From NCBI RefSeq assembly GCF_000179235.2, contig NZ_CP039373.1:1705860-1769859 (forward strand): a stretch of 64,000 nt of DNA. Reading direction: 5' to 3'. The first letter of the stretch is position 1. Each line of letters begins with the position of its first letter. The translations under genes and the position numbers were made by a program. The notes under the pieces were generated by a model. The model saw only the letters and a list, made by a program, of their open reading frames with translations, searched no databases and had not been told where the DNA came from. Shown piece by piece: positions 1 to 64,000 of the stretch. This stretch comes from Synechococcus sp. CB0101. Lineage in GTDB: Bacteria > Cyanobacteriota > Cyanobacteriia > PCC-6307 > Cyanobiaceae.

Positions 1-2
1 TC

Positions 3-101
3 AGCAGCGATGCGGCCCTGGTGGAAGCGGAGCGCCAGTGGAATGCCTATGCCGCCGGCCGCTTCCCCGCTTCAAAAACTCTGGCCGGAAGAAATCCTTA
101 A
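3..101 (+). CDS. C-terminal tail of an upstream gene (partial)
   Basis: An open frame enters from the left edge and ends at TAA (99-101), giving about 32 residues, including the stretch VEAERQWNAYAAGRFPASK. Codon choice is GC-rich like the host genes, and the frame is collinear with the response regulator that follows 94 nt later. The fragment is too short to assign a family. It could be chance, because open frames are common at this GC content. Confidence 0.3.
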   Translation, partial: SSDAALVEAERQWNAYAAGRFPASKTLAGRNP

Positions 102-195
102 GAGTTCGCTGCATAGTCCTGGTTTCAGGGGTTTTGGGCCTCGGTCTGTTCATCCTGAGATGTATCGTTGCGCTTCTTCATCACCTGTTGTGCGT

Positions 196-1005
196 ATGGC
201 CCTCGGCGACCAGCACCAGCTCGGTGAGGCGTCGGGAGCCGCATCTGGAGCGGAGGGCCACCGCGCCACCTTGCTCGTGGTGGACGACGAGCCGGCGGTG
301 CGCCGTGTGCTCGTGATGCGCCTGCAGCTGGCCGGTTACCGGGTGGTGTGCGCCGAAGACGGCGAAGAAGCGCTCACCCTGTTTCACCAGGAACAGCCCG
401 ATCTCGTCGTGCTCGACGTGATGCTGCCCAAGCTCGATGGCTTCGCCGTGTGCCGGCGGCTTCGGGCGGAATCCTGCGTGCCGATCATTTTCCTCTCGGC
501 TCTCGATGCCATCGCCGAGCGGGTTGCTGGCCTCGATCTCGGCGCCGACGACTATCTGCCCAAGCCCTTCAGCCCCAAAGAGCTCGAGGCGCGCATCGCC
601 ACGATCCTGCGGCGTGTGGGCCGCGGCTCCGCCGCTGCCGAGCCCCGTGAGGCCACACCTGGCCAGGGTGTGCTGCGGGTGGGTGATCTGGTGGTGGACA
701 CCAACCGCCGCCAGGTGACCCGCGACGGCGAACGCATCGGCCTCACCTACACCGAGTTCAGCCTGCTGGAGCTGCTCTTCCGCGAACCCGGCCGTGTGGT
801 GCCGCGGGCCGAGATCCTCGAGCAGCTTTGGGGCTACCCGCCGCGCCGCGCTGCGGACCTGCGCGTGGTGGATGTATACGTCGCCCGCCTGCGGGGCAAG
901 CTCGAGCCTGATCCGCGCAACCCGGAGCTGATCCTCACCGTGCGCGGCACCGGCTACGCCTCCCAGCGCGTGGGTGACCTGCCCGGGATGGCCGCCGCAG
1001 GCTGA
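196..1005 (+). CDS. OmpR/PhoB-family response regulator, RpaB-like
   Basis: A 269-residue two-component response regulator. The receiver domain (about 24-135) has the acidic pair D30/D31, phospho-acceptor D74 in VVLDVMLPKLDG, switch S101 and conserved K123 in LPKPFSPKELEAR. The C-terminal winged helix (about 165-260) carries the recognition region VVDVYVARLRGKLE at about 224-237. Overall it resembles cyanobacterial RpaB/Ycf27, which tunes photosystem and high-light genes. However, the linker and parts of the DNA-binding domain differ from canonical RpaB, so it may be a paralog. I chose ATG 196 because the longer frame upstream of it has no domain content and overlaps the tail of the preceding gene. 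lysS follows 67 nt later on the same strand. Confidence 0.85.
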   Translation: MALGDQHQLGEASGAASGAEGHRATLLVVDDEPAVRRVLVMRLQLAGYRVVCAEDGEEALTLFHQEQPDLVVLDVMLPKLDGFAVCRRLRAESCVPIIFLSALDAIAERVAGLDLGADDYLPKPFSPKELEARIATILRRVGRGSAAAEPREATPGQGVLRVGDLVVDTNRRQVTRDGERIGLTYTEFSLLELLFREPGRVVPRAEILEQLWGYPPRRAADLRVVDVYVARLRGKLEPDPRNPELILTVRGTGYASQRVGDLPGMAAAG

Positions 1006-1072
1006 GGCTGTTTGGCATCACGGCAGCACCGCGTTCCTGCAGGATGGCGGCACGCTGAGTTGAATCGGGCCC

Positions 1073-2581
1073 TTGTCTGAGCTGCGCGAGACCCGCCTTG
1101 AGAAAGGCAAGGCCCTGGCGGCCCTGGGCCAGGGGCCCTATGCGCTGCGGTTCGACCCCAGCCATCGCACGGCCGAGTTGCAGGCCGCCCACGCTGATCT
1201 GGCCAACGGCGAAGAGCGCGATTTGGCCGTGGCGGTGGCCGGCCGGGTGATGACCCGTCGCGTGATGGGCAAGCTCGCCTTCTTCACCCTGGCCGATGAA
1301 ACCGGCCCGATTCAACTGTTCATCGAGAAGGCCACGCTGGCGGCCTCGATGCCCGATGACCCCGAGGCCTTCGCTCACATCACCTCCCTGGTGGATGCCG
1401 GCGACCTGATCGGCGTGCAGGGCACCCTGCGCCGCACCGACCGCGGCGAGCTTTCGGTGAAGGTGAAGAGCTGGCAGATGCTCAGCAAGAGCCTGCAGCC
1501 CTTGCCCGATAAGTGGCATGGCCTCTCTGATGTGGAGAAGCGCTACCGGCAGCGCTATCTCGATCTGATTGTCTCGCCCGACACCCGTGAAACCTTCCGG
1601 CGCCGGGCCCTGGCGGTGAGTGCGATCCGCCGCTGGCTCGATGAGCGCGGCTTCCTGGAGATCGAAACGCCGGTGCTGCAGAGCGTGCCCGGCGGCGCCG
1701 ATGCGCGGCCGTTTGAAACCCACCACAACGCCCTCGATCTGCCCCTCACCCTGCGCATCGCCACCGAGCTGCACCTGAAGCGGCTGGTGGTGGGCGGCTT
1801 TGAGCGGGTTTATGAGCTGGGCCGCATCTTCCGCAACGAGGGCATCAGCACGCGCCACAACCCGGAGTTCACCTCGATTGAGGTGTACCAGGCCTATGCC
1901 GACTACAACGACATGATGGATCTCACGGAGCAGCTGATTGCTCACGTGTGCCAACAGGTGTGCGGCAGCACCACGATTCGTTATCAGGGCAACGAGATTG
2001 ATCTCACGCCCCCCTGGCGCCGCGTGACGATGCACGAGCTAGTGCAGGAGGCCACGGGCCTTGATTTCGGCGCCTTCGGTTCCCGGGCTGAGGCTGCCGC
2101 AGCCATGGAGGCCAAGGGTTTGGCGGCGCCGGCGCTGGCGGATTCCGTGGGTCGCCTGTTGGTGGAGGCCTTCGAGCAAACGGTGGAAACGGATTTGATC
2201 CAACCCACGTTTGTGATCGATTACCCGGTGGAAAACTCACCCCTGGCCAGAGCCCATCGCAGCAAACCCGGCTTGGTGGAGCGCTTTGAACTGTTCATCG
2301 TCGGCCGTGAAACCGCCAATGCCTTCAGTGAACTGATTGATCCGGTGGATCAGCGCCAGCGCTTGGAAGCCCAGATGGCCCGCAAGGCCGCCGGCGACGA
2401 CGAAGCCCAGGAGGTGGATGAGGATTTCATCCAGGCCCTCGAGGTGGGCATGCCCCCCACCGGCGGCTTGGGTATCGGCATCGATCGGCTGGTGATGCTG
2501 CTCACCGACAGCGCCTCGATCCGCGATGTGATCGCCTTCCCGCTGCTGCGCCCGGAAACCCGCACTGCTGGCGCCGACTGA
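1073..2581 (+). CDS. lysS: Lysyl-tRNA synthetase, class II
   Basis: A 502-residue cytosolic enzyme that charges tRNA-Lys with lysine using ATP. The N-terminal OB-fold anticodon-binding domain spans about 50-165. Class II motif 2 ([18 protein letters not shown]) begins near residue 253 and motif 3 ([13 protein letters not shown]) near 465. Length is normal for bacterial LysRS. The reading frame starts at a TTG (1073), giving [12 protein letters not shown], which matches the usual short N-terminus. No ATG lies in frame before the OB domain. A long open frame on the opposite strand across this gene is a GC-driven shadow. Confidence 0.97.
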
Positions 2582-2600
2582 AGGGCGATACCCGCAATGG

Positions 2601-2606
2601 GATAAT
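2601..2606 (+). promoter_or_regulatory. Possible -10 box (GATAAT)
   Basis: GATAAT sits 24 nt before the start of the small conserved gene at 2631 and just after lysS. No convincing -35 box lies at the right distance, so this is only a weak suggestion of a separate promoter. Confidence 0.25.
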
Positions 2607-2630
2607 CAACCCTAGTAGGCCAGGGTCCCC

Positions 2631-2894
2631 ATGAGTGGTGAGCGCGTCGGTTTCCGCTTCAAGCACGCTGATGCGGTGGTGAAGCGCAATCCCCAGGGCC
2701 GCTCCCGCCGGGGTTGGGTGATGGAGCCGGTGGAGCAAACCACCAGCCGCGGCACCAAGATGCCCGCCTATCGCATCCGCTGGCGCGACAGTGAACGCCC
2801 CGAGATCGTGCTGCAGCACATGCTGATTGCCGATCCCGACCCCACCCCGCCGCCCGAGGGCGTGAGCCTTGTTCCCCCTGCTCCCAAGCAGTAA
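2631..2894 (+). CDS. Small conserved cyanobacterial protein
   Basis: An 87-residue, soluble, basic protein of unknown function. It has no signal peptide or membrane segment. The core (about 5-65) includes GFRFKHADAVVKRN and a Trp/Arg-rich stretch, YRIRWRDSERPEIVLQ, that looks like a small beta-rich fold. The tail is proline-rich. I recognise it as the type of short protein conserved beside lysS in picocyanobacteria, but no function is known to me. The ATG at 2631 follows lysS by 49 nt and a weak GATAAT lies between them. It ends 4 nt before the convergent YdcF gene. Confidence 0.75.
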   Translation: MSGERVGFRFKHADAVVKRNPQGRSRRGWVMEPVEQTTSRGTKMPAYRIRWRDSERPEIVLQHMLIADPDPTPPPEGVSLVPPAPKQ

Positions 2895-2898
2895 GGCC

Positions 2899-3705
2899 CT
2901 ACGACCAGCCTCGTAGCCGGTAGAGCGCGAGGCCGAGATGTTCCTTCAGGGCCACGCTGCTCAAGTGCAGCGCCTCGGCCTCAGGAACCAGCCCTTTCAG
3001 CACCGATCCGGCCGTGGGCTTTCCGTAGCGAGCTCGGGTTGGCAGTTGGTAGTCGCAGGCCACTGGAATCACACGCAAGCCGCTGCGTTGCTGGAAGGTG
3101 GCCAGGGAGCGCGGCATGTGAAACGCGCTGGTCACCAGCAGCACCGTGCGCCAGCCCCGTTTCCGGGCCAGTTGGCCGATGTCGCGGGCTTCCTCGGCGG
3201 TGGTGCGTGACCTGGGGTTGGTGAGGATTCGCTCCGGCGGCATTCCCAGTTCAATGGCCAGCGCTTGAGCCGATAGAGCTTCCGGAGGAGCTGGATCACC
3301 TGCGGTGAAGGTCACCTGGCCGCCGCTGGTGAGCAGCACCGGAGCCTTGTTCTGCCGCAGCAGCCGCAGGCCCGTGAGCAAGCGATCACCCCCCTCCGCC
3401 ACTTCCACGGCTTGGCGGGGCGCCAGCGCCGGTCGCAACCCGCCCCCCAGCACCACCACCGCATCAGCTCGGGGAATCTGGCGAGGTGTGAGCGCAGCGG
3501 CCTGCTCCTCCAGTCCCCAGATCAACTGCCGGCTGGTGAGGGGCATCGCAAACAACCAGATCAGGCCGATGCCCGCTCCGCTCAGGCCCATGCCCCAGCG
3601 CGGCCGGCTCCGCGCCGCTGCTCCCAGGCCCGCCAACTGCAGCAGCAGGCCCAGCCCCAGGGGGTAAACGAACAAAGGGAGGAGTTTGGAGAGCAGGAAA
3701 CCCAT
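2899..3705 (-). CDS. YdcF/SanA/ElyC-family (DUF218) membrane protein
   Basis: 268 residues. Two N-terminal membrane segments (about 9-27 and 38-56) precede a soluble DUF218 domain. That domain has the family signatures DAVVVLGGGL (81-90), an LLTSGG turn (about 124-129), a TTAEEARDI segment and VTSAFHMPRS. Members of this family include ElyC and SanA of E. coli, which affect cell-envelope integrity; the biochemical activity is not settled. It is the last gene of the minus-strand run that includes egtB and egtD, 25 nt after its upstream neighbour, so it may be co-transcribed with them. A role in ergothioneine is not implied by sequence. Confidence 0.85.
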   Translation of the reverse strand: MGFLLSKLLPLFVYPLGLGLLLQLAGLGAAARSRPRWGMGLSGAGIGLIWLFAMPLTSRQLIWGLEEQAAALTPRQIPRADAVVVLGGGLRPALAPRQAVEVAEGGDRLLTGLRLLRQNKAPVLLTSGGQVTFTAGDPAPPEALSAQALAIELGMPPERILTNPRSRTTAEEARDIGQLARKRGWRTVLLVTSAFHMPRSLATFQQRSGLRVIPVACDYQLPTRARYGKPTAGSVLKGLVPEAEALHLSSVALKEHLGLALYRLRGWS

Positions 3706-3730
3706 CGCTGGCGTGATCTCGGCGGCGTTG

Positions 3731-4210
3731 TCAGCTGCGCTGGCCCTGCCGGCGTCGCAGCGCCTCGAGCTCTTGTTCCACTTCGAAGCGGGCCCAGGCC
3801 TGATCCAGGGGATCCGTTCCGGTTGGCTTTTGTCCCGCTGCCGTAGCTGCCGGTTCAGCTTGATTCAGCTGCACCGCCTGGCCCAGTTGCTCGAGGGTGT
3901 GCCAGCGCTGGCGGCCGCGCTCCATCAGTTGGACCACCTGCTGCTCGGCCCGTGCCGCCAGATCCAGTGCACCGGCAGCGCGGGCCCGTTGAGCGCGATC
4001 GCGCCACTCGCGGATCTGGGCTGCGAGCTGGAGTAGTTCGCTGCGCAAGGCTTCGGCCTGGGCCAGCAACCGGCGCTGCCGCTGGCGTTGTTCCTGCCGC
4101 TCCTGCTCTTGCAGCAGCGCCTCCTGGGTGGGATTGGCCCGCAGGAAGGCCTGCAGCTGTTGCTCCAGCCGGGCCTCGAGTTGCTCGAGCCAGTCGGCGG
4201 CTGCGCTCAA
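3731..4210 (-). CDS. Hercynine metabolism protein (TIGR04376-like)
   Basis: 159 residues, very rich in Gln, Glu, Arg and Leu, with an almost continuous predicted coiled coil from about 8 to 110 and a flexible Ala/Pro linker before a short charged C-terminal helix. It matches my memory of a picocyanobacterial family named only from its genomic link to ergothioneine (hercynine) genes. No catalytic motif is visible, so a scaffold or assembly role is possible but unproven. Its start overlaps the stop of the small hercynine-associated gene by 4 nt, so the two are probably translationally coupled. Confidence 0.75.
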   Translation of the reverse strand: MSAAADWLEQLEARLEQQLQAFLRANPTQEALLQEQERQEQRQRQRRLLAQAEALRSELLQLAAQIREWRDRAQRARAAGALDLAARAEQQVVQLMERGRQRWHTLEQLGQAVQLNQAEPAATAAGQKPTGTDPLDQAWARFEVEQELEALRRRQGQRS

Positions 4211-4437
4211 GGGGCGTCGGGGGCGCGGGTGATCAGCGGCGCTTCGATTTCTTCCTGCAGCGGCGTGATCGCGGCTTCGCGGGAGCGCAACAGCAGTTGG
4301 GTGAGCCGGGCGATGCCGCCCTCGCCCAGGTTTTGGGAGGCCAGGGATTCGAAGGCGTTGCCGTAGAGCTCCTCAAGCTGGGTGATCAGGTTTTCGCGCA
4401 GCTCGCGCACGGCCCGGCGCTGCTCTTCCCTCGACAT
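4207..4437 (-). CDS. Hercynine metabolism small protein (TIGR04375-like)
   Basis: A 76-residue, acidic, all-helical protein with no membrane segment. Its N-terminal half includes LRENLITQLEELYGNAFESL. It belongs to the short partner family usually found next to the coiled-coil hercynine-associated protein and egtD in picocyanobacteria. It lies 20 nt after egtD and overlaps the next gene by 4 nt. Function unknown. It may form a complex with its neighbour, which I infer only from coupling and shared helical character. Confidence 0.75.
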   Translation of the reverse strand: MSREEQRRAVRELRENLITQLEELYGNAFESLASQNLGEGGIARLTQLLLRSREAAITPLQEEIEAPLITRAPDAP

Positions 4438-4457
4438 GCTGCGGCTCCTCGCTGGCT

Positions 4458-5444
4458 TCAGTCTGCCTGCACCAGTAGGTGCAGAGATAGATCGCCAGCT
4501 GGATCACTCCAACGTTCCGACCCCCGCCAGCCGGCCGAGGCGGCCAGCTCCAGAAACGCCTCCGGGCTGTATTTCGCACTGGTTTCGGTGATGAGCGCTT
4601 CCCCCGCCGCGAAGCTCCAGCTGCGGCCGGCCAGCTTCACCTCCTGGGCGCGCTGGCTCACCAGTGCCATCTCGATGTGGCTGTGCTCCTCCACCCAGCG
4701 GGCCCGGTAGTGGAAGGCCTCTAGATCGAAGCTTCCGGCCAGATCGCGATTGAGCCGCCGCAAGAGGTTGAGGGCGAAGGCGGCCGACACCCCAGCTGCA
4801 TCGTCGTAAGCCGCCTCCAGCCGCTCCACAGCCTTGGGTTGGTCGATTCCGATCAGCAGCTGGCCGCCCGGCCCCAGTAGCCGCCGGAACTGCGCCAGTA
4901 GATCCCGTGCCGCCGCCGGCTCAAAGTTGCCCAGGGAGCTGCCCGGGAAGAAGCCCAGGTGGGCCGTGCCATTGAGCAGTGGGTGCTCCGGCAGTTCCTC
5001 CAGCTGGCTGTAGTCGCAGCAGATCCCCAGGATCGGCACCGCCGGAAACTGCTGCTCCAGCCGGGTGCAGGCGGCTTGCAAATGTTCGGCGCTGATGTCG
5101 AGCGCCACGTAGGCCGGTTGGGCCAGGGCCTGCAGCAGCGGCGCCACCTTGCGGGCGCTGCCGGCGCCGAATTCCACGAGGGTGCCGCTGCCCAGGGCCG
5201 CGGCGATCGCCGCGGCTTCCCGTTCGAGCAGGGCGGTTTCGGTGGCCGTGAGGGTGTATTCCGGCTGCTGACAGATCAGATCGAAGAGGCGGGAACCTTC
5301 TGCGTCGTAGAGGAACCAGGCCGGCAGTTGTTTGCGGCTGCGGCTCAGGCCGTCGATCACCAGCTGGCGCATGTCTGCCGGGGCGGGATGCAGATCGAGC
5401 AGCTCCACCGCCCGCTCTACCCCGGTTACCGCGCTCCCACTCAT
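4458..5444 (-). CDS. egtD: L-histidine N-alpha-methyltransferase
   Basis: A 328-residue SAM-dependent enzyme that trimethylates histidine to hercynine, the first step of ergothioneine synthesis. Visible family blocks are YDAEGSRLFDLICQQPEYTLT (about 46-66), the SAM loop VEFGAGSARK (90-99), ALDIS (114-118) and FFPGSSLGNFEP (165-176). A longer in-frame extension exists upstream, but it lies inside egtB. ATG at 5444 gives the standard length and a 4-nt overlap with the egtB stop, a usual sign of translational coupling. Confidence 0.96.
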   Translation of the reverse strand: MSGSAVTGVERAVELLDLHPAPADMRQLVIDGLSRSRKQLPAWFLYDAEGSRLFDLICQQPEYTLTATETALLEREAAAIAAALGSGTLVEFGAGSARKVAPLLQALAQPAYVALDISAEHLQAACTRLEQQFPAVPILGICCDYSQLEELPEHPLLNGTAHLGFFPGSSLGNFEPAAARDLLAQFRRLLGPGGQLLIGIDQPKAVERLEAAYDDAAGVSAAFALNLLRRLNRDLAGSFDLEAFHYRARWVEEHSHIEMALVSQRAQEVKLAGRSWSFAAGEALITETSAKYSPEAFLELAASAGWRGSERWSDPAGDLSLHLLVQAD

Positions 5445-6699
5445 CGCTGCACCTCGCGCACCAGCCGCACACCGCTGGCCATCCAGCGGCTCGCCGGTGG
5501 GTAGAAATTGCGGTAGGTGAGCCGCTCGTGGCCGGCTGGGGTAAGGAAGCCGCTGCCGCGCAGCACGAATTGCGAGGTCATGAACTTGCCGTTGTATTCG
5601 CCCACGGCCCCGGCTGCCGGTGCAAAGCCGGGATAGGGGCGATAGGGGCTGCCGGTCCACTGCCAGAGGCAGCCGTAGGCCTGGGGCAGATCGCCAGCGG
5701 CGGCGGCCAGCTCCCACTCTGCTTCACTCGGCAAGCGCGCCCCGGCCCAGCGGGCGTAGGCATCCGCTTCAAACCAGCTCAGATGCCGCACCGGGGCCTC
5801 AGGCTGCCGGGGCCGGCGGCCCGCCAGGGTGAACTCCCACTCCCCTCGCCAGTAGCGGGGCGCTTGCCAGCTCCGCTGCTGCACCACGGCCCAGCCTTCG
5901 CTCATCCACAGCTCCGGCCGGCGGTAGCCGCCATCAGCGATGAAGGCCGCGAACTCGCTGTTGCTCACCAAGCGGTTGGCGATGGCGAAGGGCTCGAGCC
6001 AGACGCGGTGGCGGGGCGCCTCGTTGTCGAAATGGAAGCCGCCAGGCGAGGGGCCGGGGCCGCTGCTTCCCCCGGATGGCCGATCTCCACCAGCCCTCCC
6101 GCAACCTCGATCCAGTTCGGGTCGGCCGGGGCCGCTGCGGCGCCGCGCTCGTAGGCGGCTTCAGGATCCACGCACCCGGCGCCGGCCGGGTAGGCCACCG
6201 GCTCGAGCGGATTGCGGCTGAAGCCATCGAGCAGATCCATCAGCAGCAACTCCTGGTGCTGCTGCTCGTGCTGCAGGCCCAGCTCCACCAGCGCGGGATC
6301 CAGGTGCTCCAGTTCCTGCTCGAGGGCTGCGGTCACCCGCTGGCGCCAGGCGAGCACCTCCGCGATTGGTGGCCGGGTGAGCAGGCCGCGCTGGGGTCGC
6401 GGGTGCCGCTCCCCCACGGCCTCGTAATAGCTGTTGAACAGATAGCCCCAGCGGCTCTCCGCCGGCTCATAGCCGGGCCGCTGCCGCAGCAGAAACTCCT
6501 CAAAAAACCAGGTGGTGTGGCCCAGATGCCATTTCGCAGGACTGGCATCGGCCATGCCTTGCAGGCAGAGATCTTCCGGTTCGAGCCCCTCAATCAGCGC
6601 TTCGCTGGCCTGGCGGATCTGGCGCAGCCGCGGGAGCAACGCGGAAGGCGTGGCGCTTGGGATTGCGTTAGCTGGAAAGGTCGTTGCGCTGTTCATCAT
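5441..6699 (-). pseudogene. egtB: egtB, hercynine oxygenase, with one frameshift
   Basis: EgtB is the non-heme iron sulfoxide synthase that joins hercynine to a thiol. The N-terminal half (6699 downward) has the DinB-like iron site: H58/H61 in WHLGHTTWFFEEF and the HEQQH of LQHEQQHQE (144-148). The C-terminal formylglycine-generating-enzyme-like half (GFHFDNEAPRHRV, LPSEAEWE, GSGFLT) continues in another frame. The switch lies near the five-base C run at 6069-6073 (plus strand), just after WIEVAGGLVEIGHPG. The span is 1259 nt, one short of a 419-residue gene of normal length, so a single missing base explains it. Everything else looks intact. A sequencing or assembly error is likelier than true loss. 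Confidence 0.9.
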
Positions 6700-7622
6700 C
6701 CGAGGCCTAACAGCATTCCGATCACGTGTTTGGCATGTTTCTCGTAAAGCCTGGCCTGTTCGCTCGCATCCAGGTAGTACCAGGATCCGTGAAAACCGCT
6801 TGAATCGCTGTAACTGGATTCATTGAAGAGGCGATTCAGCACAGCTTGTGAGGGCAGCTTGGCGTTCAGGTTCGGATCGTTGAGGTGTCGGGCAAAGAAA
6901 ATATCTTCGGCTTCGGTGTCGGGTGAAGCGTGGCTGTGCTGTTCACAAATGGCCTGCATCACGCGTGGGTTGCGGATTGAGAGCCCGCCATTGCCGTTGT
7001 TGGTGTGGTCTGGCACGGTCTGGCACAGGGCTTGATTGGCCCACTGGCTGCCTGTGCGAGTGAGGGTTGGATCGTAGGTGGGGAATTCGCAGGACGTGAT
7101 CCGGCCTTTGTTCCAAGGAGGGCCAGCGAAGTCGTAGTGCAACTCCTCCAGCTCCAGGGGTTGGATAACCAAGGCATCAGGCTGAAAGATCAGCACGTGT
7201 TCGCCGGTCAAGGTTTTCCAGAAGTCAGCGGATTTGAAAAGGGTGTTGTATTTGTTCCAGCCCAGCGAGTCGGTGATTCCAAAATCATCGAGTGTTTTAA
7301 TGGTAATGAAGCGGCTGAATGGCTCTAAAAGTTGGAAAAAAGCCTCTTTTTTAGAGTTGGGTGTGTAGATCGTGACCGTTGCCTGCAGGCGCGTCATCAG
7401 CAACGTGTTGAGCACGCACGTTCTTGTCTGGCGTGTTGCGCGATCGTCGACTAAGACGCAGTTCCAGGTCGTTCGCTCTGGGTCTTGAGATCTGGCCTGA
7501 AGATGTGCTTCCCAGTGCCTGAGAAACAGCTGGTCGATCAGGGAACAGTGGGCGTGGAACAGTTCCAGCCGGTAGTGATTGAGCAGGTGAAGGGGGTTGG
7601 GTTGTCCGCTTTGTTCCGGCAC
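6696..7622 (-). CDS. DUF5672 protein, glycosyltransferase-like
   Basis: About 308 residues. The family signatures are LIFQPDALVIQPLE, FAGPPW, NGGLSIRNPRVM and EDIFFARHL, the pattern of DUF5672 proteins, which are thought to have a GT-A-like glycosyltransferase fold. No signal peptide or membrane segment is visible. The longest frame starts at an ATG (7796), but this would run 113 nt into divergent cysK. A GTG at 7622 gives a clean start (VPEQSGQPNPLHLLNHYRLE) and is preferred, though uncertain. Its stop overlaps the egtB start (ATGA), so it is the first gene of the ergothioneine operon as arranged here. A link to ergothioneine is not expected from the family. Confidence 0.75.
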   Translation of the reverse strand: MPEQSGQPNPLHLLNHYRLELFHAHCSLIDQLFLRHWEAHLQARSQDPERTTWNCVLVDDRATRQTRTCVLNTLLMTRLQATVTIYTPNSKKEAFFQLLEPFSRFITIKTLDDFGITDSLGWNKYNTLFKSADFWKTLTGEHVLIFQPDALVIQPLELEELHYDFAGPPWNKGRITSCEFPTYDPTLTRTGSQWANQALCQTVPDHTNNGNGGLSIRNPRVMQAICEQHSHASPDTEAEDIFFARHLNDPNLNAKLPSQAVLNRLFNESSYSDSSGFHGSWYYLDASEQARLYEKHAKHVIGMLLGLG

Positions 7623-7683
7623 GCCTGAACCCGCTTTCCAGCTCGTTATTGTTGCCCAGACCTGCCGAGCCTGCAGCCAGACG

Positions 7684-8673
7684 ATGGGTGGAATCACCTC
7701 CGGCTTCGTGGGGGCCGTCGGCAACACGCCGTTGATCCGGCTGAATGCCCTCAGTGAGGCCACTGGCTGCGAGATCCTCGGCAAGGCCGAATTCATGAAT
7801 CCCGGCGGCTCGGTGAAAGACCGCGCCGCCCTCGGGATTCTTCAGGAGGCGGAAGAACAGGGCCTGCTCAAGCCCGGCGGCACGGTGGTGGAGGGCACGG
7901 CGGGTAACACCGGCATTGGCCTCACGCACCTGTGCAATGCCCGGGGCTACAAGGCGCTGATTGTGATTCCGGAAACCCAGTCGGCCGAGAAGATCGGCCT
8001 GCTGCGCAGCCTCGGCGCGGAGGTGCGCACGGTGCCGGCCGTTCCCTACCGCGATCCCAACAACTACGTGCGCCTCTCCGGTCGCATCGCCGAGGAAACC
8101 CCCGGTGCGGTGTGGGCTAATCAGTTCGACAACCTGGCCAACCGCCGCGCCCACTTCAACAGCACGGGCCCGGAGATCTGGCAGCAAACCGGTGGCAGCG
8201 TGGATGCCTGGGTGGCGGCCACCGGCACCGGCGGCACCTATGCCGGTGTGGCCCTCTACCTCAAGGAGCAGAACCCCAACGTGCGCTGCGTGCTGGCCGA
8301 TCCCTATGGCAGCGCGCTCTACAGCTGGGCCAGCGGCGGTGAGCTGGCCAGCGAGGGCAACTCGATCACCGAGGGCATTGGCAACAGCCGCGTGACTGCC
8401 AATCTCGAGGGTGCGCCCATCGACGATGCCGTTCGCATCCACGACCAGGACGCCCTCGCCACCATTTACAACCTGCTCTGGCAGGAGGGCCTGTTCCTGG
8501 GGGGCTCGGTGGGCATCAACGTGGCCGCAGCGGTGGAAACGGCGCGCCGCCTGGGCCCTGGCCACACGATCGTCACCGTGCTGTGCGACAGCGGCGATCG
8601 CTACCGGTCACGGCTTTATGACGGCCAGTGGCTGACCAGCAAGGGGTTGGAGCAACCTGTGCGCGCAGCCTGA
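7684..8673 (+). CDS. cysK: Cysteine synthase A (O-acetylserine sulfhydrylase)
   Basis: A 329-residue PLP enzyme making L-cysteine from O-acetylserine and sulfide. PLP Lys is K45 in GGSVKDRAA. The substrate loop GTAGNTGIG is at 71-79 and the phosphate-binding GTGGT at 181-185. The frame can be extended upstream by 29 codons, but ATG 7684 gives the conserved N-terminus ITSGFVGAVGNTPLIRLN. Cysteine is also a possible sulfur donor for the divergent ergothioneine genes, so the adjacency may be meaningful. The kinase-like gene follows within 12 nt. Confidence 0.97.
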   Translation: MGGITSGFVGAVGNTPLIRLNALSEATGCEILGKAEFMNPGGSVKDRAALGILQEAEEQGLLKPGGTVVEGTAGNTGIGLTHLCNARGYKALIVIPETQSAEKIGLLRSLGAEVRTVPAVPYRDPNNYVRLSGRIAEETPGAVWANQFDNLANRRAHFNSTGPEIWQQTGGSVDAWVAATGTGGTYAGVALYLKEQNPNVRCVLADPYGSALYSWASGGELASEGNSITEGIGNSRVTANLEGAPIDDAVRIHDQDALATIYNLLWQEGLFLGGSVGINVAAAVETARRLGPGHTIVTVLCDSGDRYRSRLYDGQWLTSKGLEQPVRAA

Positions 8674-8685
8674 GGACCTCCGGCG

Positions 8686-10599
8686 TTGGACGTGCCTGCC
8701 TCAACCGATCAGGTGATTGCCGGCCGCTATCGGCTCGAGCGCCGGCTGTCCGCCACCGAACGGAGTGAGCTCTGGCGGGCATGCGATCAGCTGGCCGGCG
8801 AGGCGCCCGTGGCCCTGCGCTGCATTCCGGCGGAGCAGCCCACGCTGCAAGCCGAAGTCCGCAGCCTCTGGCCGCGGCTGCAGGGGGTGCTGCATCCGCA
8901 GGTGCCTCGCTTCGGGGAGCTGATCGAGCAAGACGGCGCCCTGTGGCTGCCGCGTGAATGGCAGGAGGGCAGCACCTTCGCCGAGTTGCTGCAGGGCCGG
9001 CGGGAGCGGCAACTGGTGTTTGGCGCCGGCGAGGTGTTGTTGCTGCTCCGGCAGCTGTTGCCGGCTCTGGCGGTGCTCCATAGCCAGGAGCTCTGCCACG
9101 GCGATCTCAGCCCCGCCAACCTGCTGCGCCGCGACCGCGACGGCCTGCCCGTACTCCTCGATTTCGGCCCGGGTGGGGTGACACCGGGTTACGCCCCGCC
9201 CGAGCGGAGCCGCGGCGAGGCGCCAGCGCCCTGGATGGACCTCTACAGCCTGGCGGTGGTGGCGCTGGTGCTGCTCAGCGGCGAGGAACCGGCTCAGCTG
9301 CTCGATCCGACCACGCTCGCCTGGCGCTGGCCCGTGAGCCTGGATGCGTTGCCGGCCTTGCAGGAGGTGTTGGCGCGCCTGCTCAGCACCGCCCCTGAGG
9401 AGCGCTTCCCCTCGGCATCGGCGACCCTGCAGGCCCTGCAACAGATCCCGATGCCTGACAGCACCGGGCCCGTGGCCCGGGCCGATCGCACCGTGGTGCT
9501 CGTGCCATCGCCAGCTGCTGCTGAACCCGCCCTGCCGGTGGTAGCGGCTGGGGCCACTTCTCCAGCCGCAGCTCTCTTACCGCGCACGCGTCAGGAGCTG
9601 AAGGAGGAGGCCGCCGAGGGCCGTTTGTGGCCGGTGGTAATCGCCTTGGTGGTGTCGGCGGTGTTGGGAACCGGGCTGGGCTGGTTGGTGCTGAGCCGTG
9701 GCCGGGTCTCGGGCCCTACGGCGGCGCCGAGCTTGCAGTTGCCCAGCAGCCTGCCGCCGGCGGAGGTGAATCAGCGTCAGCAGCTGCTTAATCGCCTGCG
9801 GGCCTTGCAGATTGATCGGGGCTGGTTTCTCAAACTCGTGGATGCCAGCCTGCTGGCCCAATACCCCGAGCGGGGCGGGCGGCTGCCCAGCGACAGCCTG
9901 GATGACGCACCGCTGCGCAAGGTGTGGAACCAGCTGGCGGAAGACTGGCTGAGCCGTGTGGAACAGCTGCCTCTAGAGCTGCGCACCCGGCTCGGACGCT
10001 TCACCGCCGGTGATTGGCGCCGCCGCCAATCGGCGCTAGTGAGCCAGGGCTTGAGTGGTGCAGTGGTGGAGCAGCTGGTGTCGGGCAGCGCTCAGAACCT
10101 GTTACCTGGGCGCGCCGGCAGTGAGATCCCGCCGGAGCCTTTCCGCCAGCTTTGGTATGCCGCTGCGGAGCAAGGCCTGGCCCAGGTGCGCATCGAAGCG
10201 ATTCAGGCCCGGCTGGGGGAAACCACGGTGATCTCAGCGTCGGTACCAGCGGGTGGCGCGCGCCTGTTTCCGATTCGCTTGCCGGTGGGTAGTGGCCTGG
10301 TGCTGGGGGTGAACGGTTCGCCCCTGATGCAGATGAGCGTGTTTGGCGCTGATGGCGCCGTGCTGGAGGCCCGTGGCCCCCTGCGGGTGGTGAATCTCGG
10401 TGAGGTGCGGCGCTCGCCGGTTCAATTACTGGTGACCAACGAAGGCTTGGCCGCGGCGCTGATCACCCTGTCGCTGCGCGCCGATCCGGCGGCGCTGCGT
10501 CCCGTGGCCCCGCCCGAGCCTCCGTCAGCGCCTCTGAACGCCCCTCTCGCGCCGGCCAGGCCGGAAGCTGCTCAGCAACAGCCTGAGGACACCAACTAA
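8686..10599 (+). CDS. Membrane-anchored Ser/Thr kinase-like protein, possible pseudokinase
   Basis: 637 residues. A kinase-like domain (about 12-255) keeps HGD (138-140) with LSPANLL, DFG (159-161) and an APPE-type sequence (170-173). The glycine-rich loop is replaced by LSATERSELW, and the beta-3 lysine appears as R45 in VALRC, so ATP handling may be altered. An Ala/Pro linker leads to one membrane helix (about 314-336) and a C-terminal extracytoplasmic region of about 300 residues with no family I recognise. The C-terminus is Pro-rich. The start is TTG 8686, with GTG 8692 as the alternative. It sits between cysK and convergent smpB, a conserved picocyanobacterial position. Confidence 0.8.
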   Translation: MDVPASTDQVIAGRYRLERRLSATERSELWRACDQLAGEAPVALRCIPAEQPTLQAEVRSLWPRLQGVLHPQVPRFGELIEQDGALWLPREWQEGSTFAELLQGRRERQLVFGAGEVLLLLRQLLPALAVLHSQELCHGDLSPANLLRRDRDGLPVLLDFGPGGVTPGYAPPERSRGEAPAPWMDLYSLAVVALVLLSGEEPAQLLDPTTLAWRWPVSLDALPALQEVLARLLSTAPEERFPSASATLQALQQIPMPDSTGPVARADRTVVLVPSPAAAEPALPVVAAGATSPAAALLPRTRQELKEEAAEGRLWPVVIALVVSAVLGTGLGWLVLSRGRVSGPTAAPSLQLPSSLPPAEVNQRQQLLNRLRALQIDRGWFLKLVDASLLAQYPERGGRLPSDSLDDAPLRKVWNQLAEDWLSRVEQLPLELRTRLGRFTAGDWRRRQSALVSQGLSGAVVEQLVSGSAQNLLPGRAGSEIPPEPFRQLWYAAAEQGLAQVRIEAIQARLGETTVISASVPAGGARLFPIRLPVGSGLVLGVNGSPLMQMSVFGADGAVLEARGPLRVVNLGEVRRSPVQLLVTNEGLAAALITLSLRADPAALRPVAPPEPPSAPLNAPLAPARPEAAQQQPEDTN

Positions 10600-10640
10600 G
10601 TCGGTGCTCGCTCGGACGGCGTTTGGTTGGCGCCTGATCG

Positions 10641-11141
10641 TCAGAACCGCGCGATGGCGGCTTTGGCGTCCTTGATGTCTTGCTTGCGGCGCTCTTCCTG
10701 GCGTTTGTCGTGCAGCTTTCGGCCTTTGCCCAGGCCGATCGTGGCCTTGATCCAGGAGCCTTTCAGGTGCAGGTTGAGCGGGATCAGGGTGAGGCCTTTC
10801 TGATCGAGGGCCACGCGCAGTTTGTCGATCTCGCGGCGGTGGGCCAGGAGCGGGCGTACGCGTAGGGGGTCGTGGTTGAAATAGGCGCCAGCGTGGCTGT
10901 GGGGGGAGATGTGCACGTTGTGGAGCTGCAGCTGGCCGTTGCGGATCAGGCAGAAGCCATCGCGCAGGTTCACCTGGCCAGCCCGGATCGATTTCACCTC
11001 GGTGCCCAGCAACTCCACCCCGCATTCGAGGGTTTCGAGAATCTCGTATTGATGGCGCGCAAAGCGGTTGTCCGCCAGCAGCTTGTTGGCGGCATCCCGC
11101 AGGGCTTTGGCGCTCTTCTTGCCCCCGCCCTTGGCCATCAC
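10641..11141 (-). CDS. smpB: SsrA-binding protein (tmRNA partner)
   Basis: 166 residues (165 if the second ATG is used). SmpB binds tmRNA and brings it to stalled ribosomes for trans-translation. The core motifs are [56 protein letters not shown] and RKLLLHRREI-like [13 protein letters not shown]. The basic C-terminal tail [17 protein letters not shown] enters the mRNA channel in the family. It is divergent from ruvB and convergent with the kinase gene. tmRNA itself is not in the window. Confidence 0.97.
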
Positions 11142-11207
11142 CCTCGCCGTTGCTGCACCGACCCTAGAGATCTCCCGTCCCGCCGCCAGCGCCGGTACCC
11201 TCGAGCG

Positions 11208-12296
11208 ATGGCGATCGTGTCTTCCGGATCAGGCTCCGCCGCCGCTCGCGGGCCGCGGGAGCCACGGCGCCTGGTTGATCCTGTGGTCCACGCCAGCGAG
11301 GAGAGCACAACAACTTCCCCAGAGGCGCCGATCCAGCGGGAAGACTCGCTGCGCCCCCGCCGCCTGGCCGACTACATCGGCCAGCGGGAGCTCAAGCAGG
11401 TGCTCGGCATTGCGGTGGAAGCCACTCGCGCCCGGGAAGAAGCCCTCGATCACGTGCTGCTCTATGGCCCGCCGGGCCTGGGCAAAACCACCATGGCGCT
11501 GGTGTTGGCCGAAGAGCTTGGGGTGCGCTGCCGCATCACCAGTGCGCCGGCCCTGGAGCGCCCCCGCGACATCGTTGGTCTGCTGGTGAACCTCGAGCCG
11601 CGGGAGCTCCTGTTCATTGATGAGATCCACCGGCTCAACCGCGTGGCTGAGGAGATCCTCTATCCGGCGATGGAAGACTTCCGCCTCGATCTCACCGTGG
11701 GCAAAGGCACCACCGCCCGCACCCGCAGCCTGCCCATTGCGCCTTTCACCCTGGTGGGAGCCACCACCCGCGCCGGTTCGCTCAGTTCACCGCTGCGGGA
11801 TCGCTTTGGCCTGATCCAGCGGTTGGAGTTCTACGGGCTCGACGACCTCCAGGCGATCGTGCTGCGCGCCGCCGGCCTGTTGCAGATCGAGCTCGACTCC
11901 AGCGCCGCCCTCGAGGTGGCCCGCCGCTGCCGCGGCACTCCCCGCATTGCCAATCGCCTGCTGCGGCGTGTGCGCGACGTGGCAGCTGTGGGTGGCCACG
12001 GCCGCGTGAGCCCCGACTTGGTGCATGAGGCCCTCAGCCTGCACCGGGTGGACGGGCGCGGCCTGGATGCCAGTGACCGCCGCCTGCTGCACTTGCTCCA
12101 GCACGGCTATGGCGGGGGGCCCGTGGGGCTCGACACCCTGGCGGCCGGCCTCGGCGAAGATCCCGCCACGCTTGAAGCCGTCGTGGAACCGTTTCTACTG
12201 CAGCAGGGTTTGCTGCAGCGCACGCCGCGAGGTCGTGTGATCACCGAAGCAGGCTTGGCCCATCTGCAGGCCCATCCGGAGCCCAGCGCCGCGTGA
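11208..12296 (+). CDS. ruvB: Holliday junction branch-migration helicase RuvB
   Basis: A 362-residue AAA+ motor that drives RuvA-bound Holliday junctions. Walker A GPPGLGKT is at 87-94, Walker [10 protein letters not shown] at about 135-143, sensor/arginine-finger region [19 protein letters not shown] at about 183-201, and a winged helix near the C-terminus ([15 protein letters not shown]). The frame opens far upstream over smpB, but ATG 11208 is the first start outside that gene. It leaves a 45-residue low-complexity leader before [16 protein letters not shown], as in many cyanobacterial RuvBs. The TPR gene starts 4 nt after its stop. Confidence 0.97.
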
Positions 12297-12300
12297 CCCA

Positions 12301-13071
12301 ATGACGGCCCTTCTCTCCGTGCTCTTGAGCCTGCAGCTGCTGGCGGCTACAGCTTTGCCGCAGCTGTTTGATCAGGCCCTCAGCGCCAGCCGCGATGGCG
12401 ATTTCCGCCGGGCCCTGCCCCTCTGGGATCAGGTGCTGGAGCTGGCGCCGGACGACGCCGCTGCCTGGAGCAACCGCGGCAATGTGCAGCTGGCCCTGGG
12501 GGATCCCCAGGCGGCCATCGCCGATCAAACCCGAGCGATGGAGCTCGATCCCATCAGTGCTGATCCCCATCTCAACCGCGGCACGGCGGAGGAAGCCCTG
12601 CAGCGCTGGGATGCGGCAGAGGCGGATTACCGCTGGATCCTGGAGGCCAATGCAGCGGCGGGGGAGCCGCCGGATGCCTCGGCGCTCTACAACCTCGGCA
12701 ACGTGCAGGGTTCCCGCGGCCAGTGGACAGACGCCCGCGACAGTTTTGTGGAAGCGGCGGATACGCGACCAGGCTTCGCGATGGCCCGCTCCAGTGCCGC
12801 CTTGGCTGCGTTTCAACTGGGAGAACTCGATCAGGCGGAGGCGGAGTTGCGCCGGCTGATCAGGCGTTATCCCCTGTTTGCTGACGCCCGCGCTGGCCTC
12901 ACGGCGTTGCTCTGGCGGCGGGGAGCGCGGGGCGAGGCGGAAAGCCACTGGGCTTCGGCGTCGGGGCTCGATCCGCGCTACCGGCAGCCAGAATGGCTGC
13001 TCGAGATACGGCGCTGGCCCCCTGAGCCGGTGCAGGCTCTCAGCGATTTCCTCGCCCTCGATAACGGATGA
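12301..13071 (+). CDS. TPR-repeat protein with N-terminal signal sequence
   Basis: 256 residues. A hydrophobic leader (about 2-20, LLSVLLSLQLLAATALP) suggests export or a membrane anchor. About five TPR-like helical pairs follow: ALSASRDGDFRRALPLWDQ, AWSNRGNVQLALGDPQAA, PHLNRGTAEEALQRWDAA, ALYNLGNVQGSRGQWTDA and ARSSAALAAFQLGELDQA. TPR proteins are protein-protein adaptors. In photosynthetic organisms several assist photosystem assembly, but nothing here identifies the client. It is packed between ruvB (4 nt) and the M20 gene (4-nt overlap), implying one transcript. Confidence 0.85.
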   Translation: MTALLSVLLSLQLLAATALPQLFDQALSASRDGDFRRALPLWDQVLELAPDDAAAWSNRGNVQLALGDPQAAIADQTRAMELDPISADPHLNRGTAEEALQRWDAAEADYRWILEANAAAGEPPDASALYNLGNVQGSRGQWTDARDSFVEAADTRPGFAMARSSAALAAFQLGELDQAEAELRRLIRRYPLFADARAGLTALLWRRGARGEAESHWASASGLDPRYRQPEWLLEIRRWPPEPVQALSDFLALDNG

Positions 13072-14243
13072 ATGCAGCGCAGCTCAAGGCGGCCGTGGCC
13101 GCGCAGCTGCCGGAACTGGTGGCGATCCGCCGCCATCTGCATGCCCACCCTGAGTTGAGCGGTAATGAGCATCAAACGGCTGCTCTGGTGGCCGGTGAGC
13201 TGCGCAGCCTTGGCTGGCGGGTTCAGGAGGGTGTCGGGCGCACGGGGGTGCTGGCGGAGTTGGGGCCTGAGCGCGCCCCGATCGTGGCGCTGCGGGTGGA
13301 TTTGGATGCTCTGCCGGTGGAGGAGCGCAGTGGTGTGCCCTATGCCTCCGTGCATCAGGGTTTGATGCACGCCTGCGGCCACGACATCCACACCACGGTG
13401 GGGTTGGGGGTGGCGCGGATCCTGGCGCCCCTGGCGGATCAGCTCACCGCTCGGGTGCGTTTGCTGTTTCAGCCCGCTGAGGAAACGGCCCAGGGTGCCG
13501 CCTGGATGCGCGCTGATGGCGCCATGGAGGGGGTGGAGGCGCTGTTCGGCGTGCATGTGTTCCCCAGCCTGGAGGCGGGCAGCATCGGCGTGCGCAGCGG
13601 CAGCCTCACGGCCGCGGCGGGTGAGCTGGAGGTGGAGGTGCTCGGGGAAGGCGGCCATGGGGCGCGCCCTCACCAGAGCACCGATGCGATCTGGATCGCG
13701 GCGCGGGTGGTGAGCGGTTTGCAGGAGGCGATCAGCCGCCGCCTGGATGCCCTGCACCCGGTGGTGGTGAGCTTTGGGCGGATTGAAGGTGGCAAGGCCT
13801 TCAACGTGATTGCCGATCACGTGCGCCTCCTGGGCACGGTGCGCTGTCTGGATCTGGAGCTGCATGCCCAGCTGCCGGGCTGGATTGAAGACACCGTGAA
13901 GGCGATCTGCACTGGCTATGGCGGCGAGGCCCGCGTGCGCTACCGCTGCATCTCGCCGCCGGTGCACAACGATCCCGAGCTCACCCAACTGGTGGCAGAC
14001 GCGGCCACGGAGCTGTTAGGGCGCCAGCAGGTGCTGTGGTTGGAGCAGCCCTCACTGGGCGCCGAGGATTTCGCGGAACTGCAGCAGGGCACCCGCGCCA
14101 CGATGTTCCGGTTGGGGGTGGCGGGGCCCGAGGGCTGCACGCCCCTGCACAGCAGTACCTTCCGGCCCGATGAGGCTTGTCTGGCCGTGGGGGTGGAGGT
14201 GCTCAGTGCCAGCCTGCTGCGCTGGATGGAGGCCTGCCGCTGA
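13068..14243 (+). CDS. M20-family metal-dependent amidohydrolase
   Basis: 391 residues of the N-acyl-amino-acid/IAA-amino-acid hydrolase branch of M20 peptidases. Metal-site motifs are HACGHDIHTT (101-110) and QPAEE (135-139), with a dimerisation domain including GEGGHGARPHQSTDAIW and a C-terminal LGAEDFAEL. These enzymes cleave amide bonds of N-acylated amino acids or related conjugates in the cytosol; the substrate cannot be told from sequence. The ATG overlaps the TPR stop, and its TGA overlaps the next ATG (TGATG), so it is part of a coupled operon. Confidence 0.93.
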   Translation: MNAAQLKAAVAAQLPELVAIRRHLHAHPELSGNEHQTAALVAGELRSLGWRVQEGVGRTGVLAELGPERAPIVALRVDLDALPVEERSGVPYASVHQGLMHACGHDIHTTVGLGVARILAPLADQLTARVRLLFQPAEETAQGAAWMRADGAMEGVEALFGVHVFPSLEAGSIGVRSGSLTAAAGELEVEVLGEGGHGARPHQSTDAIWIAARVVSGLQEAISRRLDALHPVVVSFGRIEGGKAFNVIADHVRLLGTVRCLDLELHAQLPGWIEDTVKAICTGYGGEARVRYRCISPPVHNDPELTQLVADAATELLGRQQVLWLEQPSLGAEDFAELQQGTRATMFRLGVAGPEGCTPLHSSTFRPDEACLAVGVEVLSASLLRWMEACR

Positions 14244-14467
14244 TGGCTTCCCGTTCGCCCCTCAGCCGTGATCTCCTGGCCCTGGCCACGCCGCTGTTGA
14301 TCGTGTTGGGTCTGGTGGGCCTGGTGCTACGCCAGGGTTCCGATCGACTCCAAGCCGTGCCGGCCCTGGTGATCGGCGTGGCGTTGCTGGTGCAGAGCGC
14401 CTGGAGTCGCCGCCGTCGCCGCCGGGCGTTGCTCAACGCTCTGCAGGATCAGCGCGGTCAGTGCTGA
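14243..14467 (+). CDS. Small two-helix membrane protein
   Basis: 74 residues with two hydrophobic segments (about 9-26 and 38-53), then a strongly basic stretch of seven arginines within about ten residues and a short helical tail. It is predicted to be an inner-membrane hairpin with a positive cytoplasmic end. The start ATG overlaps the stop of the M20 gene (TGATG), so it depends on translational coupling. A longer in-frame version reaching into the M20 gene is less likely. Function unknown. Confidence 0.65.
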   Translation: MASRSPLSRDLLALATPLLIVLGLVGLVLRQGSDRLQAVPALVIGVALLVQSAWSRRRRRRALLNALQDQRGQC

Positions 14468-14509
14468 CCCAAACTGAAGCGCAAGGCCGCGTTCCCCCAG
14501 ATCGTCCCG

Positions 14510-15100
14510 ATGGATTTCGATGCTCTGAGGGAGGCGATTGCTTCCGATAACCCGGGCCGGGCCCGCCCCGCCCTTGCCAGCCTGGTGGAGGCCACCCCCG
14601 AACAGGCGGAACCCCTGTTGCTCTTGGGCCTGCAGCAGAACGACATGCTGCTGCGCCAGCTGAGTTGCTCCGGGTTGGGCCACAAGCCCACACCGGCGGG
14701 CTGGGAGCCTCTGGTGCACGCTCTCCAGCACGATCCAGAGGTGGCGGTGCGGGCTGAGGCGGCCAATGCCTTGGTGAGTCATGGCTTTGAGCGGGCATGG
14801 CCGCTGGTGCTGGAGGCTTTCGAACGGGAACGGGAGTGGCTGCTGCGTTGCAGCGTGCTTTCGGCGGTGGCGGAGCACCCGGAGGTGCAGCCTGAGCAGC
14901 TGCTGTGCCTGGCCCGGTTGGCGATCGCCGATACCGACGGCACGGTGCGGGTTGGTGGCACCGAGATCCTCGGGCGTCTGGTGCGCGAAGCCGATCCGGC
15001 GTCTTCCGCGGCTGAGCAGGCCCGTGCCGAGCTGCGGCGCCTCCAGCAGGACGGGGACCATCGCGTGGTGGCCGCGGCGCTGAATGGCCTGCAGCACTGA
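14510..15100 (+). CDS. HEAT-repeat protein
   Basis: 196 residues forming about four to five HEAT-like helical repeats, for example HDPEVAVRAEAANALVSHG and REWLLRCSVLSAVAEHPE. There is no signal or membrane segment. HEAT proteins in cyanobacteria include phycobilin lyases and NblB-type factors, but the lyase-specific residues cannot be judged here. This one is better described as a conserved HEAT adaptor upstream of thiC. It is separated from the small membrane protein by 42 nt and from the TPP riboswitch by 29 nt. Confidence 0.75.
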   Translation: MDFDALREAIASDNPGRARPALASLVEATPEQAEPLLLLGLQQNDMLLRQLSCSGLGHKPTPAGWEPLVHALQHDPEVAVRAEAANALVSHGFERAWPLVLEAFEREREWLLRCSVLSAVAEHPEVQPEQLLCLARLAIADTDGTVRVGGTEILGRLVREADPASSAAEQARAELRRLQQDGDHRVVAAALNGLQH

Positions 15101-15113
15101 GCTTTTTCAGCCT

Positions 15114-15122
15114 TGCTAGGTT
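15114..15122 (+). promoter_or_regulatory. Possible extended -10 element of thiC
   Basis: TGCTAGGTT has an extended -10 form (TG-N-TAGGTT). Seven nt downstream, at about 15129-15130, the conserved first bases of the TPP riboswitch begin, which is where a transcript start would be expected. No strong -35 is seen, as is common for extended -10 promoters. Confidence 0.35.
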
Positions 15123-15129
15123 GATGGGG

Positions 15130-15208
15130 TCACTAGGGGTGCCCCTGCACTGGGGCTGAGATCACACCCTCCGAACCTGATCCGGGTCATGCCGGCGCAG
15201 GGAAGTGA
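15130..15208 (+). ncRNA. TPP riboswitch (THI element)
   Basis: The segment contains the conserved THI-box parts in order: an opening stem strand TCACTAGGGGTGCC, CTGAGATCACACCC, CGAACCTGATCCGGGTCATGCCGG in pieces, and GCGCAGGGAAGTGA, which pairs with the opening strand. It precedes thiC by 70 nt. In this family, thiamine pyrophosphate binding lowers expression of thiamine synthesis genes. No hairpin followed by a T run lies between the element and thiC, so control of translation start is more likely than transcription termination. Confidence 0.95.
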
Positions 15209-15272
15209 GAAGAGAACCTCAGGCTGCGCCCCGTTGTTGCCGGTTTTGCCGGTTCCTTCACTTTCGCCGTAG

Positions 15273-17145
<1,873 letters not shown>

Positions 17146-17157
17146 CGCATCGGCATT

Positions 17158-17182
17158 AAAAAAGCCCCGACATCGTCGGGGC
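17158..17182 (-). terminator. Intrinsic terminator downstream of tktA
   Basis: On the minus strand, a perfect 8-bp GC-rich stem (GCCCCGAC / GTCGGGGC) with a 3-nt loop is followed by six T residues. It begins about 25 nt after the tktA stop and is oriented to end the acpP-fabF-tktA transcript. Confidence 0.92.
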
Positions 17183-17207
17183 CGTTGCAGTTTGAACTCC
17201 TTGCGGA

Positions 17208-19223
17208 TCAGCCCAGGGCCTTGGCCTTAGCCACCACGTTGTCGACGGTGAAGCCGAACTTCTCCATCAGCACGGGGCCAGGGGCAGAAGCACCGAAGCG
17301 GTCGATGGAAACGGTGTCGCCCTCGAAACCGGTGTACTTGTGCCAGCCGAAGCTGCTGGAGGCTTCCACCACCAGGCGCTTGCGGCAGGCGGCGGGCAGC
17401 ACGCTCTCGCGGTAGGCGGCGTCCTGCTCTTCGAACAGGTCGACGCAGGGCATGGAAACCACGCGTACGTTCTTGCCTTCGGCGCGCAGTTGTGCAGCAG
17501 CCTTCACGCAGAGGTCGAGCTCGGTACCGGTGCCGATCAGGATCAGATCAGGGGTGCCGTTGCTGTCTTCCAGGATGTAACCACCCTTCGCCACGTGGTC
17601 AGCGTTGGAGTTGGCCTGGTTGGCCATCGCCTGACGGCTGAGGAACAGCACGGTGGGGCGGTGGCGGTTGGCCACGGCCACCTTGTAGGCACCGCTGGTT
17701 TCGTTGCCGTCGCCAGGACGGATCACCAGCATGTTGGGGATCGAGCGCAGGCTGGCCAAGGTCTCGATCGGCTGGTGGGTGGGGCCGTCTTCGCCCAGAC
17801 CGATGGAATCGTGGGTGAGCACGTAGATCACACCCAGCTCGCTCAGGGCCGAGAGGCGCATGGCGCCGAGCATGTAGCCAGCGAACACGCAGAAGGTGCC
17901 GCCGTAGGGCACCAGGCCGCTGCCGTGATACGCGAGGCCATTGAGGATGGCGCCCATGGCGTGCTCGCGCACACCGAAGTGCAGGTAGCGGTTGGCTTCA
18001 GCGCCCTTCTGGAAACCACCCTCGCCCTTGATGTCGGTGAGGTTGGAGTGGGTGAGGTCGGCGGAACCGCCGATCAGCTCGGGCAGGTTGGGGCCGATGG
18101 CGTTGAGGCAGTTGTAGGAGTGCTGGCGGGTGGCCAGGCCCTTGTCGTCAGCGCTGTAGCTGGGGAGGTTGGCGTCCCAGCCTTGGGGCAGCTCACCACG
18201 CAGCTGACGCTCGAACTGAGCGGCTTCGGTGGGGTACTTGGCGCGATAGTCGGCCAGGGTGGCGTTCCAGGCGGCTTCAGCGGCAGCACCGCGCTCAATC
18301 GCTTGGCGCCACTGGTTGTATGACTCCTGGGGCACCTCGAATTCGCCGTACTCCCAGCCCAGGTTCTTGCGGGTGAGGGCGGCTTCATCAGCACCGAGGG
18401 CGGCACCGTGCACACCAGCAGTATTGGCTTTGTTGGGGGAGCCGTAGCCGATGGTGGTGGTCACCTTGATCATCGACGGGCGATCGGTGACAGCCTTGGC
18501 TTCTTCGATGGCCTTGGCGATTCCAGCTAGGTCGGTGTTGCCGTCCTGCACGTGGATGGTGTGCCAGCCGTAGGCCTCGTAGCGCTTCAGCACATCCTCG
18601 GTGAAGGAAACGTTGGTGTTTCCGTCGATGGTGATGTGGTTGTCGTCGTAGAGGGCGATCAGCTTGCCCAGGCCCAGGTGGCCGGCCAGGGAGGCGGCTT
18701 CGCCGCTCACACCTTCCTGGTGGCAACCGTCGCCCATGATCACGTAGGTGGTGTGATCAACGAGCGTGCAGTCGGGCTTGTTGAACTTGGCGGCCAGATG
18801 GGCTTCGGCCATGGCCAGACCCACGGCGTTGGCAATGCCCTGACCCAGAGGGCCGGTGGTCACTTCCACGCCGGCGGTCTCGAAGGTTTCGGGGTGACCG
18901 GGGGTCTTGGAGCCCCATTGGCGGAACTGCTTGATGTCCTCGATGGTCACCGAGTCGTAACCGGTGAGGTGCAGCAGCGCGTAGAGCAGCATGCAGCCGT
19001 GGCCGGCCGACAGCACGAAGCGGTCGCGGTTGAACCACTTGGGGTTCTTGGGGTTGTGCTTCAGGAACTTGTCCCAGAGCGTGTAGGCCATGGGAGCGCA
19101 ACCCATGGGCAGACCGGGGTGGCCGGAGTTGCTCTTGTTGATCGCGTCCACCGCCAGGAAGCGGATGCTGTTGACGCAGAGGGAGTCGACGGACTGATTT
19201 CCAGCGACGGGAGCGGCGACCAT
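17208..19223 (-). CDS. tktA: Transketolase
   Basis: A 671-residue thiamine-diphosphate enzyme that moves two-carbon units in the Calvin cycle and pentose phosphate pathway. N-terminal SGHPG (33-37), the ThDP motif GDGCHQEG (164-171) and the central [16 protein letters not shown] block are intact; the C-terminal domain ends normally. It is the third gene of acpP-fabF-tktA, 45 nt after fabF, and is closed by a strong terminator. Demand for ThDP links it functionally to nearby thiC. Confidence 0.98.
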
Positions 19224-19268
19224 GGGGCTACGGGTAAAAAACGGTGTGAGGAGCGGAGTGACCGCGAG

Positions 19269-20516
19269 CTAGTTCAGCCGGCGGAACGCCAGACAAACGT
19301 TGTGGCCGCCGAATCCGAAGGAGTTGGACAGCACCACATTGAGTTTGTGTTCCCGGGCTTGATTGGGAACGACATCCAGATCACACGCGGGATCCGGATT
19401 TTGGTAGTTGATGGTAGGCGGCACCAGGTTGTGACCAATGGCCAGGACAGCGGCCACGGCTTCAATGCCGCCGCTACCACCCAACAGGTGACCTGTCATC
19501 GACTTGGTGGAACTCACCGGGATCTGCAGCGCGCGCTCACCGAGGGAGGCTTTGATCGCTGAGGTTTCGTTGAGGTCGTTGGCGGGGGTGCTGGTGCCGT
19601 GGGCGTTGACGTAGTCCACGGCGCTGGCCTCAAGCCGCGCATCGCGCAGGGCCAGGCGCATCGCCTCAGCACCACCCACGCCGCCCGGTGAAGGGGAGGT
19701 GATGTGGTGGGCATCGCAGGTCATGCCATAACCCACGATTTCAGCGAGGATCTCAGCGCCACGGGCCTGAGCGTGCTCCAGGCTTTCGAGCACCAGCACG
19801 CCGGCACCCTCGCCGATCACAAAGCCATCGCGCTCCGCATCAAAGGGGCGGCTGGCGGTGGCGGGATCGTCGTTGCGGAACGACAGCGCCTTGGCGCTCG
19901 CGAAACCGGCCACGCCCAGGGGTGTGATCGCTGATTCAGCACCACCGCAAACCATGGCGTCGGCTTGGCCCAGCTGGATCAGCCGGAAGGCATCACCGAT
20001 GGCGTTGGATCCGGCGGCACAGGCGGTGGCCACGGCGGTGCTGGGGCCCTTGGCGCCGATCGCGATCGCCGTCAGGCCCGTGGCCATGTTCGGGATCATC
20101 ATCGGCACGGTGAACGGGCTCACCCGCGACGGACCCTTATCGGCCAACACATGGGCCTGGGTTTCCATCATCAGAAGGCCGCCCACGCCGGAGCCGATGG
20201 CGGTACCAACGCGATGGGCGTTGCTGTCATCGATCATGAGGCCGGCATGGGCCACGGCCTGCTTGGCCGCCACAACGCCGAACTGGCAGAACCGGTCCCA
20301 GCGCTTGGCCTCCTTGGGCTCAATGTAGGCGGAGGGATCGAAATCCTTCACCTCAGCGGCAAAACGGCAGGCATGAGCTGACGGATCGAACAGGGTGATC
20401 CCTGCCACCCCGTTCCGTCCTGTGCTCAAGCCTTCCCAATAGGAAGCAACATCGTTGCCGATCGGTGTGACCGCGCCGAGACCGGTGACGACGACGCGGC
20501 GGAGACCCTCCACCAT
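19269..20516 (-). CDS. fabF: 3-oxoacyl-ACP synthase II
   Basis: A 415-residue KAS II condensing enzyme of fatty acid elongation. The catalytic triad is visible: C166 in TACAAGS, H306 in NAHGTSTP and H343 in MTGHLLGGSGG. Length is standard. It follows acpP by 7 nt, so carrier protein and condensing enzyme are made together, and precedes tktA. Confidence 0.98.
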   Translation of the reverse strand: MVEGLRRVVVTGLGAVTPIGNDVASYWEGLSTGRNGVAGITLFDPSAHACRFAAEVKDFDPSAYIEPKEAKRWDRFCQFGVVAAKQAVAHAGLMIDDSNAHRVGTAIGSGVGGLLMMETQAHVLADKGPSRVSPFTVPMMIPNMATGLTAIAIGAKGPSTAVATACAAGSNAIGDAFRLIQLGQADAMVCGGAESAITPLGVAGFASAKALSFRNDDPATASRPFDAERDGFVIGEGAGVLVLESLEHAQARGAEILAEIVGYGMTCDAHHITSPSPGGVGGAEAMRLALRDARLEASAVDYVNAHGTSTPANDLNETSAIKASLGERALQIPVSSTKSMTGHLLGGSGGIEAVAAVLAIGHNLVPPTINYQNPDPACDLDVVPNQAREHKLNVVLSNSFGFGGHNVCLAFRRLN

Positions 20517-20523
20517 CAGTTCC

Positions 20524-20766
20524 TCAGGCCTGCTTGTCCTGGATGTACTTGACGGCGTCGCCGACCGTGGCGATGCCCTCAGCGGCTTCGTCGGGGATCT
20601 CGATGTCGAAGGCTTCTTCCAGAGCCATCACCAGCTCGACGGTATCGAGCGAGTCAGCACCCAGATCGTTCTGGAAGTTGGATTCTGGCTTCACTTCGCC
20701 GGCGTCGACGCTCAGCTGCTCGACAACGATCGAGCGGACTTTCTCGAAGATCGCTTCCTGGGACAT
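20524..20766 (-). CDS. acpP: Acyl carrier protein
   Basis: An 80-residue acidic carrier of fatty acid synthesis. The phosphopantetheine site is S39 in [11 protein letters not shown]. Helix II/III residues ([17 protein letters not shown]) are typical. It is the first gene of the acpP-fabF-tktA operon and is divergent from psaC, with a 129-nt spacer shared by both promoters. Confidence 0.98.
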
Positions 20767-20826
20767 GGCCGGTGTGGCGGACGCCGCATCCTACGGGGCC
20801 ACCTGAAACAGCCCTTGGGCGTATGA

Positions 20827-21141
<315 letters not shown>

Positions 21142-21162
21142 GTTTCGATTCCCATAAGCTCA

Positions 21163-21188
21163 AGCCCGGCTCAAGCCGGGCTTTTTTT
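21163..21188 (+). terminator. Intrinsic terminator of psaC
   Basis: A perfect 8-bp stem AGCCCGGC / GCCGGGCT with a TCAA tetraloop is followed directly by a run of seven T residues. It ends 16 nt before the glmS start codon. Confidence 0.95.
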
Positions 21189-21204
21189 GTAGGCATCAGG
21201 CGGT

Positions 21205-23078
<1,874 letters not shown>

Positions 23079-23095
<17 letters not shown>

Positions 23096-24563
23096 CATCG
23101 CTGCGGCCATAGCGATCGTCGAAGCGGCGGATGTCGTCTTCGCCCAGGTAGGGGCCGCTCTGCACCTCGATCAGTTCCACGGGGATCTTGCCGGGGTTGG
23201 AGAGGCGGTGTTTGCAGCCCAGGGGGATGTAGGTGCTCTGGTTTTCACCGATCAGTTCCTCCACGCCGTCCTTCTCCACTAGCGCTGTGCCGCTCACCAC
23301 AATCCAGTGCTCGGCGCGGTGGTGGTGCATCTGCAGCGACAGGCTGGCGCCGGGGTTCACCACGATCTTCTTCACCTGCCAGCGTTCGCCTTCGGTGATG
23401 CCGTCGTAGCTGCCCCAGGGGCGGTAGATCCGGCGGTGGGCCTTGCTCTCCCGAGCGCCTTCACGCTCCAGGAGACCCACGATCGTTTTCACGTCCTGGG
23501 CGCGGTCGCGGTGAGCCACCAGCACCACGTCGTCGGTTTCCACCACCACCAAGTTCTCCACCCCCAGCCCCACCACCAGGCGGTGTTCACTGCGCAGATA
23601 GCAGTTGCTGCTGGCTTCGCTAATCACACGGCCGCGCAGCACATTCCCTTCGGCATCTTGCTCGGCGGTTTCCCAGAGGGCGCTCCAGCTGCCCACATCG
23701 CTCCAGCCAGCCTGCAGGGGCAGCACGGCGCCGCGGTCGGTGCGCTCCATCACGGCCACATCGATCGCCACATTCGGACAGCTGGCGAAGGCTTCGCGTT
23801 CGAGCCGCAGGAAATCCAGGTCTTCGCTGTCGTGCTCCAGGGCGGCCCGGCAGGCACTCACCACATCCGGGGCCAGGCGTTCCAGCTCCGCCAAGATCGC
23901 ACTGGCCTTGAACAGGAACATGCCGCTGTTCCAGGTGAAGCGGCCGCTGGCTAAGAATTGTTCCGCGGTGGCGCGATCGGGCTTCTCCACAAATCGTGCG
24001 ATCGGCACCGGTGCGGCGGCGCTCCCCAGTGGTTCGGCAGCCTCGATGTAGCCGTAGCCGGTTTCAGGCGCGGTCGGAACGATCCCGAAGGTCACCATCT
24101 GGCCTGCTTCCGCGGCGGCCATCCCGGTTTCCACGGCGCTGCGGAAGCCGGCGGCGTTCTGGATCACGTGGTCGGCGGCGAGCACCAGGAGCAGGGGGTC
24201 GTCGCCATGGGCGGTGGCTTGCAAGGCGGCCACGGCCACCGCCGGAGCGGTGTTGCGGCCCATGGGCTCCAGCAGGATCGCCCCCGGCTCGACGCCGATC
24301 TGGCGCATCTGCTCGGCCACGATGAAGCGGTGGTCTTCGTTGCAGATCAGCAGTGGGGCCTGCAGGCCGGCGATGCCCTCCAGCCGCTGGTGGGTTTGCT
24401 GCAACAGGGTGTCCTCGCCGCTGCCGGCCAGGGCCCAGTACTGCTTGGGGTAGGTGGCCCGCGAGAGGGGCCAGAGCCGAGTGCCGGTGCCGCCGCAGAG
24501 GATCACCGGAACGAGAGCGGTCATGGGCGAGCTGGGCGCAGCGGCGTCAGAGCATGCAGCCAT
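23079..24563 (-). CDS. manC: Mannose-1-phosphate guanylyltransferase / mannose-6-phosphate isomerase
   Basis: A 494-residue bifunctional type II PMI/GMP that supplies GDP-mannose for surface polysaccharides. The nucleotidyl-transferase domain opens with ILCGGTGTRLWPLSRATYPKQY and includes FVEKPD and WNSGMFLF. The C-terminal cupin isomerase domain has RPWGSYDGI and MHHHRAEHWIVVSGTA. A second in-frame ATG at 24524 (MTALVPVILCGG) is an equally good start and would remove a 13-residue low-complexity leader. It lies 86 nt after rimM on the same strand and ends over the glmS tail. Confidence 0.95.
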
Positions 24564-24649
24564 TCCAGCTCAGGGCGGTCGATCTGCACAGCCGCCTGGG
24601 CTTGCGCCGATTCTGTACGGAATGTACGGAGTTGGTGTGCTTTGCGGGT

Positions 24650-25267
24650 CTACGCCTCGGCGTCCTCTGGTTGGTCGTCGCTGACCTGTCCCAGTTCCAG
24701 CAGGCCCGGCGGTGGTGTGATGCCAATCCAGCCGGCTTCCAGCTGCACCTCGGGAACAATCGCTTTCACAAACGGAATCCACAGCGGTGCTCCGCCTGAG
24801 GTGAGTTCCACTTCGAGCAGATCGTTACCGGCATGGATCAGATCTTTCACGGTGCCGATGCAGCGCCCGGTTTGGGCCATGGTCTCGACATCCGAGCCTT
24901 CCAGGAGCCGCACCTCAAGGCCCACCAGATCCAGGAGGTGGAATTCGCCGCGGGCCAGTTTGGGCCGATCTGCTGCCGGCACCAGCAGCTCCTGCCCCAC
25001 CAGTGCCTCGGCGCTGCTGCGGTCGTTGACTCCCTCAAGGCGAATCACAAACAGCTCTTTGCCAGGCAGCTGACGCCCACTGAGCAGTTCCACTGCGGTG
25101 GCCTCGGCAGCTTCTCCGCGGCGGCCCTGGGCTGGGCGCAGCCAGCGGCGCCCTGGGCGGGTGAAGCGCTCGGGGAAATCGCTGAGCGGATTTACGCGCA
25201 GTTCGCCCCGCAGCCCCTGGGCGGCCACCACCCGACCCACCACCAGCAGCTCTTGCTCCTCCGCCAT
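24650..25267 (-). CDS. rimM: 16S rRNA processing/ribosome maturation factor RimM
   Basis: 205 residues. RimM helps assemble the 30S head by binding protein S19. The N-terminal beta-barrel shows [27 protein letters not shown], and the PRC-barrel half includes [42 protein letters not shown] and the acidic C-terminus. The frame remains open upstream over ndhS, but ATG 25267 gives the conserved N-terminus. Divergent from ndhS and upstream of manC. Confidence 0.95.
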
Positions 25268-25292
25268 GGGCCCACACCGCGCCGTCAGCCTT

Positions 25293-25298
25293 GATAAT
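25293..25298 (+). promoter_or_regulatory. Possible -10 box of ndhS
   Basis: GATAAT lies 23 nt before the ndhS start within the 54-nt rimM/ndhS spacer. No clear -35 is seen at the usual distance. Confidence 0.3.
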
Positions 25299-25321
25299 GG
25301 CTCCGCACCCGTGCCGCACCC

Positions 25322-25504
25322 ATGGCTGACACCCTGCCGATCCTGCCGGGCTCCACCGTGGTGGTGCGGGACGTCACCTCCATCTACAACGGTTACCAGG
25401 GCTTCGTTCAGCGCATCAGTGGCCGCAATGCCGCCGTGCTGTTTGAAGGCGGCAACTGGGACAAGCTGGTGACGATGCCCATCAAGATCCTTGAGCAGGC
25501 TTGA
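25322..25504 (+). CDS. ndhS: NDH-1 subunit NdhS (ferredoxin-binding, SH3-like)
   Basis: A 60-residue SH3-like (DUF3252) protein. The family core [24 protein letters not shown] and [14 protein letters not shown] is intact. NdhS sits on the cytoplasmic arm of the photosynthetic NDH-1 complex and helps it accept electrons from ferredoxin in cyclic flow. Slightly shorter than homologs I recall at the C-terminus. Its last 23 nt overlap the convergent rnc gene. Confidence 0.88.
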
Positions 25505-26210
25505 TGGCTTCGAGGGCGGCACGCGCTGCCTGTTGCTCTGCTTCCCGCCGCGATCCACCCCAGCCTTCAGCTGAGATCCAACCCTCCAGGCCCACGTGAC
25601 AGTGGAAGCGTTGGGGATCGCCATGGCGCTTGCTGCGTTCTTTGGTGCGGTAGGTGGGCAACCCCAGTGCCTTGGCTTGGCTCCATTCCTGCAGGGCTGA
25701 TTTGCAGTTGCCGCGATGGGGGTCGCTGAGCACCGCTCTGCTGGTGCGCTCCCAACTCGGGGTGAGCCACTGGTGGACTGGCGCGAGGGAACCAAACGCC
25801 CGATAGAGCGCCCCGATCAGCGCTTCGGTGGCTTCGGCGCGCAGGGTGCTCAACGCTGTGGCATCGCCCCCGGCCGTGGGCCCGATCCGGAGGGCGTCGC
25901 TGATGCCGATGGCCTCGCCCACCTCGGCCAGCCAGCGATCGCTCACCAACTGAGCTCGCAAGGCTGAGCGCTCTCCCACAGAGAGCTCCGGGTGGTGCTG
26001 CTCCAGATACTCACTGGCCGCTAGCCGAAGCACCGCATCGCCGAGGAACTCCAACTGTTCATGGTTGATGGCGAGCCCTGCCGATGTGTGGGTCAGTGCT
26101 TCATCCACGGCGGCCCAACCAGTCGAAGCAAGGCCGCTCGTCTCGATGTCGATACGCCGGAGCAGTTGCTGCAGTTGCTGCAGCCGCTGTTGAGGAAGGG
26201 CCTTGGGCAT
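25482..26210 (-). CDS. rnc: Ribonuclease III
   Basis: A 242-residue double-strand-specific endonuclease for rRNA and regulatory RNA processing. The signature [11 protein letters not shown] is at 50-60, with a second acidic site in [12 protein letters not shown], and the C-terminal dsRNA-binding domain (about 165-235) includes [16 protein letters not shown] and [14 protein letters not shown]. The usual NERLEFLGD Asn-Glu pair appears here as His-Glu, so the first Asn is replaced while the Glu is kept. It overlaps ndhS tail-to-tail and precedes none of its operon neighbours closely except the DUF2079 gene upstream (20 nt). Confidence 0.95.
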
Positions 26211-26230
26211 GAGCTGGTTTGCGCAAACGC

Positions 26231-27652
26231 TTACGACTTGGCGCAGAGCACGATCGAACGGTTGGCGGATTGGCAGGTCATGCCAGAGTGCTCCGCCTGC
26301 CGGCGGATGCGTGCCACCGTGCCGGCGATCTTCGATCGATCGACCCGCTTCAGCTTGCCGCCGATGTTGATGGGAATGTCAGGGGCGGGCAGCACAATCC
26401 AGTCGTATTGATCCACGGGGCCATAGCCAGGCTTTTCCAATTGTTCGATCTGTTGGCGTCCAGCTAGATGGGCGGCGTAGTTGGCGATGGTGAGTACCGA
26501 ATCAGTGGGTTGAATCACCTGCTTGGCTTGCTGGAAATCCCGCGCTTCCTGGAGGCGTGGTAGGTAGCGCGATGTGAAATACGACACCCTCCCATAGCCG
26601 ATGAAACTCGCTGTGGCCAGCATCAAGGTGGCGGTGAGAATGTTTCTAGCGCGCTGCATGGATGGGGGCTGAGACTGGCTCAAGGCATCGATACAGCCAC
26701 CGATCAGAAAGGCCAGGATCCCGATCGAATAATGATGATTGAGCTCCCGCTGAATGCTGGAGGCGGAAATGATGTTGGTGAGATAGATCGGAGTGCATCC
26801 CAACAGGGCTGGCCATGATCGACGGCCCAGTAGTGCCAGAAAAGGTAGGGAGAGCCCGAGGGTGTAGAGCAGGATTGAATCTGGCGGCGCTTCGCGGAAC
26901 ACCGTCCAGGGTCTGGTGATCAAGGTGGTGATGATCTCCAGCTTGTTGTTGCCCAGGTAGCCCAGTCGGATGCCCACGTGGTCGCCTCCGGCGGAGGACA
27001 TTTCCGTGGCGATGAACCACCAAGCCAGCGAGATCGCCAAGGTGATCCCCGCTCGGCCCCGTTGGCCCTTGGCCAGGGCATACAGGCTCAGGCCGACCCC
27101 GAATAGAGCCTGGGCATTCTTGGCAAAAAGCGTGAGCAGTAGGCAGGGGTAATACAGCCAGCGTCTGGGTTGATCCGTTTCACGGATGGCCAGCAGCATC
27201 AGTGGCAGGGTGAGGACGTCGGGGTGGAAATCTCCTCGGTTGACCAGAAAGCTGTAGGGCGACAGCACGATCGCCAGAGCCAGGGCCCAGGTGAGCGGTC
27301 GGCTCACTCCCTTGCGAAGGCACAGATCACTCGCCAGAGCGGGCATGCAGCCCAGCGCTAACGACTGAAGCCCCAGCAAGGTGTAAGCGTTGGGCGACAG
27401 CTTGTAGACCAGTGCAATGGGCAACAGCAGCAGGGAGAAGTGATCCTGCAGAGGTGTGATGTTGCGCAGGCTGCTGGCCTGGTTGATGCCGCCATTGGCG
27501 ATCAGCCAGTTGAACTGTTCAAAGATGCCGAGGTCCCAAACCTGTGACCCGAGCAGAAAATGCTGGAAGGCGGTCGAGCTGAACAGCACCGCGGTGTAGA
27601 GAACCGAAAGGATGACAAACGGCCGCCTGGATGGGTGCACCAAGGAGGGCAT
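26231..27652 (-). CDS. DUF2079 polytopic membrane protein
   Basis: About 473 residues with roughly ten membrane segments and a C-terminal soluble region (about 395-470). The DUF2079 signature is visible early: LGIFEQFNWLI and a conserved DHFSLLLLPIAL, with GDFHPD further on. The family resembles GT-C glycosyltransferases in topology, with no proven activity that I know of. ATG 27652 was chosen because the longer frame begins inside the 3' end of rnpB. Only 35 nt separate it from rnpB, with no terminator between them, so it may depend on read-through or on a promoter inside rnpB. rnc follows within 20 nt. Confidence 0.85.
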   Translation of the reverse strand: MPSLVHPSRRPFVILSVLYTAVLFSSTAFQHFLLGSQVWDLGIFEQFNWLIANGGINQASSLRNITPLQDHFSLLLLPIALVYKLSPNAYTLLGLQSLALGCMPALASDLCLRKGVSRPLTWALALAIVLSPYSFLVNRGDFHPDVLTLPLMLLAIRETDQPRRWLYYPCLLLTLFAKNAQALFGVGLSLYALAKGQRGRAGITLAISLAWWFIATEMSSAGGDHVGIRLGYLGNNKLEIITTLITRPWTVFREAPPDSILLYTLGLSLPFLALLGRRSWPALLGCTPIYLTNIISASSIQRELNHHYSIGILAFLIGGCIDALSQSQPPSMQRARNILTATLMLATASFIGYGRVSYFTSRYLPRLQEARDFQQAKQVIQPTDSVLTIANYAAHLAGRQQIEQLEKPGYGPVDQYDWIVLPAPDIPINIGGKLKRVDRSKIAGTVARIRRQAEHSGMTCQSANRSIVLCAKS

Positions 27653-27687
27653 CGGTTTTCTGTTCGCGATGGGGGTTCTGCTGAAGG

Positions 27688-28070
27688 GGTGAAAGCAGGA
27701 CGTAAGCCGGGTTCTGTTCACCGGACCGGGGTTGCCGGACCGGGGGTGATCATCTGTCTGGGACCACCGTTACCGGTGGCCTCGAGCGGCGCGCTTTGAG
27801 CGGGACGGGTGTCATGGCCAACCGTTGTCCCTGGGCCTTGCTCCTAGCCGGGGTTTACCGAGCCAGCACCTCTCGATGCTGCTGGTGCGCTCTTACCGCA
27901 CCTTTGCACCCTTGCCTGTGCCCAGAGGGCCATCGGCGGTGTGTTTCTGTGGCACTCTCCTCACGGTCACCCGCACTGGGCGTTACCCAGCAAGCCTGGC
28001 CATTGGGGAGCCCGGACTTTCCTCAACCGACGCGGGCGCCGGTCGCGATCACCTCGCCTGCTTTCAAGCT
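27688..28070 (-). ncRNA. rnpB: RNase P RNA (type A)
   Basis: The catalytic RNA of RNase P, which matures tRNA 5' ends. Universally conserved region I (GAGGAAAGTCCGGGCTCC on the minus strand) lies at 28007-28024 and region V (ACAGAACCCGGCTTA) at 27703-27717. Helix P1 closes the molecule: TGAAAGCAGG at 28057-28066 pairs perfectly with CCTGCTTTCA at 27690-27699. Ends are therefore set to within a few nt. A near-tandem CCGGACCGGGG pair lies at about 27721-27745 inside the RNA. Open frames across the gene are meaningless. Confidence 0.96.
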
Positions 28071-28071
28071 C

Positions 28072-28099
28072 CATAATGCCGATGCGGCTGTCGCCGCAA
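28072..28099 (-). promoter_or_regulatory. rnpB promoter, overlapping the tRNA-Arg promoter
   Basis: On the minus strand, TTGCGG (28099-28094) and CATTAT (28078-28073) are spaced by 15 bp, with the expected start at about 28066, exactly where helix P1 begins. On the plus strand, the same bases read CATAAT (28072-28077) and could serve as the -10 of the tRNA gene, whose mature end is at 28100. Confidence 0.5.
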
Positions 28100-28173
<74 letters not shown>

Positions 28174-28267
28174 TCGATTGGATCCTCCACTCGGTATCCA
28201 GCACTACGGGTAGTGGGATGGCACATCAGGCCGCTGCCGCTAGCGTGGCCGCAGTCGCCACGAGCCC

Positions 28268-28585
28268 ATGGCACAGCTGCATGATCTCCGGCTGAGGCTG
28301 TTGGTGCAACAGGAAAGCGAGCAGATCGTTGAGAATCTGCCTGATGGGTTGGATCTCTCGGTAATTCAGGCCCGCTGCCTGTGTTGGCTGGCCCTGCTGG
28401 CTGAGGCCCATGAAGACAGTGCCAATGAAGCGGTGGCGGATGGCGACACCGATCAGGCCATGGCCTGGTTTGCCGATTCCATGCGCCTGCGGGATGTGAT
28501 TCAGGTGGTGAGTTCGATCGAAATCCCCATCCCCGGTGCCAGTGAAGATCCTGATAGCGCCAGCGACGATTACCGCGCTGCTTGA
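28268..28585 (+). CDS. Small conserved acidic protein
   Basis: 105 residues, soluble, mainly helical, with an acidic low-complexity tail (EDPDSASDDY). The core includes SEQIVENLPDGLDLSVIQARCLCWLALLAEAHEDSANEAVADGD. I do not recognise a domain. Codon use matches the host and the gene is followed 36 nt later by another small gene on the same strand, so both are likely real and co-transcribed. Confidence 0.65.
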   Translation: MAQLHDLRLRLLVQQESEQIVENLPDGLDLSVIQARCLCWLALLAEAHEDSANEAVADGDTDQAMAWFADSMRLRDVIQVVSSIEIPIPGASEDPDSASDDYRAA

Positions 28586-28621
28586 TGCCATGATGGACTC
28601 TGAAACGCCAAGGGGACTGCG

Positions 28622-29071
28622 GTGCCGGAAGAGCCCTGCCAATGCCCTGACTGCCAGCGCTTCTACCGGGAGCACGACCGTCTGATCCGGGAGAACCCCA
28701 CCCTGCGTCAGCAACAGGAGCTGAGCTGGGCGGCGTTGCAGTCGTTCCGCACCCTGGCGGGCCGCGCCCTGGAAGAACTGCAGAAAACCCATGGCGACGC
28801 CGAGAACGCCATGGCCCCCGCCGCTGCAGGTGGCCCCGCCGAGGCCGGTGAGCAGGACGCCATGCAGCAGGCCATCGCGGATCTGGAAAACATCAACGCC
28901 CATCTGTTCTCGATTGAGGCTTTGATGGAGCGCATTTTTGATGTGCGCGTGCCGGAGGCAGTTGAGCAAACCTTCCGGGAGCTTGCGGGTGAGTTGGCGC
29001 CCGATCCCCTGAACGCGGATCGGCTGCGGCTCAACCGCCTGCTGCATCAGACGCCGGATCTGCCCGGCTGA
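28622..29071 (+). CDS. Conserved protein with N-terminal CxCxxC
   Basis: 149 residues from a GTG start. The N-terminus has a compact Cys cluster, CQCPDCQRF, that could bind a metal, followed by a helical region and an Ala/Gly-rich linker (about 62-78). A C-terminal helical domain includes ENINAHLFSIEALMERIFDV. There is no signal or membrane segment. Function unknown. Its last 41 nt overlap convergent ackA. Confidence 0.65.
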   Translation: MPEEPCQCPDCQRFYREHDRLIRENPTLRQQQELSWAALQSFRTLAGRALEELQKTHGDAENAMAPAAAGGPAEAGEQDAMQQAIADLENINAHLFSIEALMERIFDVRVPEAVEQTFRELAGELAPDPLNADRLRLNRLLHQTPDLPG

Positions 29072-30065
29072 TCAAGCGGGCGATCATTCCTTCCTCATCG
29101 GCGGGGATGCGCTTCCAGCCCACCGACCCAAGCCAGCCCATGCTCGTTTGCAGCTCTTCGAGCAGCTGATCGTCGTGGCTGCCGATGCCGCCGCTCAGGG
29201 CGATCTGATCCACGCCTCCCAGGCTGGCGGCCATCGCTCCGATCTCACGCCGCAGCCGGTGCAGGAAGACCGCCACCGCCAGCTGGGCTCCCCTGTGACC
29301 CGCCCTTGCGGCCGCACGCAGCTGGCGCCAATCGCCACTCAGTTCTGAGAGCCCCAGCAGGCCGCTCTGGCGGTTCAGCCCTTGATCGAGTTCATCGAGG
29401 CTCAGGCCCTGGCGTTGTAAATGCAGCAGCAGGCCGGGATCCACGCTGCCACTCCGGCTGGCCATCACCAGCCCCTCCAGGGGGGTGAACCCCATGGTGG
29501 TGTCGATGCTGCGGCCGTCGCGGATGGCTGCCAGGGAGCAGCCCGCCCCTAGGTGCGCGCTGATCAGGCGCTGGCAGGGAACGGCCTCGGCTACGTGCTG
29601 GTGGTTGAGGCCATGGAAGCCGTAGCGGCGGCACCCCAATTGCCGCCAGCTGGCGGGGATGGCATAGGTGCTGGCTTCTGGGGGCAAGCTGGCGTGAAAG
29701 GCCGTGTCGAAACAGGCCCACTGGGGAAGGTGCGGCTGCCAAGCCTGCAGCCAGCGGATCGCCGCCAGGGCCGGTGGGTTGTGTAGCGGAGCGAGGGCCG
29801 ACACCGCATCCAGCTGCTCCAGCACCGAGGCAGTGAGCCGGGTGGCGGAGGTGAACTGCTCGCCGCCATGCACCACCCGATGGCCTGCGGCCTGGAGCCT
29901 GGGCTGCCAGGGTTTCAGCAGGGGCGCCAGCCACTGGTTGAGTTGATCGGCGAGAGAGCCTTCACGATTCGCCTCGGCGCGCCAGTGTTCGCAGGCGCCG
30001 GCCGCCGTGGCTGTGAGCACGGCGGCCTTGAGGCTGGAGCTGCCCACATTGAGCACCAGCAGCAT
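29031..30065 (-). CDS. ackA: Acetate/propionate kinase family protein (short form)
   Basis: 344 residues, against about 400 in E. coli AckA. The enzyme interconverts acetyl phosphate and acetate, making ATP in the acetate direction. Kept motifs are NVGSSSLK (6-13), GHRVVHGGE, FDTAFHASLPP, RRYGFHGLNHQHV, ISAHLGAGCSLAAI, TTMGFTPLEGLVMASRSGSVDPG and SGGIGSHD. The missing length lies in loops and the C-terminal domain rather than in catalytic blocks. It is third in xfp-glgP-ackA, 7 nt after glgP, directly supporting use of phosphoketolase-made acetyl phosphate. Confidence 0.92.
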   Translation of the reverse strand: MLLVLNVGSSSLKAAVLTATAAGACEHWRAEANREGSLADQLNQWLAPLLKPWQPRLQAAGHRVVHGGEQFTSATRLTASVLEQLDAVSALAPLHNPPALAAIRWLQAWQPHLPQWACFDTAFHASLPPEASTYAIPASWRQLGCRRYGFHGLNHQHVAEAVPCQRLISAHLGAGCSLAAIRDGRSIDTTMGFTPLEGLVMASRSGSVDPGLLLHLQRQGLSLDELDQGLNRQSGLLGLSELSGDWRQLRAAARAGHRGAQLAVAVFLHRLRREIGAMAASLGGVDQIALSGGIGSHDDQLLEELQTSMGWLGSVGWKRIPADEEGMIARLISRADPASDAAGG

Positions 30066-30072
30066 CGCGGCT

Positions 30073-32598
30073 TTAGTCGTCGAGGTTGCAGGTGATCGTC
30101 ACCGGGAAGCTTTCCGCTTTCCAGATCCGCTGGGCGTAGTCGCGGATCGAGCGATCCGACGAGAAGAAGCCGGTGCGGGCGCTATTCAACAGCGACATCC
30201 GGTTCCAGGCGTTGCGATCGGCCCAGGCCTCACTCACCTGCTGCTGCACGCGCAGGTAATCGGCGAAATCGGCCAACACGAAGAAGGGATCGCGGCCGGT
30301 GAGGTTTTCCAGCAGGGGCCGGAACAGATCGCCATCGCCATTGCTGAAGTGCCCTTGCTCCACCAGCTTGAGCACTTCGGCCAGTTCCGGTTGTTGGGCG
30401 ATCAGCTCCCAGGGTCGGTAGCCCTCGGTGTGCAGATCGGCCACTTCCGTTTCGGTCATGCCGAAGAGGAAGAAGTTGTCAGCGCCCACCTGCTCGCGGA
30501 TCTCCACATTGGCGCCATCGAGGGTGCCGATCGTGAGGGCACCATTCATGGCGAATTTCATGTTGCCCGTGCCCGAGGCCTCCAGGCCAGCTGTGGAGAT
30601 CTGCTCGGAAAGATCGGAGGCCGGATACACCCGCTCGCCCAGCTTCACGTTGTAATCCGGCAGGAATACCACCCGCAGGCGGCCATCCATATCCGGATCG
30701 GCGTTCACCGTTTCGGCGATGCCGTTGAGGAAGCGGATGATCAGCTTGGCCATGTAGTAGCCCGGCGCTGCCTTGCCTCCGAAGATCACCGTGCGCGGTG
30801 CCATCCCCTCGGCCTGGCCGTTCTTGATGCGCAGGTAATGCGCGATCACCTGCAGGGCATTGAGGTGTTGGCGCTTGTATTCGTGGATGCGCTTCACCTG
30901 CACATCGAAGAGCGACGCCGGATCCACCAGCAGTCCGCTCTGGCGATGGATGTAGCTGGCGAGGTGGCGCTTGCTGGCGAGTTTGGTTTGCTCCCAGCGC
31001 TCCAGGAAGCCGCTGTCGTGCTGGAACTGCTCCAGCTGACGCAGCTGATCCAGATCCGCCACCCAGCCTTCGCCGATGGTTTCGGCCAGCAACTGACGCA
31101 GGGCCGGGTTGGCCAGGGCCACCCAGCGGCGCGGTGTGACGCCGTTGGTCACGTTGGTGAATTTCTCCGGCCAGAGCGCCGCGAATTCCGGCAGCAGCTT
31201 GGTGCGCACCAGTTCGCTGTGCAGCGCTGCCACACCGTTCACATGGTGCGAGGCCACCGTGGCCAGGTTGGCCATGCGTACGGCCTTGCTGCCCTCCTCG
31301 TCGATGATCGACACCTTGCGCAGCAGCGCTTCGTTGCCTGGGTACTTGAGCCGCACGGTTTGCAGGAAGCGGCGGTTGATCTCGTAGATCAGCTCCAAGT
31401 GGCGGGGCAGCAGCGAGCCGAACAGCGGCAGGCCCCACTTCTCCAGTGCTTCAGGTAGCAGGGTGTGGTTGGTGTAGGCCAGCGAGCGGCTGGTGATATC
31501 CCAGGCCTGATCCCACTCCAGGTGTTTGTCGTCGATCAGCAGCCGCATCAGCTCGGCCACGGCGATCGCCGGGTGGGTGTCGTTGAGTTGCACCGCCCAG
31601 TGATCGGGGAACTCGTGCACCGGGATGCCGCGCTGGTCGAGGTTGCGCAGCATGTCCTGCAGGGAGCAGCTCACGAAGAAGTGCTGCTGCTTCAGGCGCA
31701 GGCGGCGGCCCTCATCGGTGCCGTCGTTGGGATAGAGCACCTTGGAGAGGGTTTCGCTCCCCACCTTCTCTTCCACAGCGCCGTAGTAGTCGCCGATGTT
31801 GAAGGCGTAGAAATCAAAGCTCTCGCTCGCATCAGCCCGCCAGAGCCGCAGCCGATCGCAGGTGTTCACGCGGTAGCCGAGCACCGGTACGTCGTGGGGC
31901 ACGCCGATGGCGTGCTCCTCCGGGATCCAGCGCACGCGGTAGTTGCCACGTTCATCGCGGTAGCTCTCGGTGCGGCCGCCGAATCCCACGAAACAGGCCT
32001 GATCCGGGTGGGGAATTTCCCAGGGCCAACCGCCCTTGAGCCACTTATCGGTGATCTCCACCTGCCAACCGTCGCGGATCAGCTGATCGAAGATCCCGAA
32101 TTCGTAGCGGATGCCATAGCCGGTGGCTGGAATTTCCAGGCTGGCCAGTGATTCCATGAAGCAGGCCGCCAGTCGGCCGAGGCCGCCGTTGCCCAGACCG
32201 GGCTCCTCCTCCACCTCGAGAATTTCATCGAGCCGCTCGATGCCGAAACGGCGCAGGGCTTCCTCGGCGGCATCTTGAATGCCCAGCATCAGCAGGTTGT
32301 TGCCCAGCTGCGGGCCGATCAAGAATTCGGCCGAGAGGTAGGCCACCACTCGGGTGGGGGTGGCATTGATGGCTTCGATGCCCGCCAGGTAGCGGGTCAT
32401 CAGCCGGTCGCGCACGGCGTGGCTCAGGGCCAGGTAGAGGTCGTGGCGGCTGGCGGTTGGGGCGAGCTTGCCCAGTGTGTAGAAGAGGTGTTCGGCCATG
32501 CCGTCGAACACGTCATCGGCACTGAGGCCGCTGCGGTCGGGGTCGGCGTAGCAACCGGGCGTGGGCAGCTGCAGGTGGCGGGGCTTCGGCTCGTGCAT
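30073..32598 (-). CDS. glgP: Glycogen phosphorylase
   Basis: An 841-residue PLP enzyme releasing glucose-1-phosphate from glycogen. The PLP lysine lies in EASGTGNMKFAMNGALTIG near the C-terminus. Other signatures are ATGYGIRYEFGIF, QLNDTHPAIAVAELMR, TNGVTPRRW and VFLPDYNV. Length is normal. Its ATG overlaps the xfp stop (ATGA), so it is translationally coupled to phosphoketolase. A long plus-strand frame opposite is a shadow. Confidence 0.98.
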   Translation of the reverse strand: MHEPKPRHLQLPTPGCYADPDRSGLSADDVFDGMAEHLFYTLGKLAPTASRHDLYLALSHAVRDRLMTRYLAGIEAINATPTRVVAYLSAEFLIGPQLGNNLLMLGIQDAAEEALRRFGIERLDEILEVEEEPGLGNGGLGRLAACFMESLASLEIPATGYGIRYEFGIFDQLIRDGWQVEITDKWLKGGWPWEIPHPDQACFVGFGGRTESYRDERGNYRVRWIPEEHAIGVPHDVPVLGYRVNTCDRLRLWRADASESFDFYAFNIGDYYGAVEEKVGSETLSKVLYPNDGTDEGRRLRLKQQHFFVSCSLQDMLRNLDQRGIPVHEFPDHWAVQLNDTHPAIAVAELMRLLIDDKHLEWDQAWDITSRSLAYTNHTLLPEALEKWGLPLFGSLLPRHLELIYEINRRFLQTVRLKYPGNEALLRKVSIIDEEGSKAVRMANLATVASHHVNGVAALHSELVRTKLLPEFAALWPEKFTNVTNGVTPRRWVALANPALRQLLAETIGEGWVADLDQLRQLEQFQHDSGFLERWEQTKLASKRHLASYIHRQSGLLVDPASLFDVQVKRIHEYKRQHLNALQVIAHYLRIKNGQAEGMAPRTVIFGGKAAPGYYMAKLIIRFLNGIAETVNADPDMDGRLRVVFLPDYNVKLGERVYPASDLSEQISTAGLEASGTGNMKFAMNGALTIGTLDGANVEIREQVGADNFFLFGMTETEVADLHTEGYRPWELIAQQPELAEVLKLVEQGHFSNGDGDLFRPLLENLTGRDPFFVLADFADYLRVQQQVSEAWADRNAWNRMSLLNSARTGFFSSDRSIRDYAQRIWKAESFPVTITCNLDD

Positions 32599-35018
32599 CA
32601 GTTGGCCTCGTTGCTATCGGGGGCTGTCCATTGCCAATCGGTGATGGCGGGGGCATCCATGCCGTGTTCATGGGCATAGGCCCGATTGGCGAGGATGGCC
32701 TCCTTCATCTGCTCTTTCACATGAGCGGCGCGTGACCCTAACCCCGGAACACGGTCGATCACATCAATCACCAGATTGAAACGATCGATCTGGTTGTTCA
32801 TCGCCAGCTCGAGCGGGGTGTTGATGTTGCCCTTCTCCTTGTAGCCGCGCACGTGGAAGTTGGCATGGTTGGTGCGGCGGTAGGTGAGGCGGTGAATCAG
32901 CCACGGATAACCGTGGAAATTGAAGATCACCGGACGGTCCGTGGTGAACAAACTGTCGAAGTCGCGATCGCTCAGGCCATGGGGGTGTTCGCTTGGCTGG
33001 GTGAGCGCGAACAGCTTCACCACATTCAGCACCCGCACTTTGAGGCTGGGGATCTCGCGCCGCAGGATTTGCACCGCCGCCAGCGTTTCTTTGCTGGGGA
33101 TATCGCCGGCGCAGGCCATCACCACATCCGGCTCATCGGGTTCATGGCCGCTGTGGTCGTTGCTGGCCCAGCTCCACAGGCCGATGCCTTTGGCCACATG
33201 GGCACGGGCTTGATCCAGCGTGAGGTATTGCAGGTGCTTTTGCTTGTCGCTCACGATGATGTTGCAGACGTTGGTTTCCACCAGCGCCTGCTCAGCCACA
33301 GCCAGCAGCGAATTGGCATCGGCCGGGAGGTAAACCCGCACCACCTCACCGCTTTTGTTGCCCGCCAGATCAATGAAGCCAGGATCTTGATGGGTGAAGC
33401 CGTTGTGGTCTTGGCGCCAAACCGTGGAGGAGATCAGGCAGGTCCAGGGGCCGATCGGTGCGCGCCAGGGGGCGTGATGCAGGCAGCTCTCCAGCCATTT
33501 GGCGTGCTGGTTGAACATCGAGGCGATCACATGGGCGAAGGCCTCGTAGGTGTGGAACAGGCCGTAGCGGCCGGTGAGCAGATAGCCCTCCATCATTCCC
33601 ACCAGCGTGTGCTCGCTGAGCATCTCCACCACGCGGCCGCTGCGGGAGAGCTCGCTGCCATTGAGGTCTTCCGGCAGCAGATCTTCCATCCACACTTTTT
33701 TGCTGCGCTCGTAGATCGCCTGCAGCCGGTTGGAGGCGGTTTCATCCGGGCCAAACACCCGCAGCGAATCGGGATTCAGACCGATCGCATCGCGGAGGAG
33801 TTCGCCGAGCACCGCCGTGTTTTCGTGCTGCACGCTGCCCGGCTTGGGCACCGCAACGGCGTAGTGAGCGATGGGAGGCAGCTGCAGTTTGCGGCGCAGC
33901 AGCCCGCCATTGGCGTGGGGGTTGGAGCCCATCCGGCGGCTACCCGCCGGTGAAAGGGCCTGCAGCTCGGGCTTGAGTGTGCCCTGCTCATCGAACAGTT
34001 CCCAGGGCCGGTAGCTCTTCAGCCAGCTCTCCAGTTGCTGCAGCTGGGCCGTGTCGTGGCGCGGATCGGGCAGAGGCACCTGGTGGGCCCGCCAGAAGCC
34101 CTCCAGTTTTTTGTCGCCCAGGGCGGCAGGGCCGGTCCAGCCCTTGGGGGAACGCAGCACGAGCATTGGCCAAGCGGGCCGCTGGGCCTCGCCGCTGCGG
34201 CGCGCCTCCGCCTGAATGGCCTTGATGCGGCCCACGGCGTCGTCCATGGCAGCGGCCATGGCGGCGTGCATCGCCATCGGCTCACTGCCCTCCACGAACA
34301 GCGGCTCCCAGCCGTAGCCCCGCAGCAAACTCGCGAGTTCCTCCCGCGGGATCCGGGCCAGCAGGGTGGGGTTGGCGATCTTGTAGCCGTTCAGGTGCAG
34401 CACCGGCAGCACGGCGCCATCGCTGATCGGATTGAGGAATTTGTTGATGTGCCAGCTGGTGGCCAGCGGGCCGGTCTCCGCCTCCCCATCGCCCACGCAG
34501 GCCAGGGCAATCAGATCGGGGTTGTCGAACACCGCACCGCAGGCGTGCGAGAGCACGTAGCCCAGCTCGCCGCCCTCATGGATCGAGCCGGGGGTTTCCG
34601 GGGTGCAGTGGCTGCCGATGTGGCCCGGGAACGAGAACTGCTTAAAGAAGCGCTGGAGGCCAGCCGCGTCTTGCGACTTATCGGGATAGACCTCCGAGTA
34701 GGAGCCATCGAGATAGGTGGGGCCGAGCACCCCCGGTGCTCCGTGCCCCGGCCCCGACAGATAGATCATGTCGAGGTCACGCTCGCGGATCAGCCGGTTG
34801 GCGTGGGCCCAGATGAAGGCCTGGCCAGGGCTTGAGCCCCAGTGGCCCAGCAGGCGGTTTTTGATGTGCTCGGGCCGCAGCGGCTCGCTGAGCAGCGGGT
34901 TGTCCTGGAGGTAGATCATCCCCACGGCCAGGTAGTTGGCGGCGCGCCACCAGGCATCGATCCGCGCGAGCTGCTCGTTGGCGATCGCATCAGCCGCGTT
35001 GGCTGGGCTCAGGGTCAT
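32598..35018 (-). CDS. xfp: Xylulose-5-phosphate/fructose-6-phosphate phosphoketolase
   Basis: An 806-residue ThDP enzyme that splits xylulose-5-phosphate (and often fructose-6-phosphate) with phosphate to give acetyl phosphate. Landmarks are [42 protein letters not shown] in pieces, the ThDP site GDGEAETGP, and [11 protein letters not shown]. Length is standard. It heads the xfp-glgP-ackA operon. Whether xylulose- or fructose-phosphate is preferred cannot be read from sequence. Confidence 0.97.
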
Positions 35019-35114
35019 GGGGAGGCACCCTCAGGCTCTTCGCGGAACGTAGCCGTTGTCACAGGGCGTAGCCCGGCAGGGCGAGACTCTCGTGCTGAAT
35101 TGCCCACGTCGTTG

Positions 35115-36452
35115 ATGCCGGAGATCGGAGCGCACCAGCTCGAGGTGGCCGAAACCCTGATCGGGGTCGGCCGCTTTCTGGTGATTTTTGTGGCCGCCAG
35201 GCTCCTGGCAGAGCTGCTCGTGCGCTGGCAGCTACCCACGATCCTGGGAGAGCTGGTGGCCGGCGTGATCATCGGTGCTTCTGGCCTGCATCTGATCGTG
35301 CCGCCGGAAACCCAGGTCGCCGTGAGCCAAGGCGTGCTCCAGCTCGTGGGCTCTCTGGCGGATGTGCCGCCGGATGCGGTGAGCCATCTCTATGCGGAGA
35401 GTTTTCCCTCGCTGCAGGCCGTGGCCACCCTCGGCCTGTTTGCCTTGCTGTTTCTCACGGGCCTCGAAAGCGATCTCGATGAGTTGGTGGCCGTGGGCGG
35501 CCAGGCCACCACCGTGGCGGTGGCGGGTGTGCTGCTGCCCTTCGCCCTCGGCACTGCCGGTCTGATGGGCCTGTTTCATGTGGAGGTGATCCCGGCGGTG
35601 TTTGCTGGCGCCTCGATGACGGCCACGAGCATTGGCATCACCGCCAGCGTGTTCGGTGAGCTGAAGATGCTGCGCTCGCGTGAGGGCCAGATCGTGATCG
35701 GCGCCGCTGTTCTCGACGACATCCTCGGGATCGTGATCCTGGCGGTGGTGGTGAGCCTCGCCGGCGGCGGCAGCCTTGAAGTGGGCCCGATTCTCAAGCT
35801 GGTGGCCGCGGCGATTGTGTTTGTGGTGGCGGCGATCGGTCTCAGCCGAACCGCCGCACCGGGCTTCGATTGGGTGATTGATCGGCTCAAGGCACCCGGG
35901 GATGTCGTGGTGGCCTCGTTTGTGGTGCTCACCCTCTGCTGCTTTGCTGCCACCGCCATCGGGCTGGAGGCGGCGCTGGGCGCATTCGCTGCTGGCCTGA
36001 TCCTGAGTAAGTCGAACCACACCCACGCGATCGAAGCAGCTGTGAAACCGGTGGTGGCTCTGTTCGCCACGATCTTCTTCGTGCTGATCGGCACCGGCAT
36101 GGATCTCTCGGTGCTCAACCCCCTCGATCCCGCCAACCGCCCTGGCCTGGTGGTGGCCGCCTTCCTGCTGGTGGTGGCCATCGCCGGCAAGGTGGTGGCG
36201 GGCTGGTGTTTTGTCTCCAAAGAACCCACCCAGCGGCTGGTGGTGGGATTGGGGATGATGCCCCGCGGCGAAGTGGGCTTGATCTTCCTGGGCCTTGGCA
36301 CCCAGGCCAAGCTGCTGAGCCCTGCGCTGGAGGCCGCCATCCTGTTGATGGTGATCGGCACCACCTTCCTGGCGCCAGTGCTACTCAGACTGGTGCTGGC
36401 TGGCAAGAGCGATGGACCCGACCTCGACCCCCTCGCCGAAATCCCCACTTGA
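35115..36452 (+). CDS. CPA2-type cation:proton antiporter
   Basis: About 445 residues with some 12-13 membrane segments of the KefB/NapA-type fold. Features include the early LPTILGELVAGVIIGASGL, FLTGLESDLDEL, the ion-site LDDILGIVIL and the late GLGMMPRGEVGLIFLGLG. It exchanges Na+ or K+ for H+ at the plasma or thylakoid membrane; no regulatory NAD-binding domain is attached. ATG 35115 is the first start outside divergent xfp; a TTG one codon earlier is possible. The next gene overlaps its end by 41 nt. Confidence 0.92.
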   Translation: MPEIGAHQLEVAETLIGVGRFLVIFVAARLLAELLVRWQLPTILGELVAGVIIGASGLHLIVPPETQVAVSQGVLQLVGSLADVPPDAVSHLYAESFPSLQAVATLGLFALLFLTGLESDLDELVAVGGQATTVAVAGVLLPFALGTAGLMGLFHVEVIPAVFAGASMTATSIGITASVFGELKMLRSREGQIVIGAAVLDDILGIVILAVVVSLAGGGSLEVGPILKLVAAAIVFVVAAIGLSRTAAPGFDWVIDRLKAPGDVVVASFVVLTLCCFAATAIGLEAALGAFAAGLILSKSNHTHAIEAAVKPVVALFATIFFVLIGTGMDLSVLNPLDPANRPGLVVAAFLLVVAIAGKVVAGWCFVSKEPTQRLVVGLGMMPRGEVGLIFLGLGTQAKLLSPALEAAILLMVIGTTFLAPVLLRLVLAGKSDGPDLDPLAEIPT

Positions 36453-36963
36453 GGGCTGGGGCCTCAGCTGGGGCGGTTGGTTCGACAACCGTCACGGCGA
36501 ATGGTGGCTCCTGGCCCAGCTGGCGCTGATCGCGGCTCATCTGTTGCCTCCCTGGCCGGCACCGGGCAGCTGGGGTTACGCCTGGCCCCTGCCGATCGCC
36601 ATCAGCGGTGCTGTGCTCTTTGCGGTAGGACTGCTGTTGGCGGCCCAGGCCTTCTGGCGGCTGGGGCCCAGCCTCACGCCTCTGCCGGATCCCAAACCCG
36701 GCGCCGCCCTCATCACCAGCGGCGCCTACGGACGCTGTCGCCATCCGCTCTATCAGGCGGTTTTGCTCTGTTCGTTGGGGGTGGTGCTAGCACTCGGCAG
36801 CCTGTTGCACCTGGCGCTCCTGCTCGGGCTCTGCGCCGTGTTGGGTGGCAAGGCGCGGCGTGAGGAGCGGATGCTCGTGGCTGTGCACCCGGACTACACG
36901 ACCTATCGGGCCGCGACGCCGGCGATCATCCCTGGCCTGCCCTGGCTGGATTGGCGGGACTGA
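36412..36963 (+). CDS. Isoprenylcysteine carboxyl methyltransferase-like membrane protein
   Basis: 183 residues with about four membrane segments. The family motif LITSGAYGRCRHPLYQAVLL and the later ARREERMLVAVHPDYTTYRA match bacterial ICMT/PEMT-like proteins, which use SAM to methylate isoprenoid or lipid substrates; the true substrate is unknown. It starts inside the antiporter gene, suggesting coupling, and converges on the small membrane gene at 36967. Confidence 0.8.
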   Translation: MDPTSTPSPKSPLEGWGLSWGGWFDNRHGEWWLLAQLALIAAHLLPPWPAPGSWGYAWPLPIAISGAVLFAVGLLLAAQAFWRLGPSLTPLPDPKPGAALITSGAYGRCRHPLYQAVLLCSLGVVLALGSLLHLALLLGLCAVLGGKARREERMLVAVHPDYTTYRAATPAIIPGLPWLDWRD

Positions 36964-36966
36964 GCG

Positions 36967-37323
36967 CTAGTCGTCGTTGTTGTTGCGGCTGGCGGCCAAT
37001 CCCCAGAACAGGCCATACAGCGCGGCCACTAAGCCAAGGCTGGTGCCCCAGCCGGGGCCAAGGGCCCACCCCAGGGCGAGGTTGATCAGGGCGCCGGCGC
37101 CGAGCGCCAGCAGCAGGCTGCTCACCACCAGGGCCAGCAACTGGCTGCTTTCATCCAACGGCCCTGCCGCCAGGGCTTCTTCGAGGCGGCTCAGGGGCGC
37201 GCTCAGCGGCAGGTACACCGCGAGGGCCCACAGTGCGGTGCCGGGCAGCAGCAGGGCCCAGGTTTCGGGAATCCAGTCGGGCACCAAGCAGCCGGTGGGG
37301 AAGGTCTCCCTAGCATCCACCAC
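36967..37323 (-). CDS. Small membrane protein of unknown function
   Basis: 118 residues with about three hydrophobic segments (about 22-40, 62-84, 91-112) and an Asn/Asp tail (RNNNDD). No family recognised. The start is one of two adjacent GTG codons (37323 or 37320), and no ATG is in frame nearby. Only 11 nt separate it from the divergent hydrolase start, so the true start may be further in. Confidence 0.6.
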   Translation of the reverse strand: MVDARETFPTGCLVPDWIPETWALLLPGTALWALAVYLPLSAPLSRLEEALAAGPLDESSQLLALVVSSLLLALGAGALINLALGWALGPGWGTSLGLVAALYGLFWGLAASRNNNDD

Positions 37324-37334
37324 CCAGCCTGGTA

Positions 37335-38213
37335 TTGCCGGTGACCGTTGCAGCGGCGTGGACCTTTGAGGGCCATCCGATCCACAGCCTCAGCCGTGAG
37401 CCGGAGAGCGCGGCCCAGGGCCCAGCGATCCTGCTGGTGCATGGCTTCGGTGCTTCGACCGACCACTGGCGCTTCAACATCCCTGTGCTTGCCAAGCACT
37501 ACGAGGTTCACGCCCTCGATCTGCTCGGGTTCGGCCGCAGTGCCAAGCCCGCAGGTCCTCGCTATGGCGGCGCCCTCTGGCGGGATCAGCTGGTGGCCTA
37601 TGTGCGCGAGCGCATCGGCCGGCCCACGGTGCTGGTGGGCAACTCCCTCGGTGGCTATGCGGCTTTGGCAGCCGGGGCGGCCTTGGGCGATCAGTGCGCT
37701 GGCGTGGTGTTGCTGAATGCAGCCGGACCCTTCTCCGATGAGCAGGGTGAGCCGAAGGGCTGGGGTGCCATCGCCCGCCGCACCATCGGCAGCGCCCTGC
37801 TCAAGAGCCCGATCCTGCAGCGGCTGCTGTTCGAGAACATGCGCCGCCCCGGCAATGTGCGCCGCACGCTCAAACAGGTGTACATCGACCCCACCAATGT
37901 GGACGATGAGCTGGTGGAGTCGATCCTGCGGCCCAGCCGCGATCCCGGTGCCTTCGGCGTGTTCCGCACGGTGTTCGACATCCCCCGCGGCCAGCCCCTC
38001 GATGAGCTGTTCGCCGAGCTTCAGGCCCCGTTGCTGCTGCTCTGGGGGATCCGCGATCCCTGGATCAATGCCGCGGGTCGCCGCGGCGCCTTCCAGCGCC
38101 ATGCTCCGGCCAACACCACCGAAGTGGTGCTGCAGGCGGGCCATTGCCCCCACGATGAGGTGCCGGATCAGGTGAACCGGGCCATGTTGGAGTGGCTGGC
38201 CACGCTGCGATGA
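37335..38213 (+). CDS. Alpha/beta-fold hydrolase
   Basis: 292 residues from a TTG start. Fold features in order: oxyanion-region LLVHGFGASTDHW, nucleophile elbow GNSLGGYAAL (Ser), acid-bearing loop near IRDPWINAAG and C-terminal catalytic His in AGHCPHDE. Similar cyanobacterial proteins are annotated as hydrolases or pheophytinase-like, and the substrate is open. Its stop overlaps the ATG of the epimerase-like gene (ATGA). Confidence 0.88.
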   Translation: MPVTVAAAWTFEGHPIHSLSREPESAAQGPAILLVHGFGASTDHWRFNIPVLAKHYEVHALDLLGFGRSAKPAGPRYGGALWRDQLVAYVRERIGRPTVLVGNSLGGYAALAAGAALGDQCAGVVLLNAAGPFSDEQGEPKGWGAIARRTIGSALLKSPILQRLLFENMRRPGNVRRTLKQVYIDPTNVDDELVESILRPSRDPGAFGVFRTVFDIPRGQPLDELFAELQAPLLLLWGIRDPWINAAGRRGAFQRHAPANTTEVVLQAGHCPHDEVPDQVNRAMLEWLATLR

Positions 38214-39061
38214 CCCTCTCCCGCGTTCAAACCCCTTACCCCCACTGGCTGTTCAGGGCCCCGAACGGGGATCAGTTCCAAGTGGTGCCGGAGCGGGGTG
38301 GTCTGATCACCGGTTGGCGTTCTGGCGGCCAGGAGCGCCTGTATTTCGACGCTGAGCGCTTTGCAGATCCCAGCAAGAGCGTGCGCGGTGGGATTCCGGT
38401 GCTCTTTCCCGTGTGCGGGAACGTGCCCGGCAATCAATTGGTGTTGCCCCAGGGTTCCTTCCCGATGGCGCAGCACGGCTTTGCCCGTGATCTGCCCTGG
38501 CAGCTGACGGAGTTGGACAGCGGTGATGGGGTTTGCCTCCAGCTCAGCGACAGCCCGGAGACACGGGCGGCCTATCCGTTTGGGTTCGCCTTGAGCCTTG
38601 AGGTTCAGCTCGAGCCCCAGGCACTGGCGATTCGGGCTGTGGTGGAGCACCTTGGCCCATCCGATTCGGCCATGCCGTTTGCCTTCGGTTTGCATCCCTA
38701 TTTCCAGGTAGAGAGCCTGGCTGAGGCCCGGGTGGATGGCCTGCCGCTGCGTTGTTTTGACCACCTCAGTGCCGCTGAAGCCGCAACGGCCGATCAGCTG
38801 GCGCGGCTGGAGCAGGGTGTGGATCTGCGGCTGGATCTGCAGCCACCGCAGGATCCCGCTCCGCGGCTCACCACGGGCTCCGGCGTGGTGGTGGAGCTGG
38901 AGATGGAGCCACCCTTTGCCCATGCTGTGGTGTGGAGCGATCCCCCGCGGCCGATGCTCTGCCTGGAGCCCTGGAGCGCCCGGCGCGGTGAACTGGGATT
39001 GGAGCTGGAGCCAGGGCAGCGCGCTGAGCTCCGCTGCCGCTACGTGCTCAGCCCGGCCTGA
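38210..39061 (+). CDS. Aldose 1-epimerase/glucose-6-phosphate 1-epimerase-like protein
   Basis: 283 residues of the galactose-mutarotase-like beta-sandwich. Signatures are RGGIPVLFPVCGN, AQHGFARDLPW, FAFGLHPYF (catalytic His) and MLCLEPWSARRGEL. The pattern fits hexose-phosphate mutarotases better than GalM. It could help interconvert anomers produced from glycogen breakdown. The ATG overlaps the hydrolase stop; the end overlaps convergent glcE by 22 nt. Confidence 0.88.
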   Translation: MTLSRVQTPYPHWLFRAPNGDQFQVVPERGGLITGWRSGGQERLYFDAERFADPSKSVRGGIPVLFPVCGNVPGNQLVLPQGSFPMAQHGFARDLPWQLTELDSGDGVCLQLSDSPETRAAYPFGFALSLEVQLEPQALAIRAVVEHLGPSDSAMPFAFGLHPYFQVESLAEARVDGLPLRCFDHLSAAEAATADQLARLEQGVDLRLDLQPPQDPAPRLTTGSGVVVELEMEPPFAHAVVWSDPPRPMLCLEPWSARRGELGLELEPGQRAELRCRYVLSPA

Positions 39062-40233
39062 ACCACACCGGGTAGGCGACCGCGGGCCAGTTGCTGCAGC
39101 GGATCGAACTGCCGCTTCACTGCTTCGATCACCGCAGAAGCGGGGCTGGCGTCCCAGCAGGGCAGGGGGGTGGCGCTGGCGGGTTGCTGAAGCACGCTCA
39201 GCTGGCCCCCCAGCTCTCGGCAGCGCTGCCGCAGCTCTTGCACGCGGTAGTTGGGCAGGGCGTCTGCTGCCGCGCAGGCCAGCCCCGTGCCGACGCCGGC
39301 GGCAAGGTTGCAGGCCATTCCCGCGCAGGCCGCATCAGCCAGGAGAACTGCGGCCTGGGCTGGTGGCACACCGAGCTGCAACAGCCAGTCGCTCTTGCCT
39401 TGCCGGCCCTGCTGTTCCAACTCCTGGAGGCGCTCAGAAGTGAGCTGATCGGTGTGGAGCCCCAGCTCGGCTGCGGCTTGGCGGTGCTGGGTGAGTTGGT
39501 CGGTGATGGCGGCCTGGCTCACGCTGGCCAGTGCCAGCAGCAAGGCCGGTTGCTCGCAGCCCATCACACCGGCGCTCCACCAATCCAGTCGCTGCGGCAT
39601 CAGCGGAGCCGCCAGGCAGCGGCGGCGGAGTTGCTCCAGGGCCGTCAGCTCTCCTCGGATCAGCAGGCCGCTGCGATGGCGGGGCAGCGGGTAGGTGCGC
39701 AGCGTGAGTTCGGTGATCAGGCCGAGGCTGCCCCAGCTGCCGCAGAACAGGCGCATCAGGTCGTAGCCGGCCACGTTTTTCACCACCTTCCCGCCTGCCT
39801 TGGCGGTGGTGCCATCGGCCCGCAGAAGCTCCAGGCCGATCAGTTGGTCGCGCACGCCGAGGTAACGCTGGCGCAAGCCCCCGGCCAGGCCCCGGGCCAC
39901 CAGGCCGCCCACCGTGCCGCTTGATTCCCCGTTGGGGCCACTGCCCCAGGGCCAATCGAGGGCCAGCCACTGGCCGGTGTTCGCCAGTTCTGCCTGCAGG
40001 GTTTGAAGGGGCAGGCCTGCCTGCACGGTGACGGTGAAATCGCCGGCGCAGTGCTCCACCAGGCGGTTCAGCCCGCCCGTGCTCACCACCAGGGGCTCGC
40101 TCTCTCCCGGTGCGGGCAGAACCGCTGCCCCCCAATTCAGCCGGCTGCCGCTGCCGGCGGGCAGCCAGGGCCGGGCCTGCTGATGCAGCTCGCGCACCAG
40201 CTCCTGCAGCGCGCTGGGCTCAGGACAGATCAC
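39040..40233 (-). CDS. glcE: Glycolate oxidase/dehydrogenase FAD-binding subunit GlcE
   Basis: 397 residues from a GTG start. The PCMH FAD-binding domain runs from about 48 to 205 with TVQAGLPLQTLQAEL, GTVGGLVARGLAGG and GGKVVKNVAGYDLMRLFCGSWGSLGLITE. GlcE works with GlcD and the iron-sulfur GlcF to oxidise photorespiratory glycolate to glyoxylate. glcF lies 7 kb away (47258-48613); glcD is not in the window. Its start is only 14 nt from the divergent DUF1537 kinase start. Confidence 0.92.
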   Translation of the reverse strand: MICPEPSALQELVRELHQQARPWLPAGSGSRLNWGAAVLPAPGESEPLVVSTGGLNRLVEHCAGDFTVTVQAGLPLQTLQAELANTGQWLALDWPWGSGPNGESSGTVGGLVARGLAGGLRQRYLGVRDQLIGLELLRADGTTAKAGGKVVKNVAGYDLMRLFCGSWGSLGLITELTLRTYPLPRHRSGLLIRGELTALEQLRRRCLAAPLMPQRLDWWSAGVMGCEQPALLLALASVSQAAITDQLTQHRQAAAELGLHTDQLTSERLQELEQQGRQGKSDWLLQLGVPPAQAAVLLADAACAGMACNLAAGVGTGLACAAADALPNYRVQELRQRCRELGGQLSVLQQPASATPLPCWDASPASAVIEAVKRQFDPLQQLARGRLPGVVQAGLST

Positions 40234-40247
40234 GGCACGATGGTGCC

Positions 40248-41597
40248 ATGGCAGAGCGGCGCAAAGTCATCGTGTTGGATGACGACCCCACCGGGTCGCA
40301 GACGGTGCATAGCGCGCCGCTGCTGTTGCGGTGGGATGCAGACACCTTGCGGAGGGGGCTGCAGCACCCGTCTCCTCTGCTGTTTGTGCTCGCCAACACC
40401 CGTGCCCTTGAGCCGGACCAGGCGCGGTCGCGCATTCGCGAGATCTGCCGCACGCTGCGGCCCTTGCTGGACGAAGCCCAAGCGGCCGGTGAGCTTGATC
40501 GCTGGTTGATTGTGAGTCGGGGAGATTCCACCCTGCGGGGGCATTTCCCCGTGGAGGTGGAGGCCATCGCGGCTGAACTGGGGCCGTTTGATGCCACCTT
40601 GCTGGCACCTGCTTTCCTGCCGGGGGGGCGAACCACTCGCGGCGGCGTGCACTACCTGCATGGGGAGCCGGTGCACACCACGGCCTTTGCCCGCGATCGC
40701 CTGTTTGGCTTCCGCAGAAGTGATTTGGCTGAGTGGGTGGAGGAGAAAACCGCCGGTCGCATCCCGGCGGCGGCGGTGAAGCGGATTGATCTGGCGGATC
40801 TGGAGGGGCCTCCCGAGACGGTGCGCGCCCGCTTGGCAGATCTGCACGATCAACAGGTGGTGGCGGTGGATGCGGAGCAACCGGCGCAGCTGGACGCCCT
40901 CGGTGCTGCCATCTGGGCGGTGAGCGATCCAGCGTCAGCGCGGCCGCGGCGTCTGTTGCTACAGAGCGCAGCCAGCCTGATCAATGGTCTTGTGCCCCTG
41001 CCGCCGCAGCCCCTGGATGCCGCCGGCTTGGCGGCTTTGCGTCGCCGGGATCCCAGCGGTGCACCGCTGCCGGTTTTGGTGATGGTGGGCTCCCACGTGC
41101 CCCTAGCGGATCAGCAGCTGGAGCAGTTGTTGGAGGAGCCAGGTTGCCGCGGACTGGAGCTACCGGTGACAACCTTGGCGCGGGTGCTGGAGGGGCCGCT
41201 GCCGGGTGAGTTGCTCTCGTCTCTGGAGCAGAGCTGGCTGTCGGAACTGCGCCAGTGTTTTGCGGAGCGCCTGACGCCGGTGTTGTTCACCAGCCGCGGA
41301 GAATTGAGCTTTGCTTCAGCCCAGGAGCGGCGGCGCTTCGGCTTGGAGCTGGCCGCATTGATGGCGCGCTTGGCGGCGGCCCTCGCTCCAGAGCTCGGCC
41401 TGATCATCAGCAAGGGCGGGATCACCACCCAAACACTGTTGGCCGACGGGCTGGATCAGGCCTCGGTTGAGCTGCAGGGTCAGCTGGTGCCGGGGCTATC
41501 TGTGGTGATGGCGGGGGATTTGCCGGTGATCACCTTTCCGGGAAATCTGGGGGATGAGTACAGTCTTAGAGAGGCTTTAGGGCTCATCCTTCGATGA
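40248..41597 (+). CDS. Four-carbon acid sugar kinase family (DUF1537) protein
   Basis: 449 residues. The N-terminal domain opens with VIVLDDDPTGSQTVHSAPLLL and has SRGDSTLRGHFPVE. The C-terminal nucleotide-binding domain has LGLIISKGGITTQTLL and MAGDLPVITFPGNLGDE. Family members phosphorylate D-threonate, D-erythronate or related acids, usually beside a dehydrogenase or epimerase and an aldolase; none is present here. ATG 40248 is used because the longer frame lies within glcE. Opposite glcE it could serve a sugar-acid side path, which is inference. Confidence 0.88.
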   Translation: MAERRKVIVLDDDPTGSQTVHSAPLLLRWDADTLRRGLQHPSPLLFVLANTRALEPDQARSRIREICRTLRPLLDEAQAAGELDRWLIVSRGDSTLRGHFPVEVEAIAAELGPFDATLLAPAFLPGGRTTRGGVHYLHGEPVHTTAFARDRLFGFRRSDLAEWVEEKTAGRIPAAAVKRIDLADLEGPPETVRARLADLHDQQVVAVDAEQPAQLDALGAAIWAVSDPASARPRRLLLQSAASLINGLVPLPPQPLDAAGLAALRRRDPSGAPLPVLVMVGSHVPLADQQLEQLLEEPGCRGLELPVTTLARVLEGPLPGELLSSLEQSWLSELRQCFAERLTPVLFTSRGELSFASAQERRRFGLELAALMARLAAALAPELGLIISKGGITTQTLLADGLDQASVELQGQLVPGLSVVMAGDLPVITFPGNLGDEYSLREALGLILR

Positions 41598-42299
41598 GGA
41601 ATATGGTCACAGGCCCTGCAGAAACTACAGATCACAAAGCTTGCCCCCGTTGATGGTGGTGACGCTATTGACTGGCAGCTGATATGTATTTGATGATTTT
41701 CCATTTGGCCAGGCTACTTTAGCCTTTAAATGATCACGGGTTGATTTCCCAAGGCCTATATGAATACGAGAATGATCTTGAGTTTCGTGGCGTGTGCCGC
41801 CCGTTTTAAGGAATGTTTTGACTCCCGATGGGCCTTCATTGACTGATACCAGTGATCCAATGGCATTAGTATCGCTCTTGCATTTCAGATCAATGGAGAT
41901 CCAGTCGCCTTTGCTCTTTCCGGCCAAGAGAACATACTTTCCCCCTTTGTACGGGCCAGGCTTTGTTTTGCCGGCACCTATGAGGATGTCTATGCTCCCA
42001 TCGTTGTTGAAGTCTGCTAGTGATAAGTTGCGGGGAGCAGGTGCATTGCCAAGCTCGATAATTTTCTTTCTATAGCATGACCTGATAGAGCTGTCGCAGC
42101 TATTTCTGTTGCTTAGCAGTATGGCTAGGTTCGTAGCACCGCCTTTTGAAGAAATACTTTTTTGCAGCGATATAATGTCTGGAATCCCATCATTATTGAT
42201 GTCCGCGACTGCTAAGGGAAACTCTGGACAAGCGGTGTTTGAGCGGCAACGCAGCAGAAAGAGGTTTTGGCCGAAAATTGCCTCTGAGGCCATTTTTTG

Positions 42300-43358
42300 A
42301 TAGACCTTGGCTCACATATCCAGCCACTTTCGGCTGCGTTTTGAGGCTAAATGAGGTGTGCAGGACACCAAGTCCCTGTTCACACTGTCGCGAGTAATGT
42401 GTCGTCGGCCTGGTACAGATTCGACAGTGCCGCAAGCACGTTGATTTTTGCAGCGGCGTTCTGGCCAAGCTCGCAGCCGGGTCTTTTGAAAGCCGAACTG
42501 CTGCTTGATCACACGGAGGGCATGCTCAACCTTGGAGCGGATGTGAGCTTTGGCCGTCTCGATCAGATCTGCACCCTCCCATCCGGTGCGTTCAGGAAGA
42601 GCCCTGCGCTGCCGGGCCGCATCGCCACTCTGAAACCCGCTGTCTTGCCAGCCATTTCTGGTCTCTTGGCGATGCCCTGAGTAGCCAGCATCGCCGGTAC
42701 ACCACCTCCTCATCTCCATGCATGTAGCTCAGCTGCCGGGGTGAGGTCGTGCACGTTGGCGGCAGGTGACGACAACCGAATGGATCAGGCCTGGAGTCCT
42801 TGTCAACGCCGGCGTGGACCTTCATGCCGAAGTACCACTGGTTGCCCTTTTGGTCTGGTGCATCTCCGCGATCCCGCTTCCCATCTTTGTTCTTGGTGGA
42901 GCTGGGCGCTGCCGATCAAGGTGGCATCGACGATCGTGCCCTGACGCCATGGTTACGCCCGAGCGGCCAGGAGCGCTTTGACGGTGTCAAAAATCTGCTC
43001 ACCCAGCCCATGCTTCTCAAGCAGATGGCGGAACGTGATCGTGGTCTCGTCCGGATCCGATCGCTGACATCAGCTCGATGCCGGCAAAGCGGGCGCAGGT
43101 GGGCACCTCGATCAAGGCCTCTTCCATGGCCGGATCGCTGAGGGAGTACACTGCTGCAGCGATGAATGCGCAGCATCGTTGCCAGCGGATAGCGGAGCCT
43201 GCCGCCTTTCTTGCTCGCACTTGGGGTAGTGCGGCTCGGATCAGATCGAGTGAGTGCCTGCCAAGGCACCACAGCCTCCATCTCGGAGAGAATTTCTCGC
43301 GCTTGGTGCGCTTCTTGGCCGTGGTCAGCTCATAGTCCGTGAACCGAGCTGCTTGCCA
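42300..43358 (-). mobile_element. Decayed IS5-family insertion sequence
   Basis: About 1.05 kb separating the two halves of the FG-GAP gene. GC content rises sharply relative to the flanks. Imperfect inverted ends are suggested by GACCTTGGCTCAC (42303-42315, plus strand) and CTCGGTTCAC (minus strand, ending near 43339); no clear target duplication was found, so ends are good to about 15 nt only. It contains one transposase gene with many frame breaks. Confidence 0.82.
42312..43340 (-). pseudogene. IS5-family transposase, multiply frameshifted
   Basis: Transposase peptides appear in order but in different frames: ELTTAKKRTKREKF, MEAVVPWQALTR, LRYPLATMLRIH, SLSDPAMEEALIEVPT with RFAGIELM, MKVHAGVDKDS, LHGDEEVVY-type and GDAGYSG, and finally DLIETAKAHIRSKVEHALR with VIKQQFGFQKTRLR. 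These are DDE motif regions of the IS5 group. At least six frame changes by single-base indels are needed, so no active enzyme is encoded by this copy as written. Confidence 0.85.
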
Positions 43359-44762
43359 CCCATCAACCAGTCCTGTCTGCGATTACAGAGTTCATTTTCG
43401 CAGCAGACGGGCTGGTTTTCCAGATTTCCTAGATCTCTGGAGCGAGCATTGTTGATTAAAGGCAGGTCTTCATATGTTGTGAGCCTATTGTCTGTGGGGG
43501 AATAGGCCATGAATTGAATGCGGTTCTTTCCTTCGGTAATGACAAGGTTTTTCCCTACAGAAGGAAAGAACGAAACCAGGCAAAATCGGGATGACTGATT
43601 CTTGTCTGATTGTGAAATGAGAGGCTTTGTGCCTTCGCTTTTTCTTACGAGAGCCTTTATGCCCGAGTCTCGGTTGTATTGGCATAGCACGAGGTCAGGG
43701 AGTTTGTCGTCACTCAGTAGTCCGTAAGAAAGGGATTTATATCTTTCAATCTCAAATGATTGAGTCGAGCAGGTTTCTTGTGTGCACTTGCTGCCAAGTA
43801 TTTGATGATGCTGAAAGATGCCGGCTTCATTCTTTTTCCTGAAATTAGGAGCATGCATGCCGTCTTTTCTGCCTTGGTTCAAAAAGGCTAGAAATAGTTT
43901 GTTGTCTAACACGAATGGAACTACCTGGCGGCCACGTGCACCTGCTTGCTCAATACCTAGAGAGGTTGCCCAGTCAGTTGCTGAAATGCTCTGGTGTTTT
44001 TGGGAAATGGCTGTCTGATTAATGAGATGAAGCTGATTGTGCGTGCCTATGTTGGTTTTTTCTGCATTGCCTTGGCGACCACCAATGGTTTCAAGAATCT
44101 CATCAATCCCGTCACGATTGATGTCGATAAATATTGCAGAATGCTGATCACCTCTCCCTAGAGTTCGGAAGTCTTTCGAAGTTAGATTTTTGCCTATATC
44201 AAGAATTAGATGCGACGTTGGAAACCTACCATCGGTGTTCAGCTCTCGGTGATGATTGAGATAAAGATCCGGCCATTCATTGTTGTTTGCTGTCCCCCAA
44301 GCAATCCCCCAAGTCTGCCCTAGATAGTCCGTGAGGTCGCCTTGATTGTCGGGAAGCTTAATTGCATCGGTCATATCTTTAAAGCAAAGGCTGCCCCAGT
44401 CGAAGCATATATCTTGATTTGCCCTTAGATTTGCTACTTCAGTCCGTGACTTTCCATTAAAAAAATATCCGACACCAAGCGCGAATATTGTCAGTATAGA
44501 GGCAATGGTAATTGTCAAAGGCTTTGATGGCCTTGCACGCTGCTTGGTTTTATTGATTGGCATGGTTTGGTTTGCTTAAGACCTTTTGGGATTCAATCTG
44601 AGTTGTTCTGCATTCCGTGATGGTTACTTGCTTGCTGCTAGCAAGAGTCAGTAGCTGGGGAGTGTGCGGAAATCATTAGAATTTTCTGCAAGTAGCCAAG
44701 ATGGCTTTGAATTCGGAGCAGGTTTTTGTGAAGTCTAATCTTTCTTTTGGGGTTTGCTCTTC

Positions 44763-45854
44763 TTATGGTTTTGAGTGCTGTGGCCAAAACAGGCGTTTCC
44801 AACTTGGCTGAAACAGCTGATGGATTGGTTTCCAGACTGTTGATCGAAGAGCCGCCAACCGCTCAGTATTTATAGGACAAAAGTCTTTTACGCAGGTGAA
44901 TGTTTCGGGCAAGTCTGTACTTGGTAAACACTTGGCTTCGGTGGTATCAATATCTGGGAAAATGATGCCTCTGTTTCTTAGCCACTCAATGTCGCTGCTG
45001 CGTTGAATGATGCCGGCTTTGGCTGATTCTTTAAGTGTTGGCCGAGTTTGCCCGCCTACCATTGAGTCAGCTTTTCTTAGAATTGAGACGATCTTTGGAC
45101 GCCGGTGGTCATAAACATCATCCCTTAACACTGGAAATTTCTCGGTAAGCTCCTCTAGGATTGCTAGAGCTTCGTTCGAGATGCTGGAGTTGGCCTGTTC
45201 GCAACCTGCTCGGCTGAGTATGTTGCAATCAACGCCTATGGGAAGGTGTTTGTCGCAAAAGTCGTCTACAATATCCTGATTCTTCAGGAGAGTTCGGTCG
45301 AATATCTGCCATGAGTAGCTCTCAAATCCAAGTTGCTCCCAGCCGGATATGGCTGAGCTGATGTAATCATGCCTTGGTAGGTTGATGGGGCGAAAATTGC
45401 GCAGCTTCTGGTTTAGTTTGGACGCGAAGTAGGAGGTGGGGCTCTTAATGTACGCGATGGTTTGTATGTGATCGACGTGCTCATGCAGGGTGTTGCGAAA
45501 AATTGTCCTTTGTTGGTCTGATGCTCGCCTCAAGATGCTCCAAAAGCCTTCGGCGCTGATGATCACATGTTTGTGGCTTGTTGATTGCATTTCGTGAATC
45601 AATGACTCCCAGTATTTTCGGGAGATTGCCTTAAGGGAGTCGCCGCTTGAGTGAGCGCGCCGCCGGATTGATTCGTTGTCAGCTTGAAAAAGCCATGGGA
45701 TGGCTAAAGCGTGCTTGTATTCCGAGGGCTCGGTTCGTGTTGGGTAGAGAACTGAAGCCTCTTTTAGTAATGTTGCTGCGTTGCTCGATAGTACGGACTG
45801 CAGGGCTGTTGTGCCCGTCTTCGGGTGCCCAATATGCAGGAGAAGACGGGTCAT
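44763..45854 (-). CDS. Sulfotransferase-like P-loop protein
   Basis: 363 residues. The N-terminal strand-loop HIGHPKTGTTALQ (7-19) is a PAPS 5'-phosphosulfate-binding type loop, and AYIKSPTSYFASKLNQ matches the 3'-phosphate site pattern. No signal or membrane segment. Such enzymes transfer sulfate from PAPS to sugars or lipids in the cytosol, but the acceptor is unknown. Clearly AT-rich relative to neighbours. Lies 36 nt after the permease on the same strand and 199 nt before the split FG-GAP gene. Confidence 0.82.
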   Translation of the reverse strand: MTRLLLHIGHPKTGTTALQSVLSSNAATLLKEASVLYPTRTEPSEYKHALAIPWLFQADNESIRRRAHSSGDSLKAISRKYWESLIHEMQSTSHKHVIISAEGFWSILRRASDQQRTIFRNTLHEHVDHIQTIAYIKSPTSYFASKLNQKLRNFRPINLPRHDYISSAISGWEQLGFESYSWQIFDRTLLKNQDIVDDFCDKHLPIGVDCNILSRAGCEQANSSISNEALAILEELTEKFPVLRDDVYDHRRPKIVSILRKADSMVGGQTRPTLKESAKAGIIQRSSDIEWLRNRGIIFPDIDTTEAKCLPSTDLPETFTCVKDFCPINTERLAALRSTVWKPIHQLFQPSWKRLFWPQHSKP

Positions 45855-45890
45855 AACACCTGTTCTGTCTGAGTGGGATCAGGATACGGC

Positions 45891-47261
45891 TTACGGGTTG
45901 CTCGTCTCCTGGGGTTGTCTTCTGCGCAAGAGCTCGCCGATGATGCCTCCCAAGCCCACTAATGCAAGGGCCAGTAGAGAATCTCCTGTGTCGCGTACCA
46001 AGGCTCCGATTAGGAAGCCCAGAGAACACGCTCCCACGATCCAAGGGGTGAGTGGATAGCCCCAGCTCAGGAAAGGTCTGGGTCGGTTTGGCTCCTTGAT
46101 GCGTAGCTGGACCTGAGCTGCTATTCCGGTTAAAGGCAGGACCACGTAGAGGAACGCACCCATGCCCAGCAGGTGATCGAACGAGCCCGCGAGCACCAGT
46201 ACGGCAGCGCAGCCGCTCGTGAGCACCAGTGCGGCGGTGGGCGTGCCCCCGGGGTTCACACCACTGAGTGCTGCTGGCATCAGCTGATCGCGGCTCAGGC
46301 CAAACAGGATGCGTGGTGCTGCCATCACCACGGTGTTGATCAGGCCGAGTAATGAGATCAGGGCCACGGCGCTGATCACTTGGCCCCCGCGTTGGCCCAA
46401 CACGCTGCGGGCGGCATCCGCGGCTGGTAAGTTTGCTTCGCTGAGCACCTCGATGGGCAGCACATGCAGCAGGGCTGCGTTGATTAACAGATAGAGCGCC
46501 AGCACGGCCAGAACCCCACCAATCAGGGATCGGGGCAGGTCGCGGCTGGGGTCGCTGAATTCCTCGGCGAAATACACCGGTGAGGCCCAGCCATCGAAGG
46601 TGGTGATCACGGCCTGCAAGGCCAACACCGCTCCGATCGCAACAGCAGGTCCCTGTTGGAGCAGTTCAGCCGGATCCGCGGCAGTCGACACCGCAGGAAC
46701 GACTGGGGGCAGCGCAAAACTGGCCGCGGCGAGGCCGAGAAAGGCCACCGCTTTCACCAGGCTGAGCAGCTCCTGGCTGGCGCCTCCGGCGCGTACACCC
46801 AGCAGCTGAACGGCGCTGAACAGGGCGAGCACGAGCAGCGCCAACGCCCGGCATTGCCAAGTGGCCGCGGTGTTCGCCGGTATCCACTCCGCCAGCAGCT
46901 CGCCCACCGTGGTGGCCACCCAGGCCAGGCCAATGCAGTGGGCCAGCCAGTCGGTCCAGCCCACCAGCCAGCCGGCGCGCCGGCCGAAGGCCTGCTCCGC
47001 GTAGACGTACCAACCGCCAGCCCGGGGGAGGCTGGCGGCCAGCTCCGCGATGCAGATCGCGCCAAGCAGGGCATACAGGCCTCCCACCAGCCAGGCCAAC
47101 AGCACCAGCGATGGTGTGTGCAGCTGTGCGGCCACCAGACCTGGTGTACGCAAGATGCCTGCGCCGATCGTGCCGCCCACGGAACCCGCCAGGCCGAAGG
47201 CCACCCCCAGCACCGAGAGCAGCTTGCCCGGCTGGGTGGTTGTCGGCGCCGGGTCGCTCAA
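45891..47261 (-). CDS. APC-superfamily amino acid permease
   Basis: 456 residues with about 12 membrane segments. The first helix bears the unwound substrate motif GGTIGAGILRTPG; other landmarks are ASLPRAGGWYVYAEQAFGR, TFDGWASPVYFAEEF and APRILFGLSRDQLMP. It is an importer or exchanger of amino acids across the plasma membrane; the specificity cannot be read. Its ATG overlaps the glcF stop by 4 nt. Confidence 0.92.
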   Translation of the reverse strand: MSDPAPTTTQPGKLLSVLGVAFGLAGSVGGTIGAGILRTPGLVAAQLHTPSLVLLAWLVGGLYALLGAICIAELAASLPRAGGWYVYAEQAFGRRAGWLVGWTDWLAHCIGLAWVATTVGELLAEWIPANTAATWQCRALALLVLALFSAVQLLGVRAGGASQELLSLVKAVAFLGLAAASFALPPVVPAVSTAADPAELLQQGPAVAIGAVLALQAVITTFDGWASPVYFAEEFSDPSRDLPRSLIGGVLAVLALYLLINAALLHVLPIEVLSEANLPAADAARSVLGQRGGQVISAVALISLLGLINTVVMAAPRILFGLSRDQLMPAALSGVNPGGTPTAALVLTSGCAAVLVLAGSFDHLLGMGAFLYVVLPLTGIAAQVQLRIKEPNRPRPFLSWGYPLTPWIVGACSLGFLIGALVRDTGDSLLALALVGLGGIIGELLRRRQPQETSNP

Positions 47262-48613
47262 GCCTGGCTGCCGCGGGCGCTGCGATGCAGCAGTTCGATC
47301 GGATGGGCCACGGTGGGTGTCGGCAGGCTGGTTTCACCCACCTGCGGGAGATGCCGGCGCAGCTGCAGGGTGCAGCCGATGTTGGCGCTGGCGATCAGCT
47401 CGGCCCCAGTGCCCTGCAGGTCTGCCGCCTTGATCTGCCCCAGTGCCGCGGCTTCCTCGGGTTGCACCAGGTTGTAAATCCCCGCGCTGCCGCAGCACAC
47501 GCCGGCTTCTGTGGCTTCCCGCAGCTGCAGATGGGGGATTGCACGCAAGAGGGTGCGGGGCTCGGCACTGATGCCCTGGCCGTGGAGCATGTGGCAGGCA
47601 TCGTGATAAGCCACCAGCACAGGGTTGTCGGCCGTGGCGGTTTGGCCGTCTGCGTGCTGCAACGGGCGCAGGCGTGCCCGGAAGCTCTCGCTCAGCCCCA
47701 GCTCCGCCAGAAATTCGTGAACGTCCCGCACTTGGGACGCAAAGGTGGCTCCGGAGGCGCCGTCGAGCAAGTCGCCGTAATGCTTGAGCGTGTGGCCGCA
47801 GCCCGACGCTGCCACCAACACGGCGTCGAGAGGCTCGGGGCCCGCTGGCCGGCCAGGCCCCACGACGGCCTTGAAGCTCTCGATCAGCGCCTCGGCCAGT
47901 TCGCACGTCTGCGCCAGTTCCCCTTGATGGTGAGCGACAGCACCGCAACAGCTCTGAGCCGGTGGGATCACCACCTCGACGCCATTGGCGCTCAACACCT
48001 CAAGCGTGGCGCGGTTCACGCCGGGATCGAACACCCGTTGCACGCAACCCAGCACCAAGCCCACCCGGGCTCTGCGTTCCCCCTGGGCTGGCACCACCAC
48101 GGGATGACCATCCCGGAAGGCCTCCGCGGCCAGGGGTGGCAACAGCTGCTCCATGGCCACGAGCGGGGCGGGCAGGCTCCGCAGTAGCCCGGAGCGGCGC
48201 AGCAGGCCTTGCAAGGGGGTGCCGGCGTAGGCGCGCAGCGGCGTCAGGGCTGCCCGGAGTCGCTTTGGGTAGGGCAGCAGCGCTAACAGCAGTTGGCGAA
48301 ACGCGCGCTGGGCTGGGCTGCGCAGCTCTGGGGCATTCAGCTTTGGCCGGGTGGCCTCGATCAGTTCGTCGTAGCGCACCCCCGAGGGGCAAGCGCTTAC
48401 GCAGGCAAAACAGCCCAGGCAGCTATCGAAATGACTCGCCGTGGTGGCATCCAGCTCCAGCTCACCGGCTGCGATCGCCTTGAGGGCGTGGATCCGTCCT
48501 CGGGGCGAATCCATCTCGGTGCCCAGCACCCGATAGCTGGCGCACGTGGGCAGGCAGAAGCCGCAGTGCACGCAGGGATCGGTGGAGGCTGCGGCAGCTG
48601 CGGCGGTGCTCAT
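47258..48613 (-). CDS. glcF: Glycolate oxidase iron-sulfur subunit GlcF
   Basis: 451 residues with two 4Fe-4S motifs near the N-terminus (CVHCGFCLPTC and CLGCFACVSACP) and two C-terminal CCG-type domains (SCCGAVAHH and VCCGSAGIYN). It is the electron-transfer partner of GlcD and GlcE in glycolate dehydrogenation for photorespiration. It lies 19 nt after icd and is coupled to the permease. Splitting glcE and glcF by 7 kb of unrelated genes is notable but not rare in cyanobacteria. Confidence 0.93.
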   Translation of the reverse strand: MSTAAAAAASTDPCVHCGFCLPTCASYRVLGTEMDSPRGRIHALKAIAAGELELDATTASHFDSCLGCFACVSACPSGVRYDELIEATRPKLNAPELRSPAQRAFRQLLLALLPYPKRLRAALTPLRAYAGTPLQGLLRRSGLLRSLPAPLVAMEQLLPPLAAEAFRDGHPVVVPAQGERRARVGLVLGCVQRVFDPGVNRATLEVLSANGVEVVIPPAQSCCGAVAHHQGELAQTCELAEALIESFKAVVGPGRPAGPEPLDAVLVAASGCGHTLKHYGDLLDGASGATFASQVRDVHEFLAELGLSESFRARLRPLQHADGQTATADNPVLVAYHDACHMLHGQGISAEPRTLLRAIPHLQLREATEAGVCCGSAGIYNLVQPEEAAALGQIKAADLQGTGAELIASANIGCTLQLRRHLPQVGETSLPTPTVAHPIELLHRSARGSQA

Positions 48614-48632
48614 GGGAGTCAGTGTCGCCTGA

Positions 48633-50063
<1,431 letters not shown>

Positions 50064-50147
50064 GGGTGCTTGCTAACCGAGGGCGGCGTGAACAGTCCGG
50101 CGAGCCTAGGTTTCGGAGATGTGCGGTTCTGCTGCAGGGGCAACGGC

Positions 50148-50612
50148 ATGAATGCGTCCGACCAGGTCCGATCTGTGGAACTGGCTCAACGCATCGCGTC
50201 TGTCGCGGCGCTGTTTCGCCAGCGGTTTCCTGATGCCCGCGCCAATCTCACCCCCTGGCGCGATGACCCCCAGACCCGGGCCTTCGCCGAGGCGGAAAGC
50301 CTGGACCTCTCCTTTCATCTGCCGGGCTGGAGTCCCCGCAGCCAGTGCCGCTCGTTTCTGGTGCAGCTGCGGCTGGAACAGGCCCCGGCAGGCGGGCCTG
50401 AGCAGCCGCGCTTGCTCGGGGTGACGATCCGCGGCCTCACCTATGAATCGGAGCGTTGGCGATTGGCCAGCGTGGGGGATTGGCAGCCCACGGGCAGCCA
50501 CCTGCCCCAGGCGGTGGTGGTGGATGCCCTCCACACATTCATCCGAGGGTTGTTTGAGCTGTTCGCGGCGGATGGGGGCGACGCGCTGCATCCGGGTCAA
50601 CAGGCTGCGTAA
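50148..50612 (+). CDS. Conserved cyanobacterial protein of unknown function
   Basis: 154 residues, soluble. The core includes AQRIASVAALFRQRFPDA, TPWRDDPQTRAFAEAESLDLSFHLPGWSPR and LGVTIRGLTYESERW, suggesting a compact alpha/beta fold. I recognise no domain. The open frame extends upstream over icd, but ATG 50148 is the first start outside it. It stands between icd (divergent) and ho1, with an 83-nt spacer to ho1. Confidence 0.7.
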   Translation: MNASDQVRSVELAQRIASVAALFRQRFPDARANLTPWRDDPQTRAFAEAESLDLSFHLPGWSPRSQCRSFLVQLRLEQAPAGGPEQPRLLGVTIRGLTYESERWRLASVGDWQPTGSHLPQAVVVDALHTFIRGLFELFAADGGDALHPGQQAA

Positions 50613-50695
50613 CCCTTCGCAACCTTGGCGGCGGAGCGGCAGAAACCCCCACTACGGTTGGCGATCTGCCCGTGAGCTGACTGCGGACCGTCGCC

Positions 50696-51409
50696 ATGTC
50701 TGTTGCCCTTGCTGCCCAACTGCGTGAAGGGACCAAAAAGTCCCACACCATGGCCGAGAACACCGGCTTTGTGAGCTGCTTCCTCAAGGGTGTGGTGGAT
50801 AAGGCCAGCTATCGCAAGCTCGTGGCCGACCTCTACTTCGTGTACGGCGCGATGGAAGAGGAAATCGCCCGACTGAAGGACAACCCGGTGGTGTCGCCGA
50901 TCGCCTTCCCCCAGCTGAACCGGCGTGAAGCGCTGGAGCAGGACCTCGCCTACTACTTCGGCGCTGACTGGAAAAACCAGATTCAGCCCTCCCCGTCGGC
51001 GGCCGTCTACGTGGCCCGCATCCATCAGGTGGCCCAGGAGTCGCCCGAGCTGCTGGTGGGTCACCACTACACCCGCTACCTGGGTGATCTCTCTGGCGGT
51101 CAGATCCTCAAGAACATTGCCCAGAAGGCGATGAACCTGAGCGACAACGACGGCCTGCACTTCTACGAATTCGCCGCCATCGACGACGAGAAGGCCTTCA
51201 AGGGCACCTATCGCTCCGCCATGGACACCCTGCCGATCGATCAGGCCACGGCCGATCGGATCGTGGAGGAGGCCAACGAGGCCTTCCACCTGAACATGAA
51301 CATGTTCAAGGAGCTCGAGGGCAATCTGGTGGCCGCCATCGGCAAGGTGCTGTTTGGCTTCCTCACCCGCCGCCAGCGCTCCGGTAGCACCGAGGCTGTG
51401 GCTGCTTGA
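50696..51409 (+). CDS. ho1: Heme oxygenase (biliverdin-producing)
   Basis: 237 residues. It opens heme to biliverdin with reduced ferredoxin, the first step to phycobilins. The proximal heme His lies in LREGTKKSHTMAENTGF, and the distal-helix signature is YTRYLGDLSGGQILKN. The C-terminus ends in a short basic/Ala tail. Its stop overlaps the TTG start proposed for the glycosyltransferase that follows, an unexpected coupling. Confidence 0.98.
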   Translation: MSVALAAQLREGTKKSHTMAENTGFVSCFLKGVVDKASYRKLVADLYFVYGAMEEEIARLKDNPVVSPIAFPQLNRREALEQDLAYYFGADWKNQIQPSPSAAVYVARIHQVAQESPELLVGHHYTRYLGDLSGGQILKNIAQKAMNLSDNDGLHFYEFAAIDDEKAFKGTYRSAMDTLPIDQATADRIVEEANEAFHLNMNMFKELEGNLVAAIGKVLFGFLTRRQRSGSTEAVAA

Positions 51410-52494
51410 GCCAGAGTTGGCCTTCAGGCCGGCTTCCCTTGCGCTCGATCCGCATTCTTGTTCCCGGCACCACGGGCCGGTTTCGTTGTGGTGGTCTGCT
51501 GGTGGAGCTGCAGACCGCCAGGCTCTTGGAGCAGATCGCCCGTGTGGAGGTGGTCACCTACCGGCAGAGGGAGCCTGATCATCCGTTTTTGGCCGACCTG
51601 CTGCGGCAAGAGCCGGCTGACTGCTCCAGCGACTCTCCCTTGTGGTTGGTGAGTTGGGGGTTTGACGTGCCTTGGCTGCTGCGCCGGCTCAAGGGCCGAG
51701 CCGCCGCTTATCACGCCCACAGCAGTGGGTATGGATTTGATTTGCCGGCGGGGGTGCCGGTGGTCGCCGTGAGCCGCAACACCCTCGGCTACTGGGGCGA
51801 TCGCGCGCCCCGCAATCCGCTCACGCTGGTGCCGAATGCCCTCGAGCCGATGTGGCTCGAACGCGGCGCTCGCACGGACTCAGCCGTGAGGCCAATCGAT
51901 GTGCTGGTGCAGCGGCGCAAAACCAGTGCCTATGTGCTGGATCAGTTGGTGCCTGCGCTGCGTGAACGCGGACTCAAGGTGGAGGTGCAGAGCGGCTGGG
52001 TGGAGGATCTGGTGGATCTCTTCAACAGCGCGACGGTTTACCTCTACGACTCGGCTCCCTATTGGCGCAGCCGCGGTGTGACGGAGGGATTTGGGCTGCC
52101 GCCAATCGAGGCCCTGGCTTGCGGGTGCGTGGTGTTCAGCAGCGTGAACCACGCTTTGGCCGACAACCTCGATCCCGGTCGGATGGGTCATCAGCTCGGC
52201 GCCGGCACGCTCCAGGCCGATCTCGAGCGCATCACAGCGGCTGTGCAGGCGCCTGATGCCTGGCGTGCAGAGCCATCTGCGCTGGCTCGGCTCCTCGAGG
52301 GCTGCTCGGAGCAGGCGCAGTTGATGCGTTGGCAGGAAGCGCTCCAGCAGATCAACCAACACTGGGATCGATTGGCGGCTGGATCCTCAGCGCTCCCTGC
52401 CCCGAAGCAGGGCCTGCTGCCCTGGGGCCGGATCCGTCAGGGCTTGGCCAATCAGATCTCTGGTCTCGCCTGGGCTTTGAAGAGTCGTCGCTGA
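51406..52494 (+). CDS. GT-B glycosyltransferase (GT4-like)
   Basis: About 362 residues. The N-terminal Rossmann half starts SIRILVPGTTGRFRCGGLLVELQ, with AYHAHSSGYGF. The C-terminal donor site has LVPNALEPMW and the EGFGLPPIEALACG motif (E-x7-E), typical of family 4 transferases. No membrane segment is visible. The start is TTG 51406 overlapping ho1, or TTG 51439 (giving MRSIRILVPG), which I find equally plausible. It begins a plus-strand run with the ABC exporter genes, 24 nt downstream. Confidence 0.85.
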   Translation: MSQSWPSGRLPLRSIRILVPGTTGRFRCGGLLVELQTARLLEQIARVEVVTYRQREPDHPFLADLLRQEPADCSSDSPLWLVSWGFDVPWLLRRLKGRAAAYHAHSSGYGFDLPAGVPVVAVSRNTLGYWGDRAPRNPLTLVPNALEPMWLERGARTDSAVRPIDVLVQRRKTSAYVLDQLVPALRERGLKVEVQSGWVEDLVDLFNSATVYLYDSAPYWRSRGVTEGFGLPPIEALACGCVVFSSVNHALADNLDPGRMGHQLGAGTLQADLERITAAVQAPDAWRAEPSALARLLEGCSEQAQLMRWQEALQQINQHWDRLAAGSSALPAPKQGLLPWGRIRQGLANQISGLAWALKSRR

Positions 52495-52518
52495 TGGGTG
52501 AACCGATAATTTGCTCCT

Positions 52519-54336
52519 ATGCAAAGCCGGACTCTTGACCAGCTGCGGCAGCTGTTCCGCTTGTTGCCGCAGCAGCGTCTGAGGGCTTTGCAGGCCTTGG
52601 TGCCCGTATCGGTGCTGCCTGGTGCCTTGGATCTGGCCTGTGTCTGGTTGATTGCCCAGCTCACAGGATCGCTGGTGGGGCAGACCCGGCTTCAGCCGTT
52701 GGCGGGTTCCGAGGCAGTGGATCAGAGCCTTTGGCTGATCGGTGGATTCGTGTTGGCCTGCTGGTTGGCGTCGGCGGCGAAGCTCGCCTTGAGGCTGCGG
52801 CAGCAACGCCTGGCCGCAAGGATTTGGCGTGATCTCTCAGATCAGATCTATGCGCGTCTGCTGAGGCAGCCGCTGCTGTTCCATCTGGAGTCGGGCTCGG
52901 CTGAGCTCAGCGCTCGGGTGCTGGCCAATCTCAATCACTTGGCGGTGAATGTGATCACACCGATCCTGCAGTTGATCAGCGGGGTGGCGTCCATCACCTT
53001 GCTGTCCATCGGGATTCTGTGGGTGGGGCGCTGGCTCTCGGTTGCCCTGGTGTTGGGGTTGGTGCTGGCCTACGTGCTTGTTTCGCTGAGCGTGACCCCG
53101 CGGCTGCGGGCAGCCAGCTCCGTGCGGGTAGCGATGGAGAGCCGCTCCTCCCAGGTGTTGCTCGAATCCATCCATGCCGTTCGCGATATCCAGCTCACCA
53201 GCAGCGAGCCTCACTTCCAATCGATTTTTGGGCGCTCCACGGAGCTCTCCAGGCAGAGCATCTGGTTGGCTGAGTGGTTGCCTGAGTTGCCGCGGGGCTT
53301 GATTGAGCCGCTGGGCATCACGGTGATCTTTGCGATCGGGGCCCTTCCGGCGCTGCTCAGTGGTAACCCCCAGCGGGTGCAGCAGATCCTGCCCTTCCTG
53401 GCGATGATTTCAGTGGCGGCCCTGCGGTTGACGCCACCGCTGCAAGACGCGTTTCGCGCCCTGACCCGGATCCGCGGCTCGCTGCCCTTGCTGGGGGACG
53501 TTGTGGAGCTGCTGTCGTTGCCCGAGCAGCGCCCCACCCTGCTCACCCCTGGCGTGCCTTCTCCTGCAGGAGTGGCTCCACGTCATTTCGTGCGCTTGCG
53601 CGATGTGTGGTTCCGCTACCCCCAGTCCCACGACTGGGTGCTCAAGGGGGTGGACCTCACCATTCCGGTTGGTGCGCGCGTGGCCCTGGTCGGCACCACG
53701 GGCAGTGGGAAGAGCACAACTGCCCATGTATTGCTCGGATTGCTCAGCCCACAGAAGGGTGCGCTTGAGCTCGATGGCATTGCCGTGGACGATCTGGAAG
53801 TGCCGGCCTGGCAGGCCAACTGCGCTCACGTTCCCCAGTCGATCCATTTGCTGCACGGCACGATCCTGGAGAACGTGGCCTTCGGCGAGGCCATGGAGCA
53901 GGTGGATGAGCACCGCGTCTGGGAGGCTCTCGAGGCGGCGCGTCTCGACGACTTTGTGGCGCAGTTGCCCTTTGGACTTCAGAGCCCTGTTGGCGACGAT
54001 GGTCTGCGTTTGTCGGGTGGGCAACGGCAGCGCCTTGCCCTGGCTCGGGCCTTCTATCGCCGCTCCAGCTTCCTGGTGCTAGACGAGGCCACCAGTGCCC
54101 TCGACAACCGCACCGAATCGGAAGTGATCGACGCGTTGGAGCTGGTGGGCCGTCGCTGCACCACGTTGGTGGTCGCTCATCGGCTGAGCACGGTGAGTCG
54201 CTGCGATCGCATTGTGGAGTTGGTGGATGGGGGCATCAGGGCCTACAGCACCGTTGATGAGCTCCAGAGCTCATCCGCCACGTTTGATGAGCTGCTGCGT
54301 CTCGACGATCACGCGATCGGTTTGGCAGGTCACTGA
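52519..54336 (+). CDS. ABC exporter, MsbA/PglK type (first of tandem pair)
   Basis: 605 residues: a six-helix membrane domain (about 20-310) fused to a nucleotide-binding domain. Walker A GTTGSGKST is at 392-400, the Q-loop in AHVPQSIHLL, signature LSGGQRQRLALARAF, Walker B FLVLDEATSALD and H-loop VVAHRLST. The closest well-known layout is PglK, which flips lipid-linked oligosaccharides, or MsbA for lipid A; the substrate is inferred from the surrounding glycosyl- and sulfotransferases. The neighbouring ABC gene is a clear paralog, so the functional unit may be a heterodimer. Confidence 0.92.
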   Translation: MQSRTLDQLRQLFRLLPQQRLRALQALVPVSVLPGALDLACVWLIAQLTGSLVGQTRLQPLAGSEAVDQSLWLIGGFVLACWLASAAKLALRLRQQRLAARIWRDLSDQIYARLLRQPLLFHLESGSAELSARVLANLNHLAVNVITPILQLISGVASITLLSIGILWVGRWLSVALVLGLVLAYVLVSLSVTPRLRAASSVRVAMESRSSQVLLESIHAVRDIQLTSSEPHFQSIFGRSTELSRQSIWLAEWLPELPRGLIEPLGITVIFAIGALPALLSGNPQRVQQILPFLAMISVAALRLTPPLQDAFRALTRIRGSLPLLGDVVELLSLPEQRPTLLTPGVPSPAGVAPRHFVRLRDVWFRYPQSHDWVLKGVDLTIPVGARVALVGTTGSGKSTTAHVLLGLLSPQKGALELDGIAVDDLEVPAWQANCAHVPQSIHLLHGTILENVAFGEAMEQVDEHRVWEALEAARLDDFVAQLPFGLQSPVGDDGLRLSGGQRQRLALARAFYRRSSFLVLDEATSALDNRTESEVIDALELVGRRCTTLVVAHRLSTVSRCDRIVELVDGGIRAYSTVDELQSSSATFDELLRLDDHAIGLAGH

Positions 54337-54420
54337 ATGCCTGGGTCGATCGGTTGGCTGGCTGGCCTTTTCATGGCGACGCCTCTCGCCATGGCCGCAT
54401 AGCTTGTCATCAGGAAGAGG

Positions 54421-56280
54421 ATGCCTGGCTGGATGGCGCAGCTTCAAAGCAAGACGCTGCAGCAGGTGGTCCAGTTGGCCGGGCAATTGCCGCCTCATTT
54501 GCGGCGCCGCATTCTTGTTCTGTTACCGATCTCGGTGGTTCCAGGCATCCTCGATGCCGCATCGATTGCGGTGGTGGCCTGGATGATGTCCACCTTGTTG
54601 GGCACTCGTCTGCGCCAAGGCATTCCGTCGTTGCCGTTTCTCCAGGGTGATCGGTTGGATCAGGCCCTGTGGCTGATCGCCCTGTTCATCCTGTTTTCCT
54701 GGTTGCGATCACTATCCAAACTGCTTGTACTGGGCTTGCAGGAGCGGATGACGGGCCAGCTTTGGCTGTGGCTCACGGAAACGATCTATGCCCGCATTTT
54801 GTCGCAGCCCTACGAATTTCATATTGGCAAGAATGACAAGAAGTTGGCGACACAACTGCTGTCCAACGTGACCCATGTGGTCAAGGGTGTCTTTTCGCCA
54901 TTGCTGCAGTTGCAGTCGTCCTTGATCACGGTTTTCTTCTTATTTGCTGGCCTTATCTATGTTGGTCGCTGGTATGCGATGGCCCTGTTTTTCTGTCTGG
55001 TCATTGCGTACGGCGGTTTTTCTGTGTTGCTGACGCCTTATCTCAGGCGTGCCTCATCTCAGAAGCTGCGCTTGGCATCAGCCATGAAGCAGGGATTTTT
55101 CGAGTCAATGAACGTGATTCGTGAGATCCATCTCTCATCCGCAGAGCCTTTTTTCAAGCGTGCCTTCGGCGTGGATTCTCGAAAGGCAAAGCGTGTCGAA
55201 GCGCTCAATAACTTTCTTCCTAATCTACCCAAGCAAATCATCGAACCTGTCGGGATCACTCTGATCTTCTCGTTCGGCGCCTTGCCGGCTCTCTTGGGAA
55301 AGGGGAGCGTTGGTGACCTCAAGCAGATCATCCCTTTCCTCGCCACCCTCGCGCTGGCATCGCAGCGGATCACCCCAGCCATGAACGACCTGTTCAAGGC
55401 CCTCACCCGCTTGCGTGCATCCTTGCCGAATCTCACCAGCGTCCTCGGTTTTCTGGCTCTGCCTGAGCCAACAGGGATGTCGCTTGGATTGGCGTCAGCG
55501 GGGATCAGTCCGGAGGGCATCAGGCCGCGACGATCCATTCGGTTGCACGATGTGAGCTACTGCTACCCAGGTCGAGATGAACCGGTGATCTCAGGGCTCA
55601 ACCTCACGATTCCAGTCGGTTCTCGTGTGGCTCTGGTGGGTTCCACCGGCAGTGGCAAAAGCACCACAGCCCATCTGTTGTTGGGCTTGCTCACCCCGCA
55701 ACAAGGCGCCCTCGAGATTGATGGTCTTGTGGTGGAGCCCGACGATCTGCGGGCTTGGCAGTCGTGTTGCGCCTACGTGCCGCAGATCGTGTCGTTTTTG
55801 CGGGGCAGTGTTCTGGAGAACATTGCTTTTGCAGAGGATCCGATGCAAGTGGATCAGGATCGCGTCTGGGAAGCTCTCGAAGCGGCTCAGCTGCAAGATG
55901 TGGTGGCGAGCCTCCCCTATGGCCTGTACACACCCGTAGGTCGTGATGGTTTGCACCTCTCGGGCGGCCAGCGTCAACGCCTGGCTCTGGCACGCGCTTT
56001 TTACCGCAAAGCCGAGTTCTTGCTGTTGGATGAAGCCACTAGTGCTCTCGATAACCGCACGGAATCTGAAGTGATTGCGGCGCTTGAAATTGTGGCTCGT
56101 CGCTGCACCACCGTGGTGATTGCCCATCGCTTATCAACGATTGAGCGTTGCGATCGGATCTTTGAATTTGAAGCTGGGCGCCTCAAGGCATCGGGCACGT
56201 TTGACCAATTAAGGGAACGTTCCGATAGTTTCAAGGATCTGACCCAACTCGAGGGTCGTTTCGCGATCCAGCAGGAATGA
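54421..56280 (+). CDS. ABC exporter, MsbA/PglK type (second of tandem pair)
   Basis: 619 residues with the same architecture as the preceding gene: membrane domain (about 35-325) then Walker A GSTGSGKST (407-415), YVPQIVSFLRGSVLENIAF, LSGGQRQRLALARAF, Walker B LLLDEATSALD and VIAHRLST. Shared stretches such as EP-GIT-IF-GALPALL in the membrane part show recent duplication. All catalytic motifs are intact in both copies, so neither looks like a silent half. An 84-nt spacer precedes it, and the stop overlaps the next gene (ATGA). Confidence 0.92.
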   Translation: MPGWMAQLQSKTLQQVVQLAGQLPPHLRRRILVLLPISVVPGILDAASIAVVAWMMSTLLGTRLRQGIPSLPFLQGDRLDQALWLIALFILFSWLRSLSKLLVLGLQERMTGQLWLWLTETIYARILSQPYEFHIGKNDKKLATQLLSNVTHVVKGVFSPLLQLQSSLITVFFLFAGLIYVGRWYAMALFFCLVIAYGGFSVLLTPYLRRASSQKLRLASAMKQGFFESMNVIREIHLSSAEPFFKRAFGVDSRKAKRVEALNNFLPNLPKQIIEPVGITLIFSFGALPALLGKGSVGDLKQIIPFLATLALASQRITPAMNDLFKALTRLRASLPNLTSVLGFLALPEPTGMSLGLASAGISPEGIRPRRSIRLHDVSYCYPGRDEPVISGLNLTIPVGSRVALVGSTGSGKSTTAHLLLGLLTPQQGALEIDGLVVEPDDLRAWQSCCAYVPQIVSFLRGSVLENIAFAEDPMQVDQDRVWEALEAAQLQDVVASLPYGLYTPVGRDGLHLSGGQRQRLALARAFYRKAEFLLLDEATSALDNRTESEVIAALEIVARRCTTVVIAHRLSTIERCDRIFEFEAGRLKASGTFDQLRERSDSFKDLTQLEGRFAIQQE

Positions 56281-57494
56281 GCCAGGGTCCCTTACGCCCC
56301 AGCAGGTCTCGTGATGTCGTCTTGCTGGCAACGGCTGACTGGGATCATCCTTTCTGGACGAATAAGCAGCATGTAGCCATGGCCATGTCCCAGCTGGGGC
56401 ACCGTGTGCTGTATGTGGAATCCGTGGGTCTGAGGCCACCACGCTTGGAGGGCCAGGATCTCCTAAGAATCTGGCGACGGTTGCGACGGGGTCTTAGGCC
56501 TCCTCGTCGGGTGGCTGAGAACCTCTGGGTTTGGTCGCCCCTGTTGATCCCCGCAGCTCATGCGGGCTGGAAACGAGCTTGCAACCGCTGGCTATTTGCA
56601 TTCTGGCTTGATGTTTGGCGCCGCTGCCTACATCTTCAGGCAGACTTGCTTTGGACGTATAACCCGCTGTCGGGGTTGCTGATCACATTGCCGCAGTGCC
56701 ACTATCAACAACTGGTTTATCACTGTGTTGATGATCTTGTGGCTCAGCCCTGTATGCCAGCTGCGTTGATCGCCCGAGAGGAAGAGCGCTTGTGCCGTTG
56801 CAGTGATCAGGTGTTTGTGACCTCGCCTGAGTTGTTGCGCACGCGTTCAGTTTTTAATTCCAGAATTCGATACGACTCGAATGTTGCAGATGTTGATTTC
56901 TTTGCTCGCGCCCGTGATTCAAGCATGCCCATAGCGCCAGAACTGCTTGCCTTGCCTGAGGGGCCACGCCTTGGCTTCATCGGTGCCGTGAGTGCTTATA
57001 AGCTCGACTTCAACCTGTTGGCTCAGTTGGCAGAAGCCCGTCCTGATTGTCAGATCATCTTGATCGGAAGGCTTGGAGAAGGTGATCCGTCAACCGATCT
57101 GCAGCGGGTGGAGAGCTATCCCAATGTCCACTGTTTGGGCCCAAGGGCTTATGCAGAACTGCCATTTTATTTGAGGGGTTTTGATCTGGCTTTGTTGCCA
57201 TGCCCAATTAATGACTACACCCGATCGATGTTTCCGATGAAGTTTTTTGAGTACATGGCGGCTGGGGTTCCCATTGTTTCAACCGCGCTTCCGGCTCTGC
57301 AGGACTATGCCGAACTTGCCTGTCTGTGTCGTACAGATCACGATTTTATTGATGCGATAAATTGCTTGCTGAGCTCTGATGACCGGCGACATGAAGCTGT
57401 TGTTCCTCTGCAACAGATGCCTACGCACTGCAGTTATCGAGGGCGCACGCAGCTCATGATGCAGGTGTTGGATCGTGATCAGACTGGCATATAA
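56277..57494 (+). CDS. GT-B glycosyltransferase
   Basis: 405 residues. The N-terminus DVVLLATADWDHPFWTNKQH with HVAMAMSQLGHRVLYVES is the acceptor-side Rossmann fold. The donor side has GPRLGFIGAVSAYKLDF, IILIGRL and MFPMKFFEYMAAGVPIVST (glutamate-containing nucleotide-sugar loop). It resembles the UDP-galactopyranose/teichuronic-type transferases found in polysaccharide clusters. The ATG overlaps the second ABC stop, tying sugar transfer and export together. Confidence 0.88.
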   Translation: MSQGPLRPSRSRDVVLLATADWDHPFWTNKQHVAMAMSQLGHRVLYVESVGLRPPRLEGQDLLRIWRRLRRGLRPPRRVAENLWVWSPLLIPAAHAGWKRACNRWLFAFWLDVWRRCLHLQADLLWTYNPLSGLLITLPQCHYQQLVYHCVDDLVAQPCMPAALIAREEERLCRCSDQVFVTSPELLRTRSVFNSRIRYDSNVADVDFFARARDSSMPIAPELLALPEGPRLGFIGAVSAYKLDFNLLAQLAEARPDCQIILIGRLGEGDPSTDLQRVESYPNVHCLGPRAYAELPFYLRGFDLALLPCPINDYTRSMFPMKFFEYMAAGVPIVSTALPALQDYAELACLCRTDHDFIDAINCLLSSDDRRHEAVVPLQQMPTHCSYRGRTQLMMQVLDRDQTGI

Positions 57495-57495
57495 T
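57468..57495 (+). promoter_or_regulatory. Possible internal promoter ahead of the sulfotransferase genes
   Basis: A perfect TATAAT at 57490-57495 is preceded by TTGGAT at 57468-57473 with a 16-bp spacer. The expected transcript start falls on or next to the ATG at 57502, which would give a leaderless mRNA. The -35 fits only in its TTG half. Confidence 0.35.
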
Positions 57496-57501
57496 TGATG
57501 C

Positions 57502-58650
57502 ATGATGAAGCGCACCGCCCTTGTTCATATCGGTCTTGAAAAAACCGGGTCGACGGCGATCCAGCGGTGGCTTGCTTCCAATCGTGAGCTCATTCAGAGT
57601 TCTGGCATCATCATGCCAACCTCGATTGGCTATCCCAATCACACCAAGTTGGTTTCTGCCTGCTTGGATGAAGGTGTAGTTGATAACATCAAGAGCCACC
57701 ATCTATTCGCCTCTGGTCTTTCGGAACAACGGTTTAGACAGCGTGTCTTCGCTGATCTTGACGCGGATATACAACGGGCTCCATCGTATTGGCATACACT
57801 TCTGATTACATCGGAGCTGATTTCCAGTCGCCTATCAACCGATTCCGAGGTCGATAGGCTTGTCGAACTGCTTTATCAATATGTTGATTCGATTCGATTT
57901 GTGATTTTCTTGCGGCGGCAGGATCAATTGGCGCTCAGTCGCTTTAGTTCAATTTTGAGGTCGGGCCATTCTGAGTTCTTCAATGTATTCGTCAATTACT
58001 CGCCGTTTAACTTTTTGAGCGTTCCAGACCAAAGAGCATTGAGTGATGATCTGTTCTTCTATGACTTCGAGTCCATTCTTGCCCGGTTTGAGCGTGTGCC
58101 AGGCGCGGACCTGAGTGTTTTCCTCTATGGTGCAGATCGTCCAGTTGATGTTTTGCTTCGACTGCTGGGCCTTGAAGTGCAGCTGCCAGTTTCTTCGGCA
58201 GGCCGGCATAATTCAGCATTGAGTGCTGAGGCTCAGTACATACTTGCGTCGCTGAATCAGATTTACCCTGTTCAGTTTTCCTCAGGCATGCGTAATGATG
58301 CCTATCGTCGGTTGCAGCGCCGCATCGAGTCAGAGATCACAGGTCGTACTCGTACGGTTGCAAAGAAAGAGGCGGAGGCATTTCAGGCGCGGTATCAACA
58401 GATCAATACGCGTGTTGTTCAACGCTATCAGCTTGTTGCTGGGCAAGTCTTGTTTGGCGATGCATCCGACTACCCGGATGCTGTTGACTATTCGGAATTG
58501 TCGTCTCTTCTGAGTGATCGCCTCAAGGTCTATCGGGATATCGCTAATACTACGGTGCCCGCGGTGGAAACGATCTCTCTGCGCACCTATAATCAATTAC
58601 GTCGAATCAAAGCCTCCTTGAAGCGGGCTGTCAGTGTGTTTGTCCGCTGA
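57502..58650 (+). CDS. Sulfotransferase-like P-loop protein
   Basis: 382 residues. The N-terminal loop HIGLEKTGSTAIQRW (9-23) parallels the HIG-PKTG loop of the protein at 44763-45854 and the one at 63191, and FLRRQDQLALSRF resembles the 3'-phosphate-binding stretch. A basic, helical C-terminal extension (about 290-382) is unusual for small sulfotransferases. ATG at 57502 or 57505 (MM start). It follows the glycosyltransferase by 7 nt. The acceptor is unknown. Confidence 0.8.
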   Translation: MMKRTALVHIGLEKTGSTAIQRWLASNRELIQSSGIIMPTSIGYPNHTKLVSACLDEGVVDNIKSHHLFASGLSEQRFRQRVFADLDADIQRAPSYWHTLLITSELISSRLSTDSEVDRLVELLYQYVDSIRFVIFLRRQDQLALSRFSSILRSGHSEFFNVFVNYSPFNFLSVPDQRALSDDLFFYDFESILARFERVPGADLSVFLYGADRPVDVLLRLLGLEVQLPVSSAGRHNSALSAEAQYILASLNQIYPVQFSSGMRNDAYRRLQRRIESEITGRTRTVAKKEAEAFQARYQQINTRVVQRYQLVAGQVLFGDASDYPDAVDYSELSSLLSDRLKVYRDIANTTVPAVETISLRTYNQLRRIKASLKRAVSVFVR

Positions 58651-58652
58651 TC

Positions 58653-59780
58653 ATGTGGCTTCCTTACCGTCTAACCCAGCTTTTACCCACACGGGCCCGT
58701 GTGCGCAAGGTTTGGTACAGCTCACCTCTGTTCCGTTCCGAGCGCGAATTCAAGCGCCGTTGGACCATCGCTAGAGGTGATCACTCACAGCAGGTTGAGC
58801 AGCATGCTCATCCTGCTGTGACTCTTTGTCGGATCATCGGCAATGATTTGTTCCCCAGGCAGCAGACAGGCCAGGCTGTCGCCAATCTCAAAACCATTCT
58901 GCAAAGGGAATCTAATCCTCATGAATGGAGGAAGCTCTTTATCCTCAATCGATTTATTGATCTCGATCTTCAATATGAAGCCGTTGAGCTCATTCGCGAG
59001 GCCGGTCATTCTTGTGAAGTGATTGGGTTTGAGCCTGATGTTTATCGATCTCTTCGCTATCGCCCGGAGATCTTTGGCGGATTAGACTATTTTCAGTCTT
59101 CCGAATTTAAGGTCAAAGATCCATTTTGCCAGGATCGCGAACGAATTTGGGCTTGTGGCGAGAAGATTCGTTATCTGATGAATATTAATGGTGCGCGTAA
59201 TCATGCATTAGCGCTGGGCAGAATCTGTTCGGATTGGACGCTTGTTCTGGATGGGAGTTGCTTCCTGACTCATACCGTTTTTGAAGCACTGCAGTCAGAC
59301 CTCTCAGCTTCTCCCAACGTTCCTTATCTGATCGTGCCCATGCGTCGTCAGGCGGAGGCGTGTGATCTGGAAGATCTCGATGTCTCGCCCACGCATCGGG
59401 AGGAGCCGCAGATCGGTTTTCGCTCAGATGCGACTGAGCAATTTGATGAGGCTTATCCCTATGGGGTTCGCGACAAGACTAGTCTTCTTAACCGGCTCGG
59501 CGTGCCTGGCCCTTGGTGCGCATGGGCACCGCTGGACTGGCATCCCGAGGCGTTGACCCGTTCGACGGACCGGCATTTGTACAAATTCGGCTCTGCTTCT
59601 GTGGTTCGCCTCACCTCAGGTGTCGCGAATGGTTCCTTGGAGCAGGTTGGTGCCCAAATGAAACGCTATCGCTCTCGTATTACAGCGATTTTTGCCACAC
59701 TGAAAGCTGTTGACCAGCAGTGTGAGGCTGTCGATGCCGGCCTCCTTGCCGGTATTACAGGTGCTACAAGCACTCTTTAA
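58653..59780 (+). CDS. Uncharacterised RIIGND-motif protein, possible GT-A glycosyltransferase
   Basis: 375 residues with no signal or membrane segment. A short basic N-terminus precedes CRIIGNDLFPRQQTGQAVANL (about 59-79), FILNRFIDLDL (about 96-106), NGARNHALALGRICSD (179-194) and WTLVLDGSCFLT (195-206). The strand-Asp-Gly pattern followed by a hydrophobic residue, and the ARN-x-A block, resemble the DXD region of GT-A enzymes, with DGS in the DXD position. I recall similar RIIGND proteins without known function. It starts 2 nt after the previous gene and so is tightly linked to the sulfotransferases. Confidence 0.6.
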   Translation: MWLPYRLTQLLPTRARVRKVWYSSPLFRSEREFKRRWTIARGDHSQQVEQHAHPAVTLCRIIGNDLFPRQQTGQAVANLKTILQRESNPHEWRKLFILNRFIDLDLQYEAVELIREAGHSCEVIGFEPDVYRSLRYRPEIFGGLDYFQSSEFKVKDPFCQDRERIWACGEKIRYLMNINGARNHALALGRICSDWTLVLDGSCFLTHTVFEALQSDLSASPNVPYLIVPMRRQAEACDLEDLDVSPTHREEPQIGFRSDATEQFDEAYPYGVRDKTSLLNRLGVPGPWCAWAPLDWHPEALTRSTDRHLYKFGSASVVRLTSGVANGSLEQVGAQMKRYRSRITAIFATLKAVDQQCEAVDAGLLAGITGATSTL

Positions 59781-59795
59781 AGACGACATTTTTCG

Positions 59796-60740
59796 ATGGC
59801 GATGGTCCCCGATTCTCTGCGCAGCGTGATCAAGCGGATGGTCCGCGGCAAGCCGGCTCCCCCACCGCTTCCTTTGCCACAGCGCCAACTCGTGCTCGGG
59901 CTTGGGGCGATGAAGTCTGGCACGACCTGGCTCTCAGACTATTTGGGTGGTCACCCCCAATTCTTTCATTCTCCGATTAAGGAGATGAATGCTTTTGCTT
60001 CTCTCTATCCCGATAACCCTGTTTATCCCAGCTATATCTATAAACCCGGAAACTCTTACCGCATCTGGCGGATGGAGAGAATTGTCCTTTCCTTTGGAGT
60101 GAAGCCCCCTCGGCTCGATCAAACTGATGCGGAGCAAGAGCGTTTCGACCGCCTGCGTGCCCTCGCACAGTTGGGTCGTATTGCAGCTGTTGAAGACTAT
60201 CTAAGTTTCTTTGCCGAACGGATTGGTTCCGAGCTGCATTTCGGTGAAATCTCGCCCTCGTATGCGCACCTGCCACCCGAGGCTTACACGCAGATGGCAT
60301 CGCTCACGCAAGATGTGCGATTCATTTTCCTCATGCGTGATCCGACCGACCGTGCGGCTTCCCATCTGCGCCACGCGCGCCGACGTGTCGATAAGCATGT
60401 TGATCTTGATGATCTTCTGGAGCGTGTTGATGCATCCAATCCGATTTTCATTCGTTCCGACTATCGATACACGCTGAATACATTGCGGGATTTGGGCCTA
60501 GCCGAGCGCTGCCGCTTTCTGATCTACGAAGATTTGTTCAATCAAGATTGCATGGATAGCCTCTGTGATTGGCTTGGGCTTCCCCGGTATGAGGCCGTCT
60601 TCGATAAACGACTCAATCCTGGGGTTGGTGATGCCTTGAGCTCTGAGCAGCTCTCCAGGCTGAGAGATCGTTTGGCACCGATCTACGATGGTCTCCACTC
60701 TGATCCTGCTGTCGCTTCGGCCACGTCGTGGCGCTGGTAA
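59796..60740 (+). CDS. PAPS-dependent sulfotransferase
   Basis: 314 residues. Classical sulfotransferase fold: phosphosulfate loop LGAMKSGTTWLSDYL (36-50) and 3'-phosphate site FLMRDPTDRAASHLRH (178-193). An early basic, Pro-rich leader (about 8-30) is not clearly a membrane anchor. It transfers sulfate from PAPS to a hydroxyl or amine, likely on a glycan given the neighbours. ATG 59796, with an alternative at 59802. Lies 15 nt after the RIIGND gene. Confidence 0.93.
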   Translation: MAMVPDSLRSVIKRMVRGKPAPPPLPLPQRQLVLGLGAMKSGTTWLSDYLGGHPQFFHSPIKEMNAFASLYPDNPVYPSYIYKPGNSYRIWRMERIVLSFGVKPPRLDQTDAEQERFDRLRALAQLGRIAAVEDYLSFFAERIGSELHFGEISPSYAHLPPEAYTQMASLTQDVRFIFLMRDPTDRAASHLRHARRRVDKHVDLDDLLERVDASNPIFIRSDYRYTLNTLRDLGLAERCRFLIYEDLFNQDCMDSLCDWLGLPRYEAVFDKRLNPGVGDALSSEQLSRLRDRLAPIYDGLHSDPAVASATSWRW

Positions 60741-60785
60741 CCCGATGAGGGGAGTAGGGTCCGAATTGGGTGGAGAAGGTCTTTG

Positions 60786-63194
60786 ATGGCGCAGGGGTTC
60801 CTGGCTGGACTGAACGACGCTCAACGCCGTGCCGTTGATCACCACGTTGGCCCGCTGCTCGTGGTTGCGGGCGCCGGCAGTGGTAAAACGCGTGCTCTCA
60901 CCCATCGCATTGCTCACCTCATTGGGCAGCATGGTGTGGATCCGGCTGAATTGTTGGCAGTCACCTTCACCAATAAGGCTGCCCGAGAGATGAAAGAGCG
61001 GCTGGAGTTACTCCTGGCCCAAAAGTTAGCTCAGAGCCAGTTTGGTCAGCCCTGGAGCACATTGCCTGCGGTTGAGCAGCGTCAGCTGCGCTCGAGGATT
61101 TATCGAGACGTCATCAAGGACCTTTGGATTGGCACGTTTCATGCATTGTTTGCTCGTCTTCTTCGTTTTGATATCGATAAATTCCGTGATCCAGAAGGGC
61201 TGACTTGGACGCGTCAATTCTCGATCTACGATGAGGGTGATACGCAGAGTCTGGTTAAGGAGATTGTGACCCAGGAGCTTGGATTAGACCCTAAGCGATT
61301 TGAACCAAAAAAGGTTCGTTGGGCGATCAGTAATGCAAAAAATCAAGGTTGGATCCCTGAACAGCTTGAAGCTGACGCGGGTGGACAGCGCGGCAAACTT
61401 ATGGCTGAAACCTATCGCCGTTATCGCCGGGCTCTCGCTGCCAACAATGCCCTTGACTTCGACGACCTATTGCTGCTGCCTGTTCAGTTGCTGCGTCAGA
61501 ATGATGAGGTGCGCCATTACTGGCACCGGCGCTTCAAGCATGTGTTGGTGGATGAGTACCAAGATACCAACCGCACTCAATATGAGCTAATCAAGCTCCT
61601 TGTTGCCGATGGTCGCGATCCAGCGGATTTTGGCGAGTGGCAGGGACGGTCTGTGTTTGTTGTTGGCGATGCTGATCAAAGTATTTATAGCTTCCGAGCG
61701 GCTGATTTCACCATCCTGATGGGTTTTCAGGAGGACTTTGGTGACGGTGCGCCGGATGATGCTACGCGCACCATGGTGAAACTTGAAGAAAACTATCGTT
61801 CCACTGCCACGATTCTTGAAGCTGCCAATGCGCTCATCTCGAATAATACCGAGAGGATTGATAAGGTTTTGCGGCCCACCCGTGGCGATGGTGAGCTGAT
61901 CACCCTCACCCGTTGTGACGACGAGATTGCCGAGGCTGAGGCTGTTGTGCATCGCATGCGCATGTTGGAGGCTGCTAATCCAGATCTCGGTTGGCGCGAC
62001 ATGGCTGTGCTGTATCGCACCAATGCCCAAAGCCGTGCGATGGAGGAGTCGCTGGTGCGCTGGGGCATCCCTTATGTGGTGGTGGGCGGACTGCGCTTTT
62101 ATGACCGGCGTGAAATCAAGGACATCCTTGGCTATTTGAAGTTGCTGGTGAATCCGGCCGATACGGTGAGCCTGTTGCGAGTTCTCAATACGCCCAAGCG
62201 TGGGATTGGCAAGACCACGATTGAACGTCTGAGTGATGCTTCCAATCAGCTTGGGATCCCCCTCTGGGATGTGGTGAGTGATCCAGAGGCTGTGCGCTCC
62301 TTGGGGGGGCGTTCGGCGAAGGGCCTACTGCAATTCAGTGAGCTGATTCGTTCGTTGCAAGCCCGTGCAGAAACGGCGCCGCCTTCGGAGTTGGTGCAAG
62401 TGGTGATGGAGCAGAGCGGTTATGTGGCTGAGTTGATTGCAGCTGGTACGGACGAGGCTGAAGATCGACGCCGCAATCTCAATGAATTGGTGAATGCTGC
62501 TCTTCAGTATCAGGAGGAAAACGAGGAGGGGTCGCTTGATGATTTCCTCGCCTCTGCCGCCCTTGCCAGTGATGCCGATAGCAAAGACACGGAGCAGGAC
62601 CGCGTCACGTTGATGACCTTGCATGCCAGTAAGGGGCTTGAGTTCCCGGTGGTGTTTCTGGTGGGATTGGAGCAGGGCCTGTTTCCCAGCTACCGCTCGT
62701 TGGATGATCCAGCGGCGATGGAAGAAGAGCGGCGCCTTTGTTATGTCGGTATTACCCGCGCCAAGGAACGCTTGTTTTTGTCTCACGCCAGTGAACGGCG
62801 GCTGTGGGGCGGGATGCGTGAGCCGGCTGTGCCATCTGTTTTCCTCTCGGAACTTCCAGATGAACTCGTGCAGGGGGATCTTCCCCGCAGTGGCGGGGCA
62901 GCTCTGAGGCGTGAGAACCGCTTGGAGCGTCTCACCCGCGTGGATCGGGCTGAGAGTGAGCAGGTTCGATCTGTCGGAGATGCGGCGCAGCCAGCCAATG
63001 CCGTTCGGCGTCGTGGATCCGGTGGCTCCAGCAAGGTTTGGGCCGTGGGTGATCGATTGATGCATAGCTCCTTCGGTGAGGGGCATGTGACCCACCTGTT
63101 CGGTAGTGGTGAAAAGATCTCAATCGCGGTGAAATTTGAGGGCATGGGACCCAAAATCCTGGATCCGCGCTTGGCACCGATTCAGCCCCTATGA
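60786..63194 (+). CDS. pcrA: UvrD/PcrA-type superfamily 1 DNA helicase
   Basis: About 802 residues. Walker A AGAGSGKT is at 28-35. Other motifs are VDEYQDTNRTQYELI (motif II), GDADQSIYSFRAAD, EENYRS, LYRTNAQSRAMEESL, LMTLHASKGLEFPVVF and GITRAKERL. It unwinds DNA in repair and clears RecA or RNA polymerase. The C-terminal Tudor-like tail VWAVGDRLMHSSFGEGHVTHLF is the PcrA/UvrD form. ATG 60786 is used; a TTG just before it is also in frame. Its stop overlaps the start of a sulfotransferase-like gene, so a housekeeping helicase is embedded in the glycan cluster. Confidence 0.97.
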   Translation: MAQGFLAGLNDAQRRAVDHHVGPLLVVAGAGSGKTRALTHRIAHLIGQHGVDPAELLAVTFTNKAAREMKERLELLLAQKLAQSQFGQPWSTLPAVEQRQLRSRIYRDVIKDLWIGTFHALFARLLRFDIDKFRDPEGLTWTRQFSIYDEGDTQSLVKEIVTQELGLDPKRFEPKKVRWAISNAKNQGWIPEQLEADAGGQRGKLMAETYRRYRRALAANNALDFDDLLLLPVQLLRQNDEVRHYWHRRFKHVLVDEYQDTNRTQYELIKLLVADGRDPADFGEWQGRSVFVVGDADQSIYSFRAADFTILMGFQEDFGDGAPDDATRTMVKLEENYRSTATILEAANALISNNTERIDKVLRPTRGDGELITLTRCDDEIAEAEAVVHRMRMLEAANPDLGWRDMAVLYRTNAQSRAMEESLVRWGIPYVVVGGLRFYDRREIKDILGYLKLLVNPADTVSLLRVLNTPKRGIGKTTIERLSDASNQLGIPLWDVVSDPEAVRSLGGRSAKGLLQFSELIRSLQARAETAPPSELVQVVMEQSGYVAELIAAGTDEAEDRRRNLNELVNAALQYQEENEEGSLDDFLASAALASDADSKDTEQDRVTLMTLHASKGLEFPVVFLVGLEQGLFPSYRSLDDPAAMEEERRLCYVGITRAKERLFLSHASERRLWGGMREPAVPSVFLSELPDELVQGDLPRSGGAALRRENRLERLTRVDRAESEQVRSVGDAAQPANAVRRRGSGGSSKVWAVGDRLMHSSFGEGHVTHLFGSGEKISIAVKFEGMGPKILDPRLAPIQPL

Positions 63195-64000
63195 CCACCT
63201 TGGTGCTGCATATCGGTTCACCAAAAACCGGTTCCTCAGCCATTCAGTCAGCGATTCGGCCGCAGCGTTGGCGCATCCCATCGGATCCGTGGTGCGTGCT
63301 GCCCGCTAACCCCTACGGGAAGCCAGAGCCTGCAGGCTGCATTGCTGCGCTCTACCAGGGGCCCGATGATTTGCCCCGTGTCTGGGCGCAACGACGGCAG
63401 TCGAATCCTGCTCGGTTTGACCGCGATGTAGCTCGTTATCGCCAGTTGCTGGCTCGTCGTCTTCAGCCTCGTTGGCGCCCTCAGCCGCAGGCGGTGTTTC
63501 TGTCCAGCGAATACCTCTGGACCTTCAGTGCTGACTTGATCGACCAGCTGCGCCGCGACGTTTCTGATCTTGGCGTGACCCGTTGTCTTGTGGTTGCTTA
63601 TGTGCGCTCTCCTGTGGCGTTTTATCGCTCTGCACTGCAGCAACACGCCAAGCTGTCGACCAATTTTCGCCGGTTTCGGCCCCAGCGTTGGACCTATCGC
63701 TTTCGCCAGCGCCTGCAGGCATGGCGCAGTGTGTTCGGCGAGGCCTTGATTGTCCGCCCGTTCGATCGGGCTCAGCTGTTTCGCGGTTGTGTTGTGGAGG
63801 ATCTTCGTCACACCATCGGTACACAGCTCGCAGGCTTTGACCGTTTACCGGTTGCACAGGCCTCGAGCGGTGTGAATGAATCCGTGAGCGCTGAGGAGCT
63901 CATCGCTATGCAGGAGTTGATGCAGCGCTACCCGGCTCAATCTCCTGACGGAAGTTTCAGCCGAAGCCGGGTCCTGTGGGCCAATTGGAGACGGCTTGCT
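63191..64000 (+). CDS. Sulfotransferase-like P-loop protein (runs off the window)
   Basis: At least 270 residues, open to the window edge. The loop HIGSPKTGSSAIQ (7-19) and the later AYVRSPVAFYRSALQQHAK match the nucleotide-sulfate sites of the proteins at 44763 and 57502. Between them is a basic, Trp/Arg/Gln-rich region. The ATG overlaps the helicase stop (ATGA). GC content is back at host level, unlike the other two. Confidence 0.78.
   Translation, partial: MTTLVLHIGSPKTGSSAIQSAIRPQRWRIPSDPWCVLPANPYGKPEPAGCIAALYQGPDDLPRVWAQRRQSNPARFDRDVARYRQLLARRLQPRWRPQPQAVFLSSEYLWTFSADLIDQLRRDVSDLGVTRCLVVAYVRSPVAFYRSALQQHAKLSTNFRRFRPQRWTYRFRQRLQAWRSVFGEALIVRPFDRAQLFRGCVVEDLRHTIGTQLAGFDRLPVAQASSGVNESVSAEELIAMQELMQRYPAQSPDGSFSRSRVLWANWRRLA

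Follow-up and report, generated by a model that had tools for sequence, protein, structure and literature searches.

The gene at positions 58653–59780 (+) of the window, the whole stretch of 64,000 nucleotides from Synechococcus sp. CB0101 that was analysed, raises the question of what a protein encoded between two sulfotransferase genes may contribute to the modification of a surface glycan. The reading frame starts with ATG and specifies 375 residues, and the product is here referred to as Q. It carries in this order, all on the + strand, the motifs RIIGND (residues 60–65; 58830–58847), NGARN (179–183; 59187–59201) within the longer NGARNHALALG (179–189), WTLVLDGS (195–202), overlapping DGSC (200–203; 59250–59261), and EEP (250–252; 59400–59408), which includes E251, followed by Lys275 (59475–59477). 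An initial annotation had pointed out the 375-residue frame, the ordered motifs RIIGND, NGARNHALALG and WTLVLDGS, and a spacing of 2 nt after one sulfotransferase gene and 15 nt before another. The motifs are all present as described, and the coordinates agree, as the upstream gene ends at 58650 and the downstream gene starts at 59796.

The surrounding genes, all on the + strand, comprise in this order a heme oxygenase gene (50696–51409; PF01126), a GT4-like glycosyltransferase gene as the first gene of the cassette (51406–52494; PF00534 at E 8.6e-6 and PF13692 at E 1.4e-5, just below cut-off), two genes for ABC exporter half-transporters (52519–54336 and 54421–56280; both PF00005 and PF00664), a gene for a GT4-type glycosyltransferase (56277–57494; PF13692 at E 1.4e-12), ST1 (57502–58650), Q, ST2 (59796–60740) and a helicase gene (60783–63194), whose product we take from its sequence to be of the UvrD/PcrA/Rep type. 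The half-transporter next to the GT4 gene is MsbA/PglK/HepA-like, with the NCBIfam models MsbA, PglK and HepA matching below their cut-offs. The heme oxygenase and helicase genes, both in conserved synteny, form the left and right borders of the cassette, and the former lies outside its function.

ST2 (314 aa) was recognized as a sulfotransferase by the Pfam models PF13469 (E 8.9e-11) and PF00685 (E 2.4e-8) and by the PDB sulfotransferase 3rnl (E 6e-8). No direct match to Pfam or NCBIfam was obtained for ST1 (382 aa), which is named a putative PAPS-dependent sulfotransferase on two grounds, a P-loop-like beginning (HIGLEKTGSTAIQ) and homology to the protein encoded at 44766–45854 (E 1e-10). 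The latter protein gives a PF13469 match that stays under the curated cut-off, and is found at 2e-27 by a profile of eight ST1-like proteins. The earlier placement of Q between two sulfotransferases therefore holds in full for ST2, and for ST1 in the sense that it is related to such an enzyme. The gene at 44763–45854 (−) encodes a further ST1-like sulfotransferase of 363 aa and adjoins a 412-aa ORF (43325–44563) without Pfam match.

Sulfotransferase, glycosyltransferase and export genes co-occur at this locus (ST1/ST2, two GT4 genes and two ABC half-transporter genes), and the cassette apparently makes and exports a sulfated surface sugar. A direct role of Q in the same modification, as proposed in the initial annotation, would fit the gene order and the neighbourhood of exporter and GT4 genes. 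According to an earlier study, cyanobacterial sulfotransferase genes are mostly located in putative extracellular polysaccharide clusters of the Wzx/Wzy and ABC types (PMC8205485), a pattern which the Q cassette fits. The xss/synechan cluster of Synechocystis 6803 likewise combines glycosyltransferases with two sulfotransferases, but uses Wzx/Wzy, whereas the Q cassette has ABC half-transporters and fewer glycosyltransferases (PMC8205485).

The Q gene is real. Three genomes of the same genus encode orthologs with overall identities of 78, 67 and 61% that also sit between ST1 and ST2, and the dN/dS ratio against the nearest relative (G150) was 0.117 for Q, 0.123 for ST1 and 0.066 for ST2; for wider pairs, synonymous sites were mostly saturated. 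Q is under purifying selection of about the strength that acts on ST1.

The site between heme oxygenase and helicase varies considerably in gene content. Of the 25 genomes of the genus, 18 gave a match to the helicase (E <= 1e-200), and the region upstream of it was read in 16 of these 18, namely the window and 15 further loci, with the partial helicase matches in G287 and G218 left out. The ST1-Q-ST2 arrangement was present at four of the 16 loci. In G064, the gene at this site encodes a Q protein of 663 aa, and after it come two ST1-like genes and a pair weakly similar to ST2. The locus in G258 is cut by the contig edge within the last part of a gene of this 663-aa type, with two ST1-like genes coming next. 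Exporter and GT4 genes occurred together with other genes at four loci, just heme oxygenase (ho1), a GT4-like gene, one ABC gene and the helicase were present at five (L081–L085), and none of these genes was found beside the helicase at the remaining one. Q and its sulfotransferase neighbours thus behave as exchangeable cargo beside an exporter core, in the manner of other variable surface-glycan loci. As the site has just the GT4-like gene and one ABC gene at five loci, it represents a hotspot for gain and loss of glycan genes.

Q had been called uncharacterised, and this was borne out by the searches. It has no family match in Pfam, NCBIfam, PHROGs or PDB sequences, so that its family is named by none of the profile libraries searched. 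None of the Pfam glycosyltransferase models matched at E <= 1, likewise none of those in NCBIfam, and the best NCBIfam score for Q (0.14) is at chance level. The top PDB match, phage YopN, was rejected as a relative as its E value of 0.12 is that of a chance match, and the search of PDB chains with the Q profile gave no match at E <= 10. No paper describing the Q family was found in the literature searched, the coverage of which was partial. Altogether 12 copies of the Q domain were found, every one cyanobacterial. With profile A2 at E <= 1e-8, the domain was detected in eight of 400 genomes of the bacterial family (nine copies), in five of the 25 genomes of the genus and in three of six genomes of another order, while profile A1 gave four strong and six weak matches in a sample of 386 genomes of the phylum. 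One candidate carrier, G226, gave a weak single-sequence match and was absent with the profile at E 1e-8. Neither tblastn searches with Q and with the Q domain of L031 against 50,697 phage and 72,556 plasmid records nor two viral-contig scans for Q yielded a relative. Beyond the cyanobacterial phylum the sampling consisted of one scan of genome contigs with Q as single-sequence query, which returned only the near-identical contig L001 (RFUY01000130.1). This contig is 99% identical to the Q-ST2-helicase segment of the window and is titled as a Gammaproteobacterium MAG; it is probably mistitled or mis-binned. Q probably represents a new family within a known kind, and not a new kind of system.

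In GT2 enzymes, the first Asp of the DXD motif faces the nucleotide and the last Asp binds the metal, and in inverting members the Asp of the xED motif is the catalytic base. In profile comparison the segment NGARN...WTLVLDGSC of Q aligns with ARN...DXD of GT2, with NGARN falling on the ARN motif and DGSC on DXD. The initial annotation had noted DGS where DXD is expected, and S202 indeed occupies the last DXD position. Among the 12 Q domains this position is S (4), N (4), G (1), A (1), C (1) or D (1), the last case being one protein (L019) with an intact DGD, whereas the first Asp of the motif and the Cys directly following DGx are present in all 12. Lys275 falls on the Asp that serves as xED catalytic base, a placement that depends on the alignment with longer GT2 sets; K is found here in nine of the 12 domains, and E, D and E in L017, L018 and L019, respectively. 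All nine rows with Lys275 also have E251, and none of the other three does. As L017–L019 form one clade (100% support), this covariation represents a single event and not independent support. The changed base position, as well as the domain fusions described below, had been missing from the initial annotation.

Judged from its sequence and its neighbours, Q may be a divergent but active cytoplasmic GT-A glycosyltransferase that works independently of metal in a sulfated-glycan cassette, a reading to which we assign a probability of roughly 0.5. Its family within GT-A, as yet without a name, would derive from GT2-like enzymes, and Q would transfer a single sugar to a glycan that is growing or linked to a lipid. 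In the presumed order of steps, this glycan would be built by the two GT4 enzymes, sulfated by ST1 and ST2, and flipped or exported by the paired ABC half-transporters. Q keeps D200, the counterpart of the first DXD Asp, and the metal-binding last Asp (S202) as well as the base Asp (Lys275) would be replaced; these replacements suggest that it most likely works without metal. The donor diphosphate would then be held by basic side chains in the manner of GT14 and bacterial GT6, and the role of base would fall to another acid, with E251 as candidate. GT14 and bacterial GT6 are metal-independent GT-A families that have lost DXD, bacterial GT6 having NXN, and basic side chains meet the diphosphate in these metal-free enzymes (PMC7185993, PMC3961637). 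Q resembles them in having no metal-binding DXD, but differs in keeping the first Asp and shows no sequence match to them, either in Pfam or in the profile search of the PDB.

The main rival explanation, which we consider rather unlikely, is that Q is derived from GT-A enzymes but has lost catalysis and instead binds the glycan acceptor, or acts as a scaffold or chaperone for ST1, ST2 or the GT4 enzymes. The replacement of both the last DXD Asp and the aligned catalytic base could mean exactly this, and the location of the gene between two sulfotransferase genes would fit. The GT-A pseudo-enzyme COSMC, which lost both DXD and xED, illustrates that such losses can end catalysis (PMC7185993). 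However, in addition to R60 and G63 of the RIIGND motif, the residues K94, R100, N179, N183, W195, D200 and C203 are invariant in all 12 aligned Q domains across two families, and the latter seven are active-site-like. The changes are also non-random, as S, N or G accompanies Lys275 and Glu251 in nine of the 12 copies, and the Pfam-scanned neighbours of Q in L046 and L031 (two genes each) include no sulfotransferases. An active, metal-independent glycosyltransferase is judged most likely because the active-site-like residues are invariant and the replacements follow a specific pattern.

Both readings presuppose a GT-A protein. The weak matches of profile A1 in the 386 genomes lie outside the Q family at E values of 2.7e-5 to 9.6e-4 per genome, of which the best corresponds to about 0.01 overall across the sample, and all six fall on the ARN...DXD segment of proteins reading as GT2. 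The window's own genome encodes a protein of this GT2 type (L060; PF00535, 71 bits). HMM-HMM comparison of the 12 Q domains with GT2s that have C-terminal repeats and that we presume to be SunT-like gave 94% (P 1.3e-7, score 57.6), a value inflated because this template set, five of the six weak A1 matches plus L060, was chosen as found by Q's own profile. Against 20 GT2s of the same genome and one other, the comparison gave 62% (P 7.7e-5, score 38.9). For these two sets, the reversed Q profile scored 27.1 and 15.9, and the maximum of 100 column shuffles was 22.9 and 17.4. The values were 38% against nine GT2s, 80% against all sets combined and 42% with a 10-row Q alignment; longer re-aligned GT2 sets gave 8% (16 of the 20 plus L046; P 0.004) and 31% (12 sequences; P 5e-4). 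Six unrelated local families (ST2, ST1, both GT4s, ABC and helicase) remained at 0.1–0.2%.

Alternatively, Q might not be a GT-A protein but have an unrelated fold, in which a short ARN...DGS motif resembling GT2 arose by convergence; we regard this alternative as quite improbable. It draws on the limited span of the alignments, which cover about 40–113 columns: the N-terminal part of Q alone had no significant match to GT2 profiles, and neither had the C-terminal part (score 14.3, E 0.18, with shuffles reaching up to 12.7). In addition, the single-sequence AlphaFold2 model (mean pLDDT 37.8, pTM 0.26) is too poor for reading a fold and leaves the GT-A fold unconfirmed. Such convergence is at odds with the column shuffles and reversed profiles, which stayed well below the real scores, and with the downstream FDE...RL segment, which is colinear with the FDE...xED...RL helix of GT2 in two GT2 sets. 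Profile comparison, if not a structure, supports the likeness to a GT-A active site seen in the initial annotation, and Q is likely a GT-A protein. In the alignment with SunT-like GT2 (PF00535), GT2 reads ARN...GDWVLVLDADE where Q reads NGARN...SDWTLVLDGSC; unlike these enzymes, Q has no Pfam match, its last DXD Asp and xED Asp are replaced, and its N-terminal RIIGND region is without significant match.

Outside the four genomes with the ST1-Q-ST2 arrangement, Q occurs as a domain of larger proteins. L017, L018 and L019 consist of Q and an Alginate_lyase domain (PF05426; E 1.9e-24, 1.4e-23 and 8.6e-24), and L046 combines GT2 (E 7e-37), Q and Alginate_lyase (E 3e-74) in one 1065-aa frame (8540–11734, −). 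The lyase domain of L046 has an NNH stretch, presumably the catalytic one of PL5, which is absent from L017–L019. The L046 fusion is possibly a protein that both makes and trims or epimerises a polysaccharide. In L031 the N-terminal stretch is GT2-like by eye, without Pfam match, and L015 and L016 extend further at the C terminus, with no significant lyase match there; the extensions of L015/L078 and L016 are remote lyase relatives at best (P 0.009 and 0.003) and are not claimed as such. The window's Q has no PF05426 domain, and a separate alginate lyase as its partner was discarded, as PF05426 matched in none of the 25 genomes of the genus. Tandem GT-A domains are known from proteins of the chondroitin-polymerase type. 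L046 is similar in that its single polypeptide has a GT2 domain and, after it, the GT-A-like Q domain, but it adds an alginate-lyase domain, and the Q of the window is a single domain. That Q has a GT-A-type fold with other chemistry, such as transfer of nucleotidyl or phospho-sugar groups or a direct contribution to sulfation, might be suggested by the two changed catalytic positions, the Lys at the base position and the invariant Cys after DGx, but is quite improbable, as no Pfam-scanned cassette gene indicates nucleotide-sugar activation and the fusion to GT2 and a lyase-like domain indicates work on polysaccharides.

Should Q prove to be an active glycosyltransferase, the GT-A enzymes would gain a metal-independent branch, and Q would offer a direct handle on the synthesis of sulfated surface glycans in picocyanobacteria, which to our knowledge have been little studied outside synechan. 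More tentatively, Q may found a GT-A family in which metal ligand (Asp to Ser/Asn) and base (Asp to Lys, with the new Glu251) are both exchanged, and which would act metal-free in picocyanobacterial sulfated-glycan assembly and, when joined with GT2 and a lyase/epimerase-like domain, in a one-chain polysaccharide machine. The GT2-Q-alginate lyase fusion is one protein in which the function of Q could be probed. The fusion gene in L046 adjoins a gene for a right-handed beta-helix protein (PF13229/PF07602). Directly upstream of the gene for Q and lyase in L018 lies a gene (7628–9922, +) whose 764-aa product contains numerous near-identical coiled-coil repeats, and genes with weak coiled-coil-type Pfam matches also adjoin Q in L017 and L019. 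Elsewhere in the window, genes for phosphoketolase, carbohydrate phosphorylase and acetate kinase occur in a row (29031–35018, −), which would form a route from glycogen to acetate.
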